IMG/VR virus record: IMGVR_UViG_3300043438_000252
Coordinates: 1 to 30,555 of that record
Length of the DNA stretch: 30,555 bases
Source: a virus
Direction: 5' to 3' (one strand)
The translations under genes were made by a program, and so were the position numbers. Of this stretch, positions 1 through 30,555 are shown in pieces (within the stretch, counting starts at the first letter, position 1; every line of letters starts with the position of its first letter). The notes beneath the pieces are model-generated. The model saw nothing but the letters and a program-made list of their open reading frames with translations. It searched no databases and was not told the DNA's origin.

Positions 1-156
1 AAAGATATGGTAGACCAAGCATGGACCCTTCTTGGTATGTTTATTGCTTGGGTAGTTCTGGACGGAAGTGCAAAGACTATTGTTGGTTATGGAATCATAG
101 CTACTACTGCTCTTTGGATAATTACAAGCCCAATAAGAAATAGAAACTCAGACTAG
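1..156 (+). CDS. Small membrane protein, 5' end cut by window
   Basis: Frame 1 is open from the first base and stops with TAG at 154-156, giving 51 residues of a protein that begins outside the window. The visible part has two hydrophobic stretches (about residues 7-20 and 27-43) and a short basic, polar tail. It lies directly before a lipoprotein, a holin candidate and an endolysin, so it may belong to the lysis block, but this is inference from position only. Confidence 0.6.
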   Translation, partial: KDMVDQAWTLLGMFIAWVVLDGSAKTIVGYGIIATTALWIITSPIRNRNSD

Positions 157-158
157 GG

Positions 159-173
159 TATAATAGTGGTATG
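159..173 (+). promoter_or_regulatory. Leaderless promoter for the lipoprotein gene
   Basis: TATAAT at 159-164 is followed by exactly six bases and then ATG at 171, placing the likely transcription start at or next to the A of the start codon. No clear -35 box is seen. Confidence 0.6.
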
Positions 174-386
174 AGGAAATTAATCGCTATTGCCCTATCT
201 GGGCTATTAATGGTATCATTAACTAGTTGTGGGTATGATGGTTCATATAGATACCCATGCCAAGACCCTGCTAATTGGGAAAAAGCGGAATGCAATCCAC
301 CAATTTGCGAAGCCTCACAAACTTGCACAAAAGATGTAATAAAAATTACACCTAATACACCAGAACAGGAAATAACAAATGGCTAA
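171..386 (+). CDS. Small phage lipoprotein
   Basis: 71 residues. The N-terminus is a lipoprotein signal: basic MRK, a hydrophobic run, then the lipobox LTSC at residues 17-20, so Cys20 would be lipidated and the mature protein anchored to the outside of the host membrane. The mature part has five more cysteines. The stop overlaps the next ATG by 8 bases, linking it to the holin candidate and endolysin. It might act in lysis (spanin-like) or superinfection exclusion; neither is shown. Confidence 0.7.
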   Translation: MRKLIAIALSGLLMVSLTSCGYDGSYRYPCQDPANWEKAECNPPICEASQTCTKDVIKITPNTPEQEITNG

Positions 387-789
387 AGAAAGACTAACGG
401 CAGCAGACTTAGATGCTCGTTTAAAGTTTATTCTAGGAATAACTCTTGGAAGCATCCTATTCATGACGGCTCTTGGAATTATTTATGGGTTGTTGTTTGT
501 AACACAACCTATCGGAGCTCAGTCAGAAAATGACAAGATGTTCTTTAATGTTTTAGGTAGCATTGCAACATTTATTACAGGTACACTTGCAGGAATTTTG
601 ATCGGTAACTCAGGTGCTAAAGATATTATGGCAGCGCAGATACAAAATAAAGAAGTAGATGCAAAAAATACACAGGCAGACAAAAAATTAGAAGCAGAAA
701 TTGATGCAACTGCAGCACGTTTAGCGGCAAAGCCAGACGGACAAATGCCAGCAGAGCAGCCAGTTGATACAGATTGGGACAAAAACTAA
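379..789 (+). CDS. Holin candidate, two membrane segments
   Basis: 136 residues. Hydrophobic segments lie at about residues 16-40 and 57-76, followed by a long charged Ala/Lys/Glu-rich tail that is probably helical. Its position directly before a CHAP endolysin, with which it shares one base (TAATG), fits a holin that opens the membrane. Two membrane spans and a charged tail are common in holins, but no family was recognised. Confidence 0.55.
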   Translation: MAKERLTAADLDARLKFILGITLGSILFMTALGIIYGLLFVTQPIGAQSENDKMFFNVLGSIATFITGTLAGILIGNSGAKDIMAAQIQNKEVDAKNTQADKKLEAEIDATAARLAAKPDGQMPAEQPVDTDWDKN

Positions 790-1373
790 TGGCAGATCAA
801 GGTACAGCAGCACGTTTAATAGAAGTTGCTACAGCAGAGATTGGAACCATTGAAGGCCCAAAGGATAACGAAACTAAGTATGGTGCTTTTATGAAAGCTA
901 ACTTCCAACCATGGTGCGGAAGTTTCGTAAATTGGTGCGGGTCGGAAAGTGGCGTAAAGATTCCTAACACTGTTTATACTCCAGGTGGGGCAGCAGCATT
1001 TAAGAAAGCTGGTGCTTGGATTGATGTAGATGTTGCAGATCCAGAAGCGGGAGATATTGCCTATTTTGATTTCCCATCAGATGGCGTCGATAGAATTTCT
1101 CACGTAGGTATTGTCGTTAAAGACAATGAAGACGGAACTGTTTGGTGTATAGAAGGAAACACATCTTCAAAGAAGTCTGGAAGTCAAAGAAATGGCGGAG
1201 AAGTTTGCAAACAACTTCGTGCATACAAGAAAAATAAAGCAGGAGTTATGATTTCAATTGTAGGTTTTGGAAGACCAAAGTTTGGCGGAGCAACTAAGCC
1301 TGCTGCATCTAAGTCTCAAAAAATTGCACCTAAAGCAAAAGTGTGCGAGACCTGCGGTCAATCAATAAAATAA
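789..1373 (+). CDS. CHAP-domain endolysin
   Basis: 194 residues from the preferred ATG at 789. An upstream in-frame ATG at 774 exists, but 789 overlaps the previous stop and has GGGA about nine bases upstream. It is a CHAP-type cysteine amidase or endopeptidase that cuts peptidoglycan peptides: Cys43 in PWCGSFVNWC, His105 in SHVGIV and the IEGNT motif near 121-125 form the expected catalytic set. The C-terminal 40 residues are Lys/Ala-rich and end with a CxxC pair, perhaps a wall-binding tail. It follows the holin candidate, so this is the main lysis cassette. Confidence 0.85.
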   Translation: MADQGTAARLIEVATAEIGTIEGPKDNETKYGAFMKANFQPWCGSFVNWCGSESGVKIPNTVYTPGGAAAFKKAGAWIDVDVADPEAGDIAYFDFPSDGVDRISHVGIVVKDNEDGTVWCIEGNTSSKKSGSQRNGGEVCKQLRAYKKNKAGVMISIVGFGRPKFGGATKPAASKSQKIAPKAKVCETCGQSIK

Positions 1374-1388
1374 ATAAGTATTTAGTGA

Positions 1389-1403
1389 TATACTTAGAGT
1401 ATG
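1389..1403 (+). promoter_or_regulatory. Leaderless promoter
   Basis: TATACT at 1389-1394, six bases, then ATG at 1401. Confidence 0.5.
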
Positions 1404-1550
1404 AACACATATAAAGTTAAAATGGACGTAGAGTTAGAGGTTACTGCCTTTAATGAAACTGACGCCAGGGACTATGTGGGAGATATATTTAATATAGACG
1501 ATGAAATTAAAAAGGTTAATATTGTTAAAATAACAGAAAAGAATAAATAA
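1401..1550 (+). CDS. 49-residue conserved phage protein, paralogue of 24761 gene
   Basis: Short, mostly beta/alpha-like protein with the pattern M-x-x-Y-x-V-x-x-D-V-x-x-x-V-x-A. The gene at 24761-24910 has the same length and the same N-terminal pattern, so the two are probably paralogues. Function unknown. It has its own leaderless promoter and precedes the tRNA-Asn promoter. Confidence 0.6.
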   Translation: MNTYKVKMDVELEVTAFNETDARDYVGDIFNIDDEIKKVNIVKITEKNK

Positions 1551-1555
1551 AATCC

Positions 1556-1585
1556 TTGACAGAGCCGCAGTTTTTGCTGTATAAT
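1556..1585 (+). promoter_or_regulatory. Strong sigma70-type promoter for tRNA-Asn
   Basis: A perfect TTGACA (1556-1561) and a perfect TATAAT (1580-1585) are 18 bases apart, about 28 bases before the tRNA. It could also drive the genes from 1723 onward. Confidence 0.8.
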
Positions 1586-1612
1586 AATACATAGAAGCTG
1601 CGGTTTCTGCTT

Positions 1613-1685
1613 TGGCCCATAGCTCAGCAGGCAGAGCGGGAAGCTGTTAACTTCTAGGTCCTAGGTTCGAGTCCTAGTGGGCCAG
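1613..1685 (+). tRNA. tRNA-Asn (GTT)
   Basis: A complete cloverleaf can be drawn: 7-bp acceptor TGGCCCA/TGGGCCA, TA at positions 8-9, D-stem GCTC/GAGC, anticodon loop CTGTTAA (anticodon GTT), T-arm CTAGG-TTCGAGT-CCTAG and discriminator G. A standard CCA end is not encoded; the bases after the discriminator are CAA. Phage tRNAs often support translation when host and phage codon use differ. Confidence 0.95.
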
Positions 1686-1722
1686 CAAAACAATCTAGGC
1701 GGACTTACTAGATAGGAAAGAA

Positions 1723-1956
1723 ATGCTTAACCTTACACTTAAAGGTGTAGAAGTTTTTATACAAAGGTCTAAGACAAAAAGTCAAGAATCATATTGGGAT
1801 AATTATGATTTGTTAATTTGGAAAGAAACCCCAGGCGGCTTTACTCATATAAAGGGAATGTTCCGAAAAGATCAGTGGGGCGTTGCAGAAAGAATTGCTG
1901 CTAACGAACAAGGAATCTGGAAGCTGCCGATAAAATATGTCAAACATTTTAAATGA
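1723..1956 (+). CDS. Hypothetical phage protein
   Basis: 77 residues, not recognised. It is rich in Trp, Lys and aromatic residues, with a basic C-terminus and no membrane segment or cysteines. GGAAAG precedes the ATG. It overlaps the WhiB-like gene by 20 bases, so the two are translated from one message. Confidence 0.6.
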   Translation: MLNLTLKGVEVFIQRSKTKSQESYWDNYDLLIWKETPGGFTHIKGMFRKDQWGVAERIAANEQGIWKLPIKYVKHFK

Positions 1957-2254
1957 ACTAGGTGTAGATGAAGATGATTTAGATTGGTTTCATCTAGGCA
2001 TTTGCAGAGGAATGGATACAAATTTATTTTATGACAAGTATGAGGCGGATGTCAATATAGCAAAAAGTATTGATGAGGCTTGTTTTAGTTGTCCAGTTTC
2101 AAAGATGTGTTATCAAGCTGGTGTAGAAAATGATGAGCAAGGAGTATGGGGAGGAATTTATTTAAATTCTGGATCTATAGATAAGGCAAGGAATCTACAC
2201 AAAACACCCGAAGCTTGGAAAAAGATTAGGATGAAAAATGGAATTTATAAATAA
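1937..2254 (+). CDS. whiB-like: WhiB-like [4Fe-4S] transcription factor
   Basis: 105 residues. The WhiB signature is complete: Cys23, then Cys49-x2-Cys52-x5-Cys58, followed by the turn GVWGG at 69-73 and a basic tail. The four cysteines bind a [4Fe-4S] cluster. WhiB proteins occur almost only in actinobacteria and their phages and act with the primary sigma factor. It may bind host sigma to redirect transcription, or control superinfection as reported for some mycobacteriophage WhiB proteins. It could be an activator for the unusual promoters seen here, which is inference. Confidence 0.9.
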   Translation: MSNILNELGVDEDDLDWFHLGICRGMDTNLFYDKYEADVNIAKSIDEACFSCPVSKMCYQAGVENDEQGVWGGIYLNSGSIDKARNLHKTPEAWKKIRMKNGIYK

Positions 2255-2567
2255 AGATAAAGACCATTTTAAGTATGGTATAAATGAATGGACTGGTGAA
2301 CCTAATAAACCAGTTTTTTATACGCCAGAGATGGCAAAAAGAATCAGGGAAATTAAAAAGCCTGTTATGAGTTTGCAGATGGACATAGTAAAGTATCCAG
2401 AGTTTTTAGCAATAAGACTATATGAAGACAATTTTTTACAATACGAAGGTGTTAAAAAAGAAATAGTAATTGATTACGTTGGAAAAGTTAAAAAGATAAT
2501 CGAGTCTTACGGGGTAAGATGCGAACTGGAAGGGGTCCCAAGTGCGAGAATATTACGAAGTAATTAA
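2238..2567 (+). CDS. Hypothetical phage protein
   Basis: 109 residues, not recognised. Mixed charged protein with a Lys-rich middle and a plausible alpha/beta C-terminal half. It overlaps the WhiB-like gene by 17 bases and the next gene by 26 bases, so it sits in the same overlapping array. Confidence 0.6.
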   Translation: MEFINKDKDHFKYGINEWTGEPNKPVFYTPEMAKRIREIKKPVMSLQMDIVKYPEFLAIRLYEDNFLQYEGVKKEIVIDYVGKVKKIIESYGVRCELEGVPSARILRSN

Positions 2568-2739
2568 AGTTGTCTTTATTCACGCTGAAAGAGTATATGG
2601 ATCAGTCGAAAGCCTGGGTATATATGCGTCAAAAGTTAAATACCAAAAGGATGGTATTGAAATAGAAGAAGTGCTAGAAAATGATGAGTTTACCGTAATG
2701 GATGAAATTGTTTTTGAGCACATAGAGGAATCTAATTAA
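2542..2739 (+). CDS. Hypothetical phage protein, GTG start
   Basis: 65 residues from a GTG start preceded by GGAAGGGG. Acidic C-terminal half, no cysteines. Not recognised. The stop shares one base with the next ATG (TAATG). Confidence 0.55.
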   Translation: MREYYEVIKVVFIHAERVYGSVESLGIYASKVKYQKDGIEIEEVLENDEFTVMDEIVFEHIEESN

Positions 2740-2975
2740 TGGAAAAAATACTATGCTACTCTTGTAATAAGAGTAAGAATAAGTTAAGTGTAAGAAAATC
2801 AATTTTAATTCCAATCAACCTGTTGATGTGCGAGACATGCATAGCTGCTAAATTTGAGCCAAGATGGGTAGTTATCCTGTCTGGCAGACAACTTGGCCCA
2901 GAAGCTGTAAAAGAATTTATTGTTAAAAAAAGATATATTGGCACTGATATTGCTGCTTCAGAACTGTTTGTTTAG
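2739..2975 (+). CDS. Small zinc-ribbon-like protein
   Basis: 78 residues with two CxxC pairs (CYSC at 6-9, CETC near 31-34) around a short basic loop, a classic zinc-ribbon spacing. The C-terminal half is basic. Function unknown; it could be a small nucleic-acid or protein-binding factor. It is the last gene of the WhiB array before a new promoter. Confidence 0.65.
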   Translation: MEKILCYSCNKSKNKLSVRKSILIPINLLMCETCIAAKFEPRWVVILSGRQLGPEAVKEFIVKKRYIGTDIAASELFV

Positions 2976-3000
2976 CTCTTAGTTAGCATTTATTTCACGG

Positions 3001-3018
3001 TATAATTAGTTTATCATG
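3001..3018 (+). promoter_or_regulatory. Near-leaderless promoter
   Basis: TATAAT at 3001-3006 is followed by nine bases and the ATG at 3016, giving a predicted leader of about three bases. No good -35 box is visible. Confidence 0.45.
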
Positions 3019-3330
3019 GAAATAAACTACTTATCTGTATTAATGGCTATATCTGCCGCTCTTGTTTCTGGTATGGGAACAGCGCTTGTGGCGGGTTTTA
3101 GAGACAACAAAAAAGAAAAAGTAAGGCGTTCTGAGCGTGAGCAAGATCATCTAAAATTAGAATTAAAAGATCTTAAAATAGAATTATATAAAATTGAAAA
3201 AGAATTAAACGACTGGAAAGATAAATACTATAGTGCTATTCAGGAATTAATTGGAATTAAGGCTGAGCTTGAGGCAACCATGATAGAATTAGCCCATTTT
3301 GAGCATCATTCAGACGAGTTGGACAGATAA
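3016..3330 (+). CDS. Membrane-anchored coiled-coil protein
   Basis: 104 residues: one hydrophobic segment at about 5-28, then a long highly charged helix (about 33-98) with heptad-like leucine and isoleucine spacing. This layout resembles Rz-type spanins or other membrane-tethered phage proteins, but it is not next to the endolysin and the family was not recognised. Confidence 0.6.
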   Translation: MEINYLSVLMAISAALVSGMGTALVAGFRDNKKEKVRRSEREQDHLKLELKDLKIELYKIEKELNDWKDKYYSAIQELIGIKAELEATMIELAHFEHHSDELDR

Positions 3331-3342
3331 TTTTTCATTTAG

Positions 3343-3357
3343 TATACTGGTAGTATG
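3343..3357 (+). promoter_or_regulatory. Leaderless promoter for the proteasome-like gene
   Basis: TATACT at 3343-3348, six bases, ATG at 3355. A possible weak -35, TTGGAC, lies at 3319-3324. Confidence 0.6.
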
Positions 3358-3912
3358 ACTTGTATTGTTGCTATCGCCCAAAACGGAACCGTATATATGG
3401 GTTCCGATCACGCCGCATCAGATGATAAAACTGGCTGGATCTTGTCAAGAAAAGAGCCTAAAGTTTTTAAAGTTGGGCAGTATGGCATTGCATTTACTGA
3501 TTCTTTTAGAATGGGTCAGATTCTTCAATACTCGTGGACTCCACCAAAATATACTCCAACAAAAACTAATTCTGGATTAGATAAGTTTATGAGAACTAAA
3601 TTTATTGATTCTGTTAAAGTTGCATTTAAGGATGGTGGATACGGAAGTATTGGCTCATCATCAGAAGAAGACTCAGGCGGTATTTTTATAGTTGGAGTTT
3701 GCGGAAGGCTCTTTACTATAGATGAAGACTTTCATGTTGGAGAGAATGTTGTAAACTATATGGCGGAAGGCAGTGGTGGAATGATAGCGCTTGGAGCCTT
3801 GCATGCAACAAAGAAGCAAAGAAACCCTAGACTTAGACTAAAGGCTGCATTAGAAGCAGCAACTGAGTTTAATATGAGCGTAGCTGCCCCCTATACATAC
3901 ATCCAAGTTTAA
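3355..3912 (+). CDS. Proteasome beta/HslV-like Ntn-hydrolase
   Basis: 185 residues, close to HslV length. The protein starts M-T-C-I-V-A; removal of Met would expose Thr1, the nucleophile of the proteasome and HslV family. Counting from Thr1, Asp17 lies in GSDHAASD and a lysine-rich RKEPK falls at 31-35 where the catalytic Lys is expected. The motif AEGSGGMIALGAL matches the conserved GSGG-x-x-A region of HslV and proteasome subunits. There is no propeptide, and no ATPase partner is seen in the window, so it may work alone or with a host unfoldase. Its own leaderless promoter sets the start. Confidence 0.8.
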   Translation: MTCIVAIAQNGTVYMGSDHAASDDKTGWILSRKEPKVFKVGQYGIAFTDSFRMGQILQYSWTPPKYTPTKTNSGLDKFMRTKFIDSVKVAFKDGGYGSIGSSSEEDSGGIFIVGVCGRLFTIDEDFHVGENVVNYMAEGSGGMIALGALHATKKQRNPRLRLKAALEAATEFNMSVAAPYTYIQV

Positions 3913-3914
3913 GG

Positions 3915-3929
3915 TATAATAGTAGTATG
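3915..3929 (+). promoter_or_regulatory. Leaderless promoter
   Basis: TATAAT at 3915-3920, six bases, ATG at 3927; it begins three bases after the proteasome-like gene's stop. Confidence 0.6.
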
Positions 3930-4286
3930 AAGTGGCTAATAGTAATCATACTTGCATTAGTAGTATACCGCTGGGTATCAAAGATTAAAAGAAATGTCAA
4001 TTTGTTTCTGGAAAACTATGAAATTGCAATTATAGACAAAGAAGATGTTGAGCGAGAAGGAAGTCATACCGACGACATCTTAAATCTTCGTCCTGAAAGT
4101 TACGAAAAATCTATGGATATAAGAGGCACCCCAACCCATCTATGCCCATGCGGATCACAAATATGGAACTTAAAAGTTATTTTTGAAGATTTTGAAATTG
4201 CTACATACTTCCTAGATATGGAATGTGTTAGCTGTGGTAGTGTTGCAACAGCACCTACCCCCGTAGACAGAGAGGGAATGGAATGA
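3927..4286 (+). CDS. Membrane-anchored zinc-ribbon protein
   Basis: 119 residues. One N-terminal membrane segment (about 3-17) is followed by a basic stretch, an acidic linker and a C-terminal four-cysteine ribbon: CPC near 73-75 and CVSC near 100-103. The ribbon would face the cytoplasm if the N-terminus acts as a simple anchor. Function unknown. Confidence 0.65.
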   Translation: MKWLIVIILALVVYRWVSKIKRNVNLFLENYEIAIIDKEDVEREGSHTDDILNLRPESYEKSMDIRGTPTHLCPCGSQIWNLKVIFEDFEIATYFLDMECVSCGSVATAPTPVDREGME

Positions 4287-4462
4287 GAAAGTCAGAAAGA
4301 CTAAGACTGCTAGAAATGCAAGTGGTCAGACTTGAAATGATGGTTGAGTTATACACACAAAGCTTAACTAATCTATTACAATCTCAAGGCCTACAATCGC
4401 CAACCCAGCTTGACGCTGGTAAATGGTATAAGGCTAAACTGGACAACCTAGACAAAGAATAG
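4283..4462 (+). CDS. 59-residue helical protein
   Basis: The ATG overlaps the previous stop by four bases (ATGA). The first 35 residues form a likely amphipathic helix rich in Arg, Glu and Leu; the tail is polar and Lys-rich. No recognised family. The overlap suggests coupling with the membrane ribbon protein. Confidence 0.55.
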   Translation: MRKSERLRLLEMQVVRLEMMVELYTQSLTNLLQSQGLQSPTQLDAGKWYKAKLDNLDKE

Positions 4463-4466
4463 CCTA

Positions 4467-4494
4467 TTGACAATCTGTCAATATTTAGTAGAAT
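4467..4494 (+). promoter_or_regulatory. Promoter of the subtilase gene with palindromic -35
   Basis: TTGACA at 4467-4472 and TAGAAT at 4489-4494 are 16 bases apart; ATG at 4502 lies seven bases after the -10, so the message is probably leaderless. The -35 is the left arm of an inverted repeat TTGACA-ATC-TGTCAA (4467-4481), a possible operator. Confidence 0.65.
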
Positions 4495-4501
4495 GGTTAC
4501 T

Positions 4502-5458
4502 ATGAATAAAAAAATAACTATGGCCCTAGTGGCCTTAATGCTTACTGCACCAATCACGGCAAATGCGTCAGTTAAGAGAACACTTAGCAACACATCTTTG
4601 CCAGCACCTACGATAGCAATCCTGGATACAGCGATTGACATGTCACAAACAAAGTTTCAAAATAGCGTTGTTCACGAAGTTTGTTTAATTGAAATCTTTT
4701 TTGATTCGACACCACGTTGCCCAAATGGACTTACTCAAATGGAAGGTCCTGGAGCAGCCACACTTCCAAAAGATAGGCTAGCGCTAAGCGGATTTGATCA
4801 TGGAACTTTAATGGCAGATCAAGCACTTCAAGCTAATCCAAACGTAAAGATTGTATTTATTAGAATTGTTGGACAGCGTGTAAATGGCACCAGAGAGCAC
4901 ACAAATGAAGCAACTGTTTACAATGCTCTTCAATGGGTAATAAACAATCAATCTAAATTTAATATTCAGTCTGTTGCGATGGCACAAGGATCACACTCCC
5001 TAGGTGTTGCTGGAACAGATTACTGTCCAAAAACTCCGACAACTGTTGAGAAGGTTAAGTCTCTAAACGCCCTTGGTGTTGGAGTTTTCTTTCCAGCAGG
5101 TAACAATAGCGACTACAAGAGAGTTTCATGGCCTTCTTGTATTCCAGAGGCAATTTCTATGGGTGCAACAATGCCAACTGGCTCTATCGCATTCTATTCT
5201 AATTACGATGCTAAGCTAATTGATTTCTATGCTAGAGGAACAACTGTTCTATACGGACTTGACGCTAAGAAAACTAACTTTGCTGGAACTTCAGCATCTG
5301 TTTTAGTTGGAGCAACGTCATGGGCAACCATTAAATCTGTTAAGTCTAATTTAACTTACACAGAACTATATGATTTAATTTCAAGAACTTCTGCTGTAAC
5401 AACAAGTTCAAGAGTCGGCAGCGGTAAGCTAATAGACTTGGCAAAAGCAATTGGCTGA
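4502..5458 (+). CDS. Secreted subtilisin-like serine protease
   Basis: 318 residues from ATG 4502. The upstream in-frame ATG at 4493 overlaps the -10 box and is unlikely. A Sec signal peptide runs over residues 1-22 with cleavage near ANA-S. The S8 triad is readable: Asp42 in ILDTAID, His100 in FDHGTLMA and Ser264 in FAGTSAS, with oxyanion Asn201 in FPAGNNSD. There is little room for a pro-domain, unlike most secreted subtilases. It would be exported by the host and could cut surface or virion proteins. Phage subtilases are uncommon. Confidence 0.85.
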   Translation: MNKKITMALVALMLTAPITANASVKRTLSNTSLPAPTIAILDTAIDMSQTKFQNSVVHEVCLIEIFFDSTPRCPNGLTQMEGPGAATLPKDRLALSGFDHGTLMADQALQANPNVKIVFIRIVGQRVNGTREHTNEATVYNALQWVINNQSKFNIQSVAMAQGSHSLGVAGTDYCPKTPTTVEKVKSLNALGVGVFFPAGNNSDYKRVSWPSCIPEAISMGATMPTGSIAFYSNYDAKLIDFYARGTTVLYGLDAKKTNFAGTSASVLVGATSWATIKSVKSNLTYTELYDLISRTSAVTTSSRVGSGKLIDLAKAIG

Positions 5459-5663
5459 AGATAAGACAACAGTTCTAGAAGGAATCATTCAGGATATTGG
5501 CAGAGAGTTATATCAGAAATGGTATAACGCTCTTGCTATTGAAGACAGGACTGAAGAAGCATCAAAAGTAATGTTAGCAAACGCTAACGAGACCGCCTTC
5601 TGGACTATTCAAGAATTTATGAATAGATTCAATGCAGCAGCAGAAGCACTAAAGGATAACTAA
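5451..5663 (+). CDS. Hypothetical helical protein, TTG start
   Basis: 70 residues starting at TTG, overlapping the subtilase stop by 8 bases. Predominantly helical and acidic. Not recognised. It lies between the subtilase and thioredoxin genes in one message. Confidence 0.55.
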   Translation: MAEDKTTVLEGIIQDIGRELYQKWYNALAIEDRTEEASKVMLANANETAFWTIQEFMNRFNAAAEALKDN

Positions 5664-5664
5664 A

Positions 5665-5967
5665 TTGATCATAACTGATAATTCATTTGACGAAGTAGTA
5701 TCAGCGAATGATCTGGTCCTTATTGATTTCTGGGCTGAATGGTGTGGTCCATGCAAGATGCTCTCTCCGATCCTTGATGAGATATCAAATGAGCGTGGCC
5801 TACTGGTCGGTAAGTTAAATGTTGATGATAATCCTCAAAAAATGGAGGAGTTTTCTGTACATTCAATACCAACTATGGTATTATTTAAGTCTGGTCAACC
5901 AGTTAAGACGATTACTGGTGCTAAACCTAAACACCTTCTGTTAAAGGAGTTGTCAGAATGGATTTAG
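5665..5967 (+). CDS. trxA-like: Thioredoxin
   Basis: 100 residues, near full thioredoxin length. The active site WCGPC has Cys27 and Cys30; the cis-proline loop is HSIPT with Pro69. The start is TTG. It would reduce disulfides in the cytoplasm and is a plausible electron donor for the phage ribonucleotide reductase at 29946, as in other phages; some phages also use thioredoxin as a polymerase processivity factor. It sits one base after the preceding gene. Confidence 0.93.
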   Translation: MIITDNSFDEVVSANDLVLIDFWAEWCGPCKMLSPILDEISNERGLLVGKLNVDDNPQKMEEFSVHSIPTMVLFKSGQPVKTITGAKPKHLLLKELSEWI

Positions 5968-6158
5968 AATTTGATTCAGAAGATGCTAATCATTTAGAGT
6001 TTGAAATATGGCTTAAGAATGGTTATGATCGAGGTTGGGTATCAGATGTATTTTGTGATACACATGATGGTCCACCAATGTCAGATGAAGAAATGCAAGA
6101 ATGGGAAGAGGGCGGAGATCCCTGTTCGTTTCATGTAAAGATACATGAATTACACTAA
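5958..6158 (+). CDS. Acidic hypothetical phage protein
   Basis: 66 residues, strongly acidic, with a central DTHDGP and a run of Glu, then one Cys near the end. It overlaps the thioredoxin gene by 10 bases. This kind of small acidic protein with a DTHDGPPM motif resembles hypothetical proteins of actinophages, but no function is known. Confidence 0.6.
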   Translation: MDLEFDSEDANHLEFEIWLKNGYDRGWVSDVFCDTHDGPPMSDEEMQEWEEGGDPCSFHVKIHELH

Positions 6159-6205
6159 CTTTCTGTTTCATATAAGAAGCAGAAGAAATAAGGAGAATAA
6201 ATTAA

Positions 6206-7240
6206 ATGAACTCATTTAAGAAAGTATCGCTAATCATCGCTGCAGCCCTGACTAGCACAATGCTTGTATCGCCAGCAGCTCAGGCTAACGCTGGAACTGT
6301 CACCCTAACGGTGGCGGGAACTGCAGCAACAGGTGGAACAGTAGTAACAACTCCTGTATCACTACCAGTACCAGCAGATAACAGTGTAGATGCAGCAGAT
6401 GCATTGAAGATTGCCGTAACAGGCGTAGACACTGGAACAGTAGTAACAGCAGTTGCAGTAAATGCAACACTTGTTCCTGCGCTTGCAGCAACTGGTGCAG
6501 CAGTAACAGCATCATCTGGATCCTCAACGCTATCAATTGCAACAGGAACTGGAACATCAGCAGACTTTTATGTATATACTAAAAGTACAGCAGTAGGATC
6601 AGTATCGATTACTCGTGCTGGAACTACAACAGTTTATTATGTCCAGGGTACCGCAGGTGCTTTGAACTCAATTACACTAACCGCTCCTGCATCAGCAGCA
6701 GCAGGTACATCACAGGTGCTTAAGGTGTCTGGATTTGACGTGTTTGGTAATCCAAAGGGCGGAGCCACAATTAATACTTTGGTTTCAAGCTCTGGAGTAG
6801 CACTATCAACAGCGCTAACAACTGACACAGCAACAGCAACACTTGGAACAAAAGAGCAGACAGTAACAGTTCCTGCAACTGGTTCAATCACAGTAGTTGC
6901 ATACGCAACAGTAGCAACAGCCGTAACAGGTTTAGCAGCACCAGTCGGTTCTGTAAGCGCTACAATTGTAGTACGTGATATTGCAGCAGAACTTGCAGCA
7001 AAGAATGCAGAATTAGCAACAGCTAATGCAGCACTCAAGGCAGCACAAGATGCTCTAGCAGCAGAGAAGGCAGGACGTGCAGCCGATAAGGCAGCATCAG
7101 ATTCTGCAACAGTTACCGCTAAGGTAGCGTCTGATCTAGCAGCAGCAACAGCAGCAGCAAAGTACAAGGCGGAATACAATGCACTTGCAACTAAGTGGAA
7201 CAAGAAGTTTCCTAAGCTAAAGGTTGCACTAAAGAAGTAA
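6206..7240 (+). CDS. Exported Ala/Thr/Val-rich repeat protein with coiled-coil tail
   Basis: 344 residues. Signal peptide at about 1-29 (NSFKK, hydrophobic core, AQANA). The body to about 255 is almost only Ala, Thr, Val, Ser and Gly with many short beta-like repeats, reading like Ig-like or adhesin domains; one region near 150-180 resembles an invasin-type Ig segment (AAAGTSQVLKVSGFDVFGNP). Residues 256-320 form an Ala/Glu/Lys coiled coil, and the end is basic. AGGAG precedes the ATG and a strong terminator follows, which suggests high expression. It could be a surface coat, adhesin or exclusion factor of the infected cell, or a virion fibre component. Confidence 0.7.
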   Translation: MNSFKKVSLIIAAALTSTMLVSPAAQANAGTVTLTVAGTAATGGTVVTTPVSLPVPADNSVDAADALKIAVTGVDTGTVVTAVAVNATLVPALAATGAAVTASSGSSTLSIATGTGTSADFYVYTKSTAVGSVSITRAGTTTVYYVQGTAGALNSITLTAPASAAAGTSQVLKVSGFDVFGNPKGGATINTLVSSSGVALSTALTTDTATATLGTKEQTVTVPATGSITVVAYATVATAVTGLAAPVGSVSATIVVRDIAAELAAKNAELATANAALKAAQDALAAEKAGRAADKAASDSATVTAKVASDLAAATAAAKYKAEYNALATKWNKKFPKLKVALKK

Positions 7241-7250
7241 ATCTTCTATT

Positions 7251-7282
7251 AAAGGGGCAGGACTTTAGGGTCTTGCCCCTTT
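7251..7282 (+). terminator. Rho-independent terminator
   Basis: AAAGGGGCAGGAC (7251-7263) pairs with 7270-7282 across a six-base loop, with one G-U pair, and ends in TTT. It closes the large exported-protein gene. Confidence 0.85.
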
Positions 7283-7295
7283 ACCCTATAAATGC

Positions 7296-7310
7296 TAGAA
7301 TTGGCACATG
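7296..7310 (+). promoter_or_regulatory. Leaderless promoter
   Basis: TAGAAT at 7296-7301, six bases, ATG at 7308, directly after a terminator. Confidence 0.55.
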
Positions 7311-7451
7311 GATAAGATTCAGGACTATTTAGATGAAAAGCACAGGAAAAAAATAGCAGACGAAATTAGATATTTAGAATTGCCTCCAGAGTGGAGACCA
7401 AACGAAGTAATAAGATATATAGTAAGGATAATAGAAAAAAGTAATGGCTGA
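7308..7451 (+). CDS. 47-residue charged protein
   Basis: Highly charged helix-like protein (Lys, Arg, Glu) with a central LPPEWRP turn. Not recognised. Leaderless start; overlaps the next gene by 8 bases. Confidence 0.55.
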   Translation: MDKIQDYLDEKHRKKIADEIRYLELPPEWRPNEVIRYIVRIIEKSNG

Positions 7452-7590
7452 TAAAAAAGGCAAAACAAAACACCCTTTTAATAAAACAATTATTAAAGAT
7501 GGCAGAATAGTTAGAATTAGAAAAGATGGGTCAATTAAGGCTGACCTAGGCCCCTATAAACAAGGCCCTGCTAAAAATGGCATTAAATAA
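7444..7590 (+). CDS. 48-residue basic protein
   Basis: Very basic (Lys/Arg-rich), with a KDGRIVRIRKDGS core. It may bind nucleic acid, which is inferred from charge alone. Its stop shares one base with the next ATG (TAATG). Confidence 0.5.
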   Translation: MADKKGKTKHPFNKTIIKDGRIVRIRKDGSIKADLGPYKQGPAKNGIK

Positions 7591-7712
7591 TGTTTAGCGG
7601 ATTATGTGAAATGGCGGGATGCGGTAAAAAAGCAACCAGACTTACTTCAAAGCCAGAAGGCCCTATCATAGATATTTGTGACGATTGCTGGCATCAGATA
7701 TACAGATCTTAA
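7590..7712 (+). CDS. 40-residue zinc-binding mini-protein
   Basis: Four cysteines in the order CEMAGC ... CDDC followed by W-H, similar to small treble-clef or ribbon proteins of actinophages. Coupled to the previous gene by a TAATG overlap. Function unknown. Confidence 0.6.
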   Translation: MFSGLCEMAGCGKKATRLTSKPEGPIIDICDDCWHQIYRS

Positions 7713-7724
7713 TCAACTAAATGC

Positions 7725-7739
7725 TATAATAGGGGGATG
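7725..7739 (+). promoter_or_regulatory. Leaderless promoter
   Basis: TATAAT at 7725-7730, six bases, ATG at 7737 of a nine-codon reading frame. Confidence 0.55.
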
Positions 7740-7766
7740 AGCGGAATACTAGTCCCGCTTAAATAA
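7737..7766 (+). CDS. Nine-residue leader peptide candidate
   Basis: The frame MSGILVPLK-stop begins exactly six bases after TATAAT, the spacing used by the leaderless genes here. AGCGG (7739-7743) can pair with CCGCT to make a 5' hairpin. It could be a true leader peptide controlling the 7788 gene, or simply an mRNA-stabilising 5' stem. Confidence 0.3.
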   Translation: MSGILVPLK

Positions 7767-7787
7767 ATAACCTATAGGAGTAATACA

Positions 7788-7946
7788 ATGACAAACGGAA
7801 ATGATTTAACAGGATTTAACGAAGTAAAGGCACCAACAACAACAGCATGGAATGGTGAGCAATATGCAGCAGACCCTGCAGCAGCTTTCCCATCAACAGA
7901 CAAGTCATCACAAGATGGCGCAGGACTTGGTAACGGCGGTAAGTAA
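7788..7946 (+). CDS. 52-residue Ala/Gly-rich protein
   Basis: Strong ribosome site (AGGAG eight bases before the ATG). Composition is Ala, Gly, Asn, Thr and Asp, probably extended or disordered, ending GLGNGGK. It could be a small virion or assembly protein; no family recognised. Confidence 0.6.
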   Translation: MTNGNDLTGFNEVKAPTTTAWNGEQYAADPAAAFPSTDKSSQDGAGLGNGGK

Positions 7947-7948
7947 CA

Positions 7949-8041
7949 ATGTGCGTGGAATGTGGATGCGAATCATTAGGTAGTGAAACTGGAATAGTTC
8001 CAGTTGTTATTATTGATGTACCAAGCGTAACCAATGAGTGA
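7949..8041 (+). CDS. 30-residue protein with CxxCxC N-terminus
   Basis: Begins MCVECGCES, a metal-binding cysteine cluster at the extreme N-terminus, like the start of actinobacterial HypB proteins, then a short hydrophobic strand. Two more genes in this window (8291 and 27841) carry similar N-terminal clusters. Function unknown. Confidence 0.5.
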   Translation: MCVECGCESLGSETGIVPVVIIDVPSVTNE

Positions 8042-8234
8042 GAATGGCACAGGAATGGCTACTCCACCAAACAATGAACCGTCAGGAGCTTTAACAAGTC
8101 GAGAAGTACCAAGAAAGTATCCTAAACAAGGAACAAGATCTGGAATTAAAATTGACCAGAACAAGCATGGTATAAGAAGAGAAACATCTTTAGACCCAAA
8201 GCCACAGAAAAAAGGCAGACCAAAAAAGGTATAA
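8034..8234 (+). CDS. 66-residue basic protein with AT-hook-like tail
   Basis: The N-terminal third is polar and Pro-rich, the rest increasingly basic, ending QKKGRPKKV. GRP flanked by lysines is the AT-hook core, which binds the minor groove of AT-rich DNA; that fits an AT-rich phage, but a single hook is weak evidence. It overlaps the previous gene by 8 bases. Confidence 0.6.
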   Translation: MSENGTGMATPPNNEPSGALTSREVPRKYPKQGTRSGIKIDQNKHGIRRETSLDPKPQKKGRPKKV

Positions 8235-8250
8235 CTACATATTAGATATG

Positions 8251-8269
8251 GCCCCATTTATAGTGGGGC
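8251..8269 (+). terminator. Terminator hairpin
   Basis: GCCCCA (8251-8256) pairs with TGGGGC (8264-8269) over a seven-base loop and is followed by an AT-rich tail (TATATTTATTT). Confidence 0.7.
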
Positions 8270-8290
8270 TATATTTATTTAAGGATAACT

Positions 8291-8380
8291 ATGTGTAAAA
8301 ATTGCGGTAACTGTTCATCAGAACATGGAGCAAGAACTATAGATGACGCTATAGATGAGACCCTTGACTCTCCCGTTTAA
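8291..8380 (+). CDS. 29-residue Cys-cluster peptide
   Basis: Begins MCKNCGNC (three spaced cysteines), followed by an acidic tail. AAGGA lies upstream. The -35 box of the next gene sits inside its coding region. Probably metal binding; function unknown. Confidence 0.5.
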   Translation: MCKNCGNCSSEHGARTIDDAIDETLDSPV

Positions 8381-8401
8381 ATATTATATAATGATTATAT
8401 G
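8364..8401 (+). promoter_or_regulatory. Near-consensus leaderless promoter
   Basis: TTGACT (8364-8369), 17-base spacer, TATAAT (8387-8392), six bases, ATG at 8399. Confidence 0.75.
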
Positions 8402-8509
8402 AGAGAGCCTAAGATTATAAAGATGGATTGGCGTCCACTAGGATATTGGCCTGTATATAAAGACGGAAAGCTTACATGGGAAAAGGATCCAAATGAAAAT
8501 GTTAATTAA
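8399..8509 (+). CDS. 36-residue basic protein
   Basis: Trp- and Lys-rich short protein with a WRPLGYWPVYKDGKLTWE segment. Its start is fixed by a near-consensus leaderless promoter. Overlaps the next gene by 17 bases. Confidence 0.55.
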   Translation: MREPKIIKMDWRPLGYWPVYKDGKLTWEKDPNENVN

Positions 8510-8780
8510 ATTTGTAGAAAGATACCTCATGCGTCCTAAACGCCTTAGAGAGGCAATTGAATCTGTTGTGCATGAGAATGACGAATTGCTACGCATACTT
8601 AAGCAATACGAAGAAGACGACACTCCAACCAATTTAACTTGGGCTGAAGGAGATACCTGGTATGGCTGGACATATAATAGTAACGCCAAGCGTTACTACT
8701 TTGATGATATTGGTAACACATCTTTAATGGGCCTATGGGAATCTCAATGGGCTAGAGAAGCAGAGGTAGAATCTAAATGA
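8493..8780 (+). CDS. Hypothetical phage protein
   Basis: 95 residues: a basic/acidic helical first half (to about 44), then a Trp/Tyr-rich half (WAEGDTWYGWTYN...). Not recognised. It shares four bases with the following membrane-protein gene. Confidence 0.6.
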   Translation: MKMLIKFVERYLMRPKRLREAIESVVHENDELLRILKQYEEDDTPTNLTWAEGDTWYGWTYNSNAKRYYFDDIGNTSLMGLWESQWAREAEVESK

Positions 8781-9013
8781 CAGAGTATTGGTCTTATCTA
8801 TTAGCAGCAATTGGCGTAACAGGAATATTCTTTGTTGGTCGCAAGACTATTTGGGGATGGCTAATCCTTTGCGTTAATGAATGTCTTTGGATCATTTATG
8901 CCCTAACAACAGATCAGTATGGCTTTATTATTGCTGCAGTTGCTTATGGAATAGTTTATATTAAGTCTTACTTACTTTGGAGGCGGGAAGCCACAAAAGG
9001 CGTCTGGCTATGA
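8777..9013 (+). CDS. Small membrane protein, three hydrophobic segments
   Basis: 78 residues with hydrophobic segments at about 6-20, 25-42 and 48-67, then a basic tail. Its Trp-rich segments resemble short phage membrane proteins with a PnuC-like fold, but it is much shorter than PnuC and transport is not implied. ATGA overlap with the previous gene. Confidence 0.6.
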   Translation: MTEYWSYLLAAIGVTGIFFVGRKTIWGWLILCVNECLWIIYALTTDQYGFIIAAVAYGIVYIKSYLLWRREATKGVWL

Positions 9014-9150
9014 TTAATAGACTTAAGTCAATAGTATGTAGATTTAAAGGACACGAGCTAAAGCATATTGGATCTTGTCCATATACTGGATCAGACTATG
9101 ATGTATGCACGTATTGTCTATTTACTTTCCCAAGGCAGGTAGCAGAATGA
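9010..9150 (+). CDS. 46-residue zinc-finger-like protein (DUF1660-like)
   Basis: Pattern C-x3-GH-x-L-x-x-I-G-x-C ... CTYC is typical of short prophage zinc-finger proteins such as DUF1660. Overlaps both neighbours by four bases. Function unknown. Confidence 0.6.
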   Translation: MINRLKSIVCRFKGHELKHIGSCPYTGSDYDVCTYCLFTFPRQVAE

Positions 9151-9329
9151 CACACGAATATACCTATAGATGCGTATGTGAATGTAAATTCCAGATGGAG
9201 ATTAAATTAAAGCGTGAGTTGGACTTTGAGGTTTTATGCGTAAGAACAGACTGTGATCTTATAATGAATCCAATACTAGAATCCAAGAAGCCTGTTGATC
9301 TGTTTGAAAATCAGGTGGATTTTGAATGA
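9147..9329 (+). CDS. 60-residue zinc-ribbon protein
   Basis: Cysteines fall as CVCEC near the start and C-x4-C in the middle, a ribbon, then an acidic tail. The ATG at 9147 overlaps the previous stop (ATGA); an earlier in-frame ATG at 9105 lies inside the preceding gene and is not favoured. Confidence 0.6.
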   Translation: MTHEYTYRCVCECKFQMEIKLKRELDFEVLCVRTDCDLIMNPILESKKPVDLFENQVDFE

Positions 9330-9505
9330 GAAGACTATTACATGGGCAGGAAGTACCAGATAGCGATAATCCAATAGATCTAATAATACATACAAAAGCT
9401 CCAGGGAAATGGTTATTGATCGATATGGAAACAGGACAAGAGTACATCGGATCACCCGAAATGACTCAATATGGACATTGGATTCGGATTAAGGATAAAT
9501 CTTAA
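9326..9505 (+). CDS. 59-residue hypothetical protein
   Basis: Mixed protein with alternating charged and hydrophobic residues, no cysteines. ATGA overlap with the previous gene and TAATG overlap with the next. Not recognised. Confidence 0.55.
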   Translation: MRRLLHGQEVPDSDNPIDLIIHTKAPGKWLLIDMETGQEYIGSPEMTQYGHWIRIKDKS

Positions 9506-9669
9506 TGACTATAACGGTTAGCGCCTATTGTGTTTTATGTCAAAAGAATGTGGTAGGAAAGCTAAACGAGATAGTGGCCTTAGATTCAGGTAAGATGCTT
9601 TATATAGGTGAATGTCCTGATTGCTACTACCAAATTAAAAGAATAATGAATAATATAGCTCGCAATTAG
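9505..9669 (+). CDS. 54-residue zinc-ribbon protein
   Basis: CVLC near residue 9 and CPDC near residue 37 form a ribbon, followed by a basic helix. Coupled to the previous gene by one shared base. Function unknown. Confidence 0.6.
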   Translation: MTITVSAYCVLCQKNVVGKLNEIVALDSGKMLYIGECPDCYYQIKRIMNNIARN

Positions 9670-9704
9670 TGAAGCGAAAAGTGCGGCGGAAAGTAGAAGC
9701 CCTA

Positions 9705-9742
9705 TTGACGGCACCCGTCATATATACTATAATTAGGGTATG
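9705..9742 (+). promoter_or_regulatory. Near-consensus leaderless promoter
   Basis: TTGACG (9705-9710), 17-base spacer, TATAAT (9728-9733), six bases, ATG at 9740. Confidence 0.75.
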
Positions 9743-9949
9743 ATACAAAGCCTAGAGATACCTGATCCATTTGCTACATTTGTGGCGCATAAGTATGCCA
9801 ATTTCAAGGGCATGGTCTATGACTACTTTACTAAAGAATGGTATTTAAAGACGGCTTGCTGTGGGGAAGAGCTTTATGCTCCTAATAAGAAAACAATGAA
9901 TAAAATCAGACTATATCATACTCGTAATGAATGTCTGGGTGGATACTGA
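9740..9949 (+). CDS. Hypothetical phage protein
   Basis: 69 residues, Tyr- and Lys-rich, with a central CC pair (TACCGEEL) and one more Cys near the end. Not recognised. Its start is set by the strong leaderless promoter, and its stop overlaps the next ATG (TGATG). Confidence 0.6.
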   Translation: MIQSLEIPDPFATFVAHKYANFKGMVYDYFTKEWYLKTACCGEELYAPNKKTMNKIRLYHTRNECLGGY

Positions 9950-10134
9950 TGCATGGTAATATAGAAGAGCACGGACCTATTTCAAGTTCCTATAATGGTC
10001 GTAGAGCGGTTTCCGAAACCGATAATGAAGGTCCGATTCCTTCACTTGAAGCTACCGAAATTGGATATTCAACAGGCAAATGGTCAGATGATGATGACTT
10101 TGGCATAACTCCATTTCTAGGACCTAATAGATGA
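9949..10134 (+). CDS. 61-residue acidic protein
   Basis: Polar, Asp/Glu-rich, probably disordered, with a DDDD run near the end. Start at 9949 is preferred over an upstream in-frame ATG at 9931 because it overlaps the previous stop by one base. Confidence 0.5.
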   Translation: MHGNIEEHGPISSSYNGRRAVSETDNEGPIPSLEATEIGYSTGKWSDDDDFGITPFLGPNR

Positions 10135-10295
10135 TAGGCGAGATATTGGGCAGAGATCCTAAATGCTTTACAGGCGGGGACTGCTGGAATTATGACTATT
10201 CAGATAGATGGTTGTTACTCTTCGGTATCACAATATCTATAGTAGTCATAGCCAGAATAATCCGCAATAAAAGGCGGGGAAGCGATGGCATATAG
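10131..10295 (+). CDS. 54-residue single-span membrane protein
   Basis: A polar N-terminus of about 26 residues precedes one hydrophobic segment (about 28-42) and a strongly basic tail (ARIIRNKRRG), the usual sign of a cytoplasmic C-terminus. Overlaps both neighbours. Confidence 0.55.
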   Translation: MIGEILGRDPKCFTGGDCWNYDYSDRWLLLFGITISIVVIARIIRNKRRGSDGI

Positions 10296-10533
10296 CAGAT
10301 TCTATGATAGCGATATATACATATACCCTAGCGTAGGTGGATGGATCGAATGTGCTGGATGTTTTCTAAACATATCTCCAGATGAAGATACTATATTTCA
10401 GTCAACTAAGATATATGATGATGAGACATTATTGATGCATATATTACAACACAGGATCTCAGGTCATAATATGCCAGATAGCTTGGCTCAAGATATATTG
10501 GCTGATCCAGACAGATATGGCGAATATGAATAA
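10285..10533 (+). CDS. Hypothetical phage protein
   Basis: 82 residues. A CxxC pair (WIECAGC) is followed by an acidic stretch and a helical His-rich part (LLMHILQHRISGHNMP). Small actinophage proteins with a C-terminal H-x6-H-x3-P pattern are known but have no assigned function. Overlaps the next gene by 17 bases. Confidence 0.6.
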   Translation: MAYSRFYDSDIYIYPSVGGWIECAGCFLNISPDEDTIFQSTKIYDDETLLMHILQHRISGHNMPDSLAQDILADPDRYGEYE

Positions 10534-10915
10534 CGATATAGACTGTTTATATCTCTGGAAGTCATGGTCTATGTTTGAGCCTGAAAACCCATATGTCCTA
10601 GGAGCCAAGGAAAAAATGGCGGGATACACCAGAGAAGACTGGGTATCTATGAGTGTAGAAGCAACAACAATGATGGAAGATATGGGCTATATAGTAAAGA
10701 ATAACCTAGGAGAGTTTACAGAGGATATATTTGATACCCTATGCTCACATTTGCAGAACTGGTTCTTTGAGGTAGATAAAGCCCTAATAGATCGATTTGC
10801 CATATTTAGCATATCTGTCCCAGAATACATATCATTTTTAAATAAGTATGGAGATGGACTAAATCTCTATTTCTACAGGATGTGTCAGAGATACTCTGCC
10901 AAGCTGTCAATATAG
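10517..10915 (+). CDS. Hypothetical helical protein
   Basis: 132 residues, helical, with many Met and aromatic residues; last gene of the rightward array. A second possible start is ATG 10526. Not recognised. The next gene is on the other strand, so transcription converges here. Confidence 0.6.
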   Translation: MANMNNDIDCLYLWKSWSMFEPENPYVLGAKEKMAGYTREDWVSMSVEATTMMEDMGYIVKNNLGEFTEDIFDTLCSHLQNWFFEVDKALIDRFAIFSISVPEYISFLNKYGDGLNLYFYRMCQRYSAKLSI

Positions 10916-11265
10916 TCCATACCATTATATCCCCCCGCCCATAAACATCGCTCATATAGCCTCCTAGACCCCTTATAAATGGAGTAAAGTGGAGCATAGT
11001 GGAGAATATATACTATAGATTACATTAGATTAGTTATAGTATTATATATAAATATAGATATGTGTATTTGTGCACTTTCATATGATGGTCGTAATGTCAA
11101 ATTTTCTTTGGAGGCATATGGACATGTCTACCAAATTTGAGGGATTTTGTCAATAGCCTCGTAAATGGCATATTTTGCCCTCATTGTCAATAGATTTTCG
11201 TAGAAAAATTCTGACAAATTCTGGCAGATTTTGATCACATTCTATTAGATTTAGTATATGTTTAT

Positions 11266-11279
11266 ATATAGATCTATAT
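11266..11279. repeat. 14-base perfect palindrome
   Basis: ATATAGATCTATAT is its own reverse complement and sits in the AT-rich gap. Possible protein-binding or melting site. Confidence 0.5.
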
Positions 11280-11377
11280 GATTCTATATAGATTTGTCGA
11301 CATTTTCAGGGATTTTTAATATGCTGTCGTAAAGGAGAAAATTTGCCCACATATCCACACACAAAAAATCCACAGGC

Positions 11378-11397
11378 TGTGGATAACCTGTGGATAA
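11378..11397. promoter_or_regulatory. Two tandem DnaA-box matches
   Basis: TGTGGATAA occurs at 11378-11386 and 11389-11397, the exact reverse complement of the DnaA 9-mer TTATCCACA, spaced 11 bases apart (one helical turn). A further AATCCACAGG precedes them. Confidence 0.65.
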
Positions 11398-11445
11398 TTT
11401 GGGCCATATACTAACCAACTAAGTATATGTTGCCTTTAGTTAAAT

Positions 11446-11670
11446 CTAATGGACTTTGATGTTTCTTATCTTTCTAGCATTGATAAGAGCTATCCCCGTC
11501 TTCCGCCTTGTCTTTAATAAAGCTGGAGCTGATGTGCAATTGTTGATCGTTTTGAAGTTGGCTGCACGGAAGCCTACCTTCGGTAGGTTATCCCCATTTT
11601 GTTTTAGCCATTTATTTAATTGCTGCGGTGTAGGAAATGGTCCCTCAACCTTTTGGACTAACTTACCCAT
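11446..11670 (-). CDS. Hypothetical basic protein
   Basis: 74 residues, basic, with an early helix (TPQQLNKWLKQNGDNLPKV) that could be a small HTH-like unit. It starts with a TAATG overlap after the 140-residue gene. Not recognised. Confidence 0.55.
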   Translation of the reverse strand: MGKLVQKVEGPFPTPQQLNKWLKQNGDNLPKVGFRAANFKTINNCTSAPALLKTRRKTGIALINARKIRNIKVH

Positions 11671-12092
11671 TAGATGAATGGATGGTCAATCGTTACATGG
11701 GCCCTGGTATCCTTATCGTGCAACCAGGAATATCTATAACTCTGTTCCTCCACCTTTGGCAACTTCTTGATGAACTTGTCAGGGTCGATTGGAAGTTTGA
11801 GATTCTCCCATTTGTAAGTCTTAATTAATCTATTAAGAGTTTTATTTAATTCATTTGCTAGGAACAATCCTTCAGATGTTAGACCTGAATCATATATGCC
11901 TGAATCTGTAGTTAATTCATCATTATATCTGTTTGCTTCCCAACGAATAATCTGAGCAACTAATTCCATAATGCGGTCAACTGTATAAAATGGTTGGTCT
12001 GTTAGATATCTTGCCAATATGGCAGGATTAAACCAATGGTCTTCTGTTAGATTAACTAACTGTTCTGCTACTTTGATTTCTCTTGTCTTCAT
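11670..12092 (-). CDS. Hypothetical phage protein
   Basis: 140 residues, mostly helical. A TATAAT on the minus strand (12123-12128 on the plus strand) and a purine-rich leader lie just upstream. The first 45 residues (VAEQLVNLTEDHWFNPAILARYLTD) resemble a small winged or HTH-like fold, but this is weak. Function unknown. Confidence 0.6.
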   Translation of the reverse strand: MKTREIKVAEQLVNLTEDHWFNPAILARYLTDQPFYTVDRIMELVAQIIRWEANRYNDELTTDSGIYDSGLTSEGLFLANELNKTLNRLIKTYKWENLKLPIDPDKFIKKLPKVEEQSYRYSWLHDKDTRAHVTIDHPFI

Positions 12093-12139
12093 CTACTCCG
12101 CCTTCCGCCTTGGTAACTACTCATTATATCAAAATTAGG

Positions 12140-12170
12140 GAGGGGTGGCAACTCTCGTCCACCACCCCTC
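12140..12170 (-). terminator. Terminator hairpin after the Lsr2-like gene
   Basis: GAGGGGTGG (12140-12148) pairs with CCACCCCTC (12162-12170) over 13 bases. Read leftward it is followed by CCTAATTTTG. Confidence 0.65.
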
Positions 12171-12182
12171 GTTCTATTGGTG

Positions 12183-12335
12183 CTACTTAGCTTTCTTTGT
12201 AGCTGGTTGTGGATCTGAGAAGGTTACGCCCTTGTTGATAGCTTCCTGGATAGCTACCTTGGCAGCTCCTGAGAAACGTCCACGTACACCCACTGTGATG
12301 CCTTGCTGCTTAAGATATTCACGCTTTGTTTGCAT
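12183..12335 (-). CDS. Lsr2-like DNA-binding protein
   Basis: 50 residues. The core R-E-Y-L-x3-G-I-x-V-x3-RGRF-S resembles the C-terminal DNA-binding domain of actinobacterial Lsr2, whose Arg-Gly-Arg loop enters the minor groove of AT-rich DNA. There is no N-terminal oligomerisation domain, so it might compete with or modulate host Lsr2, which silences AT-rich foreign DNA; that is inference. It has its own promoter, a CGAAAGGA leader and a terminator, so it is a single-gene unit. Confidence 0.7.
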   Translation of the reverse strand: MQTKREYLKQQGITVGVRGRFSGAAKVAIQEAINKGVTFSDPQPATKKAK

Positions 12336-12369
12336 TTGATTTATCCTTTCGAGATAAGTTATTTTGTTA

Positions 12370-12398
12370 ATTATAACAGATTTTCACGGGATTGTAAA
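12370..12398 (-). promoter_or_regulatory. Promoter of the Lsr2-like gene
   Basis: Leftward TTTACA (12393-12398) and TATAAT (12370-12375) are 17 bases apart. It lacks the TGTCAG element used by most leftward genes. Confidence 0.7.
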
Positions 12399-12426
12399 TA
12401 CCTGTCGTAAACGGGACAAAATGCCC

Positions 12427-12573
12427 CTAGCTTAAATTTGTTTCTGACATACGATCTTGTATTAGTTTAGATATAAGATTGTGAGCTGCAATGTTCTCAG
12501 TCTCGGATCCGCCCCACAGAAGCTGTTGGGCCTCTGCGAGGACGGCGTCAATGTGTTGATCACTCATCTTCAT
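12427..12573 (-). CDS. 48-residue helical protein, end of the long operon
   Basis: Two helices, acidic then mixed, no cysteines. Its ATG lies inside the end of the upstream gene with GAGGAAG as ribosome site; ATG 12567 is an alternative start. Not recognised. Confidence 0.55.
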   Translation of the reverse strand: MKMSDQHIDAVLAEAQQLLWGGSETENIAAHNLISKLIQDRMSETNLS

Positions 12574-12880
12574 TTACTTCCTCCTCGTCATCTTCCTCAA
12601 ACATTGTGTCGACAATGTAGTCACGGTTCAACATCCATTCAAGGACGTCTTCGTTATGTTGCTCTGCCCCATACTCCAGAGAGAAGCCCATACCCGCCTC
12701 CACGGCCTCACAGAGGTGGTCCCACATCTGGTCCTCAGTAACGCTGGCCCTGTAGGTATTGTCCTCTAGAATTCCTTTAATAGTGGACCAGGTCCATAAC
12801 CAAACCAGGGATAATCCAAGGTCGGTGGAATCAAGAATCTTCAAACATTCATTTAGTTTAATCTTATCATCAGGCTTCAT
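12560..12880 (-). CDS. Hypothetical acidic protein
   Basis: 106 residues. Helical body and an extremely acidic tail (EEDDEEEVNEDE). The acidic tail is a feature of some DNA-mimic and inhibitor proteins, but that is only composition. Overlaps both neighbours in the operon. Confidence 0.6.
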   Translation of the reverse strand: MKPDDKIKLNECLKILDSTDLGLSLVWLWTWSTIKGILEDNTYRASVTEDQMWDHLCEAVEAGMGFSLEYGAEQHNEDVLEWMLNRDYIVDTMFEEDDEEEVNEDE

Positions 12881-13097
12881 ATGCTAACTCCCTTTCATTC
12901 CATTCCGCTAATGTTCTGACGGTAAAGTCTTTTCCTAAATTGTAACAGAATAGGACCGCTTTGGTCAAATCTTCTGTCTCATATATTGGCATATCCAAAG
13001 GTATATCAGATTTATCATATACTTCAAATACATCAACTCCTCCTGGACTACAAGAGTATTCAACTTCCAGGATTTCTAGACTTGGCTCGTATGTCAT
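12870..13097 (-). CDS. Hypothetical phage protein
   Basis: 75 residues, acidic, strand-rich first half and helical second half. Overlaps the neighbours by 11 and 4 bases. Not recognised. Confidence 0.6.
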   Translation of the reverse strand: MTYEPSLEILEVEYSCSPGGVDVFEVYDKSDIPLDMPIYETEDLTKAVLFCYNLGKDFTVRTLAEWNERELAYEA

Positions 13098-13372
13098 ACT
13101 TTTTGCCCTTGCCTTTCTGCTATAGCAAACGATAGTTGGTATGTTAGATTATATAGTTCTGTTAGAGTATCTAGTCGTCCTTCACATTCTGTTCGGACCA
13201 TAGAATCCATTGCCTCTTCAGACAACTCCTCCTGCTCTAATGCATTTGCTAAGTCTTGCTCAGCCATTAGCATTAGATTCTTTAGTTCACCGTGCATTAT
13301 ATCTAATCCATTAACATCATAATTAACTAGACGTTGCAGGTGTGGTGGTAGTCCAATGTCTTCAGGTGTCAT
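13094..13372 (-). CDS. Hypothetical helical protein
   Basis: 92 residues, mainly helical and acidic, one Cys. The stop and start overlaps with the genes on both sides are four bases. Not recognised. Confidence 0.6.
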   Translation of the reverse strand: MTPEDIGLPPHLQRLVNYDVNGLDIMHGELKNLMLMAEQDLANALEQEELSEEAMDSMVRTECEGRLDTLTELYNLTYQLSFAIAERQGQKV

Positions 13373-13533
13373 TTGCTCTTGGCACCTTCCTTGAATGCAA
13401 CCTTGTAAATCTCTACAAGGCGCTCATAGACCGCTTTGGAGGCTTTGTCCTCATTGGACATTGCTGCTTCAAAGTAAATGATTTGGTCGGCTTGGTCTTG
13501 CAGGTCTTCCTTTATTTCTGATGATAGTTTCAT
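13369..13533 (-). CDS. 54-residue helical protein
   Basis: Charged single-domain helical protein (KLSSEIKEDLQDQADQII...). It has its own TGTCAG-type promoter and AACGAAAG leader, both lying within the upstream coding sequence. ATGA overlap with the following gene. Confidence 0.55.
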   Translation of the reverse strand: MKLSSEIKEDLQDQADQIIYFEAAMSNEDKASKAVYERLVEIYKVAFKEGAKSK

Positions 13534-13724
13534 CCATATGCCCTTTCGTTAGAGTTATTCATTATATCAGTCGCCACTGACAATAAATGCTCGGTTGCCA
13601 TAATTTGTCCCTGGATATTAATCTTAGATTGAACATTATAATCTGCCTCTAAGTCCTGGTTAAGACTAATTAGATGTATCTTCATATACTCTATGAACCT
13701 ACTAGATTTAGTTTGTGTAGTCAA
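13530..13724 (-). CDS. Hypothetical protein whose C-terminus encodes a promoter
   Basis: 64 residues, helical. Its last 20 codons (LLSVATDIMNNSNERAYG) are the same DNA as the TGTCAG-N10-TATAAT promoter and AACGAAAG leader of the next gene. The SV...NER peptide recurs in other genes that contain this module. Function unknown. Confidence 0.6.
   Translation of the reverse strand: MTTQTKSSRFIEYMKIHLISLNQDLEADYNVQSKINIQGQIMATEHLLSVATDIMNNSNERAYG
13561..13582 (-). promoter_or_regulatory. TGTCAG-N10-TATAAT promoter inside a gene
   Basis: Leftward TGTCAG (13577-13582), ten bases, TATAAT (13561-13566). It drives the 13533 gene and is embedded in the 13724 gene. Confidence 0.7.
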
Positions 13725-13890
13725 AGTAACCCTCCGCCCACAGACCTTGCAAGAAACTAACAGCGTCTTCCAAGTCTTTCCTCAAAGGCTCCTTGTCCAT
13801 TAAATCGGACGGGGTCCTAAGATAGAAAAGCTTTGAATCGTGTATAGCATTAATCATTCTATTTAGATCTTCTTCTGTATAACCTAGCAT
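13708..13890 (-). CDS. Hypothetical phage protein
   Basis: 60 residues, helical, with a GYTEEDLNRMINAI start typical of small phage proteins. Overlaps both neighbours (17 and 7 bases). Not recognised. Confidence 0.6.
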   Translation of the reverse strand: MLGYTEEDLNRMINAIHDSKLFYLRTPSDLMDKEPLRKDLEDAVSFLQGLWAEGYFDYTN

Positions 13891-14069
13891 AGTTCATACT
13901 CCATATCCCAAGATACATCAGGCCAATTTAAATCATATCTTGCGCTATCAACTTCACCCAAATCGTTTAGGTGTAGATTAATTTTCTCGTGTGCTTCTTT
14001 TTCATTATTGGCCATTACTGCACCTTCTAATTTAATTACAAATCCATATTTATTCAAAGTAATCCTCAT
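13884..14069 (-). CDS. Hypothetical phage protein
   Basis: 61 residues, beta-alpha-beta-like, ending in a single Cys. Overlaps the neighbouring genes. Its shape and length recall the 49-residue paralogues at 1401 and 24761, but similarity is slight. Confidence 0.55.
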   Translation of the reverse strand: MRITLNKYGFVIKLEGAVMANNEKEAHEKINLHLNDLGEVDSARYDLNWPDVSWDMEYELC

Positions 14070-14268
14070 CTCCCTCTTTTAGATTATAGAACTTATTAAA
14101 TTCAGATTGAATAAACTCATCTCCTGACATTTCAGCAAATTGTTTATCTGCATAGTATTGCCCTTCGTCAAGATTACTATTAATCCAATCTTCAAGTAAT
14201 TGTTCTGCTATATCTTGATAGCAAGCGTCAATTACCATTTGATTTACATCTTCTAAGAAACTAGCCAT
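14050..14268 (-). CDS. Hypothetical acidic helical protein
   Basis: 72 residues, strongly acidic, helical. Overlaps the DUF1281-like gene by 8 bases. Not recognised. Confidence 0.6.
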   Translation of the reverse strand: MASFLEDVNQMVIDACYQDIAEQLLEDWINSNLDEGQYYADKQFAEMSGDEFIQSEFNKFYNLKEGDEDYFE

Positions 14269-15052
14269 TTAGCGCTTCCTCCATTGTGTAGGTTTTGATA
14301 GGTGGTATGTCCTTATGGTCTTCACATTCTTTCATAGCCTCTTCATCTCTCCAAGAGCCTTCTGCACATTCTGAACAGAATTCACCGCAGTCGTTCTCGC
14401 AATAAGACAATGTGTCGAATGATTGGCAAGCATAGCAACGGTTTTCATATTCCAAGATTTCCTTTACTTCACCACGGACAATCTCATATTCCCCACCCCA
14501 ACCTGTTTCTTCCTCATACTCTAAAGTAAGCAGGCAGTTAGGAACAAGATTAGATAGTTTAGTTAAGATAGTTACAGCAGGTGACCAAGCAGTCTCATAT
14601 TTATAGACAACCCAATTGTCATCACCTTCTGATTTATATTCAAGCAATTCTGTTTCAGGATATTTATCACCGTCACGGACGGCTACATCCCATTTAGTTC
14701 CCCAATTAGAATTATTCCACGAATACCAATCCTTTTGAGTCTTAGCAAACTCAACAGATTTGCGGAACCAATCAGGGTCATTCTGAATATCAATATCACC
14801 ACGAGAAGGCTGGCAAGCATACTCCTCATCAGTAATACCGTCATCCTTATATGAGTGGATATTAAAGAAAGCAAAGACAGGATTAGAATAACTTACCTGT
14901 TCAATTTTGGTGGGGAACCCCATAGTAGAAATATCACCCATACCAAATGTCTCCTGTGCTAATGTAAATGGAGCATTCAATCTATCTTTAATCATATCTA
15001 CCTCGGACTTAGGTCCTTGGATAGTTAATGTGTTATAACACCAATTTGGCAT
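14261..15052 (-). CDS. MPNW protein (DUF1281/Api92-like) with C-terminal zinc cluster
   Basis: 263 residues from the ATG at 15052. The frame extends upstream to 15136, but that part overlaps the promoter. The start MPNWCYNTLTI is the signature of the DUF1281, Api92-like ferredoxin-fold family found in phages and plasmids. After a Trp-rich middle comes a cysteine cluster, CYACQ ... CENDCGEFCSEC, near residues 215-242. First gene of a ten-gene overlapping operon. Biochemical role unknown. Confidence 0.8.
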   Translation of the reverse strand: MPNWCYNTLTIQGPKSEVDMIKDRLNAPFTLAQETFGMGDISTMGFPTKIEQVSYSNPVFAFFNIHSYKDDGITDEEYACQPSRGDIDIQNDPDWFRKSVEFAKTQKDWYSWNNSNWGTKWDVAVRDGDKYPETELLEYKSEGDDNWVVYKYETAWSPAVTILTKLSNLVPNCLLTLEYEEETGWGGEYEIVRGEVKEILEYENRCYACQSFDTLSYCENDCGEFCSECAEGSWRDEEAMKECEDHKDIPPIKTYTMEEALNG

Positions 15053-15079
15053 TTTATATCCTTTCGTTGATATGTTCCA

Positions 15080-15101
15080 ATTATACAATGGACCACTGAC
15101 A
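15080..15101 (-). promoter_or_regulatory. TGTCAG-N10-TATAAT promoter of the ten-gene operon
   Basis: Leftward TGTCAG (15096-15101), ten bases, TATAAT (15080-15085), followed by a leader with AACGAAAGGA before the ATG at 15052. Confidence 0.75.
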
Positions 15102-15119
15102 TTTGGAATAGATTTTGGG

Positions 15120-15135
15120 TGTGATACACCCCACA
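15120..15135. promoter_or_regulatory. CRP-like site, one mismatch
   Basis: TGTGA-N6-CCACA. Centre about 54 bases upstream of the predicted start of the 15052 operon. It overlaps a GGGTGT/ACACCC palindrome (15117-15131). Confidence 0.4.
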
Positions 15136-15145
15136 TTATTCAGCT

Positions 15146-15161
15146 TTGTGGTCAAGATCAC
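15146..15161. promoter_or_regulatory. CRP-like site, one mismatch
   Basis: TGTGG-N6-TCACA within TTTGTGGTCAAGATCACAAA, very close to the classical CRP consensus. Centre about 80 bases upstream of the predicted start. Confidence 0.5.
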
Positions 15162-15226
15162 AAAATTCCAGGGAAATTTAATTTGATCTCGTAAACAAAA
15201 TATGATACCCTCTGCTTTTGCGGGCA

Positions 15227-15256
15227 AGCAAAAACCCCCAGCTTGCGCTGAGGGTT
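15227..15256 (-). terminator. Rho-independent terminator
   Basis: AACCC-C-CAGC (15233-15242) pairs with GCTG-A-GGGTT (15247-15256) over TTGC; read leftward it is followed by TTTTTGC. Confidence 0.8.
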
Positions 15257-15372
15257 AAGAAAGTAAAGGCCGCTAGGATCTACCAACGAAAGTAAAAAGC
15301 CCTGCATTGCTTAGCGACTTGGGGGATCCCCTGGTAGCCGCACCTGTACTTATGAAGAAGGTCCCTGGACCT
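15227..15372 (-). ncRNA. Candidate small RNA with anti-leader sequence
   Basis: Read leftward, a TATAAT (15379-15384) lies just before 15372 and a terminator (15233-15256 with a T-run) ends the stretch. No reading frame is visible. Nested pairings can be drawn: 15280-15285 with 15332-15337, 15290-15293 with 15317-15320 and 15297-15300 with 15309-15312; GGTCC/GGACC forms a 5' hairpin. Bases 15281-15292 contain the complement of the leader TACCAACGAAAG of the leftward genes. It may instead be the structured 3' UTR of the 15745 operon. Confidence 0.45.
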
Positions 15373-15379
15373 ACTCCAA

Positions 15380-15745
15380 TTATACCACAACTAGTTGACT
15401 GTATTTACTGCAGAATTTATCTAAAGATAAACTGAATACTTCTGTGGTTAGGTCCTCTTCCATTAATGTAAACGTTTGCTGGGCCCAATCAATTACAGGA
15501 ATCTTGTGCTCATTGTCTAGAATTCTATTAACACTTAAGCCCCAGCCTGTTTCAGACTTCCAGTCTTCGCCTATCATTTGTGACACACAAATACGTGTTG
15601 CATATGATTCATCCGTCCACCTTGGACGTGCAGCCTCAACCGCATTCGCTAAGCGCTCCAACATACCGTGGCCCGCCCAGTGTCCGTATAGAAAGATAGT
15701 AGTGTCATTAGATTGCTTGAATCCAAAGTTTGCTCTGTCGCCCAT
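15380..15745 (-). CDS. Conserved phage protein (GDRANFGF family)
   Basis: 121 residues. The start MGDRANFGF and the following FLYGHWAGHGM are typical of a widespread hypothetical family in actinophages. Later Trp-rich segments suggest a compact alpha/beta fold. Function unknown. The TAA stop overlaps the possible promoter of the RNA candidate. Preceded by GGCGGA two codons after the neighbouring gene. Confidence 0.65.
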   Translation of the reverse strand: MGDRANFGFKQSNDTTIFLYGHWAGHGMLERLANAVEAARPRWTDESYATRICVSQMIGEDWKSETGWGLSVNRILDNEHKIPVIDWAQQTFTLMEEDLTTEVFSLSLDKFCSKYSQLVVV

Positions 15746-15747
15746 TT

Positions 15748-15951
15748 TTATTCCGCCGTTTCTAGTATAGGTGCTGCTTCTTCGATTTTGTTTAATTCTA
15801 TCACTTCGTATGAGACCTTGTCAAGGGCCTCTTTGTTCTTATTAAAATGGTGCCCGCAAAATGCTAGCTCACCATCCATAAGTTTAATTAGATACATCGC
15901 CTGTGCTGAGCTGCATTGGTCGCAGCCAATCCAACGATTTAGATCTTCCAT
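15748..15951 (-). CDS. DUF7455-like zinc-binding protein
   Basis: 67 residues. The pattern CDQC-SSAQA ... G-E-L-A-FCGHH matches the short DUF7455 family common in actinobacteria and their phages; the two Cys pairs and histidines probably bind zinc. A tail of about 25 residues is acidic. It overlaps the previous stop by one base. Confidence 0.75.
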   Translation of the reverse strand: MEDLNRWIGCDQCSSAQAMYLIKLMDGELAFCGHHFNKNKEALDKVSYEVIELNKIEEAAPILETAE

Positions 15952-16097
15952 TATAGTTTCCCGCCTTCTATCATTTCACAAAGACGGTCAAGAATCCAAG
16001 TATCGATATCGTTAATATCAATCTCTGATAGTCTTTCCATCATCTCTTCACGAGCAAACTTATACCCGTCATCAAAACCATCTTTGTAATCTGACAT
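15951..16097 (-). CDS. 48-residue helical acidic protein
   Basis: Acidic and helical, ending CEMIEGGKL. Both ends overlap neighbours by one base (TAATG). Not recognised. Confidence 0.55.
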   Translation of the reverse strand: MSDYKDGFDDGYKFAREEMMERLSEIDINDIDTWILDRLCEMIEGGKL

Positions 16098-16309
16098 TAC
16101 TTCTCCTTATATCCTGTCGCTTCTCTATCTGACCAGTATGATTCTTTTAAATTATACTTGTCACGAATGCGACTTACTTTCTCTATACTACCAGTTCCAA
16201 CATTGAATGTCAACGGTGGCATAAACTCAGGGTCGAGTCCAGTGATTTGTGCATCCCAATAAGCCATCTCAAGAGATAGCCTATCGGGAGCAGTCAACTC
16301 AAAATACAT
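16097..16309 (-). CDS. Hypothetical phage protein
   Basis: 70 residues from ATG 16309, which overlaps the previous stop (TAATG); an upstream ATG at 16330 would reach into the previous gene. Alpha/beta protein beginning MYFELTAPD. Function unknown. Confidence 0.6.
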   Translation of the reverse strand: MYFELTAPDRLSLEMAYWDAQITGLDPEFMPPLTFNVGTGSIEKVSRIRDKYNLKESYWSDREATGYKEK

Positions 16310-16968
16310 TATGCTTCTCTTACGTGGCAAACTTCGGTGTCATCGATTGTGATGTTACCGTTATTTGAATCGGCGTAAAGAGCATCTGTGACTTCTGAAT
16401 CAAGGTCCAATTCATAATCTGAATCTAATACATTGTATGAATATGTTCCGCTAACTTCAAGAGTCGCAGTAAATAGAACTTCTCTGATTAGTTCAATGCC
16501 AAGCGCTTCAGCAATTGAACGGAGTGTATCTTGGTCATCTGAATCGGCATATGCCTCAGTGATAATATCCTTGACTGTATTAATCTTGTCTTGGTAGACA
16601 CCATTCTGCTTCTGTGCCTGACGTGCATTGTGTAGGTCCCATTCAATTGATGTGACTTTGTCAGTTGCATATTCTGCATCTGAATAACCACGGATTACTT
16701 TGTATGTAACCAATAAATTAGGATTGTATGTATCAGGAATTGTTACTGCTGATGTTTCTGTTGTTTCCATTGGTTCCTCTTTCGTTAGGGGTGTATCTGT
16801 ATACGGTATTGTAGCATCTTCCACTGACACCAAGGTGCATCTAGAGTTGCAAGGGCATGTGAGTTGCATCACACCGTTTGGCCATCCAAATCCATCTTTA
16901 ATTGTATATTCAATTAGAGCATCACAGTCTCCCGTGCACACCCAGGTATACTTATTATAAGTTGTCAT
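16309..16968 (-). CDS. Zinc-finger protein with internal promoter and second start
   Basis: 219 residues from the leaderless ATG at 16968. Residues 1-66 hold a four- or five-cysteine domain (WVCTGDCDAL ... CPCNSRC). Near codon 46 the frame reads through a complete TGTCAG-N10-TACAAT promoter and AACGAAAGAGGA leader, and a second ATG at 16770 gives a 153-residue acidic form, METTETSAV..., without the zinc domain. Two nested proteins are therefore expected. The C-terminal domain was not recognised. Confidence 0.7.
   Translation of the reverse strand: MTTYNKYTWVCTGDCDALIEYTIKDGFGWPNGVMQLTCPCNSRCTLVSVEDATIPYTDTPLTKEEPMETTETSAVTIPDTYNPNLLVTYKVIRGYSDAEYATDKVTSIEWDLHNARQAQKQNGVYQDKINTVKDIITEAYADSDDQDTLRSIAEALGIELIREVLFTATLEVSGTYSYNVLDSDYELDLDSEVTDALYADSNNGNITIDDTEVCHVREA
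16808..16829 (-). promoter_or_regulatory. TGTCAG-N10-TACAAT promoter inside a gene
   Basis: TGTCAG (16824-16829), ten bases, TACAAT (16808-16813), followed by AACGAAAGAGGA before ATG 16770. Confidence 0.7.
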
Positions 16969-16974
16969 GCGAGT

Positions 16975-16996
16975 ATTATAGCGGACCCCACTGACA
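16975..16996 (-). promoter_or_regulatory. TGTCAG-N10-TATAAT promoter, leaderless
   Basis: TGTCAG (16991-16996), ten bases, TATAAT (16975-16980), then exactly six bases to the ATG at 16968. This joins the leftward motif with the leaderless spacing of the rightward genes. Confidence 0.7.
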
Positions 16997-17033
16997 TTTA
17001 CTAGCTTTTCCAGGGAATTTTTTACGATCCCCG

Positions 17034-17049
17034 TATGATTAAAATCACA
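17034..17049. promoter_or_regulatory. CRP-like site, one mismatch
   Basis: TATGA-N6-TCACA, centre about 73 bases upstream of the predicted start at 16968. Confidence 0.45.
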
Positions 17050-17079
17050 CCCGCAATACTGCGGGCATTGTCGACAAAT
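17050..17079. repeat. GC-hairpin plus TTGTCGACAA repeat, copy 1
   Basis: CCCGCA-N4-TGCGGG (17050-17065) followed by CATTGTCGACAAAT. The same 30-base unit recurs near 18359 and 21460. Confidence 0.6.
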
Positions 17080-17087
17080 CTATTTAG

Positions 17088-17161
17088 CGACCCCTACGGG
17101 ACTTGAACCCGTGACCTCTACCGTGACAGGGTAGCGCTCTAACCAACTGAGCTAAGAGATC
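17088..17161 (-). tRNA. tRNA-Asp (GTC)
   Basis: A full cloverleaf is drawn on the minus strand: acceptor GATCTCT/AGGGGTC with G-U pairs, D-arm GCTC-AGTTGGTTA-GAGC, anticodon arm CTACC-CTGTCAC-GGTAG (anticodon GTC), T-arm ACGGG-TTCAAGT-CCCGT and discriminator G. No CCA is encoded. It lies 40 bases after the DUF932-like gene and may be processed from its message. Confidence 0.95.
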
Positions 17162-17200
17162 TTGCAGGCAGTTTTAAATCTTGCCTAGGATTTTTTTTAT

Positions 17201-18208
17201 TTAGAAAGTTGCAACCATTCGATACAACTTATTTTTTTCAGCAGTTAGAATTGGGTCAAAGCCTGATGCACCAGCCATTAGTGTTTCAGAATTGCCACGA
17301 CCTGAACGATAGTAATCAAGGCGCTCAGTTAGTGCATTGAACGCACCCCACTTAGTTCCCTTGATTGTAGCGTTAGTTGGTGAGTTATGATAAAGGTCAT
17401 CGATTAGGACAACTTTATTTTCCCACTTAGTAAGAGCAACCTTCGCTGCATCTTTATCTGGCTTAGGATAGATTGTCTGAATCAACTTAGAGAATTCAGC
17501 ATCAGTGATTGCTTGTGAGTAAAGCGCTTTTGCTTGAACTTCGAATTCATCAAAGTATCCAAGAGCAAGCCCAAGAGTTTCACGAGCAACTTGAATGCGA
17601 CCTTCAACAGATTGCGTGTGGCGAATCTTGAAAGATTGCTTAGCATTCTTCATTGCAAGGTTTAGCGTGTTTTGGCACACAACACGAACAGGTGTAACGG
17701 CTGCTTGAACAGCAACAGAGCCATCGTGTGATGTCCATACGATTAGATATAATTTAGTTTGGTCATTAGCGCCTTGTGGGTCTAATACCATTGTGCGGGG
17801 AATATCGACAGTGCCGAAAACTACTTTACCCTTTTTTAGTGAGCCAGCAGATTCCCAACGGCAATCAGCATTGGCATCGTGAATTGCATCAGCAAATGCG
17901 AATAGTTCTTCATTCTGCACAGGCTTGTAACGCTTACCAACAGTTGCGAGAACATCGATTCCCTTATTGAATGGGTTGTCACGAATGACAAGAGATGCCT
18001 GAGATACATCATTCCAAGATTCTGAAATGTGGTCAGTTAGTGGAGACAAGCGAACATTCCAGTTGGAAAGTTTTGCTTCGTCAAGCATTGTTTGAGTTGT
18101 GACTTCCTCATCTTTTGTAAAGATGCGGTTTGCAAGGTTGTGCCAAGCAGGAGCGCCACGGAGAGCGAAAGCAACTTCGCCATTTTCGACTTCGAGATTA
18201 TGAGCCAT
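17201..18208 (-). CDS. DUF932-like phage/plasmid protein
   Basis: 335 residues. The start MAHNLEVENGEVAFALRGAPAWHNL and the overall length match the DUF932 phage/plasmid-like family (TIGR03299 type), whose members are common in large phages but have no settled function; links to recombination have been proposed. Basic helices fill the C-terminal half. It is a single-gene unit with promoter, leader and a following tRNA. Confidence 0.85.
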   Translation of the reverse strand: MAHNLEVENGEVAFALRGAPAWHNLANRIFTKDEEVTTQTMLDEAKLSNWNVRLSPLTDHISESWNDVSQASLVIRDNPFNKGIDVLATVGKRYKPVQNEELFAFADAIHDANADCRWESAGSLKKGKVVFGTVDIPRTMVLDPQGANDQTKLYLIVWTSHDGSVAVQAAVTPVRVVCQNTLNLAMKNAKQSFKIRHTQSVEGRIQVARETLGLALGYFDEFEVQAKALYSQAITDAEFSKLIQTIYPKPDKDAAKVALTKWENKVVLIDDLYHNSPTNATIKGTKWGAFNALTERLDYYRSGRGNSETLMAGASGFDPILTAEKNKLYRMVATF

Positions 18209-18237
18209 TTTTTACCTTTCGTTTGTTTGTTAGATTC

Positions 18238-18259
18238 ATTATAACAGGTGGGTCTGACA
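18238..18259 (-). promoter_or_regulatory. TGTCAG-N10-TATAAT promoter of the DUF932-like gene
   Basis: TGTCAG (18254-18259), ten bases, TATAAT (18238-18243), then an AACGAAAGGT leader. Confidence 0.75.
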
Positions 18260-18297
18260 TTATCAATGGTTAGATACAATATGTCCGAATTGGGCGG

Positions 18298-18313
18298 TGT
18301 GATCATTCTCACA
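18298..18313. promoter_or_regulatory. CRP-like palindrome, perfect
   Basis: TGTGA-N6-TCACA, centre about 74 bases upstream of the predicted start of the DUF932-like gene. Confidence 0.55.
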
Positions 18314-18348
18314 AATTTTCAGGGTTTTTCCACAGGTAGCCGTAAGGC

Positions 18349-18357
18349 TGTGGATAA
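18349..18357. promoter_or_regulatory. DnaA-box match
   Basis: Exact TGTGGATAA next to a GCCGTAAGGC stretch, upstream of the DUF932-like gene. Confidence 0.5.
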
Positions 18358-18358
18358 C

Positions 18359-18388
18359 CCCGCACCCTTGCGGGCATTGTCGACAAAT
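18359..18388. repeat. GC-hairpin plus TTGTCGACAA repeat, copy 2
   Basis: CCCGCA-N4-TGCGGG (18359-18374) then CATTGTCGACAAAT. Confidence 0.6.
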
Positions 18389-18393
18389 AGATA

Positions 18394-18420
18394 GGGCGGG
18401 ATTTCGGATTGATCCCGCCC
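18394..18420 (-). terminator. Terminator after the 18654 gene
   Basis: GGGCGGGAT (18394-18402) pairs perfectly with ATCCCGCCC (18412-18420) over nine bases, located seven bases after the leftward gene's stop. Confidence 0.75.
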
Positions 18421-18426
18421 CAACTT

Positions 18427-18654
18427 TTAATTTGCTTGAAACTTTTTAGTTATACTTTCATCAAGAAACATTGCTGTAACCTTTTTCTTTTTTACATTGT
18501 CATACACGTAAGCATTTACTCTTCCGTGAAACTTTCGCAAATTAGAAAAAACTAATTCAGTTAGATAATCTCTATCTACACCTTGCTCTGAATAAATAGT
18601 TACATCATTCATCTTGTTTGCGTCATAGATTTCTACACGATAACGATTTTTCAT
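18427..18654 (-). CDS. Hypothetical basic protein
   Basis: 75 residues, basic, beta-rich (RYRVEIYDANKMNDVTIY...) with a KKKKV cluster. A TATACT -10 and an AAAGAAAG leader lie upstream, without TGTCAG. Not recognised. Confidence 0.6.
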   Translation of the reverse strand: MKNRYRVEIYDANKMNDVTIYSEQGVDRDYLTELVFSNLRKFHGRVNAYVYDNVKKKKVTAMFLDESITKKFQAN

Positions 18655-18692
18655 TTTGGTCTTTCTTTAGTAGGGATAAGAAGTATAACATT

Positions 18693-18717
18693 GGGGGCTA
18701 GCTTTTGTCTAGCCCCC
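18693..18717 (-). terminator. Hairpin between two leftward genes
   Basis: GGGGGCTAG (18693-18701) pairs with CTAGCCCCC (18709-18717) over seven bases. The -10 of the next gene (18682-18687) begins five bases later. There is no clear T-run, so termination is likely but not certain. Confidence 0.6.
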
Positions 18718-18723
18718 ATAAGA

Positions 18724-18906
18724 TTATGCGCCGATTTTTACCATTGCCCAGCGAAGACCATTTTCTGTATTCAATCCAAGTTTAGTTAGAGTTGGACGGA
18801 TAGAAATGATTTCCTCGATAGTGCCAGTAATTCCTGATTTGCCAGTTGTGAATACATCTCCCTTGCGGTAGAAGCGACCCTTAGCGGTATCTAGAATTGG
18901 TGACAT
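18724..18906 (-). CDS. Small beta-barrel-like protein, paralogue of 19556 gene
   Basis: 60 residues. Strand-rich pattern G-D-V-F-T-T-x-K-S-x-x-T-G-x-I-x-E-I-I ... E-N-G-x-R-W shared with the 19556 gene, so both look like copies of one small SH3-like fold. Leader CCGAAAGGA. Function unknown. Confidence 0.6.
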   Translation of the reverse strand: MSPILDTAKGRFYRKGDVFTTGKSGITGTIEEIISIRPTLTKLGLNTENGLRWAMVKIGA

Positions 18907-19008
18907 TTTATTTCCTTTCGGTAGTTGGTTGGTGAGCAGTTTAGCAACTTACTCAGGTTGTTTGGGTTTAGGTGTCTAGACTTTGTGTGCTAACCCCCCA
19001 AAACCTAT

Positions 19009-19425
19009 TTAGAGATACTTAGCAATCTGCTTCATTGTGGAAGCATTTACTGTTTCCTCATCTGTCATCTTGAGAATTGTGAGAGCATTTGTAATGTCCT
19101 CTTTCATCTCACGATACTGGTGCTGATGGATAACCTCAAAATCCTTTTCAGGTTCAGCAGGAAAACTTCCATCTTTTGTGATGATGTCAAAATCAACATT
19201 GAGAGTGTTGTTCCATTGACGATAGTTTGTGCGAAGGTTCTCAGCCTTTGAGAAGTTAGCAATAGCCCACTTGCCGATTTCCTTGCGCCACGCTTCTTGC
19301 GCTTTGCCGAACTTTGCTTCCTTTGCGGTCTGTGTGTTGTAATCGTTTTCTAGCGTTGCTAGACGAGCCTCTAGTGCCTTGATTACTTTGCTTGTTGCTA
19401 CCTTTACTGTGATTTGTCTGCTCAT
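19009..19425 (-). CDS. Hypothetical helical phage protein
   Basis: 138 residues from ATG 19425 behind an AACGAAAGGA leader; the frame runs on to 19482 through the promoter and that part is not expected to be translated. Mostly helical with a long heptad-like first half. Not recognised. Confidence 0.65.
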   Translation of the reverse strand: MSRQITVKVATSKVIKALEARLATLENDYNTQTAKEAKFGKAQEAWRKEIGKWAIANFSKAENLRTNYRQWNNTLNVDFDIITKDGSFPAEPEKDFEVIHQHQYREMKEDITNALTILKMTDEETVNASTMKQIAKYL

Positions 19426-19453
19426 TGTATTTCCTTTCGTTGGTTGGTTGATT

Positions 19454-19475
19454 AGTATAGCAGGGGGGTCTGACA
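19454..19475 (-). promoter_or_regulatory. TGTCAG-N10-TATACT promoter
   Basis: TGTCAG (19470-19475), ten bases, TATACT (19454-19459), leader CCAACGAAAGGA. Just upstream is a small CCACC-CGAA-GGTGG hairpin (19479-19492). Confidence 0.7.
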
Positions 19476-19555
19476 TTTCCACCCGAAGGTGGAGAGTTCT
19501 TACTTACGACATTGGGCGAGAACACTCTCTAAACTGCCCCTGTTTCGCTAGGTGA

Positions 19556-19729
19556 TTAGGCTAGGTTATCGGCTAGAACTGTTGTCCAGCGTTCTCCGTT
19601 GTCTGTTTCCAGACGAACTCTCACCGAGCCAGATGAGTTAGGAATAATCTCTTTGATTACGCCTGTTTCTTTAGACTTCAGGGTAGTGAATAAATCACCG
19701 ACCTGATAGACTTTGTTATCTATTGTCAT
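19556..19729 (-). CDS. Small beta-barrel-like protein, paralogue of 18724 gene
   Basis: 57 residues. Shares the V-G-D-L-F-T-T-x-K-S-x-x-T-G-x-I-x-E-I-I ... D-N-G-E-R-W pattern with the 18724 gene. Leader AAGAAAGGA. Function unknown. Confidence 0.6.
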   Translation of the reverse strand: MTIDNKVYQVGDLFTTLKSKETGVIKEIIPNSSGSVRVRLETDNGERWTTVLADNLA

Positions 19730-19755
19730 TTTGCTTCCTTTCTTGTTAGGGTCTT

Positions 19756-19777
19756 ATTATAGCAAAGGGGTCTGACA
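19756..19777 (-). promoter_or_regulatory. TGTCAG-N10-TATAAT promoter
   Basis: TGTCAG (19772-19777), ten bases, TATAAT (19756-19761). Confidence 0.7.
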
Positions 19778-19814
19778 TTTTCTACCCCAATCTCATTATG
19801 CGAGATACCAAGCG

Positions 19815-19830
19815 TGTGAGATAACTCACA
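19815..19830. promoter_or_regulatory. CRP-like palindrome, perfect
   Basis: TGTGA-N6-TCACA inside a longer perfect inverted repeat GCGTGTGAG-ATAA-CTCACACGC (19812-19833). Centre about 73 bases upstream of the predicted start of the 19729 gene. The long repeat could also end the upstream transcript. Confidence 0.55.
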
Positions 19831-19845
19831 CGCCTAGTTTTGATC

Positions 19846-20112
19846 TCAGTATTCGCTCTCAGGTAGCCAAGCGTCTAGGTGGTGTTGTTCGATAATAGCG
19901 GAGGCGGGTGCAAACTTTTCTCCACGATACGATACGCCTTCAGGCATTTCGATTAGTTTATTATAGTCCTCATCATAGTAAGCATCTATTGCATCTATGC
20001 AAGGTTGCACCATAGATAACGGAACGGGTGGGTAATGATTACCTTGTAAGTGAATAGCAATACCTTGTTCTAAATCTAAGTCTGCTAAATCTAACGCTGT
20101 GTTGTATCCCAT
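19846..20112 (-). CDS. Conserved phage protein (HLQGNHYPPVP type)
   Basis: 88 residues with HLQGNHYPPVP, a PEGVSYRG turn and a C-terminal IIEQHHLDAWL, a pattern seen in hypothetical proteins of many actinophages. Function unknown. Follows the 20115 gene by two bases. Confidence 0.65.
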   Translation of the reverse strand: MGYNTALDLADLDLEQGIAIHLQGNHYPPVPLSMVQPCIDAIDAYYDEDYNKLIEMPEGVSYRGEKFAPASAIIEQHHLDAWLPESEY

Positions 20113-20114
20113 TA

Positions 20115-20339
20115 TTAGTTATCTCCCTTGATAGTTACTTCTGCCCAAGAATTATTTTCATTAGCAATTTGTAAGAATTTACTTTCGCTAATAGCATTTA
20201 CTGTTGCTTCCTTGCACATAGTAAGTAAATCTGTTTCGCTAAGAGCAATTAGTCGTGGCAATAAATTTGCAGGAATTTTATCCAAGTCAATAATAGCCTC
20301 GAATACTACTGTGTGTGGAACTTTGATTAGATTAGACAT
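20115..20339 (-). CDS. Hypothetical helical protein
   Basis: 74 residues, helical, with a VPHTVVFEAIIDLDKIP start. Has its own promoter and AACGAAAGGT leader. Not recognised. Confidence 0.6.
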   Translation of the reverse strand: MSNLIKVPHTVVFEAIIDLDKIPANLLPRLIALSETDLLTMCKEATVNAISESKFLQIANENNSWAEVTIKGDN

Positions 20340-20368
20340 TTGTTACCTTTCGTTGTTGGAATAAGAGT

Positions 20369-20390
20369 ATTTTACCATTAGCCACTGACA
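20369..20390 (-). promoter_or_regulatory. TGTCAG-N10-TAAAAT promoter
   Basis: TGTCAG (20385-20390), ten bases, TAAAAT (20369-20374). Confidence 0.65.
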
Positions 20391-20423
20391 TTACCTAATC
20401 CATCCTCGGCGTGTCGCAGCTTT

Positions 20424-20439
20424 TGTGATAATACTCACA
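20424..20439. promoter_or_regulatory. CRP-like palindrome, perfect
   Basis: TGTGA-N6-TCACA, centre about 69 bases upstream of the predicted start of the 20339 gene. Confidence 0.55.
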
Positions 20440-20451
20440 TTTTCGGGGGGT

Positions 20452-20481
20452 TGTGGATAACTGCCGTAAACCTGTGGATAA
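20452..20481. promoter_or_regulatory. Two DnaA-box matches
   Basis: Exact TGTGGATAA at 20452-20460 and 20473-20481, 21 bases apart (two helical turns), flanking a CCGTAAA element. Confidence 0.6.
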
Positions 20482-20528
20482 GCCGCCACCTTTGCGGGCC
20501 AGCTTGATCTTGTCAAGCCGACACGCCG

Positions 20529-20627
20529 CTACATGCTTTTAAATATCATCCAAATTATTATAGGGACGGGCAAAAAAAGTACAGCCATTAATCCGCCACC
20601 TATCATGGCACCTAATAGATCTGCCAT
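20529..20627 (-). CDS. 32-residue membrane peptide
   Basis: Almost entirely hydrophobic (MADLLGAMIGGGLMAVLFLP...), one membrane span. Its ATG overlaps the stop of the GP88-like gene (TAATG), so it is probably translated by coupling. A small membrane regulator or toxin is possible; no evidence. Confidence 0.5.
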   Translation of the reverse strand: MADLLGAMIGGGLMAVLFLPVPIIIWMIFKSM

Positions 20628-21346
20628 TATTTTTTACTCGCAGAAAATCTAATATCTGCTTTACCGTAGACACACAATCCACAAGACACACAAGCGGACC
20701 CTGCATTGCTAATAAGTGGAATTGATTTCATATTCTCTGGACACTTAGCGCCAGGCTTACCAGTCAATTCTTTCATTGTGCTTTCGGTGACGGCGAATGT
20801 CTTCCCTAAGTATGCAAGGCGAATTCCCTCATTTACTTTTAGTTCGTGGCCAATTTCTTTATTCTCATCGTCGGTGGAATAGTAAAGAGATAAATTAGAT
20901 ACATCCTTTAGAATAAGCGCTGCAGACTTTACACGTGTATAAACCCAGAATTGAACATCGGTGTGCTCATTGATTACATTCTTCCAGGCATAAGTATAGA
21001 AATCATTGAAGAAGTCTCCGTCCCAGTGGATACGGAATAGCATAGGGGCGTCTTTCTTTACACAATCAGCCTTGAAATCAATAATCATTTCATTTAGCAA
21101 TTGATACATTGTTTCCATATCGGCATTGCGTAGCAATTCCCAATTGTGTAGCAGATTAGTTTTTACTCCCTTGAAGAGTTTTTCCAATTTTCCTGCGTAG
21201 CAAACACTCTCACAAATACTAGTGGCACCAGGGCATGAATAATCTTTTCCTGCAGGGAGCCCGAACGTGTTCGCAATTGCGGCTTGCTTTCCATTTTTTG
21301 TGACAAGGTTAGCCACCTTTCTATCATTAGATCGTTTCAATTTCAT
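20627..21346 (-). CDS. GP88-like protein with Cys clusters
   Basis: 239 residues from ATG 21346 behind an AACGAAAGGC leader; the frame extends into the promoter up to 21415. Residues 36-50 (YSCPGATSICESVCYAG) carry Cys38, Cys45 and Cys49, the hallmark of the mycobacteriophage gp88 family. A C-terminal CPENM ... CVSCGLC cluster makes a metal or Fe-S centre plausible. The middle includes HWDGDFF. Function of the family is unknown. Confidence 0.75.
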   Translation of the reverse strand: MKLKRSNDRKVANLVTKNGKQAAIANTFGLPAGKDYSCPGATSICESVCYAGKLEKLFKGVKTNLLHNWELLRNADMETMYQLLNEMIIDFKADCVKKDAPMLFRIHWDGDFFNDFYTYAWKNVINEHTDVQFWVYTRVKSAALILKDVSNLSLYYSTDDENKEIGHELKVNEGIRLAYLGKTFAVTESTMKELTGKPGAKCPENMKSIPLISNAGSACVSCGLCVYGKADIRFSASKK

Positions 21347-21374
21347 TAGTTGGCCTTTCGTTGGTAAGGTTGTA

Positions 21375-21396
21375 AGTATAGCAGAATGGACCGACA
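21375..21396 (-). promoter_or_regulatory. TGTCGG-N10-TATACT promoter
   Basis: TGTCGG (21391-21396), ten bases, TATACT (21375-21380), leader TACCAACGAAAGGC, which has the longest match to the anti-leader RNA candidate. Confidence 0.65.
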
Positions 21397-21423
21397 TATT
21401 CCAATCCTGCCGCAAATTTCCAG

Positions 21424-21439
21424 GGTGATTTTGATCACA
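21424..21439. promoter_or_regulatory. CRP-like site, one mismatch
   Basis: GGTGA-N6-TCACA, centre about 63 bases upstream of the predicted start of the GP88-like gene. Confidence 0.45.
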
Positions 21440-21459
21440 GTCTTAACGACACGCCCGAC

Positions 21460-21491
21460 CCCGCAGCTTTGCGGGCGCTTTGTCGACAAAT
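21460..21491. repeat. GC-hairpin plus TTGTCGACAA repeat, copy 3
   Basis: CCCGCA-N4-TGCGGG (21460-21475) then GCTTTGTCGACAAAT. Confidence 0.6.
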
Positions 21492-21496
21492 TAATT

Positions 21497-21628
21497 TTAT
21501 TGATCGAATTTATTTTTATGTTTTATTTTGCGTGTGTATTTTTTTTTATTGCGAACAGGTTGCGCCGCATTACTGCGACGCAATTCCTGAATGCGTTTTA
21601 CTTTATCTTGAAGTGAAGTTAGGAACAT
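21497..21628 (-). CDS. 43-residue very basic protein
   Basis: The frame starts inside the end of the 21603 gene and encodes an extremely Lys/Arg-rich C-terminus (NKKKYTRKIKHKNKF). It may bind nucleic acid. No clear ribosome site, so it is less certain than its neighbours. Confidence 0.35.
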   Translation of the reverse strand: MFLTSLQDKVKRIQELRRSNAAQPVRNKKKYTRKIKHKNKFDQ

Positions 21629-21794
21629 TATATCCACTCGCTTCGTGAAATCGTTTTACATCAAATCTTTCATTATCAATCGCAAACATTTCAGCGAAAT
21701 CATTTACAATTTTAGAAAAAACAGCGGGGTGAATTTTATTGCTTGCATACTTTAGAATTTCTGCGGTTGCAACATAATCTTTACGGGTCATCAT
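21603..21794 (-). CDS. Conserved phage protein (TRKDYVATAEIL type)
   Basis: 63 residues. The pattern TRKDY-x2-TA-x-I-L ... FAEMFAIDN-x-RFD is common in small actinophage proteins. The likely start is one of two adjacent ATG codons at 21794 or 21791. Function unknown. Confidence 0.65.
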   Translation of the reverse strand: MMTRKDYVATAEILKYASNKIHPAVFSKIVNDFAEMFAIDNERFDVKRFHEASGYNVPNFTSR

Positions 21795-21994
21795 TTTACT
21801 GCCACCATTCCACTACGATAGAAAACTTTTGTATAGCATTTGCCAGTCGGCGTGTATAGATTTACAGTTGAGTATTCGTTAGCCATTCCCCAGTCGGTGA
21901 ATAAGAAAAAGTTTTCCCACGCACCATATTCGTTTTCGTATTCGGCAGACCAGTGGGGAGCGTTGCTATCATAGGCGCAAGTTATTTTATACAT
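21791..21994 (-). CDS. Hypothetical phage protein
   Basis: 67 residues, rich in aromatic residues, strand-like. Its promoter and AACGAAAGGG leader are embedded in the preceding zinc-finger gene. Not recognised. Confidence 0.6.
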   Translation of the reverse strand: MYKITCAYDSNAPHWSAEYENEYGAWENFFLFTDWGMANEYSTVNLYTPTGKCYTKVFYRSGMVAVK

Positions 21995-22115
21995 TAGTTT
22001 CCCTTTCGTTAGTTATACATTTACATTGTGTTATTAGTATTGTATCAGTTTCCACTGACACAACGGCGAGAGTATCGCAATTATCGCAAATCCACATTCC
22101 AGCAATTTCGCTCAT
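21987..22115 (-). CDS. 42-residue zinc-finger protein containing a promoter
   Basis: Strong ribosome site AGGAG before ATG 22115. Residues WICDNCDTL and a later CKC form a zinc site, resembling the zinc domain of the 16968 gene (WVCTGDCDAL). The second half (VVSVETDTI ... TNERETNV) is the TGTCAG promoter and AACGAAAG leader of the next gene read in frame. The stop lies just past that gene's start. Confidence 0.6.
   Translation of the reverse strand: MSEIAGMWICDNCDTLAVVSVETDTILITQCKCITNERETNV
22039..22060 (-). promoter_or_regulatory. TGTCAG-N10-TACAAT promoter inside a gene
   Basis: TGTCAG (22055-22060), ten bases, TACAAT (22039-22044); drives the 21994 gene with an unusually long leader of about 40 bases. 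Confidence 0.65.
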
Positions 22116-22262
22116 TTATTTATTCTCCTGAAAAAAACTGAGCGGATTACATTGGCAAGCCTCTACATCATAAGTATTTTCATCTCCGTAGTATAGCCAG
22201 CCATTTCCGTAGCAGGTATCACACTCTAAAATCTGAGTGTATAATTCTTTCATTCTACCCAT
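22116..22262 (-). CDS. 48-residue DnaJ-type zinc-finger protein
   Basis: ECDTCYGNGWLYY ... CQCNP: CxxCxGxG is the unit of DnaJ-type zinc fingers. AACGAAAGGG leader. Its 3' end contains the AGGAG for the next gene. Function unknown. Confidence 0.6.
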   Translation of the reverse strand: MGRMKELYTQILECDTCYGNGWLYYGDENTYDVEACQCNPLSFFQENK

Positions 22263-22380
22263 TTAGGTTTTCCCTTTCGTTTGTTGATTTTGTAATTGTA
22301 GCAGATAGCACTGACAAGGCTTCTGCCTTGCTTGCTTGACGTGTTTCTAACACGTGTTTTTTGAATTCGTCTAAGTTCAT
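22255..22380 (-). CDS. 41-residue protein whose C-terminus encodes a promoter
   Basis: ATGA overlap with the 22377 gene. The first 20 residues are a charged helix; the rest (LSVLSATITKSTNERENLNG) is the in-frame translation of a TGTCAG promoter plus AACGAAAGGG leader, and the stop lies inside the next gene's first codons. Confidence 0.5.
   Translation of the reverse strand: MNLDEFKKHVLETRQASKAEALSVLSATITKSTNERENLNG
22295..22316 (-). promoter_or_regulatory. TGTCAG-N10-TACAAT promoter inside a gene
   Basis: TGTCAG (22311-22316), ten bases, TACAAT (22295-22300); drives the 22262 gene. Confidence 0.65.
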
Positions 22381-22502
22381 TCGAACGCACCTTCCTCTAG
22401 TAATCCTAATTCGATGTTGAATAATTCATCGGGCGTTGCTTCGGATAAATCTACCCAGCCAGCACCCTCGTTGTCCATTCGGAAAATTTCGATGTATCCC
22501 AT
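22377..22502 (-). CDS. 41-residue acidic protein
   Basis: Acidic, with a MGYIEIFRMDNEGAGWVDLSE start. Begins two bases after the previous stop and overlaps the next gene by four. Not recognised. Confidence 0.55.
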   Translation of the reverse strand: MGYIEIFRMDNEGAGWVDLSEATPDELFNIELGLLEEGAFE

Positions 22503-22504
22503 TA

Positions 22505-22711
22505 TTATTCACCAACCTTTACTGCGATTGTTGCGAATTTATTTCGCAGACCGCCCGCATTTATTTCGATTAGATACGCTTCAGTTTTTTCACCATACCA
22601 AATTTCTGGGCGATGTTCGGCAGATACAATTTCGCCAGAAAAGTGGCGATTGCGTGAGCGATAGTTTTTTCCTACAAGTAGGCTTTCGATTGTGTATAGT
22701 TTGGTAGCCAT
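22505..22711 (-). CDS. Hypothetical beta-rich protein
   Basis: 68 residues from ATG 22711; the frame continues into the promoter up to 22795. Strand-rich, with a central RSRNRHFSGEIV that could be a small barrel. Leader AACGAAAGAAGG. Function unknown. Confidence 0.6.
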   Translation of the reverse strand: MATKLYTIESLLVGKNYRSRNRHFSGEIVSAEHRPEIWYGEKTEAYLIEINAGGLRNKFATIAVKVGE

Positions 22712-22745
22712 TGGCAGACCTTCTTTCGTTGTTGTTATAGTAGAC

Positions 22746-22767
22746 ATTATACACGAACGCACTGACA
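22746..22767 (-). promoter_or_regulatory. TGTCAG-N10-TATAAT promoter
   Basis: TGTCAG (22762-22767), ten bases, TATAAT (22746-22751). Confidence 0.7.
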
Positions 22768-22815
22768 TTTTCACATTACTAGCCAGTAAATCCAAATAGT
22801 GAGACGCTCAAGCCG

Positions 22816-22831
22816 TGTGATAAGCATCACA
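22816..22831. promoter_or_regulatory. CRP-like palindrome, perfect
   Basis: TGTGA-N6-TCACA within GTGTGAT-AAGC-ATCACAC (22815-22832); centre about 84 bases upstream of the predicted start of the 22711 gene. Confidence 0.55.
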
Positions 22832-22975
22832 CCAAAATGTCCGTTTTGTCTGTCAAATCGACACGCCGTAAATTTCAGGGTTTTTTATAACGACTTCATA
22901 ACGACACGCCCGACGCCGCACCCTTGTGGGCGCATCAGCTTTTGTCAAGCCGACACGCCGTTTATTTATTGTGAG

Positions 22976-23176
22976 TTATGTCTCATCTTCTAATTCCGCT
23001 AAATAATCTTCGTGTTCTACTAAACCAATCGCAAACGCAACGGGATCGCAACACTCTAGAATTTCGGCGGGTGTAAAAGTTGAGTAACCGATTTTTACAG
23101 TTGGATAAATGTCATTTAGTAAATCTATAAAACTTTCTTTGATTTCTAAATCTTTTTCTAATTGTGATTTACTCAT
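22976..23176 (-). CDS. Conserved phage protein
   Basis: 66 residues, acidic, helical, with ILECCDPVAF in the middle; similar short proteins with a CCDP motif occur in actinophages. Last gene of the 23766 operon; overlaps the previous gene by 8 bases. Function unknown. Confidence 0.6.
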   Translation of the reverse strand: MSKSQLEKDLEIKESFIDLLNDIYPTVKIGYSTFTPAEILECCDPVAFAIGLVEHEDYLAELEDET

Positions 23177-23282
23177 TTAGTCCCCCATTTTTTATATCTT
23201 TGATTACGGCGATTAGTAGCGGGATAGTTACGCCCGCTAGTAGTAATTGGACGGCGGTAGTTAGTAAGCGATTAGTAGTCAT
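23169..23282 (-). CDS. 37-residue membrane peptide
   Basis: One hydrophobic segment (TAVQLLLAGVTIPLLIAVI) with short polar ends. Starts directly after the previous stop (TAAATG). Function unknown. Confidence 0.5.
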   Translation of the reverse strand: MTTNRLLTTAVQLLLAGVTIPLLIAVIKDIKNGGLNE

Positions 23283-23444
23283 TTAGTAGTTCCACCCTAC
23301 TAATCCGTTTCGCTTTAGATAAATCTTATAAATCTTATAGGCGGTTATTAGTAGGGCGCTAGTAATTAGTAATTGCCAAGATAGTGCTACATAAGCCCAT
23401 TCTGTATCTAGCATAAATCCATAGGTGTCAATCTCAATAGTCAT
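23283..23444 (-). CDS. 53-residue single-span membrane protein
   Basis: A short acidic N-terminus, one hydrophobic segment (about 16-34) and a basic tail (KIYKIYLKRN). TAATG overlap with the previous gene. Function unknown. Confidence 0.55.
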   Translation of the reverse strand: MTIEIDTYGFMLDTEWAYVALSWQLLITSALLITAYKIYKIYLKRNGLVGWNY

Positions 23445-23614
23445 TAGTCATTCCAATCTAGTGTTAGTGATTTAGATAGTTCATCTTCATCATAATTATC
23501 AGAGCCTAACTCTACTAAGCCCTCTTCTAATGCCTTGTTATACATTTCTTCTTCATCTAGATAGACATAGGCGTCTGCTACATCTGCTTGGATAGTATCC
23601 CATTTGGTCATCAT
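23444..23614 (-). CDS. 56-residue acidic protein
   Basis: Very acidic helical protein (DEEEMYNKALEEG ... NYDEDE). TAATG overlaps on both sides place it in the same operon. Not recognised. Confidence 0.55.
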   Translation of the reverse strand: MMTKWDTIQADVADAYVYLDEEEMYNKALEEGLVELGSDNYDEDELSKSLTLDWND

Positions 23615-23766
23615 TACTTTACCTCTACTTCTCTAATGTTATAGGTGAAACCCTTACCGAGTTTATTTAGTTCAGCGATTACCGCTAAGATTTCTTCGGG
23701 CTTATTAGCCTTTTGATTTACGGCTAGTAGTTGGCTACCTTGCCATAGTGTGTATGTTATAGTCAT
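23614..23766 (-). CDS. 50-residue phage protein
   Basis: Beta-alpha-beta-like small protein (TITYTLWQGSQLLA ... GFTYNIREVEV). First gene of a five-gene overlapping operon with AACGAAAGAAG leader. Function unknown. Confidence 0.55.
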   Translation of the reverse strand: MTITYTLWQGSQLLAVNQKANKPEEILAVIAELNKLGKGFTYNIREVEVK

Positions 23767-23801
23767 TATCTGTTCTTCTTTCGTTAGTAGTTATAGTAGG
23801 A

Positions 23802-23823
23802 ATTGTAGCGCATAGCGCCGACA
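23802..23823 (-). promoter_or_regulatory. TGTCGG-N10-TACAAT promoter
   Basis: TGTCGG (23818-23823), ten bases, TACAAT (23802-23807); drives the 23766 operon. Confidence 0.65.
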
Positions 23824-23841
23824 TTGTATAGCGACACGCCG

Positions 23842-23946
23842 TTAGGCGTTAGTGTGATTATGGTCACACACGGACTCGATTTCGTGTCCGAACTCCTCTA
23901 CGAGTTCCTCGTAGATTTCGTCCATATAATCAAGATAATCGTTCAT
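23842..23946 (-). CDS. 34-residue acidic peptide
   Basis: Acidic helix then CDHNH near the end. A CRP-like palindrome (23853-23868) lies inside its coding sequence. Follows the 24157 gene by four bases. Confidence 0.45.
   Translation of the reverse strand: MNDYLDYMDEIYEELVEEFGHEIESVCDHNHTNA
23853..23868. promoter_or_regulatory. CRP-like palindrome, perfect
   Basis: TGTGA-N6-TCACA, centre about 65 bases upstream of the predicted start of the 23766 operon. Confidence 0.55.
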
Positions 23947-23950
23947 TAGA

Positions 23951-24157
23951 TTACTCCCAACTTCTAGTAGTAGCATAAACCTTGCGAGTGCTAGGCTTGT
24001 AATTTTCTAACTCTCTTAGATTAGTTTCTAAGATAGTGCCTCTTAGGGCTAGTAGGTCAAGATACTCATTAGCATCTTGTTCGGTATTCATTAGAACACC
24101 TAGACAAGTAGAGAACTCGGTGTCCGAGTATTGGACTTTGTAACTTAGTGAAAACAT
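23951..24157 (-). CDS. Hypothetical phage protein
   Basis: 68 residues, mixed alpha/beta. Its leader holds a perfect ATCAAGAA-CCT-TTCTTGAT inverted repeat (24175-24193) before AAGAAAGGA. Most upstream gene of the leftward block. Not recognised. Confidence 0.6.
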   Translation of the reverse strand: MFSLSYKVQYSDTEFSTCLGVLMNTEQDANEYLDLLALRGTILETNLRELENYKPSTRKVYATTRSWE

Positions 24158-24174
24158 TTTGTTTTCCTTTCTTT

Positions 24175-24193
24175 ATCAAGAACCTTTCTTGAT
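24175..24193. repeat. 8-base inverted repeat in a leader
   Basis: ATCAAGAA and TTCTTGAT around three bases, between the promoter and ribosome site of the 24157 gene; an RNA hairpin or operator. Confidence 0.6.
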
Positions 24194-24208
24194 TTTCTTT
24201 ATACTATA

Positions 24209-24230
24209 AGCCTAGCAGGGGGGACTGACA
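24209..24230 (-). promoter_or_regulatory. TGTCAG-N10 promoter with degenerate -10
   Basis: TGTCAG (24225-24230), ten bases, TAGGCT (24209-24214). A better -10-like TATAGT lies a few bases downstream. Confidence 0.4.
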
Positions 24231-24268
24231 TTTAGGGGGGTTACTCGCTAGTATTCGCAAACTATTTT

Positions 24269-24284
24269 TGTGAGATACGCCACA
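24269..24284. promoter_or_regulatory. CRP-like site, one mismatch
   Basis: TGTGA-N6-CCACA, centre about 74 bases upstream of the start predicted for the 24157 gene. Confidence 0.4.
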
Positions 24285-24426
24285 CTCACGCTCAAGATTA
24301 TAGGGTTATGGGCGCACTATCGGACAAATCGGACATTAAAAATAGTGTGTATCATACATATTAAAAATATATTAACATTTTCTCTAATTTCAAAACGGGG
24401 GCGGGAAATAAATATTTCCTGGATCC

Positions 24427-24456
24427 TTGACTTACGAAAATCCCAAATGCTATACT
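24427..24456 (+). promoter_or_regulatory. Strong rightward sigma70-type promoter
   Basis: TTGACT (24427-24432), 18 bases, TATACT (24451-24456). The predicted RNA starts near 24463, about 300 bases before the first gene. Confidence 0.65.
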
Positions 24457-24760
24457 GTAAACCTTGGACAGTTTCAGGAGATAATATCAAGGGGTTAAAC
24501 TCCAAGTGCGATGATGACGGAAGTTGTAATTCTACAATTACTTTCAGATAATAGCAACAGCTCGAACCGATGAATGGCGGATTTATACTCTGATCATTTC
24601 GGGGTTCTCTTTTAGAAATCATAAAAGGGGTATAGGGGTTGTATGCTTAAATTCTGGAAGTTATCATTAAAAAGATAAAAACAAATATAGAAGCTATACT
24701 TCTAAAAAAATATTTTACTAACATTTAGTAGAATCTATAAAGTAGTCGACTAGGATTAAT

Positions 24761-24910
24761 ATGACATTCAATGTATATCAATACGATGTAAAGGTAAGAG
24801 TAGCAGTAATTGCGGGATCAGAAGAAGAAGCAACAGCAAAGTTAGATCAGGGACAAGTTCAACAGATCTCAATGGAGAGAGAACTTTTTAGCACAACTGA
24901 AGTAATTTAA
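24761..24910 (+). CDS. 49-residue conserved phage protein, paralogue of 1401 gene
   Basis: Same length and N-terminal pattern (Y-x-V-x-x-D-V-x-x-x-V) as the gene at 1401; acidic helix in the middle. AGGA lies six bases upstream. Function unknown. Confidence 0.6.
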   Translation: MTFNVYQYDVKVRVAVIAGSEEEATAKLDQGQVQQISMERELFSTTEVI

Positions 24911-24924
24911 TAAACATCTTGTAA

Positions 24925-24939
24925 TATAATAGGGGTATG
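24925..24939 (+). promoter_or_regulatory. Leaderless promoter of the HNH gene
   Basis: TATAAT at 24925-24930, six bases, ATG at 24937. Confidence 0.55.
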
Positions 24940-25221
24940 TCTCCAGAGAAGATATCGATCAAGAAACAAAAAGAATTCCTGGCGCAGTATTTAAAAGATC
25001 TTAAAGAAAAGAATCCTTGTATGGATTGTAAGATTTCATATCCCTATTATATGATGGACTTTGATCATGTCCGTGGGCGGAAGCATTCAAATGTGGCGGA
25101 ACTAATCAATACGTTATCTAAGAAGCGTCTGGATGAAGAAATAGCCAAATGCGAAATAGTTTGCTCAAATTGTCATAGGGTAAGAACTCATATGAGAAAG
25201 CACGGAAAGAAGGCATCATGA
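24937..25221 (+). CDS. HNH endonuclease-like protein
   Basis: 94 residues. Zinc pair Cys28-x2-Cys31, metal-site DFDH at 41-44, and CSNCH at 76-80 give the HNH order with two CxxC pairs; the tail is basic. It could be a homing endonuclease or a packaging or defence nuclease. The residues for catalysis (His44, and a later Asn78/His80) are present. Own leaderless promoter; ATGA overlap with the next gene. Confidence 0.8.
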   Translation: MSPEKISIKKQKEFLAQYLKDLKEKNPCMDCKISYPYYMMDFDHVRGRKHSNVAELINTLSKKRLDEEIAKCEIVCSNCHRVRTHMRKHGKKAS

Positions 25222-25328
25222 ACTTTTGTACATATTGCGACAAGCTCTCATATACATCTAAGTTAACTCTAGAAGGTAAGATGGTCTATTACTGTTCAGA
25301 TCATGCATTGAATATTACAGTTGACTAG
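25218..25328 (+). CDS. 36-residue zinc-binding mini-protein
   Basis: FCTYC near the start and CSDHA near the end, a shortened version of the DUF7455-type C-x2-C ... C-x2-H pattern. AAGAAGG precedes the ATG. Function unknown. Confidence 0.55.
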   Translation: MNFCTYCDKLSYTSKLTLEGKMVYYCSDHALNITVD

Positions 25329-25337
25329 GATAATTAC

Positions 25338-26054
25338 ATGTATAATTTTGATGTGTACGAACTCCCAGGACCTACTGCTATATTAGAACCGTTGTCTGTA
25401 AAAAGACAATGGGCTACAGATCTTCCTTATCCTCATGCATACAAATGTTTTCCTATGACCCTTGCAAATCAAATGGGGTACGGAATATCTTTTCCAGACG
25501 ATATTATTTTTGAGTGGGACGGAAATATGAATGTCTTGCCATCTAGTGTAAAAGTAACTTCTGGGCATAAATGGGTTAATATGGATAGAGGTTGGGGAAC
25601 CGTTAGCTTTAACACAGGAATAGTATTTAAAACTGATGAAGATGTAAGTATGCTTTCATATCCAGTGCCTAATCTATTTATAGAAGGATTCCAAATTTTC
25701 ACAACACTCATTTCAACTTCATTTTTTGAAAGTCCTTGGCAAGTTGCAGGACAGGTTACAAGATCAAATTATAAAATAATTTTGCCAGCAAGAACTCCAG
25801 TATCTGCTGTGATGCCAATATCACTTGGTCAGTTAAATGAATCGGTGGCAACCAAAAAACCTTTTGAAGAATTAGAGTATAATAAGAATACAGGACACGA
25901 ATATCATAAGCATAATGCTATGATGCAAAAGTTAGGGAAGACTACTGGTAATTACAGAGATGGTGTAAACCATAAGGGTGTAGTTTACGGTAAACATGAA
26001 GTTAAATCTATTAAGTTGAGGTATGATAATGGTAACTTACCACTGGATGAATAG
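25338..26054 (+). CDS. DUF6065-like protein
   Basis: 238 residues. The order KCFPMTLANQMGYGI ... DIIFEWDG ... WGTVSF-NTG-I-V-F-K-T-D ... PNLFIEGFQ ... W near 130-140 reads like the DUF6065 family, a beta-rich domain of unknown function. It overlaps the luciferase-like gene by 32 bases, and the pair is probably co-expressed and perhaps works together. Confidence 0.7.
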   Translation: MYNFDVYELPGPTAILEPLSVKRQWATDLPYPHAYKCFPMTLANQMGYGISFPDDIIFEWDGNMNVLPSSVKVTSGHKWVNMDRGWGTVSFNTGIVFKTDEDVSMLSYPVPNLFIEGFQIFTTLISTSFFESPWQVAGQVTRSNYKIILPARTPVSAVMPISLGQLNESVATKKPFEELEYNKNTGHEYHKHNAMMQKLGKTTGNYRDGVNHKGVVYGKHEVKSIKLRYDNGNLPLDE

Positions 26055-26859
26055 GGCTGATGCAGCCCTAAGTATAATTACAATGAAAAGAATGTTTGCT
26101 CATAAAGAAAAGTTTGGGTATGATTCAATTCTTTTAACATCTAAAGGTAGCAACTCGGACAACTGGATAAAATCTGCTCACATTGTAGATCCTAGTAAAA
26201 AAATTAAATTTATGATAGCAGTTAGACCATATCAGCAAACTGCTCAGATTGTAAATCAAATGGCAGCTGCATTTGCTGAAATTGCTCCACACAGATTGAT
26301 GCTTAATGTTGTTTCTGGGGAAATGGGTGGAAATGAAATTGGTCTTATTCCAGAAGGAAGTTATGAAGTAAATACTGACATAACTACTCCACTAGGAAGA
26401 CTTGAATTTGTTCCTGAATGGATGGAAAGACTTTCTAAGACCTATGTAATGGGAAGAAAGCCAATTATCCTACTAGGTACTAGAAATAAAGAGGTTATCC
26501 TAAAAGCTGCTAAGTATGCAGATATTGGATTAGTAATGCTAGATGATTTCTTGGCAGATCCTGATCTATTTTTGTCAAATTATAAGAGGGTAATGGTTAG
26601 TGCTCAGATTGTCATAAGGAATACATATGAAGAAGCTCACTATGAGTTAGAAAATAGTTTTTCTACACATATAAGAATCAAGAGATGGGCTATCTATGGC
26701 GGCAGAGAAGATATAAAGAAAAAGTTATTAGAATTAGAAGCAATGGGTGTAACTGATATTTTACTTAGTAATGGGACAGATGTAGTTAGTCAATCAGATG
26801 GGCCTGTAGATGAATTAGTCTGGGAGATTATACAGGAAAGAAATAAAGCAGTTGACTAG
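26023..26859 (+). CDS. Luciferase-like flavin monooxygenase
   Basis: 278 residues. TIM-barrel features of the bacterial luciferase-like family are visible: IAVRPYQQTAQIVNQMAAAF near 66-85, LMLNVVSGEMGGNE near 93-106, and GRLEFVPEWMERL before a second GxR stretch. Members use FMNH2 or F420 to oxidise or reduce small substrates, and actinobacteria often use F420. Very unusual as a phage gene, so it may be a metabolic gene taken from a host. The substrate cannot be told from sequence. Confidence 0.75.
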   Translation: MIMVTYHWMNRADAALSIITMKRMFAHKEKFGYDSILLTSKGSNSDNWIKSAHIVDPSKKIKFMIAVRPYQQTAQIVNQMAAAFAEIAPHRLMLNVVSGEMGGNEIGLIPEGSYEVNTDITTPLGRLEFVPEWMERLSKTYVMGRKPIILLGTRNKEVILKAAKYADIGLVMLDDFLADPDLFLSNYKRVMVSAQIVIRNTYEEAHYELENSFSTHIRIKRWAIYGGREDIKKKLLELEAMGVTDILLSNGTDVVSQSDGPVDELVWEIIQERNKAVD

Positions 26860-26867
26860 GATTATGG

Positions 26868-26882
26868 TATAATAATAATATG
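26868..26882 (+). promoter_or_regulatory. Leaderless promoter
   Basis: TATAAT at 26868-26873, six bases, ATG at 26880. TTGACT lies 10 bases upstream of the -10, too close for a normal -35. Confidence 0.5.
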
Positions 26883-27023
26883 CACGATCACGAGAATATA
26901 GTATTAGCCACAGGTTCAGGAATAACTGAAATGCAACTAATGTGGATTCTTATGGGTTTAATGGCTATTCATCACATATGGATGTGGTGGAAAATGAAAA
27001 AGAAAGACTGTAACTGTAAATGA
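26880..27023 (+). CDS. 47-residue His/Met/Trp-rich membrane protein
   Basis: MHDHE start, one hydrophobic segment containing IHHIWMWW, and a Lys-rich tail ending CNCK. The His, Met and Cys could bind a metal such as copper. First of four tiny membrane genes linked by overlaps. Function unknown. Confidence 0.55.
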   Translation: MHDHENIVLATGSGITEMQLMWILMGLMAIHHIWMWWKMKKKDCNCK

Positions 27024-27097
27024 GTTGGTTACAAGCAACAGTTATATTTGGACCTATATTGATTCTATTAATAGCATTCTGGAAGGATATCAAATGA
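27020..27097 (+). CDS. 25-residue membrane peptide
   Basis: ATGA overlap with both neighbours; one hydrophobic helix ending in WKDIK. Function unknown. Confidence 0.45.
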   Translation: MSWLQATVIFGPILILLIAFWKDIK

Positions 27098-27237
27098 AGA
27101 AGATCTATGCTTTAATTGCTCTAACTGCGACAGCAGTCTTTTCAGGTCTTGCTATGTCTAAATTTTTAAATTGGGCGGGACAGCAAGAAATCTTTGATTT
27201 TGACCTAAATGAAGATATAGATCATGAAGAGATATAG
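27094..27237 (+). CDS. 47-residue membrane-anchored acidic protein
   Basis: Start at ATG 27094 behind GGAAGG. One hydrophobic segment (about 4-20) then an acidic tail (DFDLNEDIDHEEI). A frame reaching back to 27025 is not favoured. Function unknown. Confidence 0.55.
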   Translation: MKKIYALIALTATAVFSGLAMSKFLNWAGQQEIFDFDLNEDIDHEEI

Positions 27238-27307
27238 ATTACTTATATTAATTCCATTGGTCCTAATAACTACCTATGTACTGGGTATTGTAATACAGAT
27301 TAAATAG
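27224..27307 (+). CDS. 27-residue membrane peptide
   Basis: Overlaps the previous gene by 14 bases; basic N-terminus and one hydrophobic helix (LLILIPLVLITTYVLGIVI). Function unknown. Confidence 0.45.
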   Translation: MKRYRLLILIPLVLITTYVLGIVIQIK

Positions 27308-27634
27308 CTCATCTTTTATCTCCCGCCCTTTCTGGGGTCTTTGTATCGGAGATACCAAATATGACCCGTTAAGGGCTTAGAGGCCCCGTAGAGGCCTTAT
27401 ATGGCATATTTTTAGAATGATCACATATGGGAAAGATGGGCTTCTATTTTCGGCGCACTTTTTTTCGCACTAATTGCACTATATGTCCTAATTGTCTATA
27501 TAAGAAAAAAACCCAATCAGAGGCGGATCCGATTGGGCTTTTCTAGTGTATTACTACACGTTATATAGGGAGACATTGCTGCCGTCACCTACACATCTTA
27601 ATTGTAATATGGAATATTTTATATGTCAAGCATT
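27308..27634. other. Convergent intergenic region
   Basis: 327 bases without a clearly supported gene. From about 27409 two frames are open: one (ATG 27429) encodes a CTICPNC ribbon-like stretch of 39 residues, the other, without a start codon, a membrane-like segment with a basic tail. A bidirectional terminator lies at 27512-27537. Nothing else convincing. Confidence 0.4.
27505..27541. terminator. Bidirectional terminator
   Basis: CCCAATC (27512-27518) pairs with GATTGGG (27531-27537) over 12 bases; an A-run (27505-27511) precedes and CTTTT follows, so it can stop transcription from both sides. Confidence 0.8.
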
Positions 27635-27841
27635 TTAGTTGACAGGATTTTCAGACGGAGTAAATGATGGCTCAGGTCCAAGTAGATATCCTTGCTCATG
27701 ATAGTCAATCATCTTAGCCGTCTTTTCAGGATCTACTCCATTTGCCATAATTGTTAGCATATCGTAAATACGGTGAAGCATTATATAATTCACCATAGGT
27801 AGGTTGTCTTCTAGATTTCTAGATGGTTCTTTTTCTTCCAT
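27635..27841 (-). CDS. Hypothetical acidic phage protein
   Basis: 68 residues from ATG 27841, which overlaps the previous stop (TAATG) behind GGGGAG; an upstream ATG at 27865 is possible. Helical body (MLHRIYDMLTIMANGVD) and a Pro-rich tail. Function unknown. Confidence 0.6.
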   Translation of the reverse strand: MEEKEPSRNLEDNLPMVNYIMLHRIYDMLTIMANGVDPEKTAKMIDYHEQGYLLGPEPSFTPSENPVN

Positions 27842-28014
27842 TATGGTCTCCCCATATCGTTCCAAAATATTTCTCTTCCCATAGAGTCTTTCTCTAATAG
27901 GGCACTTGATTCAAATTCATATGAAGAAAAGGTCTCTTCTTCCGCCGACGCACTTTTTGTTTCAATTTGTAGTCCTTGACCACAATTGCAATTACTACAT
28001 CCATGTTCAGACAT
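27841..28014 (-). CDS. 57-residue protein with Cys cluster
   Basis: Begins MSEHGCSNCNCGQG, a metal-binding N-terminus like those at 7949 and 8291, then an acidic tail. Overlaps both neighbours. Function unknown. Confidence 0.55.
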   Translation of the reverse strand: MSEHGCSNCNCGQGLQIETKSASAEEETFSSYEFESSALLEKDSMGREIFWNDMGRP

Positions 28015-28213
28015 TGTTGACTTCTTTCACTAATTTCTCGTATACCTCTAAACCCATGTAGTTCTTGTAATCACAGGCCAGGCAGTATAAATAGATGTTA
28101 TCCTCTAAATCCAAATTACATTGAAGAGAGCCCTGATCCAGGGGGCATAAAAGCTCTGGAACAAGGCTCTCTTTTGATAAAGAGATATATTTCGATACAT
28201 ATTGTATCTTCAT
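28007..28213 (-). CDS. Zinc-ribbon-like phage protein
   Basis: 68 residues. CPLDQGSLQC-N ... YLYCLAC-D forms a four-cysteine site; the shape is common in small phage proteins. Starts six bases after the transglycosylase gene. Function unknown. Confidence 0.6.
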   Translation of the reverse strand: MKIQYVSKYISLSKESLVPELLCPLDQGSLQCNLDLEDNIYLYCLACDYKNYMGLEVYEKLVKEVNNV

Positions 28214-28218
28214 TTATC

Positions 28219-28770
28219 CTACTTCTTTTCAGTTGTTGGGAATCGCAATAGCCATTCCTGTGCTTTAGGGGTCATACCCTTCCAGCTGGACCAATCCTGA
28301 CCGCCATTGGTCATATAGTACGTTATCTCTGCGTTTGTTACTGGGTCGAATAACTCTTTGTTACTCTTTAGGTCGAACTTCTCAAGTCTTTCAGGACCAA
28401 GATTTCCGATCATGTTTATCTGGAATATTCCGTAAGAACTATCTCCAGTTGTCTTATCCCCGTTATATGCAAGCGGTCTTCCGTTAGATTCACGCTTTGC
28501 TATGGACCAAGCTTTTTTAAGGCCTACTCCTTCGAATCCTACAGTCTTAAGTAGCAATAGCAACTCTTCGTCTGTAAGCATCTCAGATGGCTTGTAAATT
28601 TCTTTACTGAACTTATCTAAGACTTCTTGCTTTAGTTGGGCTTCAGTTTTCACTAAAGGTTTTACTACTAAGGCTTGTGCGGGCTGGACTGGAAACATAA
28701 ATAATGTTATCATTACTATTGTAACCAGATTATGAGCCAAATCACTAACCTGTTGTTTTATTTTCTCCAT
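28219..28770 (-). CDS. Lytic transglycosylase-like protein (exported)
   Basis: 183 residues from ATG 28770, placed eight bases after AGGAGG; another ATG at 28776 is too close to it. The N-terminus is a membrane or signal segment (about 12-34, ending PAQA). The C-terminal lysozyme-like domain has the catalytic Glu94 in AKRESNGRP and the SYGIFQIN motif at 112-119. It would cut the glycan strands of the wall and may act in release or in virion entry. It is far from the CHAP endolysin. Confidence 0.8.
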   Translation of the reverse strand: MEKIKQQVSDLAHNLVTIVMITLFMFPVQPAQALVVKPLVKTEAQLKQEVLDKFSKEIYKPSEMLTDEELLLLLKTVGFEGVGLKKAWSIAKRESNGRPLAYNGDKTTGDSSYGIFQINMIGNLGPERLEKFDLKSNKELFDPVTNAEITYYMTNGGQDWSSWKGMTPKAQEWLLRFPTTEKK

Positions 28771-28803
28771 TGGCATTTCCTCCTCTAGAGATAACGAACT
28801 ACA

Positions 28804-28833
28804 ATCATAACATTGATAGGATAAGCCTGTCAA
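28804..28833 (-). promoter_or_regulatory. Sigma70-type promoter of the transglycosylase gene
   Basis: Leftward TTGACA (28828-28833), 18 bases, TATGAT (28804-28809). Independent of the TGTCAG element. Confidence 0.65.
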
Positions 28834-28855
28834 GCCAGTCAACTAGAAAGAAAAC

Positions 28856-29857
28856 ATGAATATATCTTATTATACTATTCAAGCGGGGCTAAACCCTGCG
28901 GTTGGCTTTGGATATGCGGGAAAAAATATTGTTAAATCATTAAATAATCTAGGGCATGTTGTATCTTTTGCTAATCCTAAATCTACTATTCAATTAAACT
29001 TTACTCAGCCACACCATTTTAAATTACATAGAAAACAATATCAAATAGGATACACTCCATGGGAATCAACATCCATGCGCCCCGACTGGGTTGAAAGATT
29101 TAATGCATGTGATGAAGTTTGGGCGACATCTAATTGGTGTGCACAAGTATTTAAAGACAATGGTATTACAAAGCCAATATATGTTTACCCACACGGTATA
29201 GAAAGTATTTGGAAACCAAAACGCAGAGCTATTCGAGAAGGACAACCACTTAAATTTTTACACATAGGGGAACCATCTCCTAGAAAAGATGGACAGTTAG
29301 TAGTAGATACCTTTATTAAACTATTTGGCGGAAACCCAGATTACCATTTAACAATTAAAGCGCACATATCTAATACTACTAGAGTGTATGATAAATATAA
29401 TCAGTTTATGAGTCCAGAGATGGCATACAGCAACATATCTTTAATTACAGATGAATACAGTGAAGAAGATCTTGTTTCTTTGTATCACAGCCACCATGTT
29501 TTGCTGTATCCTACTTGGGGCGAAGGGTTTGGCTTTATACCGCTTCAAGGTTTAGCAACAGGTATGCCAGTTATATCAACATATGATTGGTCTCACTATG
29601 TGGACTACATGGGACCACTCAAATTAAAATCTAAACTTACAGATGAGACTTTACCCAAATCAGTTGGAGATGAATATATTGGAAAGATGTTTAAACCAGA
29701 TGCAAAACATCTAGAAGAGTTAATGCGTGATGTATCTATTGATTATAAAGGTTACTCTGGATATTATTTTGCTCAAGCAGATAAAATACATGAAGATTAT
29801 AATTGGGATCAGTTGACTAAGAAAGCTTTTGAGCATTTAGTAGAAAAGTTTTCTTAG
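28856..29857 (+). CDS. GT4-type glycosyltransferase
   Basis: 333 residues with two Rossmann-like halves. The C-terminal half has the GT4 donor-site region: HIGEPSPRKDGQ near 136-147 and YPTWGEGFGFIPLQGLATG near 218-236. In that E-x7-E motif the second Glu is Gln (Glu223, Gln231), which is uncommon. It may modify phage or host-surface glycans or DNA bases. Preceded by AGAAAG, and divergent from the transglycosylase gene. The substrate cannot be told. Confidence 0.85.
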   Translation: MNISYYTIQAGLNPAVGFGYAGKNIVKSLNNLGHVVSFANPKSTIQLNFTQPHHFKLHRKQYQIGYTPWESTSMRPDWVERFNACDEVWATSNWCAQVFKDNGITKPIYVYPHGIESIWKPKRRAIREGQPLKFLHIGEPSPRKDGQLVVDTFIKLFGGNPDYHLTIKAHISNTTRVYDKYNQFMSPEMAYSNISLITDEYSEEDLVSLYHSHHVLLYPTWGEGFGFIPLQGLATGMPVISTYDWSHYVDYMGPLKLKSKLTDETLPKSVGDEYIGKMFKPDAKHLEELMRDVSIDYKGYSGYYFAQADKIHEDYNWDQLTKKAFEHLVEKFS

Positions 29858-29922
29858 GACTTCCCCTTTTAAGCGTTCTTTGGTAGAATAGGATCTTCAC
29901 ACTAAATTTAAATTAACCGCCA

Positions 29923-29934
29923 GGCGGAGAAAAA
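29923..29934 (+). repeat. Hairpin over the ribosome site of the reductase gene
   Basis: CCGCC and GGCGG around AG, 12-22 bases before the ATG; GGCGGAG could pair and reduce ribosome access. The exact site limits are approximate. Confidence 0.4.
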
Positions 29935-29945
29935 GGTATTATAAA

Positions 29946-30555
29946 ATGTCTAAGACTATTGCAAACCCATACGAAAATTTCATTGCGTTATCAAGATATG
30001 CAAGATGGATATCAGAAGATAATCGTCGTGAGACTTGGGGCGAAACAGTAGATAGATATTTTAACTTCATGCTTGGCCATCTAGAAAAGAACCATAATTA
30101 TATTCCAAATGAGAAGCTTGTTGCGGAATTAAAAGAGTTCGTCTTTGAACGAAATGTTATGCCATCAATGCGTTCTGTTATGACTTCAGGAGCAGCATTG
30201 GAAAGAGATAATGTAGCTGGATATAACTGTGCTTTCTTACCAGTTGATTCACCACGTTCATTTGATGAGACTATGTATATCCTTATGTGCGGTACAGGTG
30301 TAGGATTCTCTGTTGAGTATAAGTACATCAATAAGCTTCCTGCCGTCCCAGAAACTTTAGAGAAGTCAACTACAGTTATTACAGTAGAAGACTCAAAGCA
30401 GGGCTGGGCTAAAGCATACCGTGAGTTGCTAGCACTACTTTGGTCTGGACAGATTCCAGCAATTGATGTTTCTAAGGTAAGACCAGCAGGAGCAAGACTT
30501 AAGACAATGGGTGGAAGATCTTCAGGCCCACAGCCACTTATTAACTTGTTTGATT
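29946..30555 (+). CDS. nrdJ-like: B12-dependent (class II) ribonucleotide reductase, 3' end outside window
   Basis: 203 residues of a longer protein. The start ENFIALSRYARWISEDNRRETWGETV and YNCAF with Cys95, the expected first redox cysteine, match the adenosylcobalamin-dependent NrdJ/RTPR family. It makes deoxynucleotides for phage DNA, with the phage thioredoxin at 5665 a plausible reductant. The ATG at 29946 follows AAAAAGG. The C-terminal catalytic part is not visible. Confidence 0.85.
   Translation, partial: MSKTIANPYENFIALSRYARWISEDNRRETWGETVDRYFNFMLGHLEKNHNYIPNEKLVAELKEFVFERNVMPSMRSVMTSGAALERDNVAGYNCAFLPVDSPRSFDETMYILMCGTGVGFSVEYKYINKLPAVPETLEKSTTVITVEDSKQGWAKAYRELLALLWSGQIPAIDVSKVRPAGARLKTMGGRSSGPQPLINLFD

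Follow-up and report, generated by a model that had tools for sequence, protein, structure and literature searches.

Phages of aquatic Actinobacteria are abundant and hardly cultured, and secreted proteases that are encoded by a virus and act on the infected bacterium have, to our knowledge, been little explored. The sequence analysed here is a 30,555-base virus record from IMG/VR, referred to in its entirety as the window, and it encodes a subtilisin-like protease that appears to be exported. The initial annotation of the locus had described an exported subtilase under a palindromic promoter and had suggested a modification of the infected cell's surface. Its observation is partly confirmed, and its interpretation partly supported, by the comparison with related loci given below.

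A first scan of viral contigs with the subtilase gave 6 loci, and an alignment-based scan of viral contigs (tblastn, E ≤1e-3) gave 266 stretches, the best 80 of which were kept. Together with the window these form a study set of 81 loci, with 64 distinct subtilases and 60 distinct upstream regions; the remaining 186 stretches may hold more distant subtilases. The carriers are a group of uncultured aquatic phages. The window encodes a WhiB-like regulator (1937..2254, plus strand; Pfam PF02467, E 4.3e-11), which is found in 63 of the 64 distinct loci, and whiB is used as a marker of an actinobacterial host in the available text of PMC6802176. Because of this gene, the sequence points to an actinobacterial host; to name the Nanopelagicales, from the low G+C, would be a guess. 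A relative of 104 kb has a DNA polymerase that is nearest to those of Streptomyces phages such as BillNye (57%).

The subtilase and its relatives

The subtilase (318 aa) is encoded on the plus strand at 4502..5458, an assignment based on profile, fold, invariant residues and a signal rule, with the predicted signal peptide at about 4502-4567. The mechanical list of open reading frames starts the gene at ATG 4493, which was rejected as it overlaps the -10 hexamer TAGAAT (4489-4494) of the promoter and as an in-frame ATG is missing at this place from most relatives. The start is most likely ATG 4502, which is common to the relatives in the upstream alignment and from which residues are numbered here.

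That the gene is real and encodes an S8 subtilase with predicted export and catalysis is well supported. The protein matches Pfam PF00082 (Peptidase_S8) with an E-value of 2e-14, above the cut-off of that family, while profile searches of PHROGs and NCBIfam gave no match. An AlphaFold model built with 64 sequences has a mean pLDDT of 88, with residues 1-31 at low confidence, and superimposes on subtilisins with a Z-score of about 30 and an rmsd of 2.1 Å over about 249 residues. The initial annotation had credited the protein with the full S8 triad, a signal peptide and little pro-domain, and all three hold across the set. The triad residues Asp42 (4625-4627), His100 (4799-4801) and Ser264 (5291-5293) and the oxyanion residue Asn201 (5102-5104) are invariant in all 64 distinct proteins, as are four cysteines (Cys61, Cys73, Cys175 and Cys213). 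All 64 likewise pass the signal-peptide rule, a simple one of our own rather than SignalP. A lipobox or LPxTG motif was found in none of the 64, and none has a membrane stretch past the signal, judged by hydrophobic 19-mers above 2.0 beyond residue 40. In all 64 proteins the catalytic Asp falls within residues 30-43 of the precursor, too close to the N-terminus to accommodate a subtilisin-type pro-domain (I9), for which the Pfam search of the window protein also gave no match. Values of dN/dS were 0.05-0.19 in all 14 chosen pairs, supporting purifying selection on the coding sequence.

The proteins are of two sizes, with 18 of the 64 being 365-392 residues long against 305-319 for the others. 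The longer ones (e.g., in loci L045, L079, and L084) have an Ala-rich C-terminal extension of ~50-80 residues; the seven tails inspected are rich in Ala and Lys. In style these extensions are similar to the helix of the exported Ala/Thr-rich protein described below.

A classical secreted subtilisin has a signal peptide and a pro-domain of about 77 residues before its catalytic domain. The phage protein shares with the secreted bacterial S8 enzymes, such as subtilisin BPN′ and BprV of D. nodosus, the Asp-His-Ser triad, the oxyanion Asn, the fold and a Sec signal. However, it is only ~20% identical to them, is without the I9 pro-domain, has four invariant cysteines and lies in a fixed run of phage genes. 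The type VII secretion mycosins (MycP) are exported actinobacterial S8 proteases without the classical inhibitory pro-domain and resemble the phage enzymes in this, but the C-terminal membrane helix of mycosins is present in 0/64 of the phage subtilases. Bacterial secreted subtilisins often serve nutrition, and since the phage enzyme has the fold of a plain subtilisin, it could be a secreted protease that digests outside or surface proteins into peptides for the infected cell. Such a feeding role is quite improbable, as the gene block showed no recognisable transporter or peptidase next to the subtilase and, for a cell in dilute plankton, a free enzyme would mainly benefit neighbouring cells.

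Subtilases are already known from phages, and what appears to be new here is the clade and its operon. The search for phage homologues that had been proposed with the initial annotation gave, besides the best 80 of 266 viral-contig stretches, 3 of 50,697 GenBank phage records at E 1e-3, with 23-34% identity, none of them a Streptomyces phage. Compared as proteins and not as gene contexts, a protein of an uncultured Caudovirales phage (A0A6J5NRV7), one of Bacillus phage vB_BcoS-136 and one of Acinetobacter phage MD-2021a have the same phage-encoded subtilase fold at 24, 18, and 23% identity to the window subtilase, respectively, the first being longer (487 aa). Relatives were also present in 12 plasmid records, with identity no higher than 29.7%. 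As to host copies, two short peptide patterns per protein gave 233 matches in genome contigs for the subtilase and 215 for the exported partner, none of them confirmed as a relative; diverged host copies may have escaped patterns so few and short. The main text of PMC10202952, PMC6802176, and PMC12143481 has no mention of protease, peptidase or subtilisin, and the available text of PMC11039613 has none of subtilisin or S-layer. No description of this subtilase clade or gene run was found in the literature searched, supplements aside.

The promoter and its palindrome

The subtilase gene has a promoter of its own on the plus strand (4467..4494), with the -35 hexamer TTGACA (4467-4472), a 16-nt spacer and the -10 hexamer TAGAAT, together matching the consensus at 11 of 12 positions. 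A scan of the entire window gave 32 promoter sites against 34.8 in shuffled sequences; with no excess of sites, the consensus match alone proves little. ATG 4502 follows the -10 hexamer by 7 nt. The layout TTGACA-16-TAGAAT-7-ATG is that of a leaderless promoter of the sigma-70 type, where the start codon comes some 6-8 nt past the -10 hexamer, and it is kept across the relatives, with T at positions -17 and -16 from the ATG in 57 and 58, respectively, of 58 distinct upstream regions. The subtilase mRNA is apparently leaderless, and the two genes just upstream, starting at 3355 and 3927, share this layout. By our criteria the window has 8 leaderless-type sites and its reversed sequence 2, while for 100 kb of a relative the corresponding counts are 22 and 5, which suggests leaderless transcripts for several window genes; the looser pattern TANNNT-N6-ATG alone occurs 37 times against 31.9 expected, no excess. 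Starts lying 6-7 nt after a TANNNT box are found in the window at 171, 3355, 3927, 4502, 7308, and 9740 on the plus strand and at 16968 on the minus strand.

The palindrome reported in the initial annotation, TTGACA-ATC-TGTCAA, is exact at 4467..4481 and the -35 hexamer is one half of it; its standing as a control element did not survive the comparison. A repressor specific to the subtilase run, bound to the palindrome across the -35 hexamer, would account for an exact dyad (TTGACA-N3-TGTCAA) that is absent from 100 shuffles of the window, although the motif was picked after being seen. It would also suit the finding that the second arm keeps at least 5/6 bases in 12 of the 60 distinct upstream regions, some of them ahead of subtilases only 46-48% identical. 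Nevertheless, such a repressor is very unlikely. The -35 core TTGAC is kept in 60/60 distinct upstream regions, whereas the second arm matches fully in 6, has 5/6 bases in a further 6 and has at most 4/6 in the other 48. In locus L013 the subtilase is 78% identical to that of the window and the dyad is lost, the second arm matching at just 2/6 bases. With one mismatch allowed, there is a single dyad site per record in 7 records, one of 104 kb and several of them fragments. In addition, a perfect 6-base inverted repeat of any sequence (spacer 0-8) follows 157 of 30,535 window positions (0.5%), and there are 19 TTGACN+TANNNT pairs in the window, so that by our estimate a dyad would fall at some promoter in ~1/10 such windows.

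The spread of the second arm may also have a simple account. In a tree of the 64 subtilases, perfect or near-perfect second arms are scattered over several clades. Between locus L007 and the window, the gene just upstream is 93% identical while the subtilase is 46% identical, from which it appears that distant subtilases carry the arm through upstream DNA shared by recombination; the scatter fits this rather than a repeated origin of the dyad. On the above counts the palindrome was not retained as an operator, and it seems not to be a control element that is conserved. It is better described as a passing, lineage-specific inverted repeat, with the plain promoter being what is conserved, and it illustrates that even an eye-catching promoter palindrome may be a transient trait of a single lineage.

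The gene block and the exported partner

Profiles made from the window genes were run against the ORFs of the 64 distinct loci. The order whiB, HslV-like hydrolase, subtilase, small gene, thioredoxin and small gene is kept in 63-64 of the 64. In more detail, the genes for WhiB, a 109-aa protein, the HslV-like protein (3355..3912; phrog_1040, E 1.3e-18), a 119-aa protein (3927..4286; 63/64), a 59-aa protein, a 70-aa protein, thioredoxin and a 66-aa protein are each present in 63 or 64 loci, on one strand and in one order. The sequence of L087 begins too near the subtilase for the upstream members to show. Downstream of the subtilase, all on the plus strand, lie the 70-aa ORF, which overlaps the subtilase stop (5451..5663; 64/64), thioredoxin (5665..5967; 100 aa, without signal peptide; Pfam PF00085, E 1.6e-27; 64/64) and an acidic 66-aa ORF (5958..6158; 63/64). 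The thioredoxin that the initial annotation had placed in one gene run with the subtilase is thus a constant member of it.

The HslV-like protein is an Ntn hydrolase of the HslV/proteasome-beta type that starts Met-Thr and has a leaderless promoter of its own. Its relatives occur in 169 of the 50,697 GenBank phage records, and across the six closest contigs its identity is 92-100%, where that of the subtilase drops to 46%. In six loci (L027, L032, L037, L041, L065, and L084) the 70-aa gene and thioredoxin are separated by an additional gene, whose product of 156-170 aa has MQTFLP close to the N-terminus and may resemble a pyrimidine-dimer glycosylase; two other genes occupy that place in L044.

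The initial annotation had also pointed to an exported Ala/Thr-rich protein close by. This is encoded at 6206..7240 on the plus strand and, on the basis of its ORF, its model and its slot in the relatives, is predicted to have beta-sandwich domains, a long helix and a basic tail. The slot could be tested in 56 of the 64 loci, the other 8 ending too soon. In all 56, the nearest ORF of 250 aa or more downstream of the 66-aa gene encodes a protein with a hydrophobic stretch at its N-terminus that consists to 53-62% of Ala, Thr, Ser, and Val; 55 of the 56 proteins are without cysteine. By profile, 52 of them match the window protein (L041 marginally, at 9.5e-5), and the other four, in L070, L072, L073, and L085, have a similar layout without a profile match. 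The model of the window protein (mean pLDDT 82) shows the beta-sandwich domains followed by a helix at residues 259-334. Its structural matches are Ig-like domains with Z-scores of up to 10.8, the rmsd being poor over both domains and 2.3 Å over one. The protein has no Pfam match and no known cell-wall anchor, and it might be released from the cell. It matches nothing in the 50,697 phage records at E 1e-3. Its C-terminal motifs, searched as regular expressions of our own across the 81 loci and 100 kb of the 104-kb relative, gave hits at the end of frames of more than 120 residues at this slot only. The gene is followed by a strong RNA hairpin of 15 pairs (7250..7283, plus strand; -24.8 kcal/mol, z -3.7), which lacks the T run typical of intrinsic terminators and is absent from the terminator scan listing.

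As an exported-looking protein closes the run in every testable locus, the idea of an altered cell surface is strengthened. On the other hand, subtilase and exported protein were rejected as a co-diverging pair, their pairwise distances being uncorrelated (Spearman 0.03 over 54 loci), which speaks against a surface pairing. Most other gene pairs of the block also correlate poorly (0.67 at most), and for this reason genes are probably exchanged between these phages.

Possible roles of the protease

Comparison of the loci supports an intact catalytic site, the fold, the signal peptide, the lack of a pro-domain, purifying selection and the fixed gene order; the substrate, timing and purpose of the subtilase are what we infer. 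The explanation that we tentatively prefer, at somewhat less than an even chance, is that an envelope protease and its exported partner alter the surface of the infected cell, most likely keeping out competing phages. The leaderless promoter would head a run of five genes, with the subtilase first and the exported surface-like protein and its hairpin last. The subtilase, a cysteine-containing enzyme without a pro-domain, would leave the actinobacterial host cell by Sec export and cleave proteins of that cell's envelope, and the exported protein with its helical stalk would be placed on the same surface. Exclusion of competing phages would then be the most likely purpose of the altered surface, and is ranked first because the exported partner is constant and the bodies of the proteins are exchanged at that slot. 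As a working resemblance only, superinfection-exclusion proteins such as the lipoprotein Ltp from S. thermophilus phage TP-J34 are likewise phage-encoded, exported and located at the surface of the infected cell. The present system differs from them in a subtilase without lipobox and in having a protease together with a separate exported protein. A core exported protease with an exported surface-like protein in every checkable locus offers a concrete candidate mechanism by which these phages could change the cells that they infect.

A stronger form of this proposal, which is unlikely, takes the run as a surface-exchange device in which the subtilase strips host proteins and the helix-stalked protein replaces them. 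Phages would exchange the body of the latter among themselves while its place in the gene order stays constant, and the resulting phage-specified coat would exclude rivals or mislead grazers.

The 104-kb relative, in which 20 of the larger proteins were scanned for annotation, allows the position of the gene to be considered. Here the portal lies at 40 kb, a head maturation protease at 41.5 kb, the tape measure at 48.7 kb, a spike at 62 kb, the DNA polymerase at 71 kb, the terminase at 80 kb, an endolysin homolog at 86.6 kb and the subtilase at 90.2 kb. In this one annotated relative the subtilase gene is neither in nor next to the structural module. Phage structural proteins can carry subtilase domains, and among the BFVD matches are some whose names refer to tail fibre and baseplate. 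A virion-associated or capsid-processing protease, the possibility that the initial annotation had set against its own reading, is nevertheless highly improbable, as the subtilase has a signal peptide, its gene lies far from portal and tape measure, and the relative has a head maturation protease of its own.

The neighbourhood of the endolysin brings in a further role, in which the protease would act late in infection, stripping off a protein layer that lies outside the wall so that the progeny are freed once the endolysin has opened the wall. A CHAP endolysin (774-1373) is encoded about 3 kb upstream of the subtilase on the same strand, and in the 104-kb relative the distance is about 3.5 kb. 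However, within the retrieved DNA the endolysin was recognised in only 30 of the 64 distinct loci (many loci end too early to show it or may carry another), and the exported partner and thioredoxin would be left unexplained; aid in lysis is thus rather unlikely. A second candidate wall hydrolase in the window is an SLT_3 lysozyme-like protein with a hydrophobic N-terminal part, encoded on the minus strand (28219-28842).

Other features lie further along the window. A 27-nt element, TTAGTATAGCAGGGGGGTCTGACATTT, is present in 6 copies that are 67-89% alike before minus-strand genes between 18236 and 24233, and may be a repeated promoter. The right end (25338-29857) has genes for a DUF6065 protein, a luciferase-like protein and a glycosyltransferase. 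L092 has a related region (15065-19632), and in the 104-kb relative a DUF6065-like gene is located near a tryptophan halogenase.
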